Assembly: GCA_028275505.1 (NCBI GenBank)
Contig: JAPWUP010000004.1
Coordinates: 1-61,868 of the forward strand
DNA length: 61,868 nucleotides
Direction of reading: 5' to 3'
Source: Bryobacteraceae bacterium
GTDB taxonomy: Bacteria; Acidobacteriota; Terriglobia; Bryobacterales; Bryobacteraceae
Part shown: piece after piece, positions 1 through 61,868 of the stretch
Layout: every line of letters starts with the position of its first letter
Position numbering within the stretch: position 1 is the first letter of the stretch
Made by a program: the position numbers and the translations under genes
The notes under the pieces: generated by a model
The model's input: only the letters and a program-made list of their open reading frames with translations
The model's database searches: none
What the model was told of the DNA's origin: nothing

Positions 1-126
1 GGCGACAACGTGAACCTGGAGGTGGAACTGATCAGCCCGGTGGCGATGGAGAAGGGTTTGCGTTTCGCCATCCGCGAGGGCGGGCGCACCGTGGGCGCCG
101 GCACCGTCACCGACATCCTGGAGTGA
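1..126 (+). CDS. tuf: Elongation factor Tu, C-terminal end (partial)
   Basis: The first 41 codons visible read [12 protein letters not shown] and end in [17 protein letters not shown], the invariant tail of EF-Tu domain III. EF-Tu delivers aminoacyl-tRNA to the ribosome as a GTP complex. The gene enters from outside the window, so its start and GTPase domain are not seen. It lies 18 bases before rpsJ, the usual str-to-S10 junction, so it is probably cotranscribed with the ribosomal operon. Confidence 0.95.
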
Positions 127-144
127 GGACGGGATACCACGGCG

Positions 145-468
<324 letters not shown>

Positions 469-550
469 GAGGAGGCGGGGCCCCAGGATCCCCGAAGACA
501 CGGTCGCCGTTGAGGCGGGCGGGCGAGGGATCCGCGTCCCCGGCTAAGAG

Positions 551-1183
551 ATGATCCCAGGAATCCTCGGCAAAAAGATCGGCATGACACAGGTCTTCCG
601 GCCGGACGGGCAGGTGATCCCGGTCACTTTGATCAAGGCCGGACCGTGCGTCGTCGTGCAGCGCAAAACGCCGCTGCGCGACGGCTACGACGCCATCCAG
701 CTCGGCCTGCTGGAGTACGTGAAGAGTTCCCGGATCAACAAGCCGATGAAGGGGCACCTGGCCAAGGCCGGGGTGGACGGCATCCGCTTTTTGCGCGAGA
801 TCCGGCTGCGGCCGGGCGACCCGGACTACAAGCCGGGCGATCGCATTCTGGTGGATCAGTTCCGGCCCTCCGACCGGGTGGATGTCACGGGTATCAGCAA
901 GGGCCGCGGCTTTGCCGGCTTTGTCAAGCGGCATCATTTCCGCGGCGGTCCGGCCACGCATGGCTCCATGTTCCACCGTGCGCCGGGCTCGATCGGGGCT
1001 TCGAGCTTCCCGTCGCGCGTGTGGCCGGGCATGCGCATGGCCGGCCACATGGGCAACCAGCGGGTGACGGTCCGCAACCTGGAGGTCATTGAGGTCCATC
1101 CCGAGGACAACCTCCTGGTGGTGAAAGGGGCCGTGCCCGGACCCAGCGGCGGCTACGTCATTGTGCGCCGCGCCAAGAGGTGA
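551..1183 (+). CDS. rplC: 50S ribosomal protein L3
   Basis: The 210-residue product starts [16 protein letters not shown], the L3 signature, and contains the conserved central loop with [12 protein letters not shown] and [11 protein letters not shown], which reaches toward the peptidyl transferase centre. The length is normal. The ATG at 551 fits the family start, although the sequence before it (GGCTAAGAG) is only a weak ribosome-binding site. rplD begins 4 bases after the stop. Confidence 0.97.
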
Positions 1184-1187
1184 CGCC

Positions 1188-1814
1188 ATGCCGGTGGTGG
1201 ATGTCTTTGATTTGAACAATCAAAAGGTCGGGGAGCTGGAGCTGGCCGACGAGGTGTTTGCCGCTGAGGTCAACGAGCACTTGCTGTACGAGGCGGTGCG
1301 GCACTACTTGGCTTGCCAGCGCCGCGGCACCCACAAAACCAAGACGCGGGGCGAAGTCTCCGGCGGTGGCCGCAAGCCCTGGCGTCAGAAAGGCACGGGG
1401 CGGGCGCGGCACGGCTCGATCCGCTCGCCGCTGTGGCGACACGGCGGCACGGTCCACGGGCCGGTTCCCCGGGACTACAGCTACCGTCTGCCCCGCAAGA
1501 TGTTGCTGGGCGCCCTGCGTTCGGCTCTTTCCGCCAAGCTGCGCGACGGCGAACTGAAAGTGATCCGCTCGTTCGACCTCCCGGACCACAAGACGCGGAC
1601 CATGAAGGCGGTTCTGGAGCGGCTCCAGGCCGCCAAGACGGTTTTGCTGGTGGATAACGACAACAACCGGAACCTGATCCTGGGTTCGCGCAATCTGCCG
1701 GGAGTGACCCTGGTGAGCAGCCGCGAGCTGACCACCTACGACCTGCTTGGACACCAGCAGGTGCTGCTGTCGGAAGCTGCGGCGAAGAAACTTTCCGAGG
1801 GCCTGAAGCCATGA
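1188..1814 (+). CDS. rplD: 50S ribosomal protein L4
   Basis: The 208-residue product contains the L4 loop GTHKTKTRGEVSGGGRKPWRQKGTGRARHGS (given here only as a landmark at about residues 46-76), which lines the exit tunnel. I chose ATG 1188 (MPVVDVFDLNN). An upstream in-frame start at 1161 would overlap rplC and add residues not seen in L4. In enterobacteria L4 represses its own operon; no such leader can be judged here. The last codons overlap the rplW start by 4 bases (ATGA). Confidence 0.96.
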   Translation: MPVVDVFDLNNQKVGELELADEVFAAEVNEHLLYEAVRHYLACQRRGTHKTKTRGEVSGGGRKPWRQKGTGRARHGSIRSPLWRHGGTVHGPVPRDYSYRLPRKMLLGALRSALSAKLRDGELKVIRSFDLPDHKTRTMKAVLERLQAAKTVLLVDNDNNRNLILGSRNLPGVTLVSSRELTTYDLLGHQQVLLSEAAAKKLSEGLKP

Positions 1815-2098
1815 ACCTCTACGAGATCATTCGACGTCCGGTAGTGACCGAGAAGGCGCTGGCCAAGAAGGAAGCCGAGCGTACCCTGTGCTTCGAGGTC
1901 CCGGTCAACGCCAACAAGAGCCAGATTCGCGCGGCGGTGGAGAAGATCTTCAAGGTGCAGGTGGAGGACGTGCGGACCATCGTGGTCCCGGGCAAGCTGC
2001 GCCGCCGCGGCCGCTTCGAGGGCTACCGGCCGGAGTGGAAGAAGGCGTACGTGAAGCTCAAGGCCGGGCAAAAGATGCCCGAGTACCTGGAGGTGTGA
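1811..2098 (+). CDS. rplW: 50S ribosomal protein L23
   Basis: The 95-residue product begins [17 protein letters not shown] and carries the L23 pattern [16 protein letters not shown] followed by VEDVRTI. L23 sits at the tunnel exit and docks trigger factor and SRP. It is coupled to rplD by an ATGA overlap, and rplB starts 1 base after its stop. Confidence 0.96.
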
Positions 2099-2099
2099 G

Positions 2100-2921
2100 A
2101 TGGGGATCAAAGGATATCGCCCCTACACTCCTTCGCGCCGGTTCATGACCGTGCTCACGAAGGAGGAGATCACCAAGGAGCGGCCCGAGAAATCACTGAC
2201 GGTAGGACTGAAGAAGTCTGGCGGGCGCAACAATCTGGGAGAGATCACCTCCTGGTTCCGCGGTGGCGGGCACAAGCGCTGCTACCGGATCATTGATTTC
2301 AAGCGGGACAAGATCGGCGTGCCGGCGCGGGTCGCGGCGATCGAGTACGATCCCAACCGCTCGGCGCGCATCGCCTTGCTGCACTACGCCGACGGCGAGA
2401 AGCGCTACATCCTGCATCCGCTGGGATTGCAGGTGGGGCAAACCGTGATGTCCGGCCCGGATGCCGACATCCTGGTGGGCAACGCCCTGCCGCTGCGCAA
2501 TATTCCGCCGGGCACGCTGATTCACAACATCGAGCTGCGTCCGGGCAAGGGCGGTCAACTGGTCCGCTCGGCGGGCACGGCGGCGCAACTGCTTTCCAAG
2601 GAAGAGGACTATGCGCTGGTGAAGTTGCCTTCGGGCGAGGTTCGCAAGATTCACCTGGACTGCATGGCCACGATCGGCCAGGTGGGCAACGTGGACCACG
2701 AGAACGTGACGCTGGGCAAGGCCGGGCGGAGCCGCTGGCTGGGGCGGCGCCCGCACAATCGCGGCGCCTCGATGAACCCCGTGGATCACCCGCACGGCGG
2801 CGGCGAAGGCAAGGCTTCGGAGGGCCGCACTCCGGTGACGCCCTGGGGTCAGCCCACCCGCGGCTACAAGACCCGGCGTAACAAGCGCACCGACAAGTTC
2901 ATCGTGAGCCGGAGGAAGTAA
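2100..2921 (+). CDS. rplB: 50S ribosomal protein L2
   Basis: The 273-residue product, the normal size, has the L2 opening [16 protein letters not shown], the RNA-binding segment [17 protein letters not shown], and the C-terminal catalytic-centre loop [13 protein letters not shown] with the conserved histidine. L2 is needed for subunit joining and peptidyl transfer. rpsS follows with no gap. Confidence 0.98.
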
Positions 2922-3206
2922 ATGGGCCGTTCGCTGAAGAAAGGACCGTTCGTGGATGACCACCTGCTGGAGAAGATCCGGCAGTTGAACGAGCGTAACG
3001 AGAAGAAGGTCATCCGCACCTGGTCGCGGCGCTCCACGATCATCCCCGAGTTCGTAGGCCATACCATCGCGGTGCACAACGGCAAGAAGTTCATTCCGGT
3101 TTACATCACCGAGCAGATGGTGGGCCACAAACTCGGGGAATTCGCGCCCACGCGGACCTTCCGCGGCCACGGTGGCAAGGGTGAGAAAACGGCCAAGCCG
3201 GCATGA
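2922..3206 (+). CDS. rpsS: 30S ribosomal protein S19
   Basis: The 94-residue product begins [19 protein letters not shown] and contains [23 protein letters not shown] and the [22 protein letters not shown] tail, all diagnostic of S19, which binds the 30S head with S13. The ATG follows the rplB stop directly, so translation is probably coupled. Confidence 0.97.
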
Positions 3207-3220
3207 CGGGAGGTAGCGAG

Positions 3221-3562
3221 ATGGAGGCCAGAGCGGAAGCCAGGTACATTCGGGTTTCTCCGCGCAAGGCGCGGCTGGTGGTGGATCTGATCCGCGGCCG
3301 CAAGGCCGGGGAGGCATTGACCATTTTGCGCATGACCAACAAGCGCGTCGCTCCCATCGTCGAGAAAGTGTTGCGCTCGGCCATCGCCAATGCCGAACAG
3401 AAGGCCGCGGATGTGGACGTGGACAAGTTGGTGGTCAAGGAAGCTTACGTGAACGAAGGACCCCGTTTGAAGAGGATTCGACCTGCTCCCATGGGGCGTG
3501 CGCATCTTTACCAGCGCCGCTATTCCCATATCGCCGTGACGGTGGCGGAGGCTGAGGACTGA
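3221..3562 (+). CDS. rplV: 50S ribosomal protein L22
   Basis: The 113-residue product ([22 protein letters not shown]) has the L22 core [10 protein letters not shown] and the hairpin region with [13 protein letters not shown], which reaches into the exit tunnel. I prefer ATG 3221 because GGGAGGT sits 6-7 bases upstream. An in-frame ATG at 3203 overlaps the rpsS stop (ATGA) and would add six residues; it remains possible. The stop overlaps the rpsC start by one base (TGATG). Confidence 0.93.
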
Positions 3563-4449
3563 TGGGGCAGAAAACTCACCCGTACGGTTTCCGGTTGGGT
3601 TACACCAAGACCTGGCGTTCGCGCTGGTACGCCGAGCATGATTACGCCAGGCTGCTCCGGGAGGACCTGGAGCTGAAGGATCTTCTGCGCGAGCGCTTCA
3701 AACCCGCCGGCGTGAGCTCGGTCGAGGTGGATCGGCCGGGCAACAAGATTCGCATCACGATCCGTGCCTCGCGCCCCGGCCTGATCATCGGGCGCAAGGG
3801 CGCGGAGATCGAAAAGCTCAAGCAGGATCTGACGCAGAAGACCGGCCGCGAGGTCTTCATTGACATTCAGGAAGTGCCGCGGCCGGAGCTGGATGCGCAG
3901 TTGGTGGCCGAGTCCATCGCCTTGCAACTGGAAAAGCGGGTCGCTTTCCGGCGGGCCATGCGAAAGGCGGTGGATTCCGCGCTGCGGTTCGGCTGCAAGG
4001 GAATCAAGGTGAAGGTTTCCGGCCGCCTGAACGGGGCCGAGATCGCGCGCAGCGAATGGTACCTGCAAGGCCAGTTGCCCTTGCAGACGTTGCGGGCGGA
4101 CATAGATTACGGTTTTTCCGAGGCCTTCACCACGTACGGCGTGATCGGGGTCAAGTGCTGGATTTACAAGGGCGAGATCCTGGAGCCGTTCGCGCGGAAG
4201 GCCTTGACCGAACCGGAACCGCGGCGGTTGCCGCGTCCGCGCCGCGAGCCGGCTCCGCGACCGGCGCCCACTGAGGCTCCGGCGCCGCCTGTGCCGCCGA
4301 CTCCGCCACCGGAGGCCACGGCGCCCGTCCGCCCGCCGGTCACGCCGCCTTTGGCGCCGCCGCAGCCGGCCTGGAAGCAGGAAGCCAAAGAAGCCAAAGA
4401 GGAAACGGCGCCGCCACCGGAAGCTGACAAGCCGTCGCAGGAGGGCTGA
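3562..4449 (+). CDS. rpsC: 30S ribosomal protein S3 with long Pro-rich tail
   Basis: The N-terminal 210 residues are ordinary S3: [24 protein letters not shown], a KH domain with the GXXG-type loop [12 protein letters not shown], and the C-terminal S3 fold ending near FARKAL. After about residue 215 the protein continues for roughly 80 residues of a low-complexity tail rich in Pro, Ala and Glu with repeated PPxP units and a KEAKEAKEE segment. Most S3 proteins stop near 210-240 residues, so this tail is long. Its sequence suggests disorder; no function is inferred. Confidence 0.96.
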
Positions 4450-4452
4450 GCC

Positions 4453-4872
<420 letters not shown>

Positions 4873-4884
4873 GGAGGAGCGAGC

Positions 4885-5097
4885 ATGAAAGCGGCCAAGT
4901 TTCGCGAGCTCGACGACAAACAACTGCGGAGCCAGTTGCAGGAAATCAACGAGCAGTTGTTCCATCTGCGCTTCCAGCTTTCCATGGGCCAGGGGGAGGC
5001 GCTCAAGAAGTACCGGGCGCTCAAGAAGGACCGCGCCCGGGTGCTGACGATTTTGCGCGAGCGCGAGCTGGCCGCGGCCAAGGAGGCTGGGAACTGA
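4885..5097 (+). CDS. rpmC: 50S ribosomal protein L29
   Basis: The 70-residue, two-helix product starts MKAAKFRELDDKQLRSQLQE and has the LFHLRFQLSMGQ and VLTILRERE segments of L29. A good site, GAGGAGCGAGC, precedes ATG 4885. L29 lies near the tunnel exit next to L23. Confidence 0.95.
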   Translation: MKAAKFRELDDKQLRSQLQEINEQLFHLRFQLSMGQGEALKKYRALKKDRARVLTILRERELAAAKEAGN

Positions 5098-5100
5098 GCC

Positions 5101-5445
5101 ATGAGCGAACCGGCAATGGAAGCACAGGCGGCAGCGGAGGCGCCCAAGCGAGGGCACAAGCAGGAGAAGGTGGGCGTGGTCGTCTCGACCAAGATGCGCA
5201 AGACCATCGTGGTCGAGGTCGAGCGCCGGGCTCCGCACCCGCTTTACAAGAAGGTGGTGGCGCGGCGCAAGAAGTTCTACGCCCATGACGAGGAAGAGGT
5301 GGCGCGGGTAGGCGATGTGGTGCGCATCGTCGAATCCCGCCCGCTGAGCCGGCTCAAGCGCTGGCGCCTGGTTGAGGTGATTCGGCGCGCGGCTCTGCCC
5401 GAGATGGTAGAGCCAGTGGAGCCGACCGAGGAATTGACGAGTTGA
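5101..5445 (+). CDS. rpsQ: 30S ribosomal protein S17, extended at both ends
   Basis: The core [21 protein letters not shown] and [27 protein letters not shown] is S17, an OB-fold primary 16S binder. The product has 114 residues against the usual 80-90. The extra length is an Ala/Glu-rich N-terminal arm of about 20 residues and a C-terminal acidic tail ([14 protein letters not shown]). ATG 5101 lies 3 bases after rpmC; no nearer in-frame start fits better. Confidence 0.95.
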
Positions 5446-5455
5446 GGAGAAGGCC

Positions 5456-5824
5456 ATGATCGGAATGCGAACCATCCTGGAGGTGGCCGACAACAGCGGA
5501 GCCCGCAAGCTCCAGTGCATCCTGCCGGAGGGCGGTGACAAGGGCTTGCGGGCTGGCCTGGGCGACGTGGTCACCGCCAGCGTCAAGGAAGCGACGCCGG
5601 ATTCGCCCATCAAGAAGGGGAAGGTTGTGCGGTGCGTCATCGTGCGCATGCGCAAGGAGACGCGCCGCAAGGACGGCACCTACATCCGGTTCGATTCCAA
5701 CGCCGCTGTGCTCATTAACCAGGACGGCGAACCGATCGGCACGCGCGTCTTCGGGCCGGTGGCGCGTGAGCTGCGCGAGAAGCGGTTCATGAAGATTGTG
5801 TCGCTGGCCCCGGAGGTGTTGTAA
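5456..5824 (+). CDS. rplN: 50S ribosomal protein L14
   Basis: The 122-residue product has the L14 opening [22 protein letters not shown] and the conserved [22 protein letters not shown] and NAAVLIN segments, ending [22 protein letters not shown] lies upstream of ATG 5456. The stop and the rplX start share a base (TAATG). Confidence 0.98.
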
Positions 5825-6189
5825 TGGCGCGGAGCAAGACCCTCGAGAAACCGCTGCGCATCAGGCTGCGCAGGGACGATCTGGTCGAGGTGATCGCCGG
5901 GCGGGACCGGGGCAAGCGGGGCCGGATCCTGAAAGTGGACCGGCGGCGGGGCCGGGTGTGGGTGGAGGGCGTGATGCTGGTCAAGAAACACGTACGGCGC
6001 AACCCGGCGCGCGGCATCAAGGGCGGCATCGTGGAGACCGAGGCCTCCATCCACGTCTCCAACGTGATGATCGTATGCCCCAGTTGCGGGCCGACGCGAA
6101 TTGGCAGCAAGGTGGAGGAAGTGGGCGGCAAGACGCGTCGGACCCGCATTTGCCGCAAGTGCGGCGGGTCGCTGGACAAGAGGGCTTGA
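5824..6189 (+). CDS. rplX: 50S ribosomal protein L24, zinc-ribbon form
   Basis: The 121-residue product has the KOW motif typical of L24 (DDLVEVIAGRDRGKRGRIL, residues 18-36) and the VKKHVRRN segment. The C-terminal part carries two CxxC pairs, C85/C88 and C110/C113, so this is the zinc-binding (C+) form of L24. It is coupled to rplN by a one-base overlap. Confidence 0.96.
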   Translation: MARSKTLEKPLRIRLRRDDLVEVIAGRDRGKRGRILKVDRRRGRVWVEGVMLVKKHVRRNPARGIKGGIVETEASIHVSNVMIVCPSCGPTRIGSKVEEVGGKTRRTRICRKCGGSLDKRA

Positions 6190-6192
6190 GAA

Positions 6193-6735
6193 ATGGCTGC
6201 CAGGCTGAAGGAGTACTATCGCACGACGGTGGTTCCGGCGCTGATGAAGGAGTTCGGCTACAAGAACCCCATGGCCGTGCCCCGGCTGGAGAAGATCACC
6301 ATCAATATCGGCCTGGGCGAGGCCAGCCAGAACCCCAAGCTGATGGACAGCGCCGTGCAGGAACTGGCGCTGATCACGGGACAGCGGCCGGTGGTGACCA
6401 AGGCCCGCAAGTCCATCGCCGCCTTCAAGCTGCGCGCGGGCATGACCATCGGCTGCATGGTGACGCTGCGCGGCGACCGCATGTACGAGTTTCTCGATCG
6501 GCTGATGAACATCGCGCTTCCGCGCGTGCGCGACTTTCGCGGCCTCTCCACCAAGAGCTTTGACGGTCGCGGCAATTACACGCTGGGGCTGCGCGACCAG
6601 CTCGTGTTTCCGGAGATTGACTACAACAAGGTGGACAAGATCAAAGGTATGAACATCACCATCACGACGACAGCCCGGACCGACGCCGAGGGGCTGGCGC
6701 TGCTCAAGCACCTCGGCATGCCGTTCCGGCAGTGA
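6193..6735 (+). CDS. rplE: 50S ribosomal protein L5
   Basis: The 180-residue product has the L5 signature [13 protein letters not shown], followed by [19 protein letters not shown] and the end region with [20 protein letters not shown]5 binds 5S rRNA and contacts P-site tRNA. It starts 3 bases after rplX. Confidence 0.98.
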
Positions 6736-6760
6736 GGCAGGCAGGAGGGATTCAGACGCT

Positions 6761-6970
6761 ATGGCTACGGTAGCCAAGATCGCCAAGGACAGGAAGCTGG
6801 CGGAAGCCAAGAAAAAAGGCATTCCCAAGCTGCGCTGCCGGCACCGCAACCGCTGCTGGCGTTGCGGGCGTCCGCGCGGTTACCTGCGCAAGTTCCAGCT
6901 TTGCCGCATTTGCTTCCGCGAGCTGGCCCTGGCCGGCGAGATTCCTGGCGTGATCAAAGCCAGTTGGTAG
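6761..6970 (+). CDS. rpsZ: 30S ribosomal protein S14, zinc-binding type
   Basis: The C-terminal half ([25 protein letters not shown], ending [11 protein letters not shown]) matches short, zinc-binding S14 with C32, C35, C48 and C51. The product has 69 residues, about 8 more than the usual 61, because of a Lys/Ala-rich N-terminus. I keep ATG 6761 because GGCAGGAGGG precedes it at a suitable distance. Confidence 0.95.
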
Positions 6971-6983
6971 GAGAGAAGATCGC

Positions 6984-7376
6984 ATGCCAACCGATGTGAT
7001 TGCGGACATGCTCACGCGCATCCGCAATGCCGTGCGGGCGCGCCATCCCAAGGTGGACATACCCGCTTCGCGGCTGAAGATCGAGATCGCGCGCGTGCTC
7101 AAGGAGGAAGGCTACATTCTTAACTACAAGGTAGCCGAGGAAGGGGCGAAGAAGACCATCAAGATTTATCTCAAGTATCACAACAACCGGCCGGTGATCA
7201 CGGACCTCAAGCGCGTGTCCCGGCCCGGTTGCCGCATCTATGTGAGCCGGGACGAGATCAAGCCCGTGCTGGGCGGGATGGGAATCTCGATCCTGAGCAC
7301 GTCCAAAGGCGTGATGACCGGCAAGCAAGCTCGCCGCGAGGGCGTGGGAGGCGAGCTGCTGTGCGTGGTCGAGTGA
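6984..7376 (+). CDS. rpsH: 30S ribosomal protein S8
   Basis: The 130-residue product begins MPTDVIADMLTRIRNAVRARH and ends with STSKGVMTGKQARREGVGGELLCVVE, the S8 C-terminal signature. S8 is a primary 16S binder and, in E. coli, the translational repressor of the spc operon. GGAGAG lies upstream of ATG 6984. Confidence 0.98.
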   Translation: MPTDVIADMLTRIRNAVRARHPKVDIPASRLKIEIARVLKEEGYILNYKVAEEGAKKTIKIYLKYHNNRPVITDLKRVSRPGCRIYVSRDEIKPVLGGMGISILSTSKGVMTGKQARREGVGGELLCVVE

Positions 7377-7406
7377 ACAGCAGGTGGCAGGCGGAGTGAG
7401 CCAGTC

Positions 7407-7943
7407 ATGTCCAGAATCGGTAAAAAACCTATTCCGATTCCCCCGGGGGTGAAGGTCAGCATCGGCCCCGAGCTGGTGGTGGAGGGACCCAAGGGGCGGC
7501 TGACCGTGCCCATCCCGGAAGGGATCCGGGTGGAGCAGCAGGATGGCCAGTTGCTCGTGCACCGGGAGGGGGATCGTTACGCAGCGCTTCACGGCCTGAC
7601 GCGCGCACTGGCCGCGAATGCCGTGGAAGGAGTTTCCAAAGGGTTCGTGCGCGAGCTGGACATCGTGGGCATCGGCTATCGCGCCGAGCAGCGCGGGCGG
7701 GTGCTGATCCTCAACCTGGGTTACTCGCACCCCATCGAGTTCGTTTTGCCGCAGGGAATCGAAGCCAGGGTGGACAAGCAAACCCACATCGTCATCAGCG
7801 GCGCCGACAAACAACTGGTCGGCCAGGTGGCCGCGAACCTGCGCGCCCTCCGCCCGCCTGATCCGTACAAACAGAAAGGCATCCGTTACAGCGACGAGAA
7901 GCTGATCAAGAAGGTGGGCAAGACCGGAGCTGGTGGCAAATGA
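7407..7943 (+). CDS. rplF: 50S ribosomal protein L6
   Basis: The 178-residue product begins [17 protein letters not shown] and has the [13 protein letters not shown] segment and the late motif [14 protein letters not shown], all typical of L6. A 30-base gap separates it from rpsH. The stop overlaps the rplR start by 4 bases (ATGA). Confidence 0.98.
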
Positions 7944-8299
7944 TCCAGAAAGTTCCCAGGAACGAGCGGCGTCTTCGCATACACCGCCGGATTCGCAAGA
8001 AGGTACGAGGGACGCCGGAGCGGCCTCGCTTGTGCGTGTTCCGCAGCCTGAGGCACATCTATGCCCAGGTGATTGACGATACCCGCGGGCACACGCTGGC
8101 GGCGGCGTCCTCGCTGGAGAAAGGCCGCACGATTTCAGGAGGCAACGTTGCCGGCGCTCGCGAGGTGGGGCGGCTGATCGCCGAGCGGGCTCTGGCCAAG
8201 GGGATTCGCAAGGTGGTGTTCGATCGCGGTGGTTATCGTTACCACGGCCGGGTGAAGGCCCTGGCCGAAGCGGCGCGCGAAGCCGGACTGGAGTTTTGA
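7940..8299 (+). CDS. rplR: 50S ribosomal protein L18
   Basis: The 119-residue product has [38 protein letters not shown] and ends [27 protein letters not shown] (landmarks at the two ends), the L18 pattern for 5S rRNA binding. It is translationally coupled to rplF. Confidence 0.97.
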
Positions 8300-8303
8300 C
8301 GCT

Positions 8304-8819
8304 ATGGCAGCCGTACCCAGAATCCGACCGGTAGATCCTCAGGGCCTGAACCTCAAGGAATACGTGGTTTCGATCAACCGCGTGACCAAGGTGGTCAAGG
8401 GCGGCAAGAACCTGAGCTTCTCGGCCCTGGTGGTCGTGGGCGATCCCGAGGCCAAAGTGGTGGGCTTCGCCACGGGCAAAGCGCGGGAAGTTCCGGCCGC
8501 GATCAAGAAAGCGATCGAAGCGGCCAAAAAGAACCTGTACAAAATCAACGTCAAGGGTTATACGATCCCGCACGCGGTGGTGGGCCATTTCGGGGCCGGG
8601 GAGGTGCTTCTCAAGCCGGCGCCCGAGGGCAGCGGCGTGATTGCAGGCGCCGTGGTCCGCGCGATGATGGAAGCGGCCGGCATCGCCAACGTGGCCACCA
8701 AGTGCATCGGCTCGCGCAACCCGCACAATGTCGTGCGGGCCACCATGGACGCGCTGATGCAGCTTCGCGACCGTGATCAGGTAGCCGAGATGCGCGGGGT
8801 GTCGCCCGAAAAGCTCTAG
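8304..8819 (+). CDS. rpsE: 30S ribosomal protein S5
   Basis: The 171-residue product contains [19 protein letters not shown], the double-stranded RNA-binding-like start, then GYGKA-type [19 protein letters not shown], and the C-terminal [19 protein letters not shown] and [16 protein letters not shown]. These are S5 hallmarks; S5 affects decoding accuracy. It starts 4 bases after rplR. Confidence 0.98.
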
Positions 8820-8833
8820 CAGGAGGGTGGCCG

Positions 8834-9019
8834 ATGCAGGAGCGCAGGACGATCCGGATCAAGCTGGTTCGAAGCCTGATTGGCAGGCCGGAAAAGCACC
8901 GCCAGATTGTGCGGGGGTTGGGCCTGCGAAGGCTTAACCAGGTAGTGGAGCGGGTGGACACGCCCGCGATCCGGGGCATGATCCGCAAGATCCCGCATCT
9001 GGTCCAGATCGTGGAGTAG
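8834..9019 (+). CDS. rpmD: 50S ribosomal protein L30
   Basis: The 61-residue product reads [32 protein letters not shown], the compact bacterial L30 fold, ending [24 protein letters not shown] gives a strong ribosome-binding site for ATG 8834. Confidence 0.96.
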
Positions 9020-9037
9020 GCCGGCGAGGAGACGACG

Positions 9038-9490
9038 ATGAATTTGAGCCAATTGAAACCTCCCCCGGGGCAGAAGCATGCGCCCAAGCGGGTAGGCCGT
9101 GGCATGGGCAGCGGGCACGGCAAGACGGCGGGCCGCGGCACCAAGGGCCAGAGGTCCATCAGCGGCTTCCGCCAGATGCGCGGCTTCGAAGGCGGCCAGA
9201 TGCCTTTCCATCGCCGCCTGCCCAAGCGGGGATTCACCAACATTTTCAAGAAAGAGTACGCCATCGTCAACGTGGGACGCCTGGAGCAGCTCGAGGGAGA
9301 CACCTTTACGCCGGAGATTCTGCTCGAGCGGCGAGTGATTCGCAAGCTGGGCGACGGCCTGAAGGTGCTGGGTCACGGCGAGCTGACGCGGCCGATCCAT
9401 GTGCGCGCCCACTCGTTCTCCAAATCCGCGCTGGAGAAGATCCAGGCGGCCGGAGGAACGGCGGAAATCATCGAGCCTGGCCGCGGCTAG
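9038..9490 (+). CDS. rplO: 50S ribosomal protein L15
   Basis: The 150-residue product begins [38 protein letters not shown] (its Gly/Lys-rich arm), then [20 protein letters not shown], the L15 signatures. GGCGAGGAG precedes ATG 9038. It lies directly before secY as in most spc operons. Confidence 0.97.
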
Positions 9491-9505
9491 CGGGGGCGGG
9501 AGAGC

Positions 9506-10906
9506 ATGCAGAAGTTTTTCGAGGCGGTCGCCAACATTTTCCGGATCCCGGACCTGCGGAACCGGGTTCTGTTTACCCTCGCCCTGCTGGCGGTGTACCG
9601 CCTGGGCGGCCACATCCCCACGCCGGGCATCAACGCCATTCGCCTCGAGCAGTTTTTCCAGCAGAATCAGGGCACCGTCTTCGGGTTCATTGACCTGTTC
9701 TCGGGGGGCATGTTCCGGCGGCTGACGATCTTCGCCCTCGGCATCATGCCCTACATTACCGCCTCCATCATCCTGCAGTTGCTGACGGTGGTGATCCCGA
9801 CGCTGGAGCGACTCCAGAAAGAGGGCGAGCTGGGACGTCGCAAGATCACGCAGTGGACGCGCTACCTGACGATCGGGCTTTCGGCCATGCAGTCGTTCGG
9901 GATCGCCACGGCGCTGATGAACTCGGAAGGCGGTTTCGTGCTCAACCCCGGCATCGGTTTCATCCTGATGACGATGCTCACCCTCACCACGGGCACCACG
10001 TTCATCATGTGGCTGGGCGAGCAGATCTCGGAACGGGGCATCGGCAACGGGATGTCGCTGATCATTTTCACCGGCATCGTGGTGGGGCTGCCGCGGGCCG
10101 TCGCCGAGATTTACACCCACGTTTTCGTGACGCGGCAGTGGAGCGCGTTCCAGTTGATCATAATCCTGCTGCTGATGCTGGCGGTGGTGGCCTTCATCGT
10201 GCTCGTGGAGCGGGGCGAGCGGCGCATCCCGGTGCAGTACGCGCGGCGGGTGGTGGGGCGGCGGCTGATGGGCGGCCAGTCCACGCATCTGCCCTTGAAG
10301 GTCAACGCAGGCGGCGTGATTCCGGTGATTTTTGCCAGCTCCGTGCTGACGTTCCCGCAGACGCTGGCTTTGGTGCCCGCCGTCAAGAACAATCCCTGGC
10401 TGAGCGCCATGCTGGGCGCGATCCGCCACGGCGAGCCCTTGTATGCATTGCTTTACGTGGCGGGCATCATGTTCTTCTGCTTCTTCTACGTGTCGATTAT
10501 TTTCAACCCGAATGAAGCAGCCGATAATATGCGGCGCTACGGGGGATTCATCCCCGGCATTCGGCCGGGGCGGCAGACCGCCGAGTACATCAACCAGATC
10601 CTTACCAGGATCACGGTGGTCGGTGGCCTTTATCTTTCCGTGCTTTCCCTGATTCCCGAAATCATGATTTCGGGAATCAAGCTGCAACACCTGCCACTGA
10701 TTGGCAACTGGATTGACACGTACTTCCCGCGCTGGCTGCTGGACGGACTTGGCGTTTCGTTTTACTTCGGCGGCACGTCGCTGCTGATCGTGGTCGGCGT
10801 GGCCATGGACACGATCAACCAGATCGAGGCCCAGCTCATCATGCGGCATTACGAAGGCTTCACGCCGCGAGCCGGGCGCATTCGCGGCCGCCGGACGGTT
10901 TTCTGA
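9506..10906 (+). CDS. secY: Protein translocase channel subunit SecY
   Basis: The 466-residue protein is the pore of the Sec translocon in the inner membrane. It has the SecY start FFEAVANIFRIPDLRNRVLFTL, the plug/TM2 region GIMPYITASIILQLL and the C-terminal NQIEAQLIMRHYEGF with GRIRGRR. About ten hydrophobic segments are visible. The gene holds a 30-bp perfect palindrome at 10650-10679, coding for LIPEIMISGI. adk follows after 3 bases. Confidence 0.98.
   Translation: MQKFFEAVANIFRIPDLRNRVLFTLALLAVYRLGGHIPTPGINAIRLEQFFQQNQGTVFGFIDLFSGGMFRRLTIFALGIMPYITASIILQLLTVVIPTLERLQKEGELGRRKITQWTRYLTIGLSAMQSFGIATALMNSEGGFVLNPGIGFILMTMLTLTTGTTFIMWLGEQISERGIGNGMSLIIFTGIVVGLPRAVAEIYTHVFVTRQWSAFQLIIILLLMLAVVAFIVLVERGERRIPVQYARRVVGRRLMGGQSTHLPLKVNAGGVIPVIFASSVLTFPQTLALVPAVKNNPWLSAMLGAIRHGEPLYALLYVAGIMFFCFFYVSIIFNPNEAADNMRRYGGFIPGIRPGRQTAEYINQILTRITVVGGLYLSVLSLIPEIMISGIKLQHLPLIGNWIDTYFPRWLLDGLGVSFYFGGTSLLIVVGVAMDTINQIEAQLIMRHYEGFTPRAGRIRGRRTVF
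10650..10679. repeat. 30-bp perfect palindrome inside secY
   Basis: The two arms GATTCCCGAAATC and GATTTCGGGAATC meet around a central AT and, with one flanking T/A pair, form a perfect inverted repeat from 10650 to 10679. It lies fully inside the SecY reading frame. The mRNA could form a stable 13-14 bp hairpin midway through the spc/alpha operon. Confidence 0.85.
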
Positions 10907-10909
10907 ACC

Positions 10910-11566
10910 ATGAGCGATGCACTTATATTCCTGGGACCGCCGGGCTCGGGCAAGGGTACGCAAGCAGTGTTACTGGCGGAGCGCCTCGGGATTCCCCATA
11001 TTTCCACGGGCGACATTCTGCGCGAGCAGGTGGCCGCGGGGACCGAACTGGGGCGGCGCGTCCAGGCGATCATGAGCCGCGGCGATCTCGTGCCCGATGA
11101 ACTGGTGAACGAAATCATGGAGCAGCGCCTGGCGCAGCCGGATTGCGCCCGGGGCTGCATTCTGGACGGCTATCCGCGCACGACAGCGCAGGCGGAGTTT
11201 CTGGCCGGCGTGCTGGAGCAGCGAGGTCTGCGCCCGGTGGTGGTGAATCTCACGGTGGATTACAATGTAATTGTCGCCCGGATTACCGCACGGCGGCAGT
11301 GCCCTGCCTGCGGCGCATCCTATAACCTGATCACCAATCCCCCGCGCGAGGATGAGCGTTGCGATCGCGATGGTACGCCGCTGGTGACGCGGGCGGACGA
11401 TACGGAACCGGTGATCAGGCAGCGGCTGGAAGCCTATGAACGGCAGACGCTGCCGCTGCTGGATTACTACCGCAGGAAAGCGGCCCGTTTCTTCGAGGTT
11501 TCCGGCGACCAGGGCGCGCCCGAGGAGATTGCGCAGCGCATCCTGGCGCTGCTCCGTCAGGCATGA
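10910..11566 (+). CDS. adk: Adenylate kinase (zinc-lid type)
   Basis: The 218-residue enzyme interconverts ATP + AMP and 2 ADP. The P-loop GPPGSGKGT covers residues 9-17, and the AMP-binding GYPRT is present. The long LID domain has C-P-A-C, then a later C and D (ERCDRDG), a Cys3-Asp zinc site as in many long-form adenylate kinases. The gene sits between secY and map as usual. Its stop overlaps the map start (ATGA). Confidence 0.97.
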   Translation: MSDALIFLGPPGSGKGTQAVLLAERLGIPHISTGDILREQVAAGTELGRRVQAIMSRGDLVPDELVNEIMEQRLAQPDCARGCILDGYPRTTAQAEFLAGVLEQRGLRPVVVNLTVDYNVIVARITARRQCPACGASYNLITNPPREDERCDRDGTPLVTRADDTEPVIRQRLEAYERQTLPLLDYYRRKAARFFEVSGDQGAPEEIAQRILALLRQA

Positions 11567-12354
11567 TCGTACGCAAGACGGCGGCGGAACTGGAGAAGAT
11601 GCGGCGGGCGGGCCTGCTGGTGTGGCGGGTACTGAAAGAGCTGGAGGCGATGGTTCAGCCGGGCGTTACCACGATGGATCTGGAGGTGGCGGCCGAACGG
11701 ATGATCCTGGATGCGGGCGCGCGCCCGGCATTCAAGGGATACTACGTGCCGGCCGTGGGACGCCAGTATCCTTACGTGCTGTGCACGTCGGTTAACGAAG
11801 AGATCGTGCACGGCATGCCTTCGGCGAAACGGGTGCTGAAGGAAGGCGACATCGTCTCCATTGACACGGGCGTCGAGCTGGAAGGCTATTACGGGGATTC
11901 AGCCATCACGGTTCCGGTGGGCCGGATCAGTCCGGAGGCGGAGCGCTTGCTGCGGGTGACGCGGGAGGCGCTCGAGCTGGCCATCGAAAAGGTGCGCCAG
12001 GGAAACCGTCTGCTGGATATCAGCGCCACGATCGAGCGGCACGTGACGGCCGCAGGGTTTTCGGTGGTGCGGGACTACGTGGGGCACGGCATTGGGACGC
12101 GCCTGCACGAGGAGCCGCAGGTGCCCAACTACGTGGATCGCCGGAACGAGAACCCGCGGTTGAAAGAAGGCATGGTGCTGGCGATCGAGCCGATGGTGGC
12201 GGCGGGAAGGGCGGAAGTGGCGTTGCGCCCGGATCGCTGGACCGCGGTCACGCGAGACGGCTCCTATGCGGCGCACTTCGAGCACTGCGTGGCAGTGACG
12301 GCCAACGGGCCGTGGGTGTTGACGCGGCCTGAGGAGGCGCCCCATGTCCAGTGA
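11563..12354 (+). CDS. map: Methionine aminopeptidase, type I
   Basis: The 263-residue metallopeptidase removes N-terminal Met. Metal ligands are visible in SIDTGVELEGYYGDSA (two Asp), GHGIGTRLHEEP (His) and AIEPMV (Glu). A late Glu would be expected in the C-terminal FEHCVAVT. There is no N-terminal zinc-finger extension, so this is type Ia. It is coupled to adk and overlaps infA by 11 bases. Confidence 0.97.
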   Translation: MIVRKTAAELEKMRRAGLLVWRVLKELEAMVQPGVTTMDLEVAAERMILDAGARPAFKGYYVPAVGRQYPYVLCTSVNEEIVHGMPSAKRVLKEGDIVSIDTGVELEGYYGDSAITVPVGRISPEAERLLRVTREALELAIEKVRQGNRLLDISATIERHVTAAGFSVVRDYVGHGIGTRLHEEPQVPNYVDRRNENPRLKEGMVLAIEPMVAAGRAEVALRPDRWTAVTRDGSYAAHFEHCVAVTANGPWVLTRPEEAPHVQ

Positions 12355-12592
12355 GGATGCCGGGCGAAAAAGCGGCGCGGTGGTGGCGCGAGTGGTGGAG
12401 TTGCTTCCCCGAGCCACCTATCGCGTGGAAACGGAACATCGTCAGTTGGTTCTGGCGCACGCAGCGCCAGCCACGCAGCGCAATTTCGTGCGTCTGCGCC
12501 CGGGCGACCGAGTGCGGGTGGAGCTTTCACCGCATGATCCGACGCGCGGCCGGATCACAGAATTGTTGGAGCCCGGCGGCGGGCCGCTGTGA
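12344..12592 (+). CDS. infA: Translation initiation factor IF-1 (divergent)
   Basis: The 82-residue product is an S1-type OB fold. It matches IF-1 in [25 protein letters not shown] and [29 protein letters not shown]. It has an 8-10 residue longer N-terminus than standard IF-1 and several substitutions, but the operon position between map and rpmJ supports the call. The start at 12344 lies inside the end of map. Confidence 0.92.
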
Positions 12593-12612
12593 TCGGGCTG
12601 CGGGAGGCAAAG

Positions 12613-12726
12613 ATGAAAGTTCGAGCTTCGGTAAAGAGAATATGCGACAAATGCAAGGTGATCCGGCGCAAAGGCGTAGTCCGGGTCATCTGCGAAAACC
12701 CCAAGCACAAGCAGCGTCAGGGGTAA
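12613..12726 (+). CDS. rpmJ: 50S ribosomal protein L36, zinc-binding
   Basis: The 37-residue protein [17 protein letters not shown]... has the complete zinc site C11, C14, C27, H32 of C+ L36, which binds helix junctions in 23S rRNA. A GGGAGG site lies upstream of ATG 12613. It lies between infA and rpsM as usual. Confidence 0.96.
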
Positions 12727-12736
12727 AGGAGGTGCC

Positions 12737-13120
12737 ATGGCGCGCATAGCAGGTGTGGATTTGCCGCCACGCAAGCGGATCGAGATCGCGCTGACCTACA
12801 TCTACGGCATTGGGCGGTCGCGCTCGAACTCGATCCTTTACCGGGCGGGCGTGGACCCGAACAAGAAGGTGGCGGACCTGACCGAGGATGAGATCAACCG
12901 CATCCGCATGATCATCGAGCAGGAAGGTGCGGTGGAGGGCGACCTGCGCAAGGAGGTCGCCATGAACATCAAGCGGCTGATCGAGATCGGCTCCTACCGC
13001 GGTTTGCGCCACCGGCTGGGACTGCCCGTCCGGGGCCAGCGCACGCACACTAACGCGCGGACGCGCAAGGGCCCGCGTCGCGGCACGATCGCCAACAAGA
13101 AACGGGCAGGCAAGACCTGA
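12737..13120 (+). CDS. rpsM: 30S ribosomal protein S13
   Basis: The 127-residue product begins [30 protein letters not shown] and ends with the basic tail [22 protein letters not shown], as in S13 at the top of the 30S head. AAAGGAGG precedes ATG 12737. Confidence 0.98.
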
Positions 13121-13142
13121 TTCCGGGGCGGGTTAAGCAGAG

Positions 13143-13550
<408 letters not shown>

Positions 13551-13637
13551 TGGTGATGACAGGCAGGCAAGCAGGAGGAAGGCCCGCGAGGGCTGTAAAC
13601 TGCACCGGCCGAATTCGTTGAGGAGGTTAAAAGAACC

Positions 13638-14270
13638 GTGGCGCGTTACCTCGGTCCGGTTTGCCGGCTATGCCGGCGCGAAGGAGTCAAGTTGTTCCTG
13701 AAGGGCGAGCGCTGCCATAGCGAGAAGTGCGCCATCGAGCGGCGCAACTTCCCGCCCGGTCAGCACGGGCGCGAGCGCAAGCCCAAACTCGTCGGTTACG
13801 GATTGCAGCTCCGCGAGAAACAGAAGCTCAAGCGCATTTACGGCTTGCTGGAGCGGCAATTCCGCAACCTGTTCGAGAAAGCGGCCCGCATGAAGGGGCC
13901 GACGGGCGAGAATCTGCTCAGCCTGTTGGAGCGTCGCCTGGACAATGTGGTCTACCGCATGGGACTGGGCACCAGCCGGGCCCAGTGCCGACAACTCGTG
14001 CGGCATGGCCACATCATGGTCAACGGGCGCCGCGTCAACATCCCGTCGTACCTCACGCGGGTCAACGATGTGATCGAAGTGCGTGAGAAGAGCCGCAGCA
14101 ACCCGACGATCCTGGCGGCGCGCGACGCCACGGCCCATGCGCCTGTGCCGAACTGGCTGGAGGTGGACCGCGAGGCCATGCGCGGTCGGGTGATCGCGCT
14201 GCCCACCAAGGAGGACCTGATGAACATTCAGGTCAACGAGCGGCTCATCGTCGAGCTGTACTCCAAGTAG
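13638..14270 (+). CDS. rpsD: 30S ribosomal protein S4, zinc-finger form
   Basis: The 210-residue product starts at a GTG behind a strong GAGGAGG site. The N-terminal zinc knuckle has C9, C12, C26 and C31, followed by the S4 body ([29 protein letters not shown]) and the S4 RNA-binding domain [13 protein letters not shown]4 nucleates 30S assembly. An 87-base gap precedes it, with no clear terminator. Confidence 0.98.
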
Positions 14271-14319
14271 GCTGGGTGCAGCCGGGCCACAGGCCGCCCG
14301 GCAGGAGGAAATCGGATTT

Positions 14320-15402
14320 ATGTACAGGGGCTTTCAGAAACCCAAGAGGCTGGTCGCCAATACCGAGACGCTGACGGATCGCTACGGGATGTTCACCGCC
14401 CAGCCCTTCGAGCGCGGCTGGGGCACGACGATCGGCAACAGCCTGCGGCGAATCCTGCTCAGTTCCATCGAGGGGGCGGCGATCACTGCCGTGCGGATCG
14501 AGGGGGTGCTCCACGAGTTCAGCCCGATCCCCGGCGTGGTCGAGGACGCCACCGACGTCATCCTGAACCTCAAACAGGTGCCGCTGAAGATGACCGGCGA
14601 TGGAGTGCGCACGGCGCGCATTCGCGTGGATCAGCCGGGGGAGGTGCTCAGCGGTCACATCGAGACCGACCCGGACGTCGAGGTGCTCGACCGCTCCATC
14701 CACATCGCCACGGTGAGCGATGGCGGCAAGCTGTACGTGGACATGCGCATCAAGCGTGGGCGCGGTTACGTCAGCGCCGAGCGCAACTTTGACGAGGACC
14801 TGCCGCTGGGCTTCATCCCCATTGACTCGGTCCACTCGCCCGTGCGCAAGGTCAACTTCTACGTCGAAAACGCGCGACTCGGCCAGATCACCGACTACGA
14901 CAAGCTCACGCTGGAGGTGTGGACCAACGGCGCTATCTCTCCCCAGGACGCGATCGCTCAGGCGGCCAAGCTGCTGCGGGATCACATGACCATCTTCATC
15001 AACTTCGAGGAAGTGCCCGAGGCGGTCGAGGAGCCTGCCGAGCGCGCGGCGGACCGGCTCGAGGAGATTCTCAACCGCTCGGTGGACGAACTCGAGCTCA
15101 GCGTGCGCGCGTACAACTGCCTGAAGAACGCCGGCATCCAGACCATCCGCGACTTGGTTCAGAAGACCGAAGCCGAGATGCTGCGCACCAAGAACTTCGG
15201 CCGCAAGTCGCTGAACGAGCTCAAAGAGGTTCTGCGCGGCTTCGGCTTGCAGTTCGGCATGAAGTTCGACGCCCAGGGCCGCCTGATCCTGCCTGCGGCC
15301 CAAGCCGGGGCGCAGGAGCCTGCGCGTGCGGCGGCCCCGCCCGCGGCCGAGGCTCGGGAGGAAACCTCGGGTGCGCCCGAGGCTGGCGCAACCAGCGAGT
15401 AG
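14320..15402 (+). CDS. rpoA: RNA polymerase alpha subunit
   Basis: The 360-residue protein has the assembly NTD (TEKYGKFT-type [23 protein letters not shown] and GAITAVRI-type segments) and the alphaCTD ([39 protein letters not shown], then [10 protein letters not shown]) that contacts UP elements and activators. A tail of about 35 residues rich in Ala, Pro and Glu follows residue 325. AGGAGG precedes ATG 14320. Confidence 0.98.
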
Positions 15403-15412
15403 GGGGTGAGCC

Positions 15413-15871
15413 ATGCGACACAAGCGAGCCGGTTACAAACTGGGCCGACCCATTGACGCCCGCTACATGCTCTTGCGCAACCTGGTCACCAGCGTGATTG
15501 AACAGGAGCGGGTCATTACGACCGTCACCAAGGCGAAGGCTGCCAAGCCGCTGGTGGACAAGATGATCACGCTGGCCAAACGCGACACGTTGCACGCCCG
15601 CCGGCTGGCCGCGGCTTTCCTGAAAACGCCGGCGGCCGTCAGGAAGCTCTTCGACACGCTGGGAGCGCGCTTCGGACAGAGGCAAGGCGGTTACTGCCGA
15701 ATCGTGCGCCTGGGACCGCGCCGGGGTGATGGGGCCGAGCAGGCGATGCTGGAACTGGTAGGCTCCCAGCTCGTCAAGCGGGCAGCCGAACGCGCCAGGC
15801 GTCGTGAGGAACGGCTCCGCCGGATCCGTGAAGGAAGGGAGCCCGACGAAGAAGAGCAGGGCGGGCGTTAA
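15413..15871 (+). CDS. rplQ: 50S ribosomal protein L17
   Basis: The 152-residue product begins MRHKRAGYKLGRPIDARYMLLRNLVTSVIEQERVITT and continues with TKAKAAKPLVDKMITLAKR, as in L17. A charged Arg/Glu-rich C-terminal extension (about 30 residues) follows the core. It is the last gene of the ribosomal superoperon and is followed by a hairpin at 15886-15911. Confidence 0.97.
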   Translation: MRHKRAGYKLGRPIDARYMLLRNLVTSVIEQERVITTVTKAKAAKPLVDKMITLAKRDTLHARRLAAAFLKTPAAVRKLFDTLGARFGQRQGGYCRIVRLGPRRGDGAEQAMLELVGSQLVKRAAERARRREERLRRIREGREPDEEEQGGR

Positions 15872-15885
15872 TCCCCCGTGATCAG

Positions 15886-15911
15886 GCAGCCGGCCGGAAC
15901 CGGCCGGCTGC
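15886..15911. terminator. Hairpin between converging rplQ and GH130 gene
   Basis: A perfect 12-bp GC-rich stem (GCAGCCGGCCGG / CCGGCCGGCTGC) with an AA centre lies 14 bases after the rplQ stop and 10 bases after the end of the minus-strand gene. There is no T-run on either strand, so it is either a non-canonical intrinsic terminator or a 3'-end stabiliser serving both transcripts. Confidence 0.65.
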
Positions 15912-15921
15912 TCCCGAGCCC

Positions 15922-16905
15922 TCAGCGCTGATCGCCGTAATCGGGCCGCCCGCGGCGATGCAGCCAGTCCAGCAGGGCGCTGATCCTGCCCGTGGCCAGA
16001 GCGATGCAGCTATCGGCGGCGCCGTAGTAGAGATTGATGGTATCCCCGTCATCCCCGATGGTGTATCCGCAGGGGAACACCACGTTGGGCACGTCGCCGT
16101 AGCGTTCGTAAGGTTCCTCGGGGCCGAAGATCCAGTCGTCGCCGCGCAGCAGGCAGCGCTCCGGCGTCTCTAAAGCAAAGAGCGCCAGTCCCAGCCGGTA
16201 CAGACAGCCGGAAGCTGTTTGCCGGACGCCATGGTAGATCACGAGCCAGCCCTCAGGCGTCTCGATCGGGGGCGGCGACAAACCGATCTTGTTGGCATCC
16301 CACCATCCACCTCGCCTGGCGCGAAGGATCAGTTTGTGACTGCCCCAGTGCCGCAGGTCCGGTGAATACGAGATCCACATGTGCCCGGTGCGCTCCCAGG
16401 TGGTGACGGGACGATGGATGAGGGCCCAGTGGCCGCCGATGCGCCGCGGCAGCAGCGCCGCATCTTTGTCCTCCGGGGGCATGACGACGCCGTACCGCTC
16501 GAAGTGACGGAAGTCTTCGGTCAGGGCCAGCGAGACGCCCGGGCCGCCGGCGGAAAAGGAGGTGTAAGTGACTACGTATTTGTTGAGCTCGGGGACGAAG
16601 GTGATGCGGGGATCCTCGATTCCCCAGAGCTCTTCGGGGTAATGCTCGGGGTCGGGCATCAGGGTAGGTTGAGGATCGATGCGCCAGCCCGAGTAGCCAT
16701 CGTCCGAGCGAGCGACACAGAAGTGGGAATGCCCCCGCCGATCTTCCACGCGGCACAACAACAGAGTCGTCCCGTCAGGTAAGCGGGTGGCCCCGGCGTT
16801 AAAAACGGTATTCACCGGATAGGGCCAGTCCGAGGCTGCCAGAATAGGGTTGCGACGGTGACGAACAAAGAGCTGTTCGTGGTGTCTGTTGATCAGCAGG
16901 CTCAT
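15922..16905 (-). CDS. GH130-family glycosidase / mannosyl-glycan phosphorylase
   Basis: The 327-residue protein fits the five-bladed beta-propeller family GH130: NPILAASDWPYPVNTVFNAGA near the N-terminus, LLLCRVEDRRG, then WGIEDPRIT, where the Asp of EDPR is the family's catalytic acid, and late WLVIYHGV and LYYGAAD motifs. Family members phosphorolyse or hydrolyse beta-mannosides; the exact substrate cannot be read from sequence. It starts 20 bases after the GT4 gene, with no clear ribosome-binding site (TTTATTTAT before ATG), so it is probably coupled to it. Confidence 0.85.
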   Translation of the reverse strand: MSLLINRHHEQLFVRHRRNPILAASDWPYPVNTVFNAGATRLPDGTTLLLCRVEDRRGHSHFCVARSDDGYSGWRIDPQPTLMPDPEHYPEELWGIEDPRITFVPELNKYVVTYTSFSAGGPGVSLALTEDFRHFERYGVVMPPEDKDAALLPRRIGGHWALIHRPVTTWERTGHMWISYSPDLRHWGSHKLILRARRGGWWDANKIGLSPPPIETPEGWLVIYHGVRQTASGCLYRLGLALFALETPERCLLRGDDWIFGPEEPYERYGDVPNVVFPCGYTIGDDGDTINLYYGAADSCIALATGRISALLDWLHRRGRPDYGDQR

Positions 16906-16925
16906 ATAAATAAAGACGCAATGGA

Positions 16926-19232
16926 TCAGGAAATGGAGATACCCGCAGGCTGGGTCGCGCGCAGGTGCGCATGGCTGCCCGCGTCTATCACCGCAAAGGC
17001 CTCTCGCATTTCGAGGAGCGAGAGCAGGAAGGCCAGGGTGGACTCGGCACCCTCATTCTGGTTCACGCGGTCGGGATGGAGACCGTCGCGGCATCCGCCG
17101 GTGGCCGGGTCGTAGAGGGGCAGCCCGAGATCGTTGCGCCCCAGGAACCACTCGAAGGCGCGCTGGGCTTCCTCCTTCCAGCGCTCGTCCCCCGTAACTC
17201 GCCACGCGGCCAGGCACGCAGAGACAGTGACCTGGGCTTCCACGGGCTGCTGATCGAACCGGGCGCGCGTACCGCCACGCGGATAAAACCCGTTCGAGCC
17301 GATGGGTACGAAATGGTTCCCCCCGGCTCGCTGGACTTCCGTCAGCCAGCTCAGGGCCTCCAAGGCCGTGCGGACCATGTCCGGCCGGCCCATGTCCTCG
17401 CCCGCCAGCAGCAAGCCGTGAGGGAGGCTAGCGTTGGAATAGGCGAGGATGGGCTCGAACCAGGGCCAGTCCGGGGCGCTATAGCTCTTCCACAGTTCCA
17501 TCAAGCGCGCCGCTAGCGTCTCGCGGGCGTTCTGGGCGGCGCGGTCGCCAGGGAAGCGCCGCAGGTAGTGATGGATTCCGATCAGGCAGAAGGCGCAGGC
17601 TCGCGGGCTGCGGAAGTTCACCACGGCGGGCAAGGCCATGTCGAACAGGCGGCCTGCGAGGCCTCGAAGGCCTGCGTTGCGCGAACGGCCCAAGACCAAC
17701 CCCAGTGCGCTCAGGGCCCGACCGTGGCAATCCTCCGAACCGACTTCGTCCAACCAGCGGCGCTCGTAAGAAAGCTCGTTGTGGAAGCGCCCGCGCTCGG
17801 CATTGAAAGCGTACCAGAGGAAGGCCAAATAGCGTTCGCCGGGCAGTGGACGGGCGCCGCTTTCTTCCAGCAGGACCGCAGCCTCCAGCGCCCGCGCGTT
17901 GTCGTCCGTGGTGTAGCCGTTGGAATAGTTGGGGACGGTGAAGACGGCGTGCTGGAGCAAACCCGTGTCGTCGGTGAGCGCACGCAAGTGATCGGTTTTG
18001 ATTTCGGGAAGTTCGCCGGACCGCTGGCTGAGCGTGATGGCTTGGAAAGCGGGTCGTGGCCGATAACTGCGCTGCTCGCGGGCGCGCTGGAAGCACTCCA
18101 GGTAGCGTTCGGCGACACGCGGCCAGATCATTTCGCGACCGGCCAGGTAGGCCCGCTTGCGCATGGCGTGGCGTCCGGCCTCGTCCTCGAGTAGCCGAAT
18201 CATCGCGGCCGCCAGAGCGTGGGAATCGCGGAAAGGAACCAGCACGCCGCGCCCGTCAGCCAGCAGCTCTTCCGCGTACCAGTAAGGCGTGGAGATGACG
18301 GCCTTGCCGGCGCCCACGGTGTAAGCCAGGGTTCCGGAAACGATCTGCGCGGGATTCAAATACGGGGTGATGTAGATGTCGGCGGCGCCGATGAACTCGA
18401 CCAGCTCTTCCAAGCTTACGAAGCGATTGTGAAAGATGACGTGCCCGGCCACGCCGCAGGCCCGCGCCAGGCGCTCCAGCGAGAGACGGTAGGATTCGCC
18501 TTCGCGCAAACGCACATGGGGGTGCGTGGCGCCAAGCACGACGTAAACCACGTTGGGGAAGCGCTCGAGCACCTCGGGGAGAGCCTGGATGACGTACTCG
18601 ATACCTTTGTTGGGCGAGAGCAGGCCGAAGGTGAGGGCCACGATCTTGCCCTGCAAGCCGAACTGGTCCTTGTAGAAGTTCGGATCCACGAAGGGCACGT
18701 CGGGGATGCCGTGGGGGATGACGTCAATTTTCTCTTCGGGTACGCCGTAGATCTCGCGGAGGAACTCGACGGCGCGGTTGCTCATGACGACCAGGCGGTC
18801 GGAACGTTCGGCCAGCTCGAGCATGACGTGGCGCTGGTGCTCGTCCGGCTCGCGCAGCACGGTGTGCAAGGTGGTGACCACGGCCATACGGAGCTCGCGA
18901 AGCAACGCCAGGATATGGCTGCCCGCGGGCCCGCCGAAAATCCCGTATTCGTGCTGGAGGCAAACCAGGTCTACGTTGTTGATGTTCAGAAAGTCGGCTG
19001 CGCGCTGGTAAGAGGAAAGCTCGTTCTGCTCAATCTCGAAGCGGACACGCGGAGGGTAAGGGTATCCCTCCGGCGTATCATTCACCGGAATGGCAAAGCA
19101 GGAAAGAGCGGGATCTGCGGCCACCAAGGATTCGCACAGGTCGGTGGTGAAGGTCGCGATCCCGCATCGCCGGGGCAGGTAATTTCCGATGACAGCAATC
19201 CGCCGTATGGAGCCGCTCGTGGAGTTTGCCAT
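16926..19232 (-). CDS. GT4 glycosyltransferase with C-terminal helical-barrel domain
   Basis: The 768-residue protein has a GT-B glycosyltransferase family 4 half (about residues 10-390): GNYLPRRCGIATFTTDL, LQHEYGIFGG, DVIPHGIPD, LTFGLLSPNKGIEYVI, and the nucleotide-sugar site with PYLNPAQIVSGTLAYTVGAGKAVISTPYWYAEELL. Residues about 400-768 are a second domain with repeated helical pairs (YTTDDNARALEAAVLL, SNASLPHGLLLAGE, VSACLAAWRVTGDERW) like an (alpha/alpha)6 barrel. It has no signal peptide, so it is cytoplasmic. Together with the GH130 gene it suggests synthesis and turnover of one glycan. Confidence 0.85.
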   Translation of the reverse strand: MANSTSGSIRRIAVIGNYLPRRCGIATFTTDLCESLVAADPALSCFAIPVNDTPEGYPYPPRVRFEIEQNELSSYQRAADFLNINNVDLVCLQHEYGIFGGPAGSHILALLRELRMAVVTTLHTVLREPDEHQRHVMLELAERSDRLVVMSNRAVEFLREIYGVPEEKIDVIPHGIPDVPFVDPNFYKDQFGLQGKIVALTFGLLSPNKGIEYVIQALPEVLERFPNVVYVVLGATHPHVRLREGESYRLSLERLARACGVAGHVIFHNRFVSLEELVEFIGAADIYITPYLNPAQIVSGTLAYTVGAGKAVISTPYWYAEELLADGRGVLVPFRDSHALAAAMIRLLEDEAGRHAMRKRAYLAGREMIWPRVAERYLECFQRAREQRSYRPRPAFQAITLSQRSGELPEIKTDHLRALTDDTGLLQHAVFTVPNYSNGYTTDDNARALEAAVLLEESGARPLPGERYLAFLWYAFNAERGRFHNELSYERRWLDEVGSEDCHGRALSALGLVLGRSRNAGLRGLAGRLFDMALPAVVNFRSPRACAFCLIGIHHYLRRFPGDRAAQNARETLAARLMELWKSYSAPDWPWFEPILAYSNASLPHGLLLAGEDMGRPDMVRTALEALSWLTEVQRAGGNHFVPIGSNGFYPRGGTRARFDQQPVEAQVTVSACLAAWRVTGDERWKEEAQRAFEWFLGRNDLGLPLYDPATGGCRDGLHPDRVNQNEGAESTLAFLLSLLEMREAFAVIDAGSHAHLRATQPAGISIS

Positions 19233-19249
19233 TCGTCACACTGATATTC

Positions 19250-19255
19250 ATTATA
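19250..19255 (-). promoter_or_regulatory. -10 box of the GT4 gene
   Basis: A perfect TATAAT on the minus strand lies 17 bases before ATG 19232. No good -35 hexamer is seen at 16-18 bases. Transcription starting 6-7 bases later would leave a leader of about 11 bases without a clear ribosome-binding site. Confidence 0.45.
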
Positions 19256-19447
19256 GGCGGTTGCCGAGCGCACCCGGCGCTGTGGTGGAAACCGGGCCGC
19301 GGGGGCGCCGCTTCAGGAAACGCCCCGCGCGGGTGGTGCGTCATAAGTAACGAAACAGAGAGATTCTCGGGAAGGAGAACATCCCTCTCGCCCAGGAGCA
19401 GAGGGGCCCGGGGGAGCGGGACGACCTTCCAGCGGGAGGGCTTTGTT

Positions 19448-19837
19448 ATGGAAGCGAAGGAGCTGGAGAAATACCGCGCCTTGCTGGAAGCTCGCCAGGC
19501 CGAGCTGCTGGACGTATTGCGCCGGCGCGACGGCATCACCATCGAGAAAGCGGCCGACGCGCTCGACGAAGTTCGTCTGGCGGCCGACCGAGAACTCATG
19601 ATCCACACGCTGGATCGCGAGTCCCTGCAATTGCGCGAGATTCGCGCCGCGCTCGCCCGCATCGAAGAAGGTACGTACGGCATTTGCCTGAGCTGCGAAC
19701 AGCCCATTCCCAAGAAACGACTGGATGCCGTGCCTTGGGCCGCCTACTGTGTGCGTTGTCAGGAAGCCATTGACGCGCAGCGAGCCGCGGAGGGCACGCC
19801 CAGTATCCTCGAGGCCCTGCTCGAAGAAACGATCTGA
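19448..19837 (+). CDS. DksA/TraR-family zinc-finger regulator
   Basis: The 129-residue protein has a coiled-coil first half (KELEKYRALLEARQAELLDVLRRR) and a four-cysteine zinc finger with C80, C83, C101 and C104 (CLSCEQPIPKKRLDAVPWAAYCVRC). DksA-family proteins bind the RNA polymerase secondary channel and modulate rRNA and stress promoters. I chose ATG 19448, behind GGGAGGG. The frame is open back to 19226, but that part has no family similarity and crosses the divergent promoter. A weak leader hairpin (CCCTCT at 19383, AGAGGG at 19400) precedes it. The usual tip-Asp pair of true DksA is not clear. Confidence 0.85.
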   Translation: MEAKELEKYRALLEARQAELLDVLRRRDGITIEKAADALDEVRLAADRELMIHTLDRESLQLREIRAALARIEEGTYGICLSCEQPIPKKRLDAVPWAAYCVRCQEAIDAQRAAEGTPSILEALLEETI

Positions 19838-19844
19838 GAAGGCT

Positions 19845-21212
19845 TCAGACCGCGCCTACCTTCGGCAAGTTCGCCATGGCACGAGCGATCGCTTCCTCCG
19901 GATGGGAGTAGTCGGCCAGCTTGCCTGCCAGGTAATTGTCGTAAGCTGACAGGTCGAAGTGGCCGTGCCCGCTCAGGCAGAAGAGGATGACCCGTTTGCG
20001 CCCTTCCTGGCGCGCCTCCAGAGCCTCGTCCACCGCAGCGCGAATGGCGTGAGCCGATTCGGGGGCGGGCAGAATGCCTTCGGTGCGCGCGAATTGAACC
20101 GCGGCGTCGAAGACCGTCAACTGGGGGTAGGCGCGCGCTTCGATGATGCCCTCAGCGAGTAAATGACTGGCCAGGGGCGAGGCGCCGTGGTAGCGCAGCC
20201 CGCCGGCGTGGATGCCGGGCGGGACAAAATCGTGCCCGAGGGTGTACATCTTCAGCAGCGGCGTCAACTTGGAAGTATCGCCGTAGTCGTAGGCAAACAA
20301 GCCGCGCGTGAGGCTCGGACAGGCCGCAGGTTCCACCGCCATCAGGCGCACGCGCGAGCGACCCGCGAGTTTGTCTGGAACCCAGGGTAGCGCGATGCCG
20401 CCGAAGTTGCTTCCGCCGCCGAAGCAACCGATGACCACGTCCGGCTCCTCGCCCGCCAGGGCCATCTGCTGTCGCGCTTCGATGCCGATGACGGTCTGGT
20501 GCAGGAGCACGTGATTGAGCACGCTGCCCAACGAATAATTCGTGTCGGGATGCGTCGCCGCGTCCTCCACCGCTTCGCTGATCGCGATACCGAGGCTGCC
20601 CGGAGAGTCCGGGTTGGACTGGAGGACAGCGCGGCCGGCGTGGGTGCGATCGCTCGGGCTGGGGTAGACTTCCGCGCCCCAAGTTTGCATGATCATGCGC
20701 CGGTAGGGCTTCTGGTCGTAGCTCACGCGCACCATATAGACGGTGCAATCCATCTCGAACATGCGGCAGGCCAGAGCCAGCGCACTGCCCCACTGACCGG
20801 CGCCGGTTTCCGTGGCCAGCCGGCGGATGCCTTCGCGTTTGTTGTAGTAGGCTTGGGCTACCGCGGTGTTGGGTTTGTGACTGCCCGCCGGGCTGACTCC
20901 CTCGTATTTGTAGTAAATGTGCGCCGGCGTATCGAGCACTTTCTCCAGCCTTCGCGCGCGATAGAGCGGCGTGGGCCGCCACAGCTTGTAAATATCGAGA
21001 ACCTCTCCCGGGATGTCAATTTCCGGTTTGGGTGAAAACTCCTGCTCGATCAGAGCGCGCGGGAAGATCGGCTCCAGTTCGGCAGGGGTCAAGGGCTCAC
21101 CCGTGGCGGGATTCAGCGGCGGCGCCAGGGGCTTGTTCAGATAAGGGAGCACATTGATCCAGGCAGTGGGAATTTGACTTTCAGACAGCAAGAACTTCAT
21201 GAGTTCAGACAC
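19845..21212 (-). CDS. trpB: Tryptophan synthase beta chain, TrpB2 type
   Basis: The 455-residue PLP enzyme joins indole and serine to tryptophan. It has the TrpB2 N-terminus ([27 protein letters not shown]) and the motif GRPTPLY-like [13 protein letters not shown]. The PLP lysine is K113 in AGSHKPNTA, and the phosphate loop is [10 protein letters not shown]. TrpB2 enzymes often act without TrpA, and no trpA is nearby. The start is GTG 21212 behind CAGGAG. A TACAAT box at 21245-21250 is a candidate -10. It converges with the DksA-like gene, with only 7 bases between them. Confidence 0.93.
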
Positions 21213-21283
21213 CGTGCTAACTCCTGTGGGCGGATAAAGCCCTCATTGTAAAACAAAGTGAGAGGCCGAAGGCTGCCGACCCG

Positions 21284-21574
21284 TCAGCGCGTGCGGCGCC
21301 GTATGCGCACCAAAGAAGTGAGCGAGAGGGAGAGGCTCACCGCACCCAGGCCGCTGATGGCGCCGCGCAGGTACCCGCTGTCCCACACGGGCAACAGGGC
21401 GGCGAAGCGGTTGCGTTCCCACCGGTTTGTCCACGGGTAAGCCAGCAGGACGATGCTGGCCAGCAACGGTGCCGCGCTAGCGATAATTCCGCCCACGATC
21501 CGGAGGAACGGGTTGCGCCGCACCGCTGCGGCCGGTTCGCAGGACACCGGAGGGGCGGGATCGGACTGGCTCAA
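21284..21574 (-). CDS. Small membrane protein downstream of rnhB
   Basis: This 96-residue ORF starts at a TTG that overlaps the rnhB stop (TTGA), with GGGAG 7 bases before it. It encodes two hydrophobic segments (IVGGIIASAAPLLASIVLLAY and GAISGLGAVSLSLSLTSLV) flanked by basic residues, ending RIRRRTR. The family is not recognised. The coupling and the membrane pattern make it credible. A longer open frame runs to 21832 inside rnhB but is only the shadow of that gene. Confidence 0.55.
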   Translation of the reverse strand: MSQSDPAPPVSCEPAAAVRRNPFLRIVGGIIASAAPLLASIVLLAYPWTNRWERNRFAALLPVWDSGYLRGAISGLGAVSLSLSLTSLVRIRRRTR

Positions 21575-22257
21575 GGCAAGTCTCCCGAAGGCAAGGGCAA
21601 GCGGAGTTGTTGCGCGGGCGGCAGGCGCAGGGGCTGCGAACAGGCCTGCCGGACTGGCCGGTAGCTGAAGCGGTGATGAGGCGTTGGCCCCCAACGCTCC
21701 AGAGCCCTGAGATGCTCGGGGGCAGGGTAGCCTTTGTGACGTGCCAGGCCGTAACCGGGGTAGATGCGGTCCCACTCCCGCATGGCCGCGTCGCGGGCAA
21801 CCTTGGCCAGAATGGAGGCTGCGGCAATGCACCAGCAGCGTGCGTCGCCTCGCACCAGGCAGCGCTGGGGAATGGGCAGCTCTACGCTCACCGCGTCGAG
21901 AAGCACGAAATCGGGTTTGGTGGGCAAGGCTTCGAGGGCCTGCTTCATGGCCAGGCGCGAAGCCTCGAGGATGTTGATTTGGTCGATGACGCAGGCATCC
22001 ACGCTCGAGACTGCCCAGGCCAGTGCACGCTCGCGGATTTCAGCAGCCAGACGTTCGCGTTCAGCCTCGCTCAACTGCTTGCTGTCGCGCAGGCCGCGGA
22101 TGGGCCGCGCGGGATCGAGGATCACCGCGGCGGCGAAAACCGGTCCGAAAAGCGAGCCGCGGCCCGCCTCGTCGGCGCCGGCCACCCGCAAGTAGCCGCG
22201 CGCCCTTAGTGCCCGTTCGATATCACCGCGGCAACGCTCTCCAGTCCGGGTCGCCAA
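21571..22257 (-). CDS. rnhB: Ribonuclease HII
   Basis: The 228-residue protein removes ribonucleotides from RNA-DNA hybrids. It has the RNase HII motif GADEAGRGSLFGPVFAAAV with the catalytic Asp-Glu, LRDSKQLSEAERERLA, and the later catalytic Asp in FVLLDAVSV. It follows rplS by one base in the ffh-rplS gene string, a common arrangement. Confidence 0.96.
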   Translation of the reverse strand: MATRTGERCRGDIERALRARGYLRVAGADEAGRGSLFGPVFAAAVILDPARPIRGLRDSKQLSEAERERLAAEIRERALAWAVSSVDACVIDQINILEASRLAMKQALEALPTKPDFVLLDAVSVELPIPQRCLVRGDARCWCIAAASILAKVARDAAMREWDRIYPGYGLARHKGYPAPEHLRALERWGPTPHHRFSYRPVRQACSQPLRLPPAQQLRLPLPSGDLP

Positions 22258-22258
22258 C

Positions 22259-22606
22259 TTACTCGCGCTCTTTCAGCCGGGCTGCCTTGCCTTTCAGGCC
22301 GCGCAAGTAATACAGCTTGGCCCGTCGAACCCTGCCTTTGCGCACCACTTCGATGCGCTCGATCACTGGGGCATTCAGGGGGAAGATGCGCTCGACGCCA
22401 TGGCCAAAGCTGATCTTGCGGACCGTAATGGTTTCGCCCATCCCGCGATTCTTGCGGGCAATCACCGTGCCCTCGAAAGGTTGGATCCTTTCCTTGTCGC
22501 CCTCTTTGATTTTTACGTGCACGCGCACGGTATCGCCCGGGCGAATGTCGGGCAGGTCCGTGCGTTTGTGCATGTTCATGAATTTCTCCAACAACGCGTT
22601 CGTCAT
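22259..22606 (-). CDS. rplS: 50S ribosomal protein L19
   Basis: The 115-residue product shows the L19 hallmarks [70 protein letters not shown] (landmarks). L19 lies at the 30S-50S interface. It overlaps the trmD stop by 4 bases and precedes rnhB. Confidence 0.97.
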
Positions 22607-23385
22607 AATTTCCCTTCCAACTTAGCAGAATCGGCGCCGGTGGGGACGGCCTCCGCAGCCGCCGATCCGGGCGCCGGCGGTTTGGGTTCGCCCCGTCGCA
22701 GCAGATCAGGACGCAGCCGCAAGGTTTTCTCCAAGGCGGCCTGGCGACGCCAGCGGCGGATTTCTGCGTGGTGCCCGCTGAGCAGAACCTCGGGGACCCG
22801 CCAGCCCCGGAACTCGGCCGGGCGCGTGTATTGGGGATAATCCAGGATAGCGGGTTCGTCACCCTCGGCGCTGAAGGACTCGCTGCGGATCGAAGCTTCG
22901 TTGCCCACCACGCCCGGCAACAGACGGGCCACCACGTCAATGATGACGGCAGCGGCCAGCTCGCCGCCGCTGAGTACGTAATCCCCGATAGAAATCTCGT
23001 CGTCCGCCAGGTAGAGGGCAACCCGCTCGTCCACGCCTTCGTAGCGCCCGCAGATCAGTAGCAGCTCCTCGTACCGTGCCAGCTCGCGGGCCATCTTCTG
23101 GTTGAAGAGCCGGCCTTGGGCCGAGAGAAGAATGACGCGCCTTCCGGGAGTCCGCTCCGGCCAGATCGTTTCTACGGCCTCGAAGATCGGTTCGGGCTTG
23201 AGGACCATTCCCTCGCCGCCGCCGAAGGGCCGGTCATCCACGGTTCGGTGGCGATCATGCGCGTAGTCGCGCAGATTGTGGATGCGGACTTCGAACAGGC
23301 CGCTTTTGCGGGCGCGCGCCACGATGCCGTAATCCAGCGGCCCGCGGAAGAAGTCCGGGAATATGGTCAGCACATGAAAGATCAC
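22603..23385 (-). CDS. trmD: tRNA (guanine-N1)-methyltransferase
   Basis: The 260-residue SPOUT enzyme makes m1G37 in tRNA from SAM and prevents frameshifting. It begins [13 protein letters not shown] and contains [21 protein letters not shown] and the knot region [13 protein letters not shown] and [16 protein letters not shown] chose GTG 23385, which overlaps the rimM stop (GTGA). The frame is open to 23664, but that stretch is a shadow of rimM. A tail of about 30 residues rich in Pro and Ala follows the fold. Confidence 0.96.
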
Positions 23386-23900
23386 GGCTGATTCAACTCT
23401 TCCAGGCCCTCGGGCAATTCGACCACGATACGTCTCTGTTCGGGAGCAATCTCGACGCAGATGGAGCGCGCAAAGGGCACCAGCAGAGGCTCGCCGCCTT
23501 GCGGGACGCTCACTTCCAGCAACGGGGCGCCACCGGTCTCCAGCCAGCCGGAGACGATGCCGAGCCGGCGTCCAGTGATGCGCTCGATCACTTCGCATCC
23601 GAACAAATCCGCGATGTAATATTCGCCCTCCGGCGCCTTTGGGCGCTCGGCAATAGGCACGCACAATTCGGCGCCGCGAAGGGCTTCCGCCTGCGAGATC
23701 GAGTCCACGCCGCGGAGCTTGACGATCACCCGCTGCTTGTGGAACTGGACGGACTCGATCTCGACACGCTGTGGCTGCGCCTCGGGATCAGGGCCGAGCA
23801 CGAATGCTGTGCCCAGTTGGGCGAGGCGTTCGGGCCGGTCTGTGGTGGCGTCCGCGATCAGAGCGCCACGATTGCCCCACGGGCGGGCGAAGATCGCCAC
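23382..23900 (-). CDS. rimM: Ribosome maturation factor RimM
   Basis: The product has the RimM N-terminal barrel ([25 protein letters not shown]) and the PRC-barrel end ([45 protein letters not shown]). RimM assists assembly of the 30S head. The GTG start at 23900 gives 172 residues and leaves the first beta strand short. Ten codons upstream, an in-frame CTG at 23930 stands 7 bases behind a perfect AAGGAGG and would restore STVAIFARP; it may be the true start. It is coupled to trmD. Confidence 0.92.
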
Positions 23901-24003
23901 GGTGCTCCACGCTGAGCGACGCGATTCCAGAGCGGAACCTCCTTGATTTCTCCGGCCGCGCTGCGCCCCGCGTCGTGCCGTGACCGAGCCGCCCGTGCCT
24001 GAG

Positions 24004-24243
24004 TTATTCCAGGATTTCGAGCGTGAACCGGCGGTTCAGCTTCATGCCGGCTGCGCCCAGGATAGTCCGGATCGAACGGGCCGTGCGGCCCTGTTTGCCG
24101 ATGACTTTCCCCAGATCGCTGGGCGCAACCTTCAGCTCCAGCACAGTGACCTGCTCACCCTGAACCTCGCGGACGGACACTTGGTCGGGGATGTCGACCA
24201 GAGCCTTCGCAATATCCTCCACCAACTGTTTGATCCCGGCCAT
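24004..24243 (-). CDS. khpA: KH-domain RNA-binding protein KhpA
   Basis: The 79-residue single KH domain has the GXXG loop in [19 protein letters not shown]. It matches the YlqC/KhpA family, which lies between rpsP and rimM in many bacteria and acts as an RNA chaperone with KhpB. AGGAGG precedes ATG 24243. A spacer of about 60 bases separates it from rpsP. Confidence 0.94.
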
Positions 24244-24305
24244 CCCCTGAGCCTCCTGTACTCTGCCTCAATGATAACACTGTCACCGGGTCGGCTTCAC
24301 CGGTC

Positions 24306-24563
24306 TCAGGCGGCCGGGGATTCGGTGGGGGCGGGGTAACGGGCCAGCAGGCGGGCCACGGTATCCGAGAGCTGGGCGCCGTGCTTGCGCCAGTATTCAA
24401 TGCGTTCGTAGTTCAGGCGCACCTCGGGCGGGTCGGTGCGCGGGTTGTAAGTGCCCACGACCTCCACGGCGCGGCTGTCGCGGGCCCGCTCCTTCTCGAT
24501 CACCACCACGCGATAGAACGGCTTTTTCTTGGCGCCGAAACGCGCGAGTCGAATCATCAGCAT
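24306..24563 (-). CDS. rpsP: 30S ribosomal protein S16
   Basis: The 85-residue product begins MLMIRLARFGAKKKPFYRVVVIEKERARDSR and contains VGTYNPRTDPPEVRLNYERIEYW (landmarks), as in S16. It lies between ffh and khpA in the conserved ffh-rpsP-khpA-rimM-trmD-rplS order. Confidence 0.97.
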   Translation of the reverse strand: MLMIRLARFGAKKKPFYRVVVIEKERARDSRAVEVVGTYNPRTDPPEVRLNYERIEYWRKHGAQLSDTVARLLARYPAPTESPAA

Positions 24564-24605
24564 AGGTTCACGCTTCCTCGATTTTGCCTGGCTGGGCTGC
24601 TCGCC

Positions 24606-25961
<1,356 letters not shown>

Positions 25962-25994
25962 AGCGGAGGGTCTGGGTAGCTGCGCGCGCAAACT

Positions 25995-26010
25995 GCCGGC
26001 GCGCGCCGGC
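25995..26010. repeat. 16-bp palindrome in the ffh 5' leader
   Basis: GCCGGCGC followed by GCGCCGGC forms a perfect 16-bp palindrome between the ffh -10 box and the ffh start. Outer bases (AACTG / CAGTT) partly extend it. It would form a strong hairpin in the leader and could affect ffh expression or mRNA stability. Confidence 0.5.
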
Positions 26011-26024
26011 CAGCCAGTTCTTCC

Positions 26025-26052
26025 ATTATAGATGACTGGCTCTGCGTGTCGC
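26025..26052 (-). promoter_or_regulatory. Promoter of the ffh operon
   Basis: On the minus strand, a perfect TATAAT (26025-26030) stands 16 bases from GCGACA (26047-26052), a 4/6 match to TTGACA. It would drive ffh-rpsP-khpA-rimM-trmD-rplS-rnhB with a leader of about 57 bases. Confidence 0.55.
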
Positions 26053-26095
26053 ACGCCGCGATTAGGCGCGGAAGGGCATTCGCGCTGCGTGATGC

Positions 26096-26101
26096 TAAGA
26101 T
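26096..26101 (+). promoter_or_regulatory. -10-like box next to the exosortase start
   Basis: TAAGAT lies 7 bases before ATG 26109, so an RNA starting at the normal distance would begin at or next to the start codon. No convincing -35 is seen. The call rests on the same spacing recurring at several other genes in the window. Confidence 0.35.
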
Positions 26102-26108
26102 GTTTTCC

Positions 26109-27011
26109 ATGTCGCGTCCGGCGCACACCGGCGAGGCGGCTACCGAGACGCCCGCCCCTCCCGTCCAATTGCCCTGGGCCGCGATCGCATGGTTTGGAGG
26201 CCTCCTTGCGGCCCTGTATGCTCCCGTGCTGGCGCGCATGGTGTACGAGTGGGCCACGGTGGAGGAGATGGGACACGGATTTTTCGTCTTGCCCGTGTCC
26301 GGCTATCTCATCTGGCGGCGAAGGGCGGAAGTCGTAGGCCTGGCACGCCCCGACCTGCGCGGGTTAATTGCGGTTTTGTGGGGTTTTGTTCAATTGGTCC
26401 TGGGGACCGCGGGAGCCGACTTTTTTGTCGCGCGCACCGCCTTCCTGATCTCCCTGGTTGGGGTGGTGTGGACCATGGCGGGGATCGAGGTGCTGCGGCG
26501 GCTCGCATTCCCCTTGTTTCTGCTGGCCTTCAGCGTCCGCATCCCGCTGTTCCTTTACAGCCAGATCACGCTGCCTCTGCAGTTGCTGGCCAGCCAGATC
26601 GCCGAAGCAGTCCTCAACTTTCTGGGCGTGCCCGTTTTGCGCGAGGGCAACATTCTGGAGCTGGCCAGTCAGCGACTTTCGGTCGTCGAAGCGTGCAGCG
26701 GCATTCGCTCCTTGCTCTCGCTTACGTTTCTTGCGTTGGTTTACGGCTATTTCTTCGATCACAGACTGTGGATGCGCATCGTGCTGGCGGTTCTGGCGGC
26801 GCCCATCGCGATCCTCACCAACGCGGGGCGCGTAACACTCACCGGGATCTTGAGCGAATATCGGCCTGAACTTACTCGGGGGTGGTTTCACGACATCGAG
26901 GGCTGGCTGGTTTTTCTGGTGGCGCTGGCCTGTCTGGTCCTGTCGCACCGGCTTCTGTCGGCCCTCGCAGGTTTTCTCGTTCGGAGGAAGGATGCCCGCG
27001 TTTCTGCGTAG
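26109..27011 (+). CDS. Exosortase (transpeptidase-like membrane protease)
   Basis: The 300-residue polytopic membrane protein has the exosortase active-site set: C196 in VEACSGIRSLLSLT, R241 in TNAGRVTLTGIL and H261 in WFHDIEGWLVF. Exosortases process C-terminal sorting tags (PEP-CTERM-like) of exported proteins, often linked to exopolysaccharide. The start could be 26100 (MFSMSRP) or 26109 (MSRPAHT). I chose 26109 because a -10-like box sits 7 bases before it and no ribosome-binding site is visible. It overlaps the EpsI gene by 20 bases. No protein in this window ends in a recognisable sorting tag. Confidence 0.88.
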   Translation: MSRPAHTGEAATETPAPPVQLPWAAIAWFGGLLAALYAPVLARMVYEWATVEEMGHGFFVLPVSGYLIWRRRAEVVGLARPDLRGLIAVLWGFVQLVLGTAGADFFVARTAFLISLVGVVWTMAGIEVLRRLAFPLFLLAFSVRIPLFLYSQITLPLQLLASQIAEAVLNFLGVPVLREGNILELASQRLSVVEACSGIRSLLSLTFLALVYGYFFDHRLWMRIVLAVLAAPIAILTNAGRVTLTGILSEYRPELTRGWFHDIEGWLVFLVALACLVLSHRLLSALAGFLVRRKDARVSA

Positions 27012-27645
27012 CCGGCCTGCCCAGGTGCTGAGCATCGTTCTGCTGTTCCAAATCGCCGCGTTCTATGCCATGCCGCGGAGCGAGGCGGTGCCGCTGGTGA
27101 GACCGTTCGAGGAGTTCCCGCGCGAGGTGGCCGGTTGGAAAATGCTCGCCGAATTTCCGATCGAGGAGGAGGTTCAGGCTCTGCTCAAGGCTGATGCGAC
27201 GTTGAACCGCGTCTACCAGGACCCGCAGAGCGGAGCAGCCCTGAACTTCTTCGTGGCTTATTTCCGTTCGCAACGGGCGGGCGCGACCACCCACTCGCCT
27301 CGCGTCTGCCTGCCCGGATCCGGATGGGAGACGCGCGATGCGAGGCTGCTTTCGGTTACGCTGCCGGCGGGAGGGGTGGTGCAGGTGAATCGCTGGCTGG
27401 TGCGGCGCGATACCCAGCGGAGCGTGGTCCTCTACTGGTTCCAGACTTCGCGGCGCGTAGTGGCCAGCGAGTATTGGAACAAGTTCTACCTGATGCTCGA
27501 TTCCATCCGCTACCGGCGCAGCGATGCAGCCTTTGTGCGCATCGTCTCGCCTGTGGACGAGAATGCCGAGACGGCAGCCGAAGAGGCTGCCGTGCGCATG
27601 CTGCAGGCCTTCTTCGAGCCTCTGCGCAGTTTCCTGCCCCAGTAA
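26992..27645 (+). CDS. EpsI-like exosortase partner protein
   Basis: The 217-residue protein begins with a signal/anchor (VLSIVLLFQIAAFYAMP) followed by an EpsI domain: GWKMLAEFPIEEEVQALLKADATLNRVYQ, FFVAYFRSQRAGATTHSPRVCLPGSGW, NRWLVRRDTQRSVVLYWFQ. EpsI domains are either fused to exosortases or, as here, encoded right after them, and are thought to act in the same export or polysaccharide process. The start lies within the exosortase 3' end, so the two are coupled. Confidence 0.85.
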   Translation: MPAFLRSRPAQVLSIVLLFQIAAFYAMPRSEAVPLVRPFEEFPREVAGWKMLAEFPIEEEVQALLKADATLNRVYQDPQSGAALNFFVAYFRSQRAGATTHSPRVCLPGSGWETRDARLLSVTLPAGGVVQVNRWLVRRDTQRSVVLYWFQTSRRVVASEYWNKFYLMLDSIRYRRSDAAFVRIVSPVDENAETAAEEAAVRMLQAFFEPLRSFLPQ

Positions 27646-27664
27646 GTCGCCGGGGGCCGACTTA
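27643..27664. terminator. Inverted repeat joining two converging stop codons
   Basis: TAAGTCG (27643-27649) and CGACTTA (27658-27664) pair with an 8-base loop. The stem includes the TAA stop of the EpsI gene and, on the other strand, the TAA stop of the Gfo/Idh gene. It may act as a small bidirectional terminator; the 7-bp stem is short and there is no U-run. Confidence 0.35.
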
Positions 27665-28975
27665 TACGCGCGGAGGTTTGCTCACGACTTTGAAAGCCTT
27701 CTCGTCGAAGTAAAGGATTCGTCCCTCGCGGTACGACTGGACCGCCATGGTAATGAGCACCTGCGCGCAGGCGGCCGTTTCCACATCGAGCGTCGGCTTC
27801 TGGCGCGTACGGATGCACTCCAGGAAGTTATTGGCGTGCGTGATCATGGGATCGCGCTGCTCGACCGGGATTTTGACTTCCTGGTCGCCGAACTTGGCCT
27901 TGTAGTCGTCGTCAATCACGCGTCGTTCGGGCCGCAGAATAATGTGGTCCGTGGGACGCTCGAACATGCCGTGCTCGACCATGATGATGGTGCCCAGGTG
28001 GCCGCGGATGAGGCCGGGGATGTGCTGCGAGTTGGCCATCGAAGAGGTCAGCACCACCGAGTGGCCCTTGGCGTATTCGGCGATCAGGTGGAAGGTGTCC
28101 GGGACCTCGCGTTCATCTTTGAATACGTAGATGCCGCCGCCGGCCATGACCTTGTAGGGATATTGCGGCTCTGACCAGCAAATGTTCAAGGGTGCGGCCA
28201 CGTGGAAGAACAAATCCGTGGCGATGCCGCCCGAGTAATCCCAGTATTTGCGGAAACGGAAGAAGCGGTCGGGATTCCAGGGCCGCTTGGGCGCCGGACC
28301 CAACCACATCTTCCAGTCAATGTAGTTCTCGCCGCTCTTGTCGGGCCCGGCCTCAGGGTCAATCTTCCAGTTCCACTCGCCCTCCTTGGAGTTGCGATGA
28401 TAGGACCCCTGGCTCATGATCATCGGTCCGATGGCGCCGTCGGCGATCAGTTTCTTAGCCTTCCACCACTGATCGGCCGAGGTGGTCTGGGAGCCGACCT
28501 GAAGGACGCGCTTGGTTTCACGCACGGTGTTGATGAGCTGGCGCACCTCTTCGATGGTGTGACACATGGGCTTTTCCAGGTAGACGTCCTTGCCCCGGTC
28601 CATTGCTTCCAGAGCCATGCGTGCGTGCCAGTGATCCGGGGTGGCGATGATGACGGCGTCTACATCCTTGCGGTTCAGAACCTCCCGGTAGTCCAGGTAG
28701 CCGTCGCACTTGTGGGCCTCTTTGGCGGCGTTCAGCCGCTTCTGGTAGACGTCACAGACGGCCACGATCTGGCAGGAGTTGTTCTGGGCGCCGATTTTGG
28801 AGAAGACGCGAGCCAGATACGATCCACGCCCGCCCATGCCGATCACGCCCAGGTTGATGCGGTCGTTGGCTCCGATGACCCGGCCTTGCGCGGGCCGCGT
28901 CCGACTGAATGCCTGGCTGGCTACGCCAAGTGCGGCTGCGCTGATGAGGAAATGCCTGCGATTGCTCTCCGACAT
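27662..28975 (-). CDS. Gfo/Idh/MocA oxidoreductase with Tat signal
   Basis: The 437-residue protein begins with a twin-arginine signal ([20 protein letters not shown]), then an NAD(P)-binding Rossmann fold ([19 protein letters not shown]), the conserved YLEKPMCHT motif and a C-terminal substrate-binding half with [15 protein letters not shown]. Such proteins oxidise or deoxygenate sugars and polyols; the Tat signal implies that cofactor is bound before export. It is divergent from the dehydratase gene at 29168, so the two may share a sugar or sugar-acid pathway. The substrate is unknown. Confidence 0.88.
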
Positions 28976-29133
28976 AACTCCCGTTCCTGTTTATAAAATT
29001 TGCGCGCCTTCCCTGCGGCTCGAAGGCGGTACCACTATTCTAGGAGTACGCTGGCCCCGCCGTCAAAGCCACGGGTCACGGTTCTGCGGGCTTGCTCCCC
29101 CGCCCGCGCCTGGTCCCCTGTTTGACGACGCCA

Positions 29134-29160
29134 TTGACACCCCACCGGCTGCAGTAAGCT
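29134..29160 (+). promoter_or_regulatory. Possible promoter of the enolase-superfamily gene
   Basis: TTGACA (29134-29139) and TAAGCT (29155-29160) are separated by 15 bases, shorter than ideal. The -10-like box lies 7 bases before ATG 29168, which has no ribosome-binding site, so the mRNA may be leaderless. Confidence 0.4.
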
Positions 29161-29167
29161 AGGCGCT

Positions 29168-30403
29168 ATGCGGCGGACGACGACACGACGGGACTTCCTG
29201 CGAATGGCCCTGGCCATGCCGGCCGGCGCGTGGCTTGCGCACTACCGGGCGCTGGCTGCGCCCATGGCGGGCAAGGTCAAGATCACAGAAATCAAGGCCA
29301 TGCAGATCCGCAACATTGCTGGCAACTGCCTCATCCGGATTGACACGGATGCCGGGCTGAGCGGTTTCGGCGAGGCCGGCGCCTCCGGACCGATGGCTCG
29401 GGCGCGCATTCAGGCCATGCGCGGCCTGCTCATCGGCAAAGACCCGCTGGCCATCGAAGTGCATTTCCACAACATGATCACGCTCATGCATCCCTACATG
29501 GCGCACATTCCGACGGTCAGCGGGATTGACATCGCCTTGTGGGACTTGGCCGGGAAGATCCTGAACCGGCCGGTGTGCGAGCTGCTGGGTGGACCTTTCC
29601 GCGACTCCATCCCGATGTATTCCCATGGCCTGGGCGTGAACATGCTCGATCCCGGCGCCTGCCGCGAGTGGGCAGCGCGCGTGCGTGAGCAGCCGGAGGG
29701 CTTCACGGCGTTCAAGTTCGGTATTGATCAAGTGGCCGGGGTCCCCGTGGCCCGTTATGCCGAGACGCTGGATAGCTCGCAGTTGCGGCGGATCGCGCAA
29801 GCTTACCGCAACGTCCGCGAGGCCGCCGGAGATGATCTGGACATTGCCGTGCACTGCCACAACGAGTTTGACCTTCCCAGCGCCATCGCCGTGGCCAAGG
29901 CGGTCGAGCCCATCAATCCCCTGTTCTTGGAGGATCCGCTTCCCGTGCCGTTCTCCGAAGCCTGGCTGGCGCTCCGGCGCGCCACGCGGATCCCGATTCT
30001 CACCGGAGAGAAGCTCGAGCTGGCGGCGGGATTCCGTCCGTTCCTGGATCATGCGGCCGTGGACATCATCCACCCCGACCTTGCCTTTGCGGGCGGCATT
30101 ACAGGTACGCGCAAGATTGCGGACTACGCTGCCCTGAGCCGCACTCCGGTGGCGCTCCACAACGTGGGCTCACTGGTGCTGTGCTACGCTAACGCCCACT
30201 TCGGCGCCTCGATTCACAACTTTTACCGATCCGAAAGCGCGCTGGGCAGGCCGAACCGGTACGTGGAGAGCATGGCCCGCAGCAATCCCCCTCTGATCCG
30301 CAAAGGCCGTCTCCAGGTGCCCGGAGGGCCAGGCCTTGGCCTTGATTTGGACATGGACTTCCTGCGCAAGAACCTCATGCCCGGCGAGGAGTTCTGGGGG
30401 TGA
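29168..30403 (+). CDS. Mandelate racemase/muconate lactonising-type dehydratase, Tat signal
   Basis: The 411-residue enolase-superfamily protein has an N-terminal twin-arginine signal (TRRDFLRMALAMPAGAWLAH), a capping domain, and a TIM barrel with FKFGID, DIAVHCHNEFD (metal Asp and catalytic His region), LFLEDPLPV (Glu), TGEKLE (Glu) and VALHNVGS (His). It most resembles sugar-acid dehydratases (galactonate/mannonate type). Members are normally cytoplasmic, so the Tat signal is notable. It is divergent from the Gfo/Idh gene over a 192-base spacer. Confidence 0.85.
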   Translation: MRRTTTRRDFLRMALAMPAGAWLAHYRALAAPMAGKVKITEIKAMQIRNIAGNCLIRIDTDAGLSGFGEAGASGPMARARIQAMRGLLIGKDPLAIEVHFHNMITLMHPYMAHIPTVSGIDIALWDLAGKILNRPVCELLGGPFRDSIPMYSHGLGVNMLDPGACREWAARVREQPEGFTAFKFGIDQVAGVPVARYAETLDSSQLRRIAQAYRNVREAAGDDLDIAVHCHNEFDLPSAIAVAKAVEPINPLFLEDPLPVPFSEAWLALRRATRIPILTGEKLELAAGFRPFLDHAAVDIIHPDLAFAGGITGTRKIADYAALSRTPVALHNVGSLVLCYANAHFGASIHNFYRSESALGRPNRYVESMARSNPPLIRKGRLQVPGGPGLGLDLDMDFLRKNLMPGEEFWG

Positions 30404-30496
30404 CGCGATCCCTGGCAGCCGGTGACGAGAAGCAGTCCCCTGGGGCGGAGTGAATTCAATCCAACTTACGGGGAAACCTTGGGCAGGAACAGGAAG

Positions 30497-30573
30497 TGGT
30501 ACGCCCGGCGCGACTTGAACGCGCGACCTCTTGCTCCGGAGGCAAGCGCTCTATCCAACTGAGCTACGGGCGC
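30497..30573 (-). tRNA. tRNA-Arg (anticodon CCG)
   Basis: The 77-base minus-strand gene folds as a tRNA. The acceptor is GCGCCCG with CGGGCGT, the D-arm is AGCTCAGTTGGATAGAGC, the anticodon stem CTTGC/GCAAG encloses CTCCGGA (anticodon CCG, reading CGG), and the T-stem GCGCG/CGCGC encloses TTCAAGT. The CCA end is encoded. The first acceptor pair is G-U. A TAAAAT box at 30587-30592 is a candidate -10, inside the end of the next gene. Confidence 0.95.
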
Positions 30574-30584
30574 ACCGGCAATTT

Positions 30585-31166
30585 CTATTTTACACCGGAA
30601 CCGCTCTTGGATCGAGCCCCCGGCGTAGCTTTTTTCGGCGTCGCCCCTCCGCCGCCTTCGGCCAGCAGGCTCTCGATCTGGAGACGCATGTTCTTTTCCT
30701 TGTCGGCGAAGAAGGGGTCGTCAGCCGAGTACTGGGCGCGGATGACGCCCTTGCGGTCCACGAAGACCAACTGCGGCACCAGCATGCGCAGGAAGGGCGG
30801 GTGTTGCAAGAAATCGAGGACGCTCTCTCGCGTGCCGACGCCGACGGGAAAGGTCAAGCGCAGGTCCTTGATGTAATCGGGCACCAGCATCATGGCCATG
30901 TCGTTGAAGGCCACCCCGATGGGCTGGAACCCCTTCGGACCGTATTCCACATAGAGCTTTTGCAGAAGGCGGGATGCTTCCTGACAGGCCGGACAGGTGG
31001 TCAGCAGGAATTCCAGCGCCACGACCTTGCCCCGGAACTGGCTGAGAAGCAGTTGTTCGCCATTGGGCAACTTGATCGCGAATTCGGGCGCAGGCCTGGG
31101 CACCTTGCCTGCGGGGAGCGCAGCAACCGCCAACAGCAGCAAACCAGCCAGGCAGCGTGCCAGCAA
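30585..31166 (-). CDS. Exported thioredoxin-like (TlpA/AhpC-TSA) protein
   Basis: The 193-residue protein has an N-terminal signal peptide (ARCLAGLLLLAVAALPAG) and a thioredoxin-like fold: FRGKVVALEFLLTTCPACQEAS with the redox pair C58/C61, PIGVAFND and PQLVFVDRKGVIRAQY. It probably acts in the periplasm as a disulfide oxidoreductase or peroxiredoxin-like protein. I chose the TTG at 31166 because GGAGG stands 6-7 bases before it. Upstream in-frame sequence to 31391 lacks homology. The Gly/Lys/Ser-rich tail is probably disordered. Confidence 0.8.
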   Translation of the reverse strand: MLARCLAGLLLLAVAALPAGKVPRPAPEFAIKLPNGEQLLLSQFRGKVVALEFLLTTCPACQEASRLLQKLYVEYGPKGFQPIGVAFNDMAMMLVPDYIKDLRLTFPVGVGTRESVLDFLQHPPFLRMLVPQLVFVDRKGVIRAQYSADDPFFADKEKNMRLQIESLLAEGGGGATPKKATPGARSKSGSGVK

Positions 31167-31293
31167 TATGCACCTCCAAACCCGAGAGTTTAGCGCACCA
31201 GGCACGCAGGCGGGGCCGCCCGCCGGCTGAAATTTTCCCACAACTTGTCGGGCGGCTTGTGCGTCATAAACAATGCAAGGAGGGATGCACTGG

Positions 31294-31485
31294 ATGCTGG
31301 TCACCATGCCTGCCAAACGAGAAGGGCGTTGGTGGGTGTACTGCCCGATCTGCACGCACACGGTAGAAGCGGCAGTGATCTGGGTTGGCAAAAAGGCGAT
31401 GGTGAAACCGGGGGAGCGGTGCCCCCGCTGCCAGGCCTCCCTGGATGCCGGTCGGGTGCTGAAGGACCGCGCAGCGGCGGCTTAA
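31294..31485 (+). CDS. Small zinc-ribbon protein
   Basis: The 63-residue protein has two CxxC pairs, C17/C20 (YCPICTHT) and C43/C46 (RCPRCQAS), a typical zinc ribbon. I chose ATG 31294, 9-10 bases after AAGGAGGG. ATG 31285 is too close to that site, and ATG 31273 lies upstream of it. The family is not recognised. Nucleic-acid binding is possible but unproven. Confidence 0.6.
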   Translation: MLVTMPAKREGRWWVYCPICTHTVEAAVIWVGKKAMVKPGERCPRCQASLDAGRVLKDRAAAA

Positions 31486-31532
31486 GGCCCATGCGGGGGC
31501 CAGGTCATAGTACTGGCTGGGGCTCTTGCCCC

Positions 31533-31563
31533 TTGCACTCGGCCCCGCAAGTTGGTGTATAGT
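31533..31563 (+). promoter_or_regulatory. Possible promoter of the second zinc-ribbon gene
   Basis: TTGCAC (31533-31538) and TATAGT (31558-31563) are 19 bases apart, somewhat long. The start codon at 31576 follows 12 bases after the -10 box. Confidence 0.4.
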
Positions 31564-31575
31564 GGGGACGTCGGC

Positions 31576-31800
31576 ATGAGAAGAAAATCGGTTTCGGGTT
31601 CCAACCAGGCCGTGGCCAAGGAAATCATGGATCACGCCCGGCGGTCGCTCGAGGGTGAAAAGCCGAAAAAAGCCGCCAAGTGCGTGGTCTGCGGCGGGGA
31701 GGTAAGCCCGACTTCAACCGAGTCCCTTTGCTGGGTGTGCCGCCATCTGAAGATCAGCGCTTGGCGCGAAGTCGAGCAGCAGATGCCGGCCCAGGAATAG
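31576..31800 (+). CDS. Small zinc-ribbon protein, second copy type
   Basis: The 74-residue protein has a basic N-terminus (MRRKSVSGSNQAVAKEI) and two CxxC pairs, C36/C39 (KCVVCGGEV) and C52/C55 (LCWVCRH). It is not close in sequence to the protein at 31294, but is similar in size and plan. I chose ATG 31576; a GTG at 31552 would overlap the putative -10 box. The family is not recognised. Confidence 0.6.
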   Translation: MRRKSVSGSNQAVAKEIMDHARRSLEGEKPKKAAKCVVCGGEVSPTSTESLCWVCRHLKISAWREVEQQMPAQE

Positions 31801-31845
31801 GGCCGGGGCGCACCCTCTATCGTCTCCCGGGTTCGATCCTTCGGT

Positions 31846-34503
31846 TTAAACGCGCGCGGGATCCGGCGCCTCTGGATCCAATCCCAGTTCGCGGATCGCT
31901 TCGGCTGCTCTCCGCGCATCGAAGCGCCCTTCTCGTGCCAATGCGGCCAGGGCGGCTGCGGCGATGGCCTCCGCGCTCACCTCGAAGAAGCGCCGCAGGT
32001 ATTGGCGGTTATCGCTGCGACCGAATCCGTCCGTGCCCAGGGAAACCAGTCGTCCACCCAGCCAGGGCGCGATCTGGTCAGGCACCGCCTTCATGTAATC
32101 GGTAGCCGCGATGATCGGTCCTTCGGTGCCTTCCAAGACCTCCAGCAAGTAGGGGCGGCGGGCCGGCTGATCCGGATGGAGCCGGTTCCAGCGCTCTACA
32201 GCGAGGGCATCGCGCCGCAGCTCGCAATAGCTGGTGGCGCTCCAGACCTGGGCCTGGACGCCGTAGCGCTCGGCCAGCAGATTCTGGGCGCGCAGGGCCT
32301 CATTCAGAATGGGACCGCTGCCGAACAGTTGGACCTGGGCCGGGCCGTTCTGGGGGCCGCGATAGAGGTACAGCCCCTTGAGAATCCCCTCACGCACGCC
32401 CTCCGGCATCGGTGGCTGCACGTAGTTTTCGTTATAGAGCGTGAGGTAGTAAAAGCGGTCTTCGCCCTCCTGGTACATGCGCCGCAGGCCATCCTGAACG
32501 ATGACCGCGATTTCATAGGCGTACGCCGGATCGTAAACCGCGCAGGTGGGAATAACCGTCATCAGGAGCTGGCTATGGCCGTCCTGGTGCTGGAGTCCCT
32601 CGCCGGCCAGCGTCGTGCGACCGGCGGTGGCGCCGCAAAGGAATCCCTTGCCTCGTGAATCGGCGAAGGCCCACATGAGGTCGCCCACGCGCTGATAGCC
32701 GAACATCGAGTAGTAAACATAGAAGGGGATCATCGGCAACCCGAGATTGGCCCAGGCCGTGCCGGCGGCGGTGAAGGAAGCCATGGACCCGGCTTCCGTG
32801 ATGCCCTCTTCGAGAATCTGGCCATCGCGGGCTTCCTTGTAGTACAGGAACATTTCCTGGTCTACAGGCCGGTAGAGCTGGCCGTGGGGAGAGTAAATGC
32901 CGATCTGGCGGAAGAGCGATTCCATGCCGAAGGTGCGGGCCTCGTCCGGCACGATGGGCACCACATAGCGCCCGATCTCCGGGTGCCGCAGCATCAGAGT
33001 CAGCAGGCGGACGAAAGCCATGGTGGTGGAGACTTCGCGGCCGCCGGAGCCGCCGAGCATCTCTTCGAAATATTCGAGCGGCGGCGTCTGGAGAGCCACG
33101 GCGCGCGGTTTGCGCTCGGGCAGATAGCCTCCCAGCGCACGGCGTCGCTCGTGCAGGTACTTCATTTCCGGGCTGTCTTCGGGCGGCCGGTAAAAGGAGA
33201 CGGTGTGAATTTTTTCCGGCGGCAGGGGAATTTCGAACCGCCGGCAGAACTCCTCCATTTCCTGCTCGTTCAGTTTCTTTTGCTGATGCGTGATATTGCG
33301 TCCCTCGCCGGCCTCGCCCAGCCCGTAGCCTTTGATGGTCTTGGCGATGATGACCGTGGGCGAGCCGGTATGCTGGACGGCCCTCAGGTAAGCGTTGTAA
33401 ACCTTCTGCGGATCGTGGCCGCCGCGGCGCAGTCGCCACAGCTCATCGTCGCTCATGTCGCGCACCAGTTCGAGCAACTCGGGGTAGCGGCCGAAGAAGT
33501 GCTGCCGGATATATGCGCCCCCGCGCGCCACGTAATTCTGGTAGTCGCCATCCACGCTTTCATTCATTCGCTGAATGAGCAGCCCCGTCTTGTCTTTTTC
33601 CAGGAGCGGGTCCCAATTGTCTCCCCAGATGACCTTAATCACATTCCAGCCCGCCCCGCGGAACAGGGCTTCCAGTTCCTGGATGATCTTGCCGTTGCCG
33701 CGCACAGGACCGTCGAGGCGCTGCAAATTGCAGTTGATCACGAAGATGAGATTGTCGAGCCGTTCGAACGCGGCGATACGCAGGGCCCCGACAGCTTCGG
33801 GCTCATCCATTTCGCCATCGCCCAGGAAGGCCCAGACCTTGCGCGGCGAGGGTTTCAACAGCCCGCGATTCTCCAGATAGCGCAGGAAGCGCGCGTGATA
33901 AATCGCATTGATGGGACCCAAGCCCATAGAGACCGTAGGGAACTGCCAGAAATTGGGCATCAACCACGGGTGGGGATAACTTGACAGCCCCGGATGTTCC
34001 CGCAACTCATGCCGGAAGTTTTCCAGATGCTGCTCATTGAGGCGACCCTCCAGGTAGGCTCGCGCGTAGACTCCCGGCGAGGCGTGTCCCTGGAAGTACA
34101 CGAAATCGCCGGGTTCGTCGCCGTAAGAAGCGTGGAAGAAATGGTTGAAACCTACTTCCAGCAGAGTGGCCAGGGAGGCGTAAGTCGAGATATGTCCGCC
34201 GATGCCCGGATCGTACTTGTTGGCGCGGACCACCATGGCCAGCGCATTCCAGCGAACCAGGCTCTTGATCCGACGCTCGATGACGCGGTCCCCGGGATAG
34301 GGAACCTCCTCGTGGCGCGGGATGGTGTTCACGTAGGGCGTGTTCACGGGCGTCGGAGGCGCTGCGCCATGGAGATGGCTTCGCTCCCAAAGTCGCTGAA
34401 GAATAAAGCGGGCCCGTTCCGGGCCACTGTGCCTGACCAGTTCGTCCAGGCTCTCCAGCCACTCAGCCGTTTCTAGCGGATTCGGATCTCCGGTTTTGTG
34501 CAT
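31846..34503 (-). CDS. aceE: Pyruvate dehydrogenase E1 component, homodimeric
   Basis: The 885-residue thiamine diphosphate enzyme decarboxylates pyruvate and acetylates the lipoyl group of E2. It matches the single-chain AceE type: RSLVRWNALAMVVRAN, GGHISTYASLATLLEVGFNHFF, and the ThDP motif FLGDGEMDEPEAVGAL ending with NCNLQRLDGPVRGN. No aceF or lpd lies nearby, so the E2 and E3 partners are encoded elsewhere. It is divergent from gatB, with 72 bases between the two starts. Confidence 0.97.
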   Translation of the reverse strand: MHKTGDPNPLETAEWLESLDELVRHSGPERARFILQRLWERSHLHGAAPPTPVNTPYVNTIPRHEEVPYPGDRVIERRIKSLVRWNALAMVVRANKYDPGIGGHISTYASLATLLEVGFNHFFHASYGDEPGDFVYFQGHASPGVYARAYLEGRLNEQHLENFRHELREHPGLSSYPHPWLMPNFWQFPTVSMGLGPINAIYHARFLRYLENRGLLKPSPRKVWAFLGDGEMDEPEAVGALRIAAFERLDNLIFVINCNLQRLDGPVRGNGKIIQELEALFRGAGWNVIKVIWGDNWDPLLEKDKTGLLIQRMNESVDGDYQNYVARGGAYIRQHFFGRYPELLELVRDMSDDELWRLRRGGHDPQKVYNAYLRAVQHTGSPTVIIAKTIKGYGLGEAGEGRNITHQQKKLNEQEMEEFCRRFEIPLPPEKIHTVSFYRPPEDSPEMKYLHERRRALGGYLPERKPRAVALQTPPLEYFEEMLGGSGGREVSTTMAFVRLLTLMLRHPEIGRYVVPIVPDEARTFGMESLFRQIGIYSPHGQLYRPVDQEMFLYYKEARDGQILEEGITEAGSMASFTAAGTAWANLGLPMIPFYVYYSMFGYQRVGDLMWAFADSRGKGFLCGATAGRTTLAGEGLQHQDGHSQLLMTVIPTCAVYDPAYAYEIAVIVQDGLRRMYQEGEDRFYYLTLYNENYVQPPMPEGVREGILKGLYLYRGPQNGPAQVQLFGSGPILNEALRAQNLLAERYGVQAQVWSATSYCELRRDALAVERWNRLHPDQPARRPYLLEVLEGTEGPIIAATDYMKAVPDQIAPWLGGRLVSLGTDGFGRSDNRQYLRRFFEVSAEAIAAAALAALAREGRFDARRAAEAIRELGLDPEAPDPARV

Positions 34504-34563
34504 GGCGAACAGGCTTGTTAACAGGATAGCTTAGCGGAAGCGCGCGATCGTTGAGGGCCTCGC

Positions 34564-34569
34564 TATAAT
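34564..34569 (+). promoter_or_regulatory. -10 box of gatB
   Basis: A perfect TATAAT ends 6 bases before the gatB ATG (34576), placing the expected RNA start on the A of ATG. No ribosome-binding site fits in between. The -35 region is poor. Confidence 0.5.
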
Positions 34570-34575
34570 GACGGC

Positions 34576-36057
34576 ATGGCGTCCACGGCAACCGCTTTGG
34601 TCCCTCCGGAAGTGCTGGCGCGCTACGAGGCGGTGATCGGCCTCGAGGTGCACGTGCAACTGGCCACGCGCACCAAGATCTTCTGCGCCTGTCCCACCAG
34701 CTTCGGCGCTCCGCCCAACACCAACGTGTGTCCGGTCTGCCTGGGCCTGCCCGGAGCGTTGCCGGTGCTCAATCGCCAGGCGGTGGAGATGGCGGTCAAG
34801 GCTGCGCTGGCTTTGAATTGCACGATCCGCCAGCCTTATTCCCAGTTCGCGCGCAAGAATTACTTTTATCCGGACCTGCCGAAAGGCTACCAGATCAGCC
34901 AGTACGACAAGCCGCTGGCCGAACACGGCTGGCTTGAGATTCTGGTGGACGGCAAACGCAAGCGCATCGGAATCACTCGCGTGCACCTGGAGGATGACGC
35001 GGGCAAGAGTCTGCACGAGGGATTCCGCGATTCGGATCGCTATACCTACGTGGATTTGAACCGCTGCGGCACTCCCTTGATCGAAATCGTTTCCGAACCC
35101 GATATGCGCAGCGCTGACGAGGCCTACGCCTATCTGAATGAGCTCAAGCTGGTCATGCAGTACGCGGAAGTCTCCAGTTGCGACATGGAAAAAGGCCACC
35201 TGCGCTGTGACGCCAACGTGTCGGTCCGCCCGCGCGGCCAGCAGACCTTCGGCACCAAGACCGAGGTCAAGAATCTGAACTCCTTCCGCTTCCTCAAGCA
35301 GGCTCTTGAGTACGAGATTGCGCGGCAGATCGCCGTGATCGAATCGGGCGGCGTGATTACCCAAGAGACCCGCCTGTACAATCCCGACACCGGCGAAACT
35401 GTGGCGATGCGCACCAAGGAACACGCCCACGATTATCGTTACTTCCCCGAGCCTGACCTGCTGCCGCTGAGAATCAGCGACGCCTGGCTGGAGCGTATCC
35501 GGGCTTCCATGCCCGAGCTGCCCGCCCAGAAGCGCGCCCGTTTCGTCGAGCAGTACGGGCTGCGCGAGTACGACGCCCAGGTGCTCACGCTCAGCCGGGC
35601 TTTGAGCGACTACTTCGAGCGCGCCGCGGCCGCTTCGCGTGATCCGCGCGCCGTCGCCAACTGGGTGATGGTGGACTTGCTGGGAGCGCTCAAGGCTGAA
35701 GGCAAGGAGATCACGGAATCCCCGGTCAGCCCCGAGCAACTCGCCGAGCTAGTGGATCTCATCGTCAGCGGCGAAATCTCCGGCAAGCTGGCCAAGGAGA
35801 TTTTCTCCAAGATGTTCGCCACCGGCGAATCGGCGCGCACGATCATGGAGCGGGAAGGCCTGCGCCAGATCAGCGATGCGGAGACGCTGTCGCGCATCAT
35901 TGACGAAGTGCTGGCGGCCAATCCCAAGCAAGTCGAGCAGTATCGCGGCGGCAAAACCGGCGTGCTGGGCTTCTTCGTCGGCCAGGTGATGAAGGCTACG
36001 CGCGGCCAGGCCAATCCCCAGCTGGTGAATCAGCTCCTCAAGGAGAAACTGGGCTGA
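34576..36057 (+). CDS. gatB: Asp-tRNA(Asn)/Glu-tRNA(Gln) amidotransferase subunit B
   Basis: The 493-residue protein has the GatB opening YEAVIGLEVHVQLATRTKIFCAC, CPVCLGLPGALPVLN with the zinc cysteines, KNYFYPDLPKGYQISQYD, and the C-terminal YqeY-like tail ending NPQLVNQLLKEKL. With GatA and GatC it amidates mischarged tRNA. gatA and gatC are not in the window. Its last 20 bases overlap the end of the converging tricorn-like gene. Confidence 0.97.
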   Translation: MASTATALVPPEVLARYEAVIGLEVHVQLATRTKIFCACPTSFGAPPNTNVCPVCLGLPGALPVLNRQAVEMAVKAALALNCTIRQPYSQFARKNYFYPDLPKGYQISQYDKPLAEHGWLEILVDGKRKRIGITRVHLEDDAGKSLHEGFRDSDRYTYVDLNRCGTPLIEIVSEPDMRSADEAYAYLNELKLVMQYAEVSSCDMEKGHLRCDANVSVRPRGQQTFGTKTEVKNLNSFRFLKQALEYEIARQIAVIESGGVITQETRLYNPDTGETVAMRTKEHAHDYRYFPEPDLLPLRISDAWLERIRASMPELPAQKRARFVEQYGLREYDAQVLTLSRALSDYFERAAAASRDPRAVANWVMVDLLGALKAEGKEITESPVSPEQLAELVDLIVSGEISGKLAKEIFSKMFATGESARTIMEREGLRQISDAETLSRIIDEVLAANPKQVEQYRGGKTGVLGFFVGQVMKATRGQANPQLVNQLLKEKLG

Positions 36058-39000
36058 GCTTGCGGCCCGAATGGTAATTGGGGAAGGGCGGGCGCTGGTG
36101 TTTGGGCGGCGGGTTCTTCTCCAGCATCTCGAGCAGCACCTCGACGGCTTTCTCCAGTTGCGGATCCCGTCCCTGGCGAGCGGCCTTGGGATCCATTTCG
36201 ACCTCGATATCCGGCGCGATGCCGACGTTCTCGGCTACCCACTCGCGCTTGTCGGGGTCCCAGAAGCCGACCGAAGGCGGTGAAACCACACCCCCGTCCA
36301 CCAGCGTGGGCCAGCCGCTGAGGCCTCCGACCAGTCCGCCCCAAGTGCGTTTGCCGATCAACGGCCCCACTCCCGCCTTGCGGAAATACCACGGCATGGT
36401 GTCGCCGCCCGATCCCGCATACTCGTTGATCAGCATCACTTTGGGCCCAAAGATGCCGGCCAGCGGCCCTGTAATGTCCTCGCCATCGCGCATCGTACGA
36501 TAGTGCAGGAGCGTGCGGCGCAGATAATCGAGGATGTAATCCGGCTGCGAGCCGCCGGCGTTGAAGCGCTCGTCAATCACGGCGCCTTGCTTGCCGGTCT
36601 GGGCGAAGAAGTAGCGGTTGAAGCTGGTGTAACCGCCCATCGCGGTGTCCGGCAGATACACATAAGCCAGACGGCCGCCGCTCATCTGGTCCACCTTGCG
36701 ACGGTTTCCTTCGATCCAGGCCAGGTTGCGCAGGCGAGCCTCGCTTTCCAGCGGGATCACGGTAACTTCGCGCGCGCCGGCGCCGGTCGGATCGGGACCC
36801 ACGCGAATGCGCACCTGTTTGCCGGCTGTCCCCTCGAAAAAGCTGTAAATGTTGTCCGTGGACCTCAGTTCGCGCCCGTTGACGGCCAGTAAATACTCGC
36901 CGGCTCGCACGTTAACACCCGGGCCAGTAAGTGGCGCGCGCAGGTCGGGGTTCCAGCTTTCCCCGGTGTAGACGCGTGCAAAGCGGTAGCGGCCGTTTTC
37001 AATTTTATAATCAGCGCCCAGTAAGCCGACGGGAACGCGTCGTACCTCGGGCTGCGCGCCGCCACTTACGTTGAGATGACTCGCAGTAAACTCGCTCATC
37101 ATTTCGGAGAACAGATAATTCAGGTCCGAGCGGCTGCCGACCGCCTCCAGGAACGGTTCGTACCGCTTCATCATGGCGGGCAGGTCGAGGCCGTGCAGGT
37201 TGGGATCGTAGAAGAAATCGCGCTGGATGCGCCAGGCCTCGCGATACATTTGTCGCCATTCCACACGGGGCTCAACGCGCACTTCCATCGTGTCCAATCG
37301 CAAAGCACCCTCGCCGGGCTTGATGGGCTGGGTGGCGGAGGCAATCATCCAGCGATCGCCCTGGCGATAGAGAATCTTTTCGCCGTTGGCGGAAAGATCG
37401 AAGTCGCGGACGTTGTCCAGAACCCGATCGGTCTTGCGGGTGCGCAGGTCGAACCGGTAAAGGGTGCGCCCGGGCGCCTGTTCATCACTGGCGCGGAAAG
37501 GCGTCTCGAGCAGGAACAGGACGCCGCTTCGGCCCGCGTAGAGCCCGGTGTAATTCCGCGCGGGGATGGGAAGAGCGAGGATGCGCTGTTCAATGTCCTC
37601 CTCGTCAATCCGGACCTCCGTCACTTTCTGCTCGGCCGCTTTTTCTTTGGCCTCGGACTTGGCCGCCTCGGAGGGCTTCTCCTCGTCGCTTTCAGGCGCC
37701 AGCGGCGAGGGCAAATCGCGGCGCAGCACCAGCACATACACGCTGCTGGTAAGTGGCCGGAAGTAACTGGACATGTCGCGCCAGCCCAGATTGAGGCCGG
37801 TGTCCGTGCTGGCCAGGAAGTACAGGTGTTTGCCGTCGCGGTCGAACACGGGCAGCGTGGCGTCGCTCATGCCGTCGGTGATTTGCAGGCGGCGCCCGTC
37901 GGTGATCCGGTAGACAAACACCGCGCGCAGGTGATTCTTCAGTTGCAAGGTATAAGTCAGCCAGCGGCTATCCGGCGACCAGGCCAGATGGCGCACGCGA
38001 CGCGGCCCGTCGTAGCGGTCTTTGTCCACGTGGACGGCCTTGCCCGTCTCCAGATCGAGATACCACACGTTCAGCCGCTTGTCGGTGTAGGCGATCTTCT
38101 TGCTGTCCGGCGACCACACCGGCGTGTAGTAGAACGAGGGCGGATCGCTGAGCCGGTACCGTTTGGCTTCGCCGGCGCCCGTATGATCGCGCACGTGCAG
38201 TTCGTACTCGCCCGAGGCGTCGGAAAACCAGGCGATCCAGCGGCCATCGGGCGACCAGGCCGGATCGCGGTCCGCGGCATCGGGGGAGTTAGTCAGGTTG
38301 CGCGGATCTCCCTTTTCGGCAGGCACGGTAAAGATCTCGCCGCGAGCTTCGAAGACGGCGCGGGCGCCGGTGGGCGAGATGCGTCCGCTGCGAATCTGTC
38401 GAGCCACGCGTTCCCAGCGTGGCCTCACTTCAGGCAGGTCGCCGCTCAGCGTAATTCTCACCGGACGCAATTTCTGGGACTTCAAATCGAACAGGAAGAT
38501 GGAGCCGAACTGCTCCAGCACGATGGCGTCAGGACCTGCAGAGGCGTGCTTGAAGTCGAAACCATCGTTGGCCAAAACCTGCGTGACCTTTCGCGTGCGC
38601 AGGTCGTAGGAGAACAGCGTCACCGGCCCGTTGCGGTCGGAAAGAAAGTAAATACGGTCGCCGATCCACATCGGGCAGAAATCGTTGGAATTTTCCCGGG
38701 GAATTCTGTCAATAATTTCCGAGTCGGCCAGGCGCGCGATCCAGATAGGAGTAGTGCGTCCGCCGCGATAACGCTTCCAGGTGGTGAAGGCGCGGGCCAG
38801 GGGAACGTAGGCAATGCGGCTGCCGTCGGGCGAGAACGATCCTTCCTCGGCCATGACCAGCGGCACTTCTTCTGGAAACGCCCCCTCCAGAGGCATCGTG
38901 AAAAGCCGGCGGAAACGGGAGTAACTGTTTCGTGCCGAGCGGAACAGGACCGACTTGCCGTCCGGCGTCCAGCCCATCGCTTCGTCGTTTCCGGGATGCC

Positions 39001-39310
39001 AGGTCAACCGGCGAGGCACGCCTCCCGTGGCAGGCACGACGTACACGTCCACGTTGCCGTCGTATTCGCCCGTGAAGGCGATCCAGCGACCGTCGGGAGA
39101 AAACCAGGGATTGCTTTCACGCCCGGGTCCCGTGGTGAGCCTGCGTGCCGTGCCACCCTCGCGTTCGACGATCCACAGGTCGCCAGCGTAATGAAAAACG
39201 ATGTGGGTGCGACTCAGAGCCGGCTCCCGGAACAGTGTCGGTGGGTCCGCACCCCACAGGAGTCCGCACAGGACAAGCAAAGCAAAACAGAATCGCTGCC
39301 GCATTGTCAT
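36038..39310 (-). CDS. Tricorn-like S41 protease, exported
   Basis: The 1090-residue protein has a signal peptide (CFALLVLCGLLWGA), then two beta-propeller blocks made of WSPDGRWIA-type repeats (residues about 30-550). A PDZ-like segment with AGEYLLAVNGRELRS follows, then an S41 peptidase domain with the nucleophile S967 in NEYAGSGGDTMPWYF. This is the tricorn arrangement, but periplasmic. Two start codons (39310, 39304) are six bases apart, with AAAGG before the first. A TATTAT box at 39334-39339 is a possible -10. Its 3' end runs 20 bases into gatB. Confidence 0.92.
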   Translation of the reverse strand: MTMRQRFCFALLVLCGLLWGADPPTLFREPALSRTHIVFHYAGDLWIVEREGGTARRLTTGPGRESNPWFSPDGRWIAFTGEYDGNVDVYVVPATGGVPRRLTWHPGNDEAMGWTPDGKSVLFRSARNSYSRFRRLFTMPLEGAFPEEVPLVMAEEGSFSPDGSRIAYVPLARAFTTWKRYRGGRTTPIWIARLADSEIIDRIPRENSNDFCPMWIGDRIYFLSDRNGPVTLFSYDLRTRKVTQVLANDGFDFKHASAGPDAIVLEQFGSIFLFDLKSQKLRPVRITLSGDLPEVRPRWERVARQIRSGRISPTGARAVFEARGEIFTVPAEKGDPRNLTNSPDAADRDPAWSPDGRWIAWFSDASGEYELHVRDHTGAGEAKRYRLSDPPSFYYTPVWSPDSKKIAYTDKRLNVWYLDLETGKAVHVDKDRYDGPRRVRHLAWSPDSRWLTYTLQLKNHLRAVFVYRITDGRRLQITDGMSDATLPVFDRDGKHLYFLASTDTGLNLGWRDMSSYFRPLTSSVYVLVLRRDLPSPLAPESDEEKPSEAAKSEAKEKAAEQKVTEVRIDEEDIEQRILALPIPARNYTGLYAGRSGVLFLLETPFRASDEQAPGRTLYRFDLRTRKTDRVLDNVRDFDLSANGEKILYRQGDRWMIASATQPIKPGEGALRLDTMEVRVEPRVEWRQMYREAWRIQRDFFYDPNLHGLDLPAMMKRYEPFLEAVGSRSDLNYLFSEMMSEFTASHLNVSGGAQPEVRRVPVGLLGADYKIENGRYRFARVYTGESWNPDLRAPLTGPGVNVRAGEYLLAVNGRELRSTDNIYSFFEGTAGKQVRIRVGPDPTGAGAREVTVIPLESEARLRNLAWIEGNRRKVDQMSGGRLAYVYLPDTAMGGYTSFNRYFFAQTGKQGAVIDERFNAGGSQPDYILDYLRRTLLHYRTMRDGEDITGPLAGIFGPKVMLINEYAGSGGDTMPWYFRKAGVGPLIGKRTWGGLVGGLSGWPTLVDGGVVSPPSVGFWDPDKREWVAENVGIAPDIEVEMDPKAARQGRDPQLEKAVEVLLEMLEKNPPPKHQRPPFPNYHSGRKLSPVSP

Positions 39311-39358
39311 GGAAGCCTTTCTTCGAGGGAAGGATAATACAACCCGACCGCGCGCGGC

Positions 39359-40240
39359 TTAGAGGTCGGCAGCTTCGCGAAACCGGGAGCCTTCCAGCAG
39401 GTAATCCACGAAACGGCGGCCATGCTCGAGCGCCTGTTCGTAGACCGCCTTGCGCTCCTCTCGCGTGAGGCGATAACCGAGACGGTACCAGCGCTCCAGT
39501 CCCTGGCCCACCGTGTACGTGCCCGCGTACGCGATGGCCGCCTTGGGCACCAGACCCGCGCCGAAGGGGATCTTGCCCGCCAGTTCGCGCGCCAGCGCCC
39601 GCCAGCCGAACGCTCCCGCCACGATCGAGGCAATCTCCATGCGCTGCTCGCGGTAGCCCACCTCACGGTCGCTGGCCGCCGCCAGCAGGAACGCCATGCG
39701 GACCTGATTCATGGTGATGAACGCGGTGTCGGACGCAAACTCGCCAAGGGCCCAGGGGAACTGCATGAGCGAGGGCACGATGTCGGGCACCGCGGTCAGC
39801 AGGGCGAAGGCTGCATTCTCGCGCGCGATCGTGCGGATGATGCGCTGCGCCACCGGCTTGCGGAACGGATAAAAGTGGCGCGCCAGCGCCAGGCCCAGAT
39901 CTTCGCGCACGGCGAGGATCTCTTCCACGGTCCTTTCCGGCGCCTGACGGTAGAACACGAAGGCGCCCGCGGGGCAGGGAAGACCCTCCTCGTAAATCTC
40001 GATGTCGAAGCGCGAGGGAGCCCCGGGGTCGCCGATGCGGTGCAGCACGCGCATCAACTCCCAGCGCCGCTGTCGCGAGATGCTCGGCGGGGCGAGAAAG
40101 TCTTCCATTGCCGCCAGCGCCTCGCTGGAGACCGCGGCCAGCCCCACGCTCAGGGGCCGCTCGGCCGCAGCGCGGACCTGCTGCGGATTCAAGTGCCGGA
40201 TGGCGGCGCGAATCTGCCGCGCCAGATCGTGGCCTATCAC
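39359..40240 (-). CDS. DUF697/YcjF-like protein
   Basis: The 293-residue protein starts at GTG 40240 behind GGGAGG. The C-terminal half contains MAFLLAAASDREVGYREQRMEIASIVAGAFGWRALARELAGKIPFGAGLVPKAAIAYAGTYTVGQGLE (landmark region about residues 180-250), a pattern I associate with DUF697 in YcjF-type proteins. There is a weakly hydrophobic stretch but no signal peptide. The N-terminal half, with PSRFDIEIYEEGLPCPAGAFVFYRQ, is not recognised. It lies 30 bases downstream of the nuclease-like gene, so the two are probably cotranscribed. Confidence 0.65.
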   Translation of the reverse strand: MIGHDLARQIRAAIRHLNPQQVRAAAERPLSVGLAAVSSEALAAMEDFLAPPSISRQRRWELMRVLHRIGDPGAPSRFDIEIYEEGLPCPAGAFVFYRQAPERTVEEILAVREDLGLALARHFYPFRKPVAQRIIRTIARENAAFALLTAVPDIVPSLMQFPWALGEFASDTAFITMNQVRMAFLLAAASDREVGYREQRMEIASIVAGAFGWRALARELAGKIPFGAGLVPKAAIAYAGTYTVGQGLERWYRLGYRLTREERKAVYEQALEHGRRFVDYLLEGSRFREAADL

Positions 40241-40270
40241 CGGTTCCTCCCGGCCGCCGCGAGGCTGCGC

Positions 40271-41794
40271 TCATCGGTCGGGGGCTTGCGCGCCCCGCGC
40301 GCGGAACACAATCTGCACTTCCTTCCGCCATTCTACCCCCAGCCCGATGCGCTCCACTTCGATGTCGGGCCGGAAGTATCGCAGGATCGTTTCGGTGGTG
40401 GGATGGAACTCAAGGGCGGGCGCGATCAGCAACAGACGCGGCGGATCCGGCCTCAGCGCGACGCCCGGAAAATAGCCGCGCGCCTGAAACTCGCCGCGCT
40501 CCAGATGCCAGCGCACGCGGAGCCAGTAATCCAGGGCTTGCAAAGGGAGGCGAATATCCGCGGTGGCCTTCAGCTCCAGCACCGCGAGACGGCCCGTTCG
40601 GTCCACCGCCAGCAGATCGAGCACGCCCCGGTCGCCGCCCACGATCGCAGGGACCTGGCCGTAGATCGGCTCGGGCAACAACGTGGCATCAATCCTCCCG
40701 ATGTGCGCGCGAACTTGCGATTCCAGCCAGCGCTCGGGTTGCAAGCGCCAGGCAGGATTCAAGCGGTCCCTGGCCGCCGCGCTCCGCAGCCGGGCCAGCT
40801 CCGCTGCCATTCGCTCCAGCTCGCCCAGGCTCGTCAGGCCCGCACGTTCGCGCTGCTGGATGCCGATCCACACAGAGGATCCCTTCCGACGCGCGAACTC
40901 GAGGCCCCGCACGCGGAAGCTGAGGGCGCCGTCGGGCAGGGTTACGACCTCGACGCCGGATACGCTTCGCAGATGTTCGGCCCAGTCCTGGGTCTCCTCG
41001 AGTGCGTCCGCGGATTCGCCGCCGGGATGATCCAGCGTGGTGTCGAGATTGCCGTAATCGGCGGGATCCACCAAGTCCTCACCGCCTTCCGCCGTGTAAG
41101 CGAAGACGTGGAAACGCGCCGCCTCGGGATCCAGCCAGTTGAGTCGCAGGCACGTCGTCCGCTCCAGGCCGTCGGGAAGGAACAAGGCCAGACCTTCGAT
41201 CACGAGCCGTTGCTCGCGCCGACGCAAGTAATCGAGCCAGATCAGGCCGAAACTCAGCACACCGTCGGCTGCCGCAGGATCGTCAGGGGCCATCAGCGCG
41301 GCCCACGCGCGTTGGCCCTGCCGCAACAGCGCTCGCGGGTAAACGGGCGAGAGACTTTGCTCCAGATTGGGCTCGGCAGAGATCTCGACGATGCGCCAGT
41401 TGGGATACTGACGGGCCAGCGCCACGCGCAAACGTTCCCGCAAGACCAGGCGTGCGGCGCGTTGCTCGACGGCCGAACGCTGCTCGCGGGCCAGGTCAAC
41501 CAGCACCAGACGCCCGGTGCGCCGCGCCAGACGCTCCACTTCCAGTTCCAGGCGGTGGGACCGCTGCCGGCTGATCGCTCGGATCCGCCGCGCCAGGACG
41601 CGCCTTTCGTCCCAGGCTTGCAGGACGAGCCTGCCGGAGCGGACCTCGAGCGAGTAATTGCCGTCGCTCAGAGAGAGCGGCTCTTCGCCCGGCTCCCACA
41701 AGGCGGGTTGTTTCGATGTCTCGAGGAAGCGGCGGATCGCCGTCTCCATCTCGGCGATGGGGGCATCCGCACCGAGCTGTGTGCCTGTGGCCAT
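40271..41794 (-). CDS. Uncharacterised protein with PD-(D/E)XK nuclease-like core
   Basis: The 507-residue protein is cytoplasmic. Near its C-terminus it shows GDRGVLDLLAVDRTGRLAVLELKA, giving D393 and E407-x-K409, the catalytic pattern of PD-(D/E)XK (restriction-endonuclease-like) enzymes. A helix with LQALDYWLRVRWHL follows. The N-terminal part contains ERLARRTGRLVLVDLAREQRS and many Arg-rich helices and is not recognised. I chose ATG 41794; 26 more in-frame codons exist upstream. NucS-like or RecB-like relatives are possible. No mobile or defence genes flank it. Confidence 0.65.
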   Translation of the reverse strand: MATGTQLGADAPIAEMETAIRRFLETSKQPALWEPGEEPLSLSDGNYSLEVRSGRLVLQAWDERRVLARRIRAISRQRSHRLELEVERLARRTGRLVLVDLAREQRSAVEQRAARLVLRERLRVALARQYPNWRIVEISAEPNLEQSLSPVYPRALLRQGQRAWAALMAPDDPAAADGVLSFGLIWLDYLRRREQRLVIEGLALFLPDGLERTTCLRLNWLDPEAARFHVFAYTAEGGEDLVDPADYGNLDTTLDHPGGESADALEETQDWAEHLRSVSGVEVVTLPDGALSFRVRGLEFARRKGSSVWIGIQQRERAGLTSLGELERMAAELARLRSAAARDRLNPAWRLQPERWLESQVRAHIGRIDATLLPEPIYGQVPAIVGGDRGVLDLLAVDRTGRLAVLELKATADIRLPLQALDYWLRVRWHLERGEFQARGYFPGVALRPDPPRLLLIAPALEFHPTTETILRYFRPDIEVERIGLGVEWRKEVQIVFRARGAQAPDR

Positions 41795-41896
41795 GATTCG
41801 GCGGATGCGGGCTCGAGGCGCCCGTATTAAACTAGTAGCCTCGCCGGGAGCGAGTGCAGCAGAAAAATCCATCGCCTGGCCCGGCCGCAGCTTGCT

Positions 41897-42583
41897 GTGT
41901 GGGAGACGATCCAGCAGAAGGTGACAGAGATCCGCGAACGCATTTCAGCGGCTGCGCGGCGTGCCGGTCGCAACCCGGACGAGATCACGCTGATCGCCGT
42001 CACCAAGGTCTTCCCCGCCAGCGCGATTCGAGCCGCCTACGAAGCAGGCGTCCGCCATTTCGGCGAAAACTATGTGCAGGAATTCGAACGGAAGCGGCCG
42101 GAGTTGGGAGAGCTGCCTGGCGCGCAGTTTCACCTGATCGGTCACTTGCAATCCAACAAGGCTCGGCGCGCCGTGCAGATTTTCGATGTCATCCAGACCG
42201 TGGATTCGGTGCGGCTGGCGCGTCGGCTCGATGAGGCCGCGGCTGCCCTCAAGCCGGGTGCTCGCGTGCCGGTGATGATTGAGGTCAAACTCTCGCCGGA
42301 GGAAACCAAGAGCGGCATTCCGCCCGAGGAGCTCGGCTCGCTCATCGAGTTCGTGCGCGGTTGCGCCCATCTCGAGTTGACGGGATTGATGACCATGCCT
42401 CCGTTCTCGGATGATCCCGAGCACTCCCGTCCCTACTTTCGTCGGCTGCGCGAGCTGGCTGCCGCGTTCGCGTTGCCCCAGCTCTCCATGGGCATGTCGC
42501 AGGATTTCGAGGTGGCGGTGGAAGAGGGCGCAACGCACGTGCGCATCGGCACAGCCTTGTTCGGACCGCGCGAGGCGGCGTGA
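41897..42583 (+). CDS. YggS-family PLP homeostasis protein
   Basis: The 228-residue protein is a single-domain PLP-binding barrel. The PLP lysine is K37 in TLIAVTKVFPASAIRAAYEAG (landmark), followed by FGENYVQEF, FHLIGHLQSNKA and LSMGMSQDFEVAVEEGATHVRIGTALFG. YggS/PLPBP proteins buffer pyridoxal phosphate. It starts at GTG 41897 without a clear ribosome-binding site. Its stop overlaps the next glycosyltransferase start by 4 bases. Confidence 0.94.
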   Translation: MWETIQQKVTEIRERISAAARRAGRNPDEITLIAVTKVFPASAIRAAYEAGVRHFGENYVQEFERKRPELGELPGAQFHLIGHLQSNKARRAVQIFDVIQTVDSVRLARRLDEAAAALKPGARVPVMIEVKLSPEETKSGIPPEELGSLIEFVRGCAHLELTGLMTMPPFSDDPEHSRPYFRRLRELAAAFALPQLSMGMSQDFEVAVEEGATHVRIGTALFGPREAA

Positions 42584-43671
42584 AAGTCGGATACTGCGCA
42601 CCCATGCCCCCGGCGCCCACCGGCGTGGCGGATTACGCTTTCCGTCTGCTTCAGGAACTGCGCCGCTTCGGCGCCGTCGAAGTCAACGCAAGCCGCGCGG
42701 ACGTGTTCCTCTACCACTTGGGCAACAATCAGCTTCATCGGGAAATCTACCGCCGCGCTCTGGAGCGACCGGGTGTGGTGGTTCTGCACGACGCGGTTTT
42801 GCACCACTTCTTCCTGGGCGCACTCGACCGTCAGCGATACATCGAAGAATTCGTTTACAACTACGGCGAGTGGGCGCGGGGGTTGGCGGAAAGATTGTGG
42901 GAGGACCGCGCCCGCTCGGCGCAGGATCCGCGTTACTTCCGCTACCCGATGCTGCGGCGGATCACCGAGGTTTCCCGGGCTGTGGTGGTCCACAATCCGG
43001 CCGCGGCCCGCATGGTGCGGGAGCACTGCGCGGCGGCCCGGGTGGTGGAGGTGCCGTTCCCGGTATGGCGGCCCGCTGTCGCACCCGAGTGTGAGCTGGT
43101 TCGCTGGCGCAAGCAGGCAGGCCTCGGCTTGCGAACCGTGCTGTTCGGTGTGTTCGGCCACCTGCGCGAGTCCAAGCGGCTGGGCACGGTCTTGCGCGCC
43201 TGGTGCGAAGTGCAACGCGCCAGGGTTCCGGCGGCGCTGGTGCTCGCAGGAGATTTCCAATCCGAGGAACTGGAGCGCGCGGTGGCGCCGCTGCTGGAAG
43301 GCGTGATTCGCGCCGAGCGCCTTTCCGACGCCGAATTCTGGAAGCTGGTCGCTGCCTGCGACGTCGTCGTGAACCTGCGTTACCCTGCCGCGGGCGAGAC
43401 CTCTGGCGTGGGCATGACCGCGATGGGGCTGGGCAAGGCGGTCCTGTTCAGCGCCACGGAAGAGACCTCGATGTTGCCGCCCGATGCCTGCCTGCGCATC
43501 GAACCGGGGATCGGGGAGCGGGCGTCGCTGGTCGAGCACATGATCTGGCTGGCCACGTTTCCCGGGCACGCGCGTGAGATCGGGCGGCGCGCAGCGGTGT
43601 GGGTGCGCGAGCATCACGCGCCGGAGGTTGTCGCCGAGCGTTACTGGGAACTGTTGCGGGCGCTGATTTGA
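42580..43671 (+). CDS. GT4-type glycosyltransferase
   Basis: The 363-residue GT-B protein begins MKVGYCAPMPPAPTGVADYAFRLLQEL and has VVVLHDAVLHHF, VFGHLRESKRLGTVLRA, LVLAGDF and the nucleotide-sugar segment VVNLRYPAAGETSGVGMTAMGLGKAVLFS, typical of family 4. The acceptor is unknown. It is coupled to yggS. Its stop codon lies within the -35 element of the promoter for the TonB-dependent receptor gene. Confidence 0.85.
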   Translation: MKVGYCAPMPPAPTGVADYAFRLLQELRRFGAVEVNASRADVFLYHLGNNQLHREIYRRALERPGVVVLHDAVLHHFFLGALDRQRYIEEFVYNYGEWARGLAERLWEDRARSAQDPRYFRYPMLRRITEVSRAVVVHNPAAARMVREHCAAARVVEVPFPVWRPAVAPECELVRWRKQAGLGLRTVLFGVFGHLRESKRLGTVLRAWCEVQRARVPAALVLAGDFQSEELERAVAPLLEGVIRAERLSDAEFWKLVAACDVVVNLRYPAAGETSGVGMTAMGLGKAVLFSATEETSMLPPDACLRIEPGIGERASLVEHMIWLATFPGHAREIGRRAAVWVREHHAPEVVAERYWELLRALI

Positions 43672-43697
43672 CACGGGGCTGGTAGCACGATTATGAT
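43668..43697 (+). promoter_or_regulatory. Promoter of the receptor/CobN-like operon
   Basis: TTGACA (43668-43673) and TATGAT (43692-43697) are separated by 18 bases, a strong sigma-70 pattern. The TGA stop of the upstream gene lies inside the -35. The ATG at 43704 is 6 bases after the -10, so the transcript would begin on the start codon. No Fur-box-like palindrome was clear by eye. Confidence 0.7.
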
Positions 43698-43703
43698 TTT
43701 CGT

Positions 43704-45953
43704 ATGCGCCCAACCCGCGCTCTCTTCCTCCTCATCTTCCCGCTGCTCGCCGCAGCCGACCAGCGCCCCACAAATGCGGCGCAGGACAATCCCTTCTTCC
43801 TCAAGCAGGAGATCACAGTCACCGCAACCCGCACCGAGGTCGAGCCTTCCAAGGCGCCCGTTTCCGCCTCCACGGTGGTTGCGGACGAGATCCGCCTGCG
43901 CAACGTCCAGGTGGTGGATCGCGCGCTGGACGGCGTTCCGGGCGTCCACCTCAGCCGAGGAAAGGGATTTCAGGACACGCTGGCCGGCGTGGGCATGCGC
44001 GGCTTTTCCGGACGTGGCAGCCTTCAGAGCCGCACTCTCGTGCTGCTCGACGGGCAACCGCTGAACGATCCTTACACGGCGGGAGTTGCCTGGACCGCGC
44101 TTCCCGTGGACGAAGTCGAGCGCGTGGAGGTCGTGCGCGGCCCGTTCTCTGCTCTTTACGGCAGCAATGCGATGGGCGGCGTCATCCAGATCCTCAGCAA
44201 ACCGGTGGATCGCCGGCGCCTGGACCTCCGCGGAGACTACGGCGCCCAGGAAACTTTCCGCTACGGCGCGCGGATCGCGGATCGTTTCTTCGACCGCTGG
44301 GGCCTTTCCCTGAGTTACGATCGCCTCCAGAGCGGAGGCTATCCCTCCCAATTAGTAACTTCTGCCGGAACGGTGGGTACAGGCGGAACACCGGTCACAG
44401 GTTTCATTCCCACGCTTACCACGACCGGCGCCCGCACGTTTATTCTCGGTGATGCCGGAAAGAATTCGTGGGAGCAGACCGCCTGGCGCATCCGCTCCGA
44501 CTACGCTTTCAACGAGCGAACCAGCCTGAGCTTTCAGTATCTTCGCCAGGCCTCCTGGTACGGCTACGACGCTTACCACACTTACCTGCGGACTCTGGAC
44601 GGGCGTCCCTTCGATTCGGGTATGGCCTCGATTTTCGCCGATGGTGTGAGCCGCCGCCTCAGTGTGACACCGAGCATGTTTTTGCCCGGGGACGGGGGGA
44701 CGCTTTCGCGGCTGGCGTCGGTCAGACTTTACCGATCGTTGTCGGCAAACACGCGCATCCGGGTGGGTGCGGGCATCATGGATGCGCCAATGTCCTACTA
44801 CTCCACGCCGGGCGCTGGCGCTACGCTGGCCGGCGGGCCAGGCACGATCAGTGACCGTCCCGGCCGCGCCTGGTTTGGCGAAACCCAGCTCAACTGGGAC
44901 CCCGGCAGCGCGCACTCGGTTACGGCCGGCGCCGATCTGCGGCGGGACGCCTCCCGCGCCGTGGAAAATGCGGTTCCCAATTACGCCCGCCGAAACGAGT
45001 CCGCCACACTGACTTACTGGGCTGAGGGTAAGTCGTATACCCAGGGAATTTACGCCCAGCATCAGTGGCGTGCGGCCGAAAGGATTTTAGTGGTCTGGGG
45101 TGGGCGCTACGATTACTGGCGCACTTTCGAAGGCAAGATCCAGTTGAGCCCCTCGTCGCCTCTTGGTTACTACGAACCGCGCTCCAATCACGCGCCGAGC
45201 GGCAAAGCGGCAATCCTTTTGCGGGCGCCCGCTGGAATCGCGCTGCGCGCCAGCGCGGGCAACGCCTACCGGAATCCTACGATTTACGACCTTTACCGCA
45301 CCTGGCGCTCTTCCGCGGGAACCATTTTCGCGTCGAATCCGGATTTGAAGCCGGAGAAAGTAATCGCCTGGGAGGCTGGGGCAAACCGGCGCTGGACGGG
45401 TGGCTTCGAGCTCGACGCCGTGTTCTTCGACAACCACGTGCGCGATCTGATCTACCGCTCCACCGATTTCAGTCGCGACCCGCAAGGCCGCTATCGGCCT
45501 GTCATCAACGCCGCCAGAGCACACAGCCGGGGCTGGGAAGTGTCGGCGCGGGCTCCGCTTCTAAGCTGGCTCTTTGTGCGCACGGCCTACACCTGGACGA
45601 AAGCCGAGATCACGGACAACCCCGTGGCGCCGGCGACGATGGGCAAGCGCATTCCTTATGTTCCCTCGCATGCCGCTTCCGCCAGCCTTTTCACCGTGCG
45701 CAAGCGGTGGAGCGCTTCTTTTACCGGGCGGTACGTTTCTTCTATGTTTTCTACCGACACCAATGCGGACACCACCAAGGGGGTCTACGGCGCCTTCGAT
45801 CCGTTCTTCGTGGCCGACGCCAGCGTCTCGTTCGATTTGACGCGGTTCCTCGTCTTCCAGCTCAGCGTGGATAACTTGCTGAATCGCGTTTACTACAGTT
45901 ACTACCCCGTCCCGGGACGCATGGCGCTGGCCGGGCTGCGGATCCGCCTATGA
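43704..45953 (+). CDS. TonB-dependent receptor (heme/cobalamin-type candidate)
   Basis: The 749-residue protein has a signal peptide (ALFLLIFPLLAAA), a TonB box-like EITVTATR, a plug domain with DRALDGVPGVHLSRG, RTLVLLDGQPLND and VERVEVVRGPFSALYGSNAMGGVI, then a 22-strand-type barrel. YRNPTIYDLYRTW followed by SNPDLKPEK resembles the FRAP/NPNL-type region of heme receptors, but BtuB-like receptors share it. It overlaps the CobN-like gene by 4 bases (ATGA), so both serve one substrate, probably a tetrapyrrole. Confidence 0.9.
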   Translation: MRPTRALFLLIFPLLAAADQRPTNAAQDNPFFLKQEITVTATRTEVEPSKAPVSASTVVADEIRLRNVQVVDRALDGVPGVHLSRGKGFQDTLAGVGMRGFSGRGSLQSRTLVLLDGQPLNDPYTAGVAWTALPVDEVERVEVVRGPFSALYGSNAMGGVIQILSKPVDRRRLDLRGDYGAQETFRYGARIADRFFDRWGLSLSYDRLQSGGYPSQLVTSAGTVGTGGTPVTGFIPTLTTTGARTFILGDAGKNSWEQTAWRIRSDYAFNERTSLSFQYLRQASWYGYDAYHTYLRTLDGRPFDSGMASIFADGVSRRLSVTPSMFLPGDGGTLSRLASVRLYRSLSANTRIRVGAGIMDAPMSYYSTPGAGATLAGGPGTISDRPGRAWFGETQLNWDPGSAHSVTAGADLRRDASRAVENAVPNYARRNESATLTYWAEGKSYTQGIYAQHQWRAAERILVVWGGRYDYWRTFEGKIQLSPSSPLGYYEPRSNHAPSGKAAILLRAPAGIALRASAGNAYRNPTIYDLYRTWRSSAGTIFASNPDLKPEKVIAWEAGANRRWTGGFELDAVFFDNHVRDLIYRSTDFSRDPQGRYRPVINAARAHSRGWEVSARAPLLSWLFVRTAYTWTKAEITDNPVAPATMGKRIPYVPSHAASASLFTVRKRWSASFTGRYVSSMFSTDTNADTTKGVYGAFDPFFVADASVSFDLTRFLVFQLSVDNLLNRVYYSYYPVPGRMALAGLRIRL

Positions 45954-48900
45954 AGGCGCTTGCGCTTCTGGCCGCCTGGGCGGCGCTGGCCTCGGCCGAG
46001 GAGCCGTTGCGCATCGCCGTACTTACTCGCCTCACCCAAGTGATGCCCGAGGCCGAGAAACGGTTTGTCCAGCGTTGGGGACCGAACCGGATCCACCTGA
46101 TTTATGGCGACTTCGAGGCGCCGCCGGAAGGCTGGAAACAGGCCGACGTCATCTTCACGTACCTGATGCCACGCGAGGCTGCCGCGCGTCTTGCGCCCGG
46201 CTTCCGCGAGGCGATGGCTCGCGGCGCCAGAATCCTGGCTCACTGGCCCGAACCAGCGCGACGCCAGGCCGGCATCGAGCAGGATGAAACGCTGCTGGCC
46301 ACCGCCGTCCAATATTGGACATACGGTGGCGCAGAGAACATCGCGCGCTGCCTCGCTTTTCTCTATGTGCGCCTGGGCGGACGACAGGGAATCCCGGTCG
46401 AGCCTCCCGAGCCCACGGTTACTGTCGGCATCTATCATCCCGAGGCGCCCGGGCCTTTCGTGCAATTGCGAGACTACCTCGATTGGTATCGCCGCTCGAA
46501 AACGGAACCCGCGGACGCTCCTGTCGTGGGAGTGCTTTTCTATCACACTTACTTCAAGAATCGGGACCTGGCCCACATTGACGCGCTGATCGCCGCCCTC
46601 GAGAAGCACGGCATGGTTCCGCTGGCCGTCTTCGGCTGGCCCCCGCCCGAGGCCGAGCCCTTGCTCGTGCAGGATGGACGGGTCGTGGTGGACGGAATCT
46701 TTGCGCTCAATCTTGGCTTTGCGCGGCCCGCGGATCAGGAATTCTTCAGTCGCCTCAACGCGCACGTGATCAACCTGATGACCACGCGTCAGAGCCGAAC
46801 GGATTGGGCCGAAGCGCCGCTGGGCTTGCGATCCGACCAGATCGCCTTGCAAGTGGCCTCGCCCGAGCGCGCCGGCGCTACCGAGCCGATTACTTTCGCC
46901 GCCACGCAACGCAGCGCGGACGGCAAATCGCAGGTCACGGTTCCGATCGCGGAGCGCGTGGAAGCGGCTGTGCGTCGCATGGCTCGCTGGATCGCACTGC
47001 GCCGCAAGCCCAACGCGGAAAAACGCGTAGCCATTCTTTACTACAACAACCCGCCGGGCAAGGGTAACATCGGCGCCAGTTACCTCGATGTGCCGCGCAG
47101 CCTGGCGGCGATCCTGACGCGTCTCCGCGAAGAAGGCTATCGGACTGGGAACGCCGTTCCCGGCGAACAGGAGTTACTCCGTATGCTGGAGGCGGGCGGT
47201 CGCAACGTGGAAGAGTGGGCGCCGGGGGAGCTGGACCGGATCGTCAACCAGGGCGACGCGGTGCTCATTCCCATCGCGCAGTACCGGCGATGGCTCGCCG
47301 AAACGCCGCTTGCATTTCGCGAACGCCTGCTGGCTGCCTGGGGACCGCCCGAAAAATCGCGCCTGATGACTATCCGCTCGCGCGATGGCGAGCCGTTCTG
47401 CGTCTTTCCCGGCTTGCGCTTCGGCAACATTTTCGTCGGGCCGCAGCCCTTGCGCTCTTCGTTCGAGATGGCCGGCAAGACGCAGCACGATACGACCATT
47501 CCGCCGCCGCACTGTTACGTGGCCGCGTACTTGTGGCTGCGCCACGTGTTTGGCGCCGACGCCATCGTGCACCTGGGCCGTCACGGCACGCTGGAGTTTC
47601 TGCCCGGCAAAAATGTGGGCCTGGCAGGCTGGGATGCTGCCGAGGTTCTTCTCGGGGACACGCCCTCCCCGTACTTTTACATCGTGGACGGGGGTGGCGA
47701 ATCCACCACCGCCCGCCGCCGCGGCCACGCCACCTTGATCAGCCACCTGACGCCGCTGTTGACCCGCGGAGGCGCCCAGGACGAGTTTCGTGCGCTGCGC
47801 GAGGCGCTGCATGAAATCGAGAAAGTCGGCGGTGACTCTCCGGGTCTGCGGGCCGAATACGAGACCAAGGTGCGCCAGGAAGTCCGCAGGCTCGGCCTGG
47901 AAAGCCAGCTCGGTTTCGATCTGGACCACACGCCGTGGCAAGAAGTAATCGAGCGAGTAACTGACTTTCTGGAGCAGACCGAAGCCGGCCCGATTCCGCT
48001 AGGAATTCACGTGCTCGGGCGCTTGCCCCCGGAAGACCTCCAGATCGAGGCCCTGACCGAGTTTCTCAAGTCCGGCTTCGATCCCGGGGAGCTGACACGG
48101 TTGGCAGATAAGCTGGAACAATGGGCCCGGGAGCTGGCCGCAGGCGCCGAACCGGCGGTTGGCCCGGAGTGGAAAGGCTCGCTGCGGGACAAGATCCTGA
48201 CGCAACTGCGAGCTGGCGCCCGTTGGATCGCCGACCTGCGCGTGTCGGCTGCCCTGGAACTTACTAACTTCGTCCGCGCCCTCCGTGGTGAGTACCTGCC
48301 GAGCGGGCCTTCCGGGGACCCGCTGCGGGCGCCCGCCGCGCTGCCCAGTGGCCGCAACCTGCACGATTTCGACCCTTCGCTCATCCCCACGCCTGCGGCT
48401 TGCGAGCTGGGCAAGAAGCTCGCCAACCAGTTACTGGAGGAACAACGGCAACGCACCGGAAAGTATCCCGAGAAAGTAAGTCTGGTGCTCTGGTACGGCG
48501 AGACCATCCGTCATCAAGGCGCCATGGAATGCCAGGCGCTCTATCTCATGGGAGTGGAGCCGCAGTGGAATTCGCGCGGGGTGGTGGACGGGCTGCGCCT
48601 GATCCCGGAATCCGAGCTCGGACGCCCGCGGGTGGACGTAGTGATCACGGTGGCCGGAATTTACCGGGACGGCTTCCCGGACAAGATGCTGCTCCTGGAT
48701 CGTGCGGCGCGCCTGGTCCAGCAAGCGGGCGATAACGCGCTCAGCCGGAATACGCGGCGCATTGCCGAGCAATTGCGGCGTCAGGGCGTGGCGGCGGATG
48801 TGGCTGAGAAAGCGGCCTCGGCGCGCATCTTCGGCCCCGCGCCGGGCGACTATGGCGCGGGCATCGCCAACTTGATCAAGCAGAGCCGCGACGCCGGCAA

Positions 48901-49927
48901 CACGGACCTGATCGTCGAGGCCTACCTCCGGCACAACAATTTCGCCTATGGCGAACAGGTCTGGGGAGAAGCGGTGCCCCATGCGCTGGCTTCTCATCTC
49001 AAAGGCAACGAGGTCGTGGTTCATTCCCGGAGCACGAATCTTTACGGGGTCACCGACAACGATGACTTTTTCGATTTCGCAGGCGGGCTGAACCTGGCTA
49101 CCAAAGTGGTCAACGGCGGACGGCCCCCCGAGTTCTACGTGGCCAACCTTCGCGCCCGCGGCCGGGAGCGCCTGCAAGATTTCCGGGCGTTTCTCGCAGC
49201 GGAAGTGAGCAGCCGTTTCTGGAACCCGAAATGGATTCGCCACATGCAGGCGGCCGGTTATAGCGGCGCCCGCGAGATTGCTGATCAGTTGGAAAACCTC
49301 TACGGCTGGCAGGCGACCACTCCGGACAAGGTCGGTTCAGCTTACTGGGAGCGGACTTACCAGGTGTATGTCGAGGACAGGCACGGGCTGGGGCTGCGCG
49401 AATTCTTCGACAAACAGAACCCGCACGCGCGGCAACTCATGCTGGCCCGTCTGCTCGAAGTGGACCGTCAGGGCAGTTACCGGTTTGCACCCGAACAAAG
49501 AGCCAGACTGCTGGCCGAATACGCCCGCTCGATCGCACGCTTCGGCATCGCCTGTTCGGCGAACACTTGCGGCAACCGCAGGTTGCTGGCCGCCGTGCTC
49601 CGCGGCGTGCGCTCGATGAGGGTCTTGAATGCCGCCGAGCTGGGCGCCTTCCGGCAGCGGCTTCGGGAGGCGCTGGCTTCAGTACGCCCGGCAGGCGGGA
49701 ACATGGTTGGGCGGGCGCGCGCGGGCCCCGGCCGGATCCGCATGGGGAACTCCAATCCGCTATCGCTCATCGAGGTCCCCATGCCCCGGTTCGACCGGGT
49801 CGAGGTAATCATCCCGTTCGGGCTGGCCCTTTTCGGCTTGTTTCTCGCATCGAGCGGTAGCCTCGGCGCGCTGCAAGCGCTCTGGTTCAGGCGGCGCGGG
49901 GCAGACATCGAGACCCTGAAGCTGTAG
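45950..49927 (+). CDS. CobN/HmuS-like tetrapyrrole chelatase-family protein, membrane-anchored
   Basis: The 1325-residue protein is homologous to the large CobN/ChlH chelatase subunit along most of its length. Landmarks include HLGRHGTLEFLPGKNVGL (H541, H545), PPHCYVAAYLWLRHVFGADA, EYLRHNNFAYGEQVWG-like and DDFFDFAGGLNLATKVV. Unlike cytoplasmic CobN it begins with a signal peptide (residues 1-16, cleavage after ASA) and ends in a single hydrophobic helix (about 1286-1306) followed by RRR. No CobS/CobT or ChlI/ChlD partner is adjacent. It is coupled to a TonB-dependent receptor. As far as I recall, this matches HmuS-type heme dechelatases. The function is inferred, not shown. Confidence 0.85.
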   Translation: MKALALLAAWAALASAEEPLRIAVLTRLTQVMPEAEKRFVQRWGPNRIHLIYGDFEAPPEGWKQADVIFTYLMPREAAARLAPGFREAMARGARILAHWPEPARRQAGIEQDETLLATAVQYWTYGGAENIARCLAFLYVRLGGRQGIPVEPPEPTVTVGIYHPEAPGPFVQLRDYLDWYRRSKTEPADAPVVGVLFYHTYFKNRDLAHIDALIAALEKHGMVPLAVFGWPPPEAEPLLVQDGRVVVDGIFALNLGFARPADQEFFSRLNAHVINLMTTRQSRTDWAEAPLGLRSDQIALQVASPERAGATEPITFAATQRSADGKSQVTVPIAERVEAAVRRMARWIALRRKPNAEKRVAILYYNNPPGKGNIGASYLDVPRSLAAILTRLREEGYRTGNAVPGEQELLRMLEAGGRNVEEWAPGELDRIVNQGDAVLIPIAQYRRWLAETPLAFRERLLAAWGPPEKSRLMTIRSRDGEPFCVFPGLRFGNIFVGPQPLRSSFEMAGKTQHDTTIPPPHCYVAAYLWLRHVFGADAIVHLGRHGTLEFLPGKNVGLAGWDAAEVLLGDTPSPYFYIVDGGGESTTARRRGHATLISHLTPLLTRGGAQDEFRALREALHEIEKVGGDSPGLRAEYETKVRQEVRRLGLESQLGFDLDHTPWQEVIERVTDFLEQTEAGPIPLGIHVLGRLPPEDLQIEALTEFLKSGFDPGELTRLADKLEQWARELAAGAEPAVGPEWKGSLRDKILTQLRAGARWIADLRVSAALELTNFVRALRGEYLPSGPSGDPLRAPAALPSGRNLHDFDPSLIPTPAACELGKKLANQLLEEQRQRTGKYPEKVSLVLWYGETIRHQGAMECQALYLMGVEPQWNSRGVVDGLRLIPESELGRPRVDVVITVAGIYRDGFPDKMLLLDRAARLVQQAGDNALSRNTRRIAEQLRRQGVAADVAEKAASARIFGPAPGDYGAGIANLIKQSRDAGNTDLIVEAYLRHNNFAYGEQVWGEAVPHALASHLKGNEVVVHSRSTNLYGVTDNDDFFDFAGGLNLATKVVNGGRPPEFYVANLRARGRERLQDFRAFLAAEVSSRFWNPKWIRHMQAAGYSGAREIADQLENLYGWQATTPDKVGSAYWERTYQVYVEDRHGLGLREFFDKQNPHARQLMLARLLEVDRQGSYRFAPEQRARLLAEYARSIARFGIACSANTCGNRRLLAAVLRGVRSMRVLNAAELGAFRQRLREALASVRPAGGNMVGRARAGPGRIRMGNSNPLSLIEVPMPRFDRVEVIIPFGLALFGLFLASSGSLGALQALWFRRRGADIETLKL

Positions 49928-49949
49928 CGCCGCGGCTTCCGAATTCCGG

Positions 49950-49978
49950 TTGACAGCCCGGGTATGGTCGCCTAGAAT
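49950..49978 (+). promoter_or_regulatory. Sigma-70 promoter of the Oar-like receptor
   Basis: A perfect TTGACA (49950-49955) stands 17 bases from TAGAAT (49973-49978). The predicted start near 49985 gives a leader of about 30 bases that ends with the ribosome-binding site AGGGGGTTGCT before ATG 50015. It is the best promoter in the window. Confidence 0.8.
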
Positions 49979-50014
49979 CGAAGTGGGTAAGCCTCAAAGC
50001 TACAGGGGGTTGCT

Positions 50015-53000
50015 ATGAGGCGTCTAACATCGAACTTACTGGTCTTGGGAATCCTCTGCTTGTTCGCGGGGACCGCTTGGGCCCAGGAGGTCCGGGCCAC
50101 CATCACCGGGCTGATCACGGATCCCAGCGGAGCCCCGGTGGCAGGCGCTACCGTTACCGTCACCAACGTCGCTCAGAACGTATCCTTCACCGTAACCAGC
50201 AACGAGAGCGGTAACTACGTCACCCCGTTCCTGGCGCCGGGCGTCTACCGGCTAACCGTCGAGCAACCCGGATTCAAGCGCTTCGTACGCGAAAACATCG
50301 TCTTGCAGGCGCAGGACAAGCTCCGGCTGGACGTGACGCTGGAACTCGGTCAGTTGACCGAGAGCGTTACGGTGCGTGAATCGGTTTCGCTGCTTCAGAC
50401 GGAAACGGCCACGCGCTCGCAGGTCATCGCCAACGAGCTGATCAGCATGGTTCCGACCCAGGGCCGCAACCCCTTCCAGATCGCGTGGGCGGCGGCTGGG
50501 GTGATCAAGGCGGGCGACTGGCGTTACCTGCGCTCCTTCGACATCGCCGGCACCTCGGGTATCTCGATCAACGGCGGCAAGAACAAGGAAAACGAGGTGC
50601 TGCTGGACGGCATCAGCGACGTGCGCGCGGACCGCACCGTGATTCACGTTCCCACGATGGAGGCGGTGCAGGAGTTCCGCGTGCTGACCAACACTTATGA
50701 CGCCCAGTACGGGCGCACGGGCGGCGGCATCATCACGATCGTCACCAAGTCCGGGACCAATGAATTCCACGGCACTTTGTTCGAGCACTTCCAGAACGAC
50801 AAACTCAACGCCAACACCAGCGAGTTGAACCGCGGCGGTCAGCCGCGCCCGCCCTTCCACATCAACCAGTTCGGCTTCCAGCTTGCCGGCCCCGTCTATT
50901 TGCCCAGGCTGTACGACGGGCGCAACCGGCTCTTCTGGATGCTGAACTACGAAGGAATGCGGCAGCGTACGGGCGATCCCGGCGCGCGCACCTTCCCGCT
51001 GATGGAGTGGCGAACGGGCGATTTCTCCACGCTTTATAACGCCCAGGGACAGCCCGTGATCATCTACGATCCGCTGACCACCACGCGCGATGGTCTGCGC
51101 CAGCCCTTCGCCGGCAACCGCCTGCCGCCCAGCCGGATCCACCCGATCGCGCTCGAGGTCTTCAAATACTATCCGCCGCCCAACTGGCAGGGTGAGGGTC
51201 CGGCGCACATCAACAACTACATCTTTCGCTCGCGCTGGAACTGCGGCTTCGATCAGTGGACCGGGCGCATGGACTTCGTGCTCAACTCCAAGAATACCTT
51301 CTACTTCCGCTACGGCCAGAACCCCTTCGAGGAATACCGTGCCTTGGTGTGGCCCACGCCGAACCCCGCCGAGCCCACGGGTAACGCGCCGCTCAAGCGC
51401 AACGGGCGCACCTGGGTGTTCGACTGGACCTCCACTCTCAGCCCGCGCATGACCTTCAACCTGCGCGCCGGCCTGAACCGCTGGGAGGAAACCACAGGCA
51501 ACAGTTACGGCGCCGGCTTCGATCCGAGGCGGCTCGGGTTCGATCCCGCTCTGGTCGCCCAGTTCACCCGGCTGCAGTTCCCGCGTTTCGATCTGGGTAT
51601 CTACCAGGCGGCGGGCGCTGACCGCCTGCTGAACACCTCCACCAACGACACGTACAGCTTGCAGCCCAACGCCGGGCTGGTGGTGTCGCGCCACTATATG
51701 AAGTTCGGCTTCGAGGCGCGGCAATACAAGGACAACATCGCCAACCCGGGCATGGCCAGCGGGCGGTACAGCTTCGGCAGGAACTGGACGCAGGCCAACG
51801 CGCTGCGCGCCGATGCGGTCTCGGGCAACGAGATCGCCACCTTCCTGCTCGGTTACCCGACCAGCGCTTGGGTGGACCGCAACATTGATCCCACCTTCCT
51901 GCACCGCTATTACGCCGTCTTTTTCAACGATGACTGGAAGGTTACGCCTCGGCTCACGCTCAACCTCGGCCTGCGCTGGGACTACGAAACGCCCAACTAC
52001 GAGCGGTTCAACCGCATGGTGCGCGGCTTCGATTGGAACGCGCCCAGCCCGATCGCCGACAAGGTCAAGGGCTTGACCCTCAAGGGCGCGGTGTTGTTTG
52101 CCGGGGTGGGCGGCCAGCCGCGTTACGTCTTCGAACCGGACCGCAACAATTTCCAGCCGCGCCTGGGCGTCGCGTACCGCGTCAGCGATCGCTGGGTGGT
52201 GCGGGGCGGCTACGGTCTCTACTATCTGGGCCAGAACGAGAACGGCTCGACGCAAGGCTTCAGCCGCCAGACCGTGGCCGTGGTGAGCACCGATGGCGGC
52301 CTCACGCCGGCCGTCACCCTCACCAACGCTTTCGCCAACCTGCCCGGCGGCCGCCTGCTCGAACCGATCGGCTCCAGTCAGGGCGCCGCCAGCTTCCTGG
52401 GCGAAAGCATACCGGGCCAGTACTTCGACCGGCCTCTGCCCTTCTCCCACCAGTACTCCTTTGACATCCAGCACGAGCTGCCCGGCAATGTGCTGGTCGA
52501 GGTCGGCTACGTCGGCAACGCCCAGCGCAAGCTGCCGGTGAACGTGGGGCTGAACTACATCCCCGCATCCGAACTCGGCCGGCGCAAGCCTGATGGAACC
52601 ATTGACACCGCTTACTACACCGAGCGCGTGCCCAACCCCATGGCGGGTTTGATCCCGGCCAACCCCACGCTCAACGCACCCACCATTCCGCGCCAGAACC
52701 TCATGGTGGCCTTCCCGCAGTACGCCAGCGTCAGCCTGAACAACGTGCCTATCGGCAAGATGCGCTACCACGGCTTCCAGTCCAAGGTCACCAAGCGCTT
52801 CTCCCACGGATTGAGCTTCCTGGCCAGCTACGGGATCATGAAGAACCTCGAGCAGGTCTCTTTGCTCAACGCGCAGGATTTCGTGCTGGCCCGGCCTGAG
52901 GACACCAAACTGGAGAAGCGCTCCGCTGGCACTGTGGACATTCCTCAGAAGTTCGCCATCGTGGGGATTTACGAGTTGCCGTTCGGGCGGAACCGGCGCT

Positions 53001-53482
53001 TCGGCGCCCACTGGCCGCGCGCTGTGGATCATGTGCTCGGCGGCTGGCGGCTGAACTGGGACATCACCTACCAGAGCGGATGGGTGGTGGCGTATCCAAA
53101 CGCCAAACAGGTGCGTCCCGGCTCAGCCAAGCTCAAGAACCCCACGCCCAATCGCTGGTTCGATACCTCGCTGTGGGACGACCCCGTCACCGGCCGGCGC
53201 GTGCCGCCGCAGGAGCCGTACACGCTGCGGGACTTCCCGTCTCTCTTCAGCGACGTGCGCGTGCCCGGCTACAAGAACTGGGATGCTTCGCTGACCAAGA
53301 TTTTCGCGCTGCAAGAGCGGATGAATCTCGAGTTCCGCTTCGAGATGATCAACGCCTTCAATCACCCCTGGTTTGCCAATATCGCTTCGGTGAACGTCAC
53401 CGATCCCCGTTTCGGCCAGCTCGATCCGACGCAGCGCAACCTGCCGCGCAACATCAAGCTGGTCTTGATGCTGAAGTGGTGA
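50015..53482 (+). CDS. Oar-like TonB-dependent receptor with carboxypeptidase-regulatory domain
   Basis: The 1155-residue outer-membrane protein has a signal peptide (LLVLGILCLFAGTAWA), then a carboxypeptidase-regulatory-like beta domain at about residues 25-110 (ATITGLITDPSGAPVAGATVTVTN, APGVYRLTVEQPGF). A plug follows with NGGKNKENEVLLDGISDV and EFRVLTNTYDAQYGRTGGGIITIVTKSGTNEFHG, then a large barrel ending NIKLVLMLKW. This type is greatly expanded in Acidobacteriota. The ligand is unknown. It has its own strong promoter and a terminator at 53486-53526. Confidence 0.93.
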   Translation: MRRLTSNLLVLGILCLFAGTAWAQEVRATITGLITDPSGAPVAGATVTVTNVAQNVSFTVTSNESGNYVTPFLAPGVYRLTVEQPGFKRFVRENIVLQAQDKLRLDVTLELGQLTESVTVRESVSLLQTETATRSQVIANELISMVPTQGRNPFQIAWAAAGVIKAGDWRYLRSFDIAGTSGISINGGKNKENEVLLDGISDVRADRTVIHVPTMEAVQEFRVLTNTYDAQYGRTGGGIITIVTKSGTNEFHGTLFEHFQNDKLNANTSELNRGGQPRPPFHINQFGFQLAGPVYLPRLYDGRNRLFWMLNYEGMRQRTGDPGARTFPLMEWRTGDFSTLYNAQGQPVIIYDPLTTTRDGLRQPFAGNRLPPSRIHPIALEVFKYYPPPNWQGEGPAHINNYIFRSRWNCGFDQWTGRMDFVLNSKNTFYFRYGQNPFEEYRALVWPTPNPAEPTGNAPLKRNGRTWVFDWTSTLSPRMTFNLRAGLNRWEETTGNSYGAGFDPRRLGFDPALVAQFTRLQFPRFDLGIYQAAGADRLLNTSTNDTYSLQPNAGLVVSRHYMKFGFEARQYKDNIANPGMASGRYSFGRNWTQANALRADAVSGNEIATFLLGYPTSAWVDRNIDPTFLHRYYAVFFNDDWKVTPRLTLNLGLRWDYETPNYERFNRMVRGFDWNAPSPIADKVKGLTLKGAVLFAGVGGQPRYVFEPDRNNFQPRLGVAYRVSDRWVVRGGYGLYYLGQNENGSTQGFSRQTVAVVSTDGGLTPAVTLTNAFANLPGGRLLEPIGSSQGAASFLGESIPGQYFDRPLPFSHQYSFDIQHELPGNVLVEVGYVGNAQRKLPVNVGLNYIPASELGRRKPDGTIDTAYYTERVPNPMAGLIPANPTLNAPTIPRQNLMVAFPQYASVSLNNVPIGKMRYHGFQSKVTKRFSHGLSFLASYGIMKNLEQVSLLNAQDFVLARPEDTKLEKRSAGTVDIPQKFAIVGIYELPFGRNRRFGAHWPRAVDHVLGGWRLNWDITYQSGWVVAYPNAKQVRPGSAKLKNPTPNRWFDTSLWDDPVTGRRVPPQEPYTLRDFPSLFSDVRVPGYKNWDASLTKIFALQERMNLEFRFEMINAFNHPWFANIASVNVTDPRFGQLDPTQRNLPRNIKLVLMLKW

Positions 53483-53485
53483 GGA

Positions 53486-53526
53486 CGCGCCCCGGAACCA
53501 CCCTGGCGAGTGGTTTTCGGGGCGCG
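53486..53526. terminator. Bidirectional terminator hairpin
   Basis: CGCGCCCCG (53486-53494) pairs with CGGGGCGCG (53518-53526). An inner 6-bp stem, AACCAC/GTGGTT, encloses an 8-base loop, with a 1x2 internal loop between the two stems. It begins 4 bases after the receptor stop and ends 2 bases from the anmK stop, so it can serve both converging genes. There is no long U-run. Confidence 0.75.
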
Positions 53527-53527
53527 C

Positions 53528-54667
53528 TCACCAGTTGATCTTGCCCAGCACGACGGCGCGCCGGGCGCCAGTGGCCGAAGGCAGGTTGGCCGGATGGCGA
53601 CGCCAGGTTTCGTACGCCAGCACAGCGAAGGCAATGGCCTCTTTGGCGTCTGCGTCCACCCCGTAATCGGTCGAGCTGGCCAGGCTCACGCCGGGAAGGA
53701 AAGCGGCAAGCTGAGCCATCATTTGGCGGTTGTGGACTCCGCCGCCCGAAACGATCAGCTCGTCAACTGGCATCCGCGGGCGAACGAAACGCTCGATGCC
53801 CATTGCAACAGCCGCGGCCGTAAAGGCCGTGGAGGTCGCGATCAAGTCGAGCAGCGACAGGCCGGTCTGGAGCAGTCGCTCGACGAATTCGGCGCCGTAT
53901 TGCTCGCGCCCGGCCGTCTTGGGTGGCGGCTGGCGAAAGTAAGGGTCCTTTAACAGCCGGTCGAGGAGTTCCCGGTTGACGTGGCCGCGCGCCGCCAGTC
54001 GGCCGCCCCGGTCGTAGCTCCAGCGGCCCTTGGTGTACCGACGGGCAAGCGCGTCCACGACCATGTTGCCGGGGCCGGTATCGAAAGCGATCACGTCTTC
54101 CGGGCCTGCCGAGGGCGGTATCGCCGTAATGTTCGCTATGCCCCCAATGTTCAACGCGACGCGCCCCAGCTTCCGGTGCCGGAAGAGCATGTAGTCCACG
54201 TAGGGGACCAGCGGCGCGCCGCGCCCGCCAGCCGCGATATCGCGGGGGCGAAAATCGGCGACCACAGGGATCCCGGTGCGCTCGGCCAGAACGGCGGCCT
54301 CGCCAATCTGTAGGGTGCTCGCGATCCGCCTGCCCAGGTACTTCACCGGCGCCCCTTCGTGAAAAATCGTCTGCCCGTGCGAGCCGATGAGCTGGATCGA
54401 GTCCAGCGGGATGCGCGCGCGCCGGGCCGTGAGCCGGAGGGCTTCAGCGTAAAGCTCGCCGAGCAAGAAGTTCAACCGCGAGATCGTGGCGGTGTGGGTA
54501 GCGGCGTTCGAGACGCTGAGGATGGCCTGGCGGACGTCCTCGGGGTAGGGGACGGTGCGGAAGGCCAGGGTCCGGATGCGCTTGGCCCAGCCGCGGCCGG
54601 AGATTTCGACGATGGCGACGTCAATACCGTCGAGGGAGGTGCCGCTCATGAGACCGGCTACGCGCAT
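53528..54667 (-). CDS. anmK: Anhydro-N-acetylmuramic acid kinase
   Basis: The 379-residue sugar kinase recycles peptidoglycan anhydroMurNAc. It has the AnmK start MRVAGLMSGTSLDGIDVAIVE, IGSHGQTIFHEG, DFRPRDIAAGGRGAPLVPYVD, NIGGIANITAIP and DTGPGNMVVDALARRYT, plus the late VSGGGVHNRQMM. It lies 30 bases after mutS and may be cotranscribed with it. Confidence 0.96.
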   Translation of the reverse strand: MRVAGLMSGTSLDGIDVAIVEISGRGWAKRIRTLAFRTVPYPEDVRQAILSVSNAATHTATISRLNFLLGELYAEALRLTARRARIPLDSIQLIGSHGQTIFHEGAPVKYLGRRIASTLQIGEAAVLAERTGIPVVADFRPRDIAAGGRGAPLVPYVDYMLFRHRKLGRVALNIGGIANITAIPPSAGPEDVIAFDTGPGNMVVDALARRYTKGRWSYDRGGRLAARGHVNRELLDRLLKDPYFRQPPPKTAGREQYGAEFVERLLQTGLSLLDLIATSTAFTAAAVAMGIERFVRPRMPVDELIVSGGGVHNRQMMAQLAAFLPGVSLASSTDYGVDADAKEAIAFAVLAYETWRRHPANLPSATGARRAVVLGKINW

Positions 54668-54697
54668 GGAACTTCTTTATTTTCAGTCAATCTGGAG

Positions 54698-57304
54698 CTA
54701 TCTTTTGAGTTCTTCCTGAAGTTCCGCCAGCAGCCGCAACGCCTCGATCGGGCGCAGCTCGTCCAAATTCAGTTTCCGGATCCGCTCGGCAATCGTGTGG
54801 CTTACTGGTTCGAACAGCCGGATCTGGATCGGACCCGCAGCAGGCTCCGGGCGCGGCGACAGTTCCTCGGTCACCTCGTGTTCCGTCCGCTCGTGCAATG
54901 CCAGGACCTCGCGTGCTCGCTCAACGACAGCCGCGGGCAGACCGGCCAGCCGCGCCACCTCGATGCCGTAGCTGCGGTCGGCAGCCCCCGGCTCCACCTT
55001 GCGCAGAAAGATGATCTGGTCGCCTGCTTCCTTCACGGAAACTCTCAGGTTTCGCACGCCAGGCAGTTGCTCGGCAAGCTCGGTCAGCTCGTGGTAGTGG
55101 GTAGCGAACAGCGTCTTGGCTCGGAGCCGGTCGTGGATGTACTCGACCACCGCCCAAGCCAGCGCAAGCCCGTCGAAGGTTGCTGTCCCGCGCCCGATCT
55201 CGTCCAGCACGATCAGACTGTCGGGCGTGGCCGTGTTCAGGATGGCAGCTGTTTCCGTCATCTCGACCATGAAGGTGGACCGCCCGCGCGCCAGGTTGTC
55301 CGAGGCCCCGATGCGGGTGAACACGCGGTCTATCAGCGGCAGCGTGGCTTCTTCGGCCGGGACGAAGGATCCCATCTGCGCCAGAATCGCGATGAGCGCG
55401 ACCTGCCGCAGGTAGGTGGACTTGCCGCCCATGTTCGGCCCGGTGATCACAGCGATGAACTCGCCCCGCGGGTCCAGGTAGACGTCGTTGGGAATGTAGC
55501 GCGTGCCCTCGCGTTCGCAGAGCTTTTCCACCACCGGATGCCGACCGGCGAGGATGCGCATTTCGCCCGCCTCGGAGAAGCGTGGCCTCCGATAGCGGTT
55601 CTCGGCCGCCGTTTGCGCCAGCGCTGCCAGCACGTCCAGCTCCGCCACCGCGGCCGCCGTGGCCCGGATTCGCGCCGCTTGTGCCGCCGCGAAGCTGCGC
55701 AATTCGGCGAAAATCTGTTTTTCCAGCTCCAGGATCCGTTCCTCGGCGGCGAGAATTTTCCCTTCCAGTTCTTTCAGCTCGGGCGTGGTGAAGCGTTCAG
55801 CGCCTACCAGCGTTTGTTTGCGTTCGTAGTCCGGCGGCACCAGGTGCAGGTTCGCTTTCGAGACCTCCAGGTAATAGCCAAAGACGTTATTGAAGCGGAC
55901 CTTGAGCGATGCGATGCCGGTGCGTGCGCGTTCCCGCTGTTCGATTTCGGCAAGGTAGCGCCGGCTGTTACGGCTCACGTCCCGCAGCGCGTCCAGTTCG
56001 GGGTGAAAGCCGTCCCGGATTGCGCCGCCGTCGGCCAGATTCGCCGGAGGCTCGGGATGGATGGCGGCGAGGATGCGGTCGCGCACTTCTGCCACCTCGT
56101 CCAGCCGGTCGGCCAGCTCGCGCAACCGCGCGCTGCGAGGCTCGCCTAGAATCTCCTTGATTCGCGGGATGCGTTCCAGGGAACGCGCCAGCGCAAGCAT
56201 TTCACGGGGGCCGGCGGTGCCTAGCGTTACGCGGGCCAGCAGCCGTTCCAAATCCGACATCCCGGCCAGTTGTTCCCGGAGTTGCCCGCGCATGACGGTT
56301 TGGTTCAGCAGTTCCTCGACCGCGTCCAGCCTCGCCTCGATTTCCGCGCGATCCAGCGAGGGCCGCAGCAGGCGCGCCCGCAGGAGCCGTCCGCCCATGC
56401 CGGTTTTCGTGCAGTCCAGCACGCCCAGCAGGCTGGCCTCGCGGATTCCGCCCATCTCGGGAGGAAACAGCGGCTCCAGAAGCTCCAGATTGCGCACGGT
56501 GACCGCATCCAGGCGCATGTACGCGCTGCGGTCGAAGTAGCGCGGCGGCTCCAAGTGCTCCAGTGCCGCCCGCTGCGTTTCGCGCAGGTATTCCAGGATG
56601 GCGCCTGCCGCGGCTACAGCCAGCGGCCGGCCTTCCAGCCCGCAGCCATCCAACCCGATCAGCCGGTAGTGCTCGCGCAGGATTCGCGCGCCGTGCTCGG
56701 GGTCGAAGGTCCAAGGCTCGCGCTCGCTGCGTGCGACGGTTGCGACCGTTTCTCCCAATGTGACATCGCGGCCCGCCGGGTATAGGATTTCACGCGGCTG
56801 CAGGGTCTCCAGAGTCTGCCGCAGTTCCTCCCACTCGGATTCCGTCGCGCGGAATTCTCCGGTGGACACGTCCACCCAAGCAGCGCCGGCGCGTTCCTTT
56901 TCACGGATCACGGCGGCCAGGTAGTTGTTCTCCCGGCTGCGCAGCACAGCCGTTTCCGTGGCCGTGCCCGGCGTGACGATCCGCGTGATCTCGCGGCGGA
57001 CGAGCTTGCGTGCCTGCCGCGGGTCTTCCATCTGATCGCACAGGGCCACGCGGTAGCCGCGCGCCACCAGCCGCGCAATGTAGCTTTCGGCGGCGTGATA
57101 AGGGACGCCGCACATGGGGATGGGGCGCCCGCTCTCCTTGTTGCGCGAGGTGAGCGTGATTTCCAGTTCCCGTGCCGCCGTGATGGCGTCCTCGTAGAAC
57201 AGCTCGTAGAAATCGCCCAGGCGGAACATGAGCAGGGCGTCCGGGACCTGCCGCTTGATGGCGTGGTACTGCCGCATCAGCGGCGTGGTGGCGTCCGTGC
57301 TCAT
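54698..57304 (-). CDS. mutS: DNA mismatch repair protein MutS
   Basis: The 868-residue ATPase recognises mismatches. It has the mismatch-binding motif [14 protein letters not shown] (the Phe-x-Glu motif of most MutS reads GDFYE here, normal for the family), the Walker A motif [15 protein letters not shown] with K628, [18 protein letters not shown] and [22 protein letters not shown] precedes ATG 57304. It lies 36 bases after gdhA. Confidence 0.97.
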
Positions 57305-57340
57305 GCCCGGCTGCTCCCCCCGCCGCGTACTCGCACGGCC

Positions 57341-58615
57341 TCAAGCGTAGATGCCGCGCAGCTTGATGGCGAAGGCCACCCGATCCAGGGCCAGCATATA
57401 CGCGGCAATGCGATTGTTGACCCCGTGCTTGTCGGCATAGGCCGTGACGTCGCGGAAGCTGTTCACCATGATTTCTTCCAGGCGCGTGTTGATCAGGTCT
57501 TCGTTCCAGAAGTAGCCCTGGCGATCCTGGACCCATTCGAAGTAAGAGACTGTGACGCCTCCGGCGTTGGCCAGAATATCCGGGATCACAAAAACGCCCT
57601 TTTCGGCGAGGATCTGATCAGCAACGGGCGTGGTGGGGCCGTTGGCGCCCTCGCAGATGATCCGGGCCCGGATACGTTCGGCGTTGCGTGAAGTGATGAC
57701 GTTTTCCTTGGCGGCGGGCAGCAGGATCTCGCATTCCAGGTACATGGCCTCATCGCGATCCATGTTCTCGCCGCCCGGAAAATCCAGGATCGAGCCCGTA
57801 TGCTTGCGGTGCGCGAGCAGGGCAGGGATATCCAGGCCTTTCGGATTGTAGACCGCCCCGTCAATTTCGATCACGGCGATGATCTTGTAGCCGGCCTCCG
57901 CCATCAGTTTGGCGGCCATGCCGCCCACGTTTCCGAAGCCCTGGATCACGACGCGCGTGGAACGGGGATCCATGCCGAAGCGTTTCAGCGCCTCGTTGCA
58001 GACGATCATGCAGCCGCGCCCGGTTGCTTCCCTGCGCCCGCGCGAGCCGCCCAGATCCAGCGGCTTGCCCGTGACCACGGCGGTGGTGGTCTGCCGCACG
58101 TGCATGGAGTAGGTATCCATGATCCAGGCCATCACCTGCTCGTCGGTGTTCATGTCGGGCGCCGGAACGTCAATCTCCGGGCCAAGGAAGGGCAGCAGCT
58201 CAGCGGTGTAGCGGCGGGTGATGCGCTCGAGTTCGGCTTCCGACAGCACGGAAGGATCGCAGACCACGCCGCCTTTGGCGCCGCCGAAAGGAATGTTGAC
58301 CACCGCGCACTTCCAGGTCATCCACGCAGCCAGAGCGCGAATCTCATCCAGCGTGACGTCGGGGGCGTACCGGATGCCGCCCTTGGCCGGTCCGCGCGCG
58401 ATCGAGTGTTGCACTCGATAGCCGACGAACACTTCCAGGCGTCCGTCATCCAGTTGCACCGGAATGTAAACGGTGATCTCCTTGGAGGGAGTCCGCAGGA
58501 TTTTCGCCAGGCCGTTGTCCAGGCCCAGCCGGGCCGCGGCCTCATCGAAACGGGCCTCTGCCGCCAGCCACGGGTTCAGTTCCTGCTCGAGCGGGATCTG
58601 GGTTGCCGCCGTCAT
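57341..58615 (-). CDS. gdhA: Glu/Leu/Phe/Val dehydrogenase (glutamate dehydrogenase)
   Basis: The 424-residue enzyme converts glutamate to 2-oxoglutarate with NAD(P). It has [43 protein letters not shown] (active-site region, landmark), [19 protein letters not shown] and the Rossmann fold [27 protein letters not shown] is a strong ribosome-binding site before ATG 58615. A GATAAT box at 58634-58639 overlaps the end of the RraA gene. Confidence 0.95.
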
Positions 58616-58634
58616 GCTTTCACCTCCCGAAACA

Positions 58635-59384
58635 TTATCCCACCAGCGTCTGGCCTGGCTTGCGCACGCGCTGTCCCAGTTCCTCGATGCGGCGCAGCAT
58701 CTCGCGTCGCGCTTCCGCGTAGCCGGCTGCGTCCGGCTTTCCCTGCCTGAGGTAATCCAGCAGGAGGGCTTCCGCGGCGGCGTACTCGGCGGCCACGTCG
58801 GGAACCTCGTCGGCGATCTCCACGGGGATGTTGATCACGCCGTTGGCGTCAGCGTGCAGCCAGTCGCCCGGGTGGACCGTCAGCCCGCCCACGCGCACAG
58901 GCTCGTGCAGGGATGTGAAGTGCGTGTAGCCGTGCGCGCAGATGACGCCGCTGGCGAAGGCCGCGAATTTCAGGCGTCGCACTTGCTCCAGATCGCGCGC
59001 CGCCCCGCTGGTGATGATGCCCACCGCTCCGAACGCCTGGTAGCTGGCGCACATGACTTCGCCGAAGGAGGCTGCTACGGGCGGATCGTCCAGATCCTGA
59101 ATCACCACGATCGCCGGGCCGGGCAATTCCTGGAACCGGCGGATCTGTTCTTCCAGCCCGTGATAGGCGCTGCCCGCCGGGCGCGGGAACGCGCAGTGCA
59201 TCGTGGCGGTGGAGGCGCAGCCCACGATGGGACCCAGCTCCGGGAACAGGGCGCGGATGCGAGCGTCCATGTAGCCGGTGTGGCGAGGGCGGACGCCGAA
59301 CAGTTCGATGGCGTTGGCGATGGTGGGCGTGTCGAAGGAGCGCAGCCGCTCCACGGTCGCACGGGAAAGTTCGCGATAAGGCAT
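58635..59384 (-). CDS. RraA-family aldolase-like protein
   Basis: The 249-residue protein has the RraA/HMG-aldolase fold: [18 protein letters not shown], the active-site region [32 protein letters not shown] with the conserved Arg-Asp, and [15 protein letters not shown]. The usual DGxxRD reads SGAARD here. Members act as 4-hydroxy-4-methyl-2-oxoglutarate/oxaloacetate aldolases or as RNase E inhibitors; which applies is unclear. I chose ATG 59384 ([14 protein letters not shown]). The 51 in-frame codons upstream belong to a lepB shadow. Confidence 0.82.
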
Positions 59385-59391
59385 AACAGCC

Positions 59392-59419
59392 TTTATAGCG
59401 CAGCTGGGCGGGCGCTCAA
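59392..59419 (-). promoter_or_regulatory. Promoter of the RraA-like gene
   Basis: On the minus strand TTGAGC (59414-59419) and TATAAA (59392-59397) are 16 bases apart. The ATG at 59384 follows 7 bases later with no ribosome-binding site, which suggests a leaderless transcript. The -35 overlaps the end of lepB. Confidence 0.5.
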
Positions 59420-59979
59420 CGCAGCGCCCCGAAGCGATCCAGCGGCCAGTAAACGAAGACCGCCTTGCCGTAAATGTTGCGGCGTGGCACCAGGCCCCAG
59501 TTGCGGCTGTCGTTGGAGGAGTTGCGGTGGTCGCCAAGGACGAAATAGGTGTCCGGCTCCACGGTTACCGGCGGCATGTCTTGCCAGTCGCGGAACTGCC
59601 GCGGCACGTAGTCCTCATGGAGCGGCTTGCCGTTGATCAGCACGACGCCGCGCTCGATCGCCACCACTTCGCCAGGCAAGCCGATCACGCGCTTGATGTA
59701 GGACTTGTTGGGATCGCCCGGGAACCGGAACACGACCAGGTCGCCGCGCCGGATCGGGCTCAGTCCGAGCCGGTAAACGAACTTGTTCACGAAAATCCTT
59801 TCCTGATCCTCCAGGGCCGGCATCATGCTGGTCCCTTCGACCTTAACCGGCTGGTAGACGAAGACGATCAGCACGATGGCGATCGCTACCGAGACAACAA
59901 GATCGCGCAACCACGAGAGGACAATCGCCACGGTACGGCTGCGCTGATTCCCGGAGGAGCGGTCGGGATTCTCCGGCAT
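59416..59979 (-). CDS. lepB: Signal peptidase I
   Basis: The 187-residue inner-membrane protease cuts signal peptides. It has one N-terminal hydrophobic helix (LRDLVVSVAIAIVLIVFVY), the nucleophile S51 in EGTSMMPAL, the general base K96 in NKSYIKRVIGLPGE and the later GDHRNSSNDSRNWG. A TATAAT at 60003-60008 is a candidate -10. Confidence 0.96.
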   Translation of the reverse strand: MPENPDRSSGNQRSRTVAIVLSWLRDLVVSVAIAIVLIVFVYQPVKVEGTSMMPALEDQERIFVNKFVYRLGLSPIRRGDLVVFRFPGDPNKSYIKRVIGLPGEVVAIERGVVLINGKPLHEDYVPRQFRDWQDMPPVTVEPDTYFVLGDHRNSSNDSRNWGLVPRRNIYGKAVFVYWPLDRFGALR

Positions 59980-60039
59980 GGTCGCGAGGCTCTGAACTTC
60001 AGATTATAGCCCGGCTCGCCAGCGCTGCCTGTTTGGCCT

Positions 60040-61302
60040 CTACAGCAGGCGGGGCGTTGCGCAGGCGGCCAGTCGGCGTTTCAATCGCTCGCGGCGCCGC
60101 TCCAGCTCGGGCGTGGCCTCGATTTCGAGAGCGCGTTCGGTCCAGGCCAGGGCCCGCGCGTAGTCGTTCTCGACGTGCTCGTAGTGCTTGGCCAGTTCGA
60201 TGAGCGCGGCGAGCTGGTAGCGGTTGCGGCAACCGGCCAGTTCTTCGAAGAGCGTCAGGGCTGCGGGCAGATTCTTGAGGCGCTTTTCGAGCATGGCCAT
60301 TTCCCACAGCGAGCGGAAGAGCAGATCATCGGGCAGGCCGCACTCGACGGCCCGCCGCAACAGCACGAGCGCTCGCCCGGCGTCGCCCGTCTTCAGAACC
60401 CAGCGGGCCAGGCCCAGGAAATCCGTGCCGTGCGTGAAGCGCACTTGTTCCGGCGAACGGTAAGCGAAAGGCACGATCCCGGTCAGGCAGGCCAGCGTGA
60501 GGATATCCATGGCGTTGTGGTGGAAGATGGGCACCAGCCGGAAGGCTTCTCGCGTTCGCAGGTACTCGAAGTACACGTAGGGGATCATTTCGCCGGGCAG
60601 GTCGCCTTCGCGCTCGAAGCCGAGGATCTGCGCTTCCAGGTCCACCAGCCGGCAGCTCTCCAGTCGCAGCTTCCACAAGCGGCGCGCCCCGTAAAGCAGG
60701 TCGAGGTGACGGATACGGTCAAAGGGCGGTCGCGTGCGGGCGAGCCGGTAGCGCGTTTCCAGCAACGGCTGGTCGTAGACCTTGCCGTTGTAGGTGACCA
60801 GCACGTCGAACTGGGCCAGGTGCTGATCGAGCGCCCACAGCAGGCTGGCCTCCTCGCCGTAATCGCGCATGAAGAACTGCCGGATGCGGAAACCTTCGGG
60901 AGTGATGCGCCCCACACCGACCAGGAAGGCGTACGTTCCGGTGCCTCCCGCAAGACCCGTAGTTTCCGTATCGAGGAAGGCCCAGCGCTGCGGCGGGCAG
61001 TCGGGAATTTCGCCTTCCGACAGCGGGCCGAGCAGGTCCTCGGGCAGCTCGAGCAGCGCTCCGATGTCCATGGAGCCGTGGCGGCGATGGTTTTCCCAGA
61101 GCCGCTCCGTTTCGAAATGCTGCCCGCAGGGCGTCTCCACGACCTGGCCCGAGATCCAGCGTTCGATGAAATAGCGGGCGGGGCGATCCGGATCAGGGCG
61201 TGCAGCGGGCTGGCTGGCGGGGCCGCCTTGGGCGTACTTTCGGTTGATGCGCTCGATGCGGCGCCTCAGGATGGCGAGCAGGTCCTGAAGATCCTCGCCC
61301 AT
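60040..61302 (-). CDS. YprB-like ribonuclease H-fold exonuclease with TPR-like repeats
   Basis: The 420-residue protein has a DEDD/RNase H-like exonuclease domain (about residues 90-270): WAFLDTETTGLAGGTGTYAFLVG with the catalytic Asp-x-Glu, VLVTYNGKVYDQPLLETR, and later HHNAMDILTLACL. The C-terminal 150 residues form helical repeats (GDAGRALVLLRRAVECG, LPAALTLFEELAG, YARALAWTERALEIE) typical of TPR motifs. Members are related to YprB; the substrate is not known. Confidence 0.82.
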   Translation of the reverse strand: MGEDLQDLLAILRRRIERINRKYAQGGPASQPAARPDPDRPARYFIERWISGQVVETPCGQHFETERLWENHRRHGSMDIGALLELPEDLLGPLSEGEIPDCPPQRWAFLDTETTGLAGGTGTYAFLVGVGRITPEGFRIRQFFMRDYGEEASLLWALDQHLAQFDVLVTYNGKVYDQPLLETRYRLARTRPPFDRIRHLDLLYGARRLWKLRLESCRLVDLEAQILGFEREGDLPGEMIPYVYFEYLRTREAFRLVPIFHHNAMDILTLACLTGIVPFAYRSPEQVRFTHGTDFLGLARWVLKTGDAGRALVLLRRAVECGLPDDLLFRSLWEMAMLEKRLKNLPAALTLFEELAGCRNRYQLAALIELAKHYEHVENDYARALAWTERALEIEATPELERRRERLKRRLAACATPRLL

Positions 61303-61320
61303 GCTTCGCCTTTTCTTTGC

Positions 61321-61868
61321 CTAATATACATCCGCCCCCTCGGCCTGCTCAACCACCTGTCCCAGCTGCTCCCACTCCGCCAGCGCCTCTTCCAGGCGCT
61401 GCCGCTGCTCGCGGAGCTGCTCGTGGAGGCGGCGGGAATGTTCCGCGCTGACGAAAACAGAAAGTGACCGTTCTGTTTCGGCGATGGCGGCCTCCAGACG
61501 CGCGATCTCCTCTTCCAATTCCTCGAAACGCTGGCGCATCTGCTTCAGCCGTATGGGGTTGATGCGGCGGGGCCGGGAACCAGACCGGGCCTCAACCTCC
61601 TGCAACGCAGCTTCTTCGGTCTCGGTTGCCGGCGGGGCCGCAACGGTACCGGGCGCGGCCGAGGCCGCCTCCGCTTGTGCCACCTGTTGCTTGTGCCACA
61701 GATAGGACTCGTAGTTGCCCGGGAAGCTTTCCAAAGTGCCATCACCCAGCGCGAAGATGCGCGTGGCCAGCCGGTCTATGAAGTAGCGATCGTGAGATAC
61801 GAACACCAGCGTGCCCTCGTATTGCTGGAGGGCTTCGAGCAGCACGTCTTTGGCGCGCAAATCCAGGT
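61321..61868 (-). CDS. ABC-F type ATP-binding protein, C-terminal part (partial)
   Basis: The visible 182 codons begin with LDLRAKDVLLEALQQYEGTLVFVSHDRYFIDRLATRIF, the end of the second ABC-F ATPase domain (the H-loop is VSHDR). A linker rich in Ala and Pro follows, and then a C-terminal coiled coil (QMRQRFEELEEEIARLEAAIAETERSL), as in Uup/YbiT-like proteins. ABC-F proteins act on ribosomes. The gene continues beyond the window edge, so its start is not seen. Confidence 0.93.
   Translation of the reverse strand, partial: LDLRAKDVLLEALQQYEGTLVFVSHDRYFIDRLATRIFALGDGTLESFPGNYESYLWHKQQVAQAEAASAAPGTVAAPPATETEEAALQEVEARSGSRPRRINPIRLKQMRQRFEELEEEIARLEAAIAETERSLSVFVSAEHSRRLHEQLREQRQRLEEALAEWEQLGQVVEQAEGADVY

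Follow-up and report, generated by a model that had tools for sequence, protein, structure and literature searches.

Known relatives of the gene pair

Among the closest known systems, HmuS of Bacteroides thetaiotaomicron (PDB 9d26; PMC12583661) is an exported, membrane-anchored protein of the class I chelatase family, which has a TonB receptor gene upstream and a catalytic residue, His538 (PMC12583661). Some hmu-like operons of Bacteroides are led by cobalamin riboswitches and have been suggested to concern cobalamin (PMC6460266; PMC10100974); these BtuS-type loci likewise encode exported CobN homologues, but by their published description in operons longer than the locus described here. For a plasmid cluster of Trichlorobacter (Geobacter) lovleyi with CobN and TonB genes, the authors inferred a link to cobalamin and found no CobS/CobT (PMC3403914). 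CobN itself, the large subunit of the aerobic cobaltochelatase, shares the domain family, but is cytoplasmic and needs ATPase partners.

A two-gene unit in a soil bacterium

The window (the whole analysed stretch of 61,868 nucleotides, contig JAPWUP010000004.1 of a Bryobacteraceae bacterium) carries on its plus strand a TonB-dependent outer-membrane receptor gene (43704–45953; 749 aa) and a gene for a putatively exported, C-terminally anchored class I chelatase homologue of the Asp type described below (45950–49927; 1325 aa). The host is a soil bacterium. Both ORFs were confirmed to be open, and the 4-bp overlap pointed out in the sequence-only reading is an ATGA at 45950–45953 (plus strand). 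A near-consensus promoter-like sequence, TTGACA-18-TATGAT (43668–43697, plus strand), stops 6 bases short of the receptor start; a second one, TTGACA-17-TAGAAT (49950–49978, plus strand), belongs to the next gene and would mark the end of the unit. These are consensus matches only, whose number in 12 kb (two, with 1.4 expected by chance) is not above chance. Both sites are found at the same place in the congener G531, where the one before the receptor reads TTGAGA-17-TATAAT; such a match precedes the receptor in only one of ten other relatives. As promoter-like sites before the receptor and before the next gene are kept in G531, the transcription unit probably consists of these two genes only. 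An Oar-like receptor gene at 50015 was rejected as a third member since it has its own promoter-like site; among the loci of type A, the clade that holds the window protein, only that of the congener (L072) also has this gene immediately after the pair.

Unlike the hmuYRSTUV operon, the locus thus consists of two genes, with no HmuY, ExbB or DUF2149. DUF2149 is also absent from the rest of the window's genome and from all 16 genomes whose type-A loci lack an HmuTUV-type module, which agrees with the earlier view that a two-gene form exists without HmuTUV-type genes. Whether this form is new has a divided answer: literature searches found no publication on it, but related homologues, riboswitch-linked or within B12 clusters, were already on record for Bacteroides (PMC10100974) and for Geobacter lovleyi (PMC3403914).

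Domain, export signal and anchor of the chelatase homologue

The Pfam domain CobN-Mg_chel matches residues 121–1182 with 994 bits (profile positions 2–1088 of 1090), covering nearly the whole protein and placing it in the class I chelatase superfamily. A signal peptide is predicted at residues 1–16 (45950–45997, plus strand), where the start reads MKALALLAAWAALASA/EE, as judged by eye and by a Kyte–Doolittle scan, and a C-terminal membrane anchor at about residues 1284–1306, followed by RRR (49799–49867, plus strand), as judged by Kyte–Doolittle hydropathy. Both had been proposed for this CobN/ChlH-sized protein, and both recur in relatives. A hydrophobic start is present in all 26 full-length type-A proteins, the window's included; this test is weaker than that of the anchor because the script used favoured hydrophobic starts, and two of 15 comparison proteins then also scored >2. 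The C-terminal hydropathy peak is at least 1.6 in 23 of the 26 type-A proteins and 1.34–1.55 in the remaining three, but at most 0.96 in the 15 cytoplasmic CobN, archaeal and BchH proteins. A conserved cysteine pair, C1202-x4-C1207 (49553–49570, plus strand), precedes the anchor and might form a periplasmic disulphide. A predicted structure from a 4-row alignment (pLDDT 47.7) was too poor for testing the cleft and is the basis of no claim here.

Cleft residues and phylogeny

In alignments, H545 of the HLGRHG motif (residues 541–546; 47570–47587, plus strand) corresponds to the catalytic His538 of HmuS. This residue, within HFG(T/A)HG in HmuS, is kept superfamily-wide and therefore discriminates weakly. 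The features that define HmuS are missing. The second axial histidine, His1209 in LSLDHxxEFMGG, is replaced by Asp1039 in DNDDFFDFAGG (DNDD motif, residues 1036–1039; 49055–49066, plus strand). At heme site 1 the window protein has FAR instead of the HGR of His254, with no HG; the reading of this site rests on His254, as Met79 falls outside the aligned blocks. The Met-rich insertion of HmuS domain IV is also absent: about 245 residues separate the flanking aligned blocks in HmuS and about 73 in the window protein, with no Met-rich stretch between them. At the second ligand position CobN likewise shows DxDD, but it has HxGKHG where the window protein has HxGRHG.

The residue at the His1209 position was read in 93 proteins of >900 aa. 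It is Asp or Glu in 41 of 41 exported proteins without the HG heme-site motif (the degenerate L137, placed in neither class, was set aside), and all 36 exported proteins with the motif have His. Likewise, all 12 cytoplasmic CobN (corrinoid) have Asp and both BchH-like proteins (porphyrin) have His; the remaining two are one archaeal protein (Asp) and the degenerate one already set aside. L072 (broken) and L131, L132 and L158 (partial) have no residue reading, although L072, L131 and L132 are still counted by similarity among the 33 type-A loci. The type-A proteins with a reading retain both H545 and D/E1039.

In trees of 71 and 73 rows, from which near-copies were excluded and the diagnostic columns removed, the type-A clade has SH-aLRT support of 100% and the Asp-type clade 96–98%. 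HmuS-type proteins form a separate clade, as do cytoplasmic CobN. The trees uphold the earlier placement of the protein nearer to HmuS than to cytoplasmic CobN. Of the solved structures, HmuS 9d26 matches it best over the full length (463 bits); with the N-terminal half alone, ChlH is the best match and HmuS the last of seven. The NCBIfam CobN equivalog gives 850 bits against a cut-off of 1248, and the other eight CobN/BchH models are also below cut-off.

The receptor

The upstream gene carries the Pfam domains Plug (PF07715, residues 49–160; 43848–44183, plus strand) and TonB_dep_Rec. After two families that had first been pooled under one tag were separated, the gene immediately before the exported CobN homologue was found to encode a member of the window's receptor family at 18 of 32 type-A loci, and a different TonB receptor at five further ones. 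The window receptor is 35% identical to the riboswitch-led receptor of Trichlorobacter over 733 aa (400 bits), nearly the full length, whereas its match to HmuR of B. finegoldii (66 bits) is confined to the plug.

Profile scores point elsewhere: the window receptor has 168 bits on the heme profile (TonB-hemin) and 121 bits on the B12 profile (TonB-B12, cut-off 599.7), both far below cut-off. The genome's own riboswitch-led BtuB-like receptor scores best on the B12 profile, yet with 156 bits is also under 599.7. For nine other receptors, seven from the window's family and two from the second one, the best profile was heme in seven, siderophore in two and B12 in none. TonB-dependent heme receptors are marked by a FRAP/NPNL box in which a conserved His ligates heme (PMC3792355). 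The window's receptor family has a box-like region, but no His is conserved in it across 19 members. The FRAP/NPNL box is missing from some heme receptors.

Genomic context of relatives

Asp-type relatives are known in four phyla: Acidobacteriota, Pseudomonadota, Thermodesulfobacteriota and Bacteroidota. A cobalamin riboswitch or B12 genes occur at 11 of 48 Asp/Glu-type loci and at one of 39 His-type loci (Fisher p 0.005, a test that overstates independence because the loci are related by descent). Within 5 kb of the 30 type-A loci counted, three riboswitches were observed (one at 4.97 kb), against 0.15 expected. At L083 the riboswitch is directly upstream, and at L032 it is nearby. At L130 and L164 the exported CobN homologue closes a riboswitch-led cluster of genes on one strand that encode a BtuB-like receptor, BtuF, ATR, CbiB, a CobD-like aminotransferase, CobT, CobS and CobC, the last of which it overlaps by 4 bp. 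At L126 and L078 it adjoins a CbiZ gene with a signal-peptide-like start (at L078 the start is uncertain, giving a 14-bp overlap or, from an internal signal-peptide-like start, a gap of about 16 bp). CbiZ, CbiB and ATR genes lie alongside at L088, whose receptor is of another family than the window's; cobC, cobT, cobD and cbiB at L076; and cobW–cobN at L092 and L169. Other phyla supply two further cases. In the Trichlorobacter locus (L165), whose exported CobN homologue is of the Asp type, two tandem cobalamin riboswitches directly precede the receptor gene; its operon, unlike the window's two genes, also has DUF2162, ExbB, DUF2149, ExbD and TonB. A Comamonadaceae plasmid locus has one cobalamin riboswitch (40.2 bits, cut-off 31.5).

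The window locus has neither a riboswitch nor a B12 gene alongside, and no B12 link was seen in its subclade (the window, L073–L075 and L125). Where the receptor directly upstream belongs to the window's family (18 loci), only L032 and L076 are B12-linked, and the ten type-B loci have no B12 link within 5 kb. In Azospirillum (L167) the diagnostic residue of the homologue is His, yet just downstream lies a cobalamin riboswitch. The metal may not always be cobalt, because the Asp-type homologue of Runella (L166) sits within a nickel-hydrogenase maturation cluster. PepSY_TM-like proteins, a kind that includes ferric-siderophore reductases, are found near four type-A loci (L053, L077, L078 and L117; Pfam was run on that of L077 only) and offer a possible reductase lead. 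A family beside L032 and L083 (c31) has no Pfam match; its sequence suggests VWFA-like domains common in Acidobacteria, and hence it was given no weight.

Several choices define these counts. CobW-like genes 4–5 kb from L133, L136 and L170, BtuF-like genes near type-B loci and the riboswitches that L035 and L036 have at a distance of about 9 kb were excluded from the B12 links, and five type-A loci (L117, L121, L128, L131 and L132) lie on short contigs with neighbours partly unseen. Two specific peptide patterns gave only three loci in a contig scan; whole-genome searches gave many more. Genes were called with a custom codon-bias script, and since some starts and antisense calls were wrong, key loci were rechecked by tblastn.

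Partner genes in the host genome

PF02514 occurs once in the window's genome (4.66 Mb, 98.9% complete). In line with the earlier remark that no chelatase ATPase gene lies beside the pair, Pfam found none among the 12 other window proteins (two of the 12 have no match at all), and a genome-wide search with PF01078 (the ChlI/ChlD ATPase family) found no ChlI/ChlD-type partner gene. The PF01078 matches were one full-length, in a 533-aa frame which we take to be ComM-like, and three partial, in AAA+-sized frames. CbiB was not found in this genome, nor was CbiC, which none of 38 genomes tested has. The genome encodes B12-binding domains and, at a separate locus, a cobalamin riboswitch followed by BtuB-like, BtuF-like and ABC genes; the host seems to import complete B12.

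Function of the pair

The pair is best explained, with a probability of roughly 0.6, as a pared-down unit for corrinoid handling in the periplasm, a variant within the BtuS/HmuS-like family, which has been little studied; the corrinoid substrate is suggested by analogy with relatives. One transcription unit would deal with corrinoids, cobalt tetrapyrroles of the vitamin B12 type, before they enter the cytoplasm: the receptor would carry the corrinoid across the outer membrane, and the anchored protein would hold it in the central cleft of its class I chelatase fold, flanked by H545 and D1039, and act on it without an ATPase partner. A first guess for this action is cobalt insertion or exchange; hand-over to BtuF-type proteins or metal removal are alternatives. 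A metal step of any kind is less likely than not, and two of the alternatives below depart from this explanation in that step alone. The benefit of metal insertion is in doubt in a genome without CbiB, which counts against this explanation, as do the lack of B12 neighbours at the window locus and the receptor's profile scores, nearer to heme than to B12. It is similarly a conjecture, with the odds somewhat against it, that the pair is a minimal, ATP-independent machine by which imported corrinoids have their metal changed in the periplasm, a cobalt (or nickel) counterpart of HmuS marked by the His-to-Asp difference in the cleft.

A variant within the corrinoid-handling explanation, possible though improbable, is that the fold acts as a non-catalytic hub which docks the receptor's corrinoids and passes them to BtuF/BtuCD. 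It shares all the context evidence; a genome that seems to import complete B12 and has neither CbiB nor CbiC would have little use for metal chemistry, and the locus has no energy source. However, the retention of H545 and D/E1039 suggests selection for chemistry, and the protein would be unusually large for a hub.

Less probably, the anchored protein harvests cobalt or nickel, freeing it in the periplasm from a tetrapyrrole or some other chelate, in the way that HmuS removes iron; this overlaps with corrinoid handling if the chelate is a corrinoid. Its kinship with HmuS fits, as do the Runella hydrogenase cluster, nikR near the Azospirillum homologue and an ECF transporter annotated for cobalt near that of Trichlorobacter. 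Yet the absence of CbiC from the 38 genomes leaves no evident need for free cobalt, and removing cobalt would destroy an imported vitamin.

The sequence-only reading favoured removal of iron from imported heme in the periplasm, as by HmuS. The structure match, export, anchor, superfamily His, the receptor's highest profile score and the PepSY_TM-like neighbours suit this reading, but His1209, His254 and the Met-rich insertion are missing, HmuS-type proteins form another clade, some relatives lie among B12 genes, and the receptor's FRAP/NPNL box has no conserved His. On residues, context and receptor kin, which point to corrinoids, heme was given up as the main view and is unlikely. An ordinary cytoplasmic CobN for B12 synthesis, mis-read as exported, would explain the Pfam family and the Asp motif, but is very improbable and was rejected given the anchor and hydrophobic start that recur across type A, the separate clade, the scores under all nine equivalog cut-offs and the missing ChlI/ChlD-type and CbiC genes.

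Implications for the chelatase superfamily

For most of the other chelatase superfamily members in bacteria and archaea, no reliable annotation can be given (PMC12583661, Figure 8 legend). One alignment column and the HG motif separate nearly all exported members into two clades, heme-type and Asp-type, and in three phyla the latter has ties to B12. Should the Asp type prove to act on corrinoids, bacteria unable to make B12 would perform chemistry on cobalt outside the cytoplasm, or else use a docking step there that is new. The two-gene form offers the smallest system for testing such a corrinoid role.

Organization of the gene pair

The TonB-dependent receptor gene (43704-45953, + strand) and the CobN-family gene (45950-49927, + strand; 1325 aa) are both open reading frames and share the 4-base overlap (ATGA) that the sequence-only reading had reported; the gene pair is a real feature. 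It is probably transcribed on its own, because promoter-like sites flank it and recur in place in G531, a genome of the same genus. Only two promoter-like matches occur in 12 kb, which is chance level (1.4 expected), one directly before the receptor gene and one directly before the next gene; both are found again at the same places in G531, and a match before the receptor is seen in only one of ten other relatives. The next gene (50015-53482) encodes an Oar-like receptor; among the loci of type A, the clade of exported homologues that holds the window protein, this congener alone has it immediately after the pair. Directly upstream of the type-A gene, the window's receptor family is present in 18 of 32 loci and another TonB receptor family in 5. 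In the congener (L072, 7714-13941), the receptor is split over three frames and a TAG lies within the chelatase gene, reflecting either decay or an assembly error. Elsewhere in the window, gene starts and order within 1-15871 resemble what we take to be the ribosomal protein S10/spc/alpha cluster with secY, adk and map.

The exported chelatase homologue and the search for ATPase partners

The window protein spans the CobN-Mg_chel profile of Pfam (994 bits), but with none of the nine NCBIfam CobN and BchH models matched does its score reach the cut-off. As had been claimed, a signal peptide and a C-terminal membrane helix are plainly predicted from sequence and hydropathy: the first 16 residues resemble a signal peptide, and the helix, at about 1284-1306, is followed by RRR. 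Both are common in type A. A hydrophobic start is found in all 26 full-length proteins, a test biased because the gene-start script preferred such starts, and a C-terminal hydropathy peak of at least 1.6 in 23 of the 26, compared with at most 0.96 in a set of 15 cytoplasmic CobN, archaeal and BchH proteins.

The only PF02514 gene in the window genome (4.66 Mb in 392 contigs, 98.9% complete) is that of the pair. A PF01078 profile search of this genome gave one full-length match, which we take to be ComM-like, and three partial matches, and found no ChlI/ChlD-type gene; beside the pair, such a gene had already been noted as lacking. Among 12 other window proteins compared with Pfam, none matched a chelatase family and two had no match at all. 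DUF2149 is also absent from the genome.

Comparison with HmuS

Among solved structures, HmuS scores highest against the full-length protein (463 bits), ahead of CobN (440) and ChlH (429). HmuS also ranks first with the C-terminal half alone, whereas with the N-terminal half ChlH is first and HmuS last of seven. HmuS is defined by a cleft containing His538 and His1209, by a heme in the head/neck region with Met79 and His254 as its ligands, by an insertion rich in Met and by anchors, and H538A abolishes turnover (PMC12583661). In the alignment of conserved histidines, His538 is kept as H545. Unlike HmuS, the window protein has Asp1039 in place of His1209 and FAR in place of HGR, and lacks the Met-rich insertion. 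Together with the B12-linked context of relatives, these differences speak against the extraction of iron from heme proposed earlier, and the heme interpretation of the pair is probably wrong.

The His1209 position divides the family. In an alignment of 93 members, this column is His in all 36 of the exported proteins that carry the HG motif (the heme-site motif of HmuS His254), whereas the 42 exported proteins without that motif have Asp (36) or Glu (5), one being degenerate. All 12 cytoplasmic CobN proteins and the single archaeal member have Asp as well, and both BchH-like proteins have His. Trees built without the diagnostic columns divide the exported proteins into two clades, one His and one Asp. 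Their SH-aLRT support is 97 (His) and 96 (Asp) in a tree of 71 rows and 98 for both in one of 73 rows that covers more phyla; the window protein lies within type A (SH-aLRT 100). The exception is an Azospirillum brasilense protein (L167, 9608-14664), which belongs to the Asp clade, yet has His at the column and no HG motif; a cobalamin riboswitch lies just downstream and nikR nearby. Literature searches of open-licence papers found no report of this split.

The degenerate homologue of G717 (L137, 4040-8008), aligned without the superfamily histidine, still has a receptor gene of the window's family upstream. G206, an acidobacterial genome, encodes two exported homologues, one HmuS-type (His; L040, 7316-12121) and one Asp-type (L039, 7480-11496), the latter of type B, a separate group of 10 Asp/Glu-type loci; since one genome has both, they probably do different jobs.

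Link of type-A genes to B12

The search for cobalamin riboswitches covered 65 whole genomes as well as named or key loci. At L083 (G349), the type-A gene is immediately preceded by a riboswitch; in G061, one lies about 0.16 kb after the stop codon of the type-A gene. In G757, the type-A gene is the last in a same-strand cluster following a riboswitch, which contains a gene presumed CobU-like from its start and genes for a BtuB-like receptor, a BtuF-like protein, ATR, CbiB, a CobD-like aminotransferase, CobT, CobS and CobC; the type-A gene overlaps that for CobC by 4 bp. The type-A gene faces cobC, cobT, cobD and cbiB in G462, is followed by cobW, cobN and a ChlID-like gene on two Cupriavidus replicons, and in G433 stands beside CbiZ, CbiB and ATR, with a cytoplasmic CobN and a ChlID-like gene farther along the contig. 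In G690 it shares 4 bp with a CbiZ gene, in G468 it adjoins one, and both CbiZ proteins begin like signal peptides. These two CbiZ genes are those of L126 (11758-12948) and L078 (6398-7633), where periplasmic corrinoid remodelling is possible. Outside type A, two tandem riboswitches precede the operon of Trichlorobacter lovleyi, and a weaker match (40.2 bits against a cut-off of 31.5) is present on a Comamonadaceae plasmid.

When B12-linked loci are defined by a riboswitch or a B12-specific gene within about 5 kb, they make up 11 of 48 Asp/Glu-type loci and 1 of 39 His-type loci (Fisher p 0.005, which is optimistic because loci share descent). The 11 comprise 9 of 33 type-A loci, 0 of 10 type-B loci and 2 of 5 others. 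Three riboswitches (one at 4.97 kb) lie within 5 kb of 30 type-A loci in the scanned genomes, compared with 0.15 expected under uniform placement. The B12-linked loci are scattered over several deep type-A branches; the window's own five-member subclade contains none.

On the Runella slithyformis plasmid pRUNSL01 (L166, 1836-22597), an Asp-type exported CobN homologue lies inside a NiFe-hydrogenase maturation cluster, accompanied by a receptor, a gene annotated as urease accessory protein, ExbB and DUF2149. This hints at a role of the family with other metals as well, e.g., nickel.

The receptor

The receptor scores 168 bits with the heme profile and 121 with the B12 profile, both far below cut-off; of nine other receptors (seven of the window's family, two of another), seven are closest to heme and two to siderophore profiles. 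It is 35% identical over 733 residues (400 bits) to the riboswitch-led Trichlorobacter receptor, which groups with the window's receptor family at 99, whereas HmuR of Bacteroides finegoldii (66 bits) and the BtuB-like receptor of the window genome (72 bits) match in the plug only. No His in the FRAP/NPNL box is common to 19 family members, and such a His is present in most heme receptors according to PMC3792355. Five type-A loci forming a subclade with Glu at 1039 (L086-L088, L128, L129) have a TonB receptor family other than the window's; receptor and chelatase can therefore be re-partnered.

B12 metabolism of the host

The host seems to take up B12 but not to synthesize it. CbiC was not found in any of 38 genomes tested, the window genome included, and CbiB, present in 9 of 24 genomes tested, is absent here. 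Five B12-binding domains score over cut-off in this genome, and a contig other than that of the pair has a riboswitch with genes for a BtuB-like receptor, a BtuF-like protein and an ABC system behind it. A role in de novo synthesis is therefore disfavoured, and harvest of free cobalt is hard to motivate. Some genomes that lack CbiC encode a cytoplasmic CobN, beside a ChlID-like gene at L110 (3251-9213) and followed by PF01078 matches at L033 (6855-11570); cobaltochelatase may therefore act in salvage there and not in synthesis.

A proposed corrinoid-handling unit

The favoured reading is that the pair is a corrinoid-handling unit. The receptor would import a corrinoid, which the anchored protein would capture and act on at the metal, between H545 and D1039, independently of ATP. 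Metal insertion or exchange is the first guess for this action, because the genomes seem to salvage B12; removal of the metal from the corrinoid and a function as a docking hub for corrinoids are alternatives.

Related systems have been noted before. BtuS was proposed as a third CobN-related type by Rodionov in 2003, as reported by Rocha et al. (PMC6460266), and two BtuS proteins are mentioned in Methanosarcina (PMC10846266). Riboswitch-led hmu-like operons of Bacteroides may concern cobalamin (Mesle et al., PMC10100974), a Geobacter CobN cluster was linked to cobalamin by its authors' inference (PMC3403914), and HmuS clades beyond the P. gingivalis type may differ in function (PMC13227078). 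Literature searches of open-licence papers found no description of the two-gene form. The pair is a new, reduced form of a wider, uncharacterised kind that is already known.
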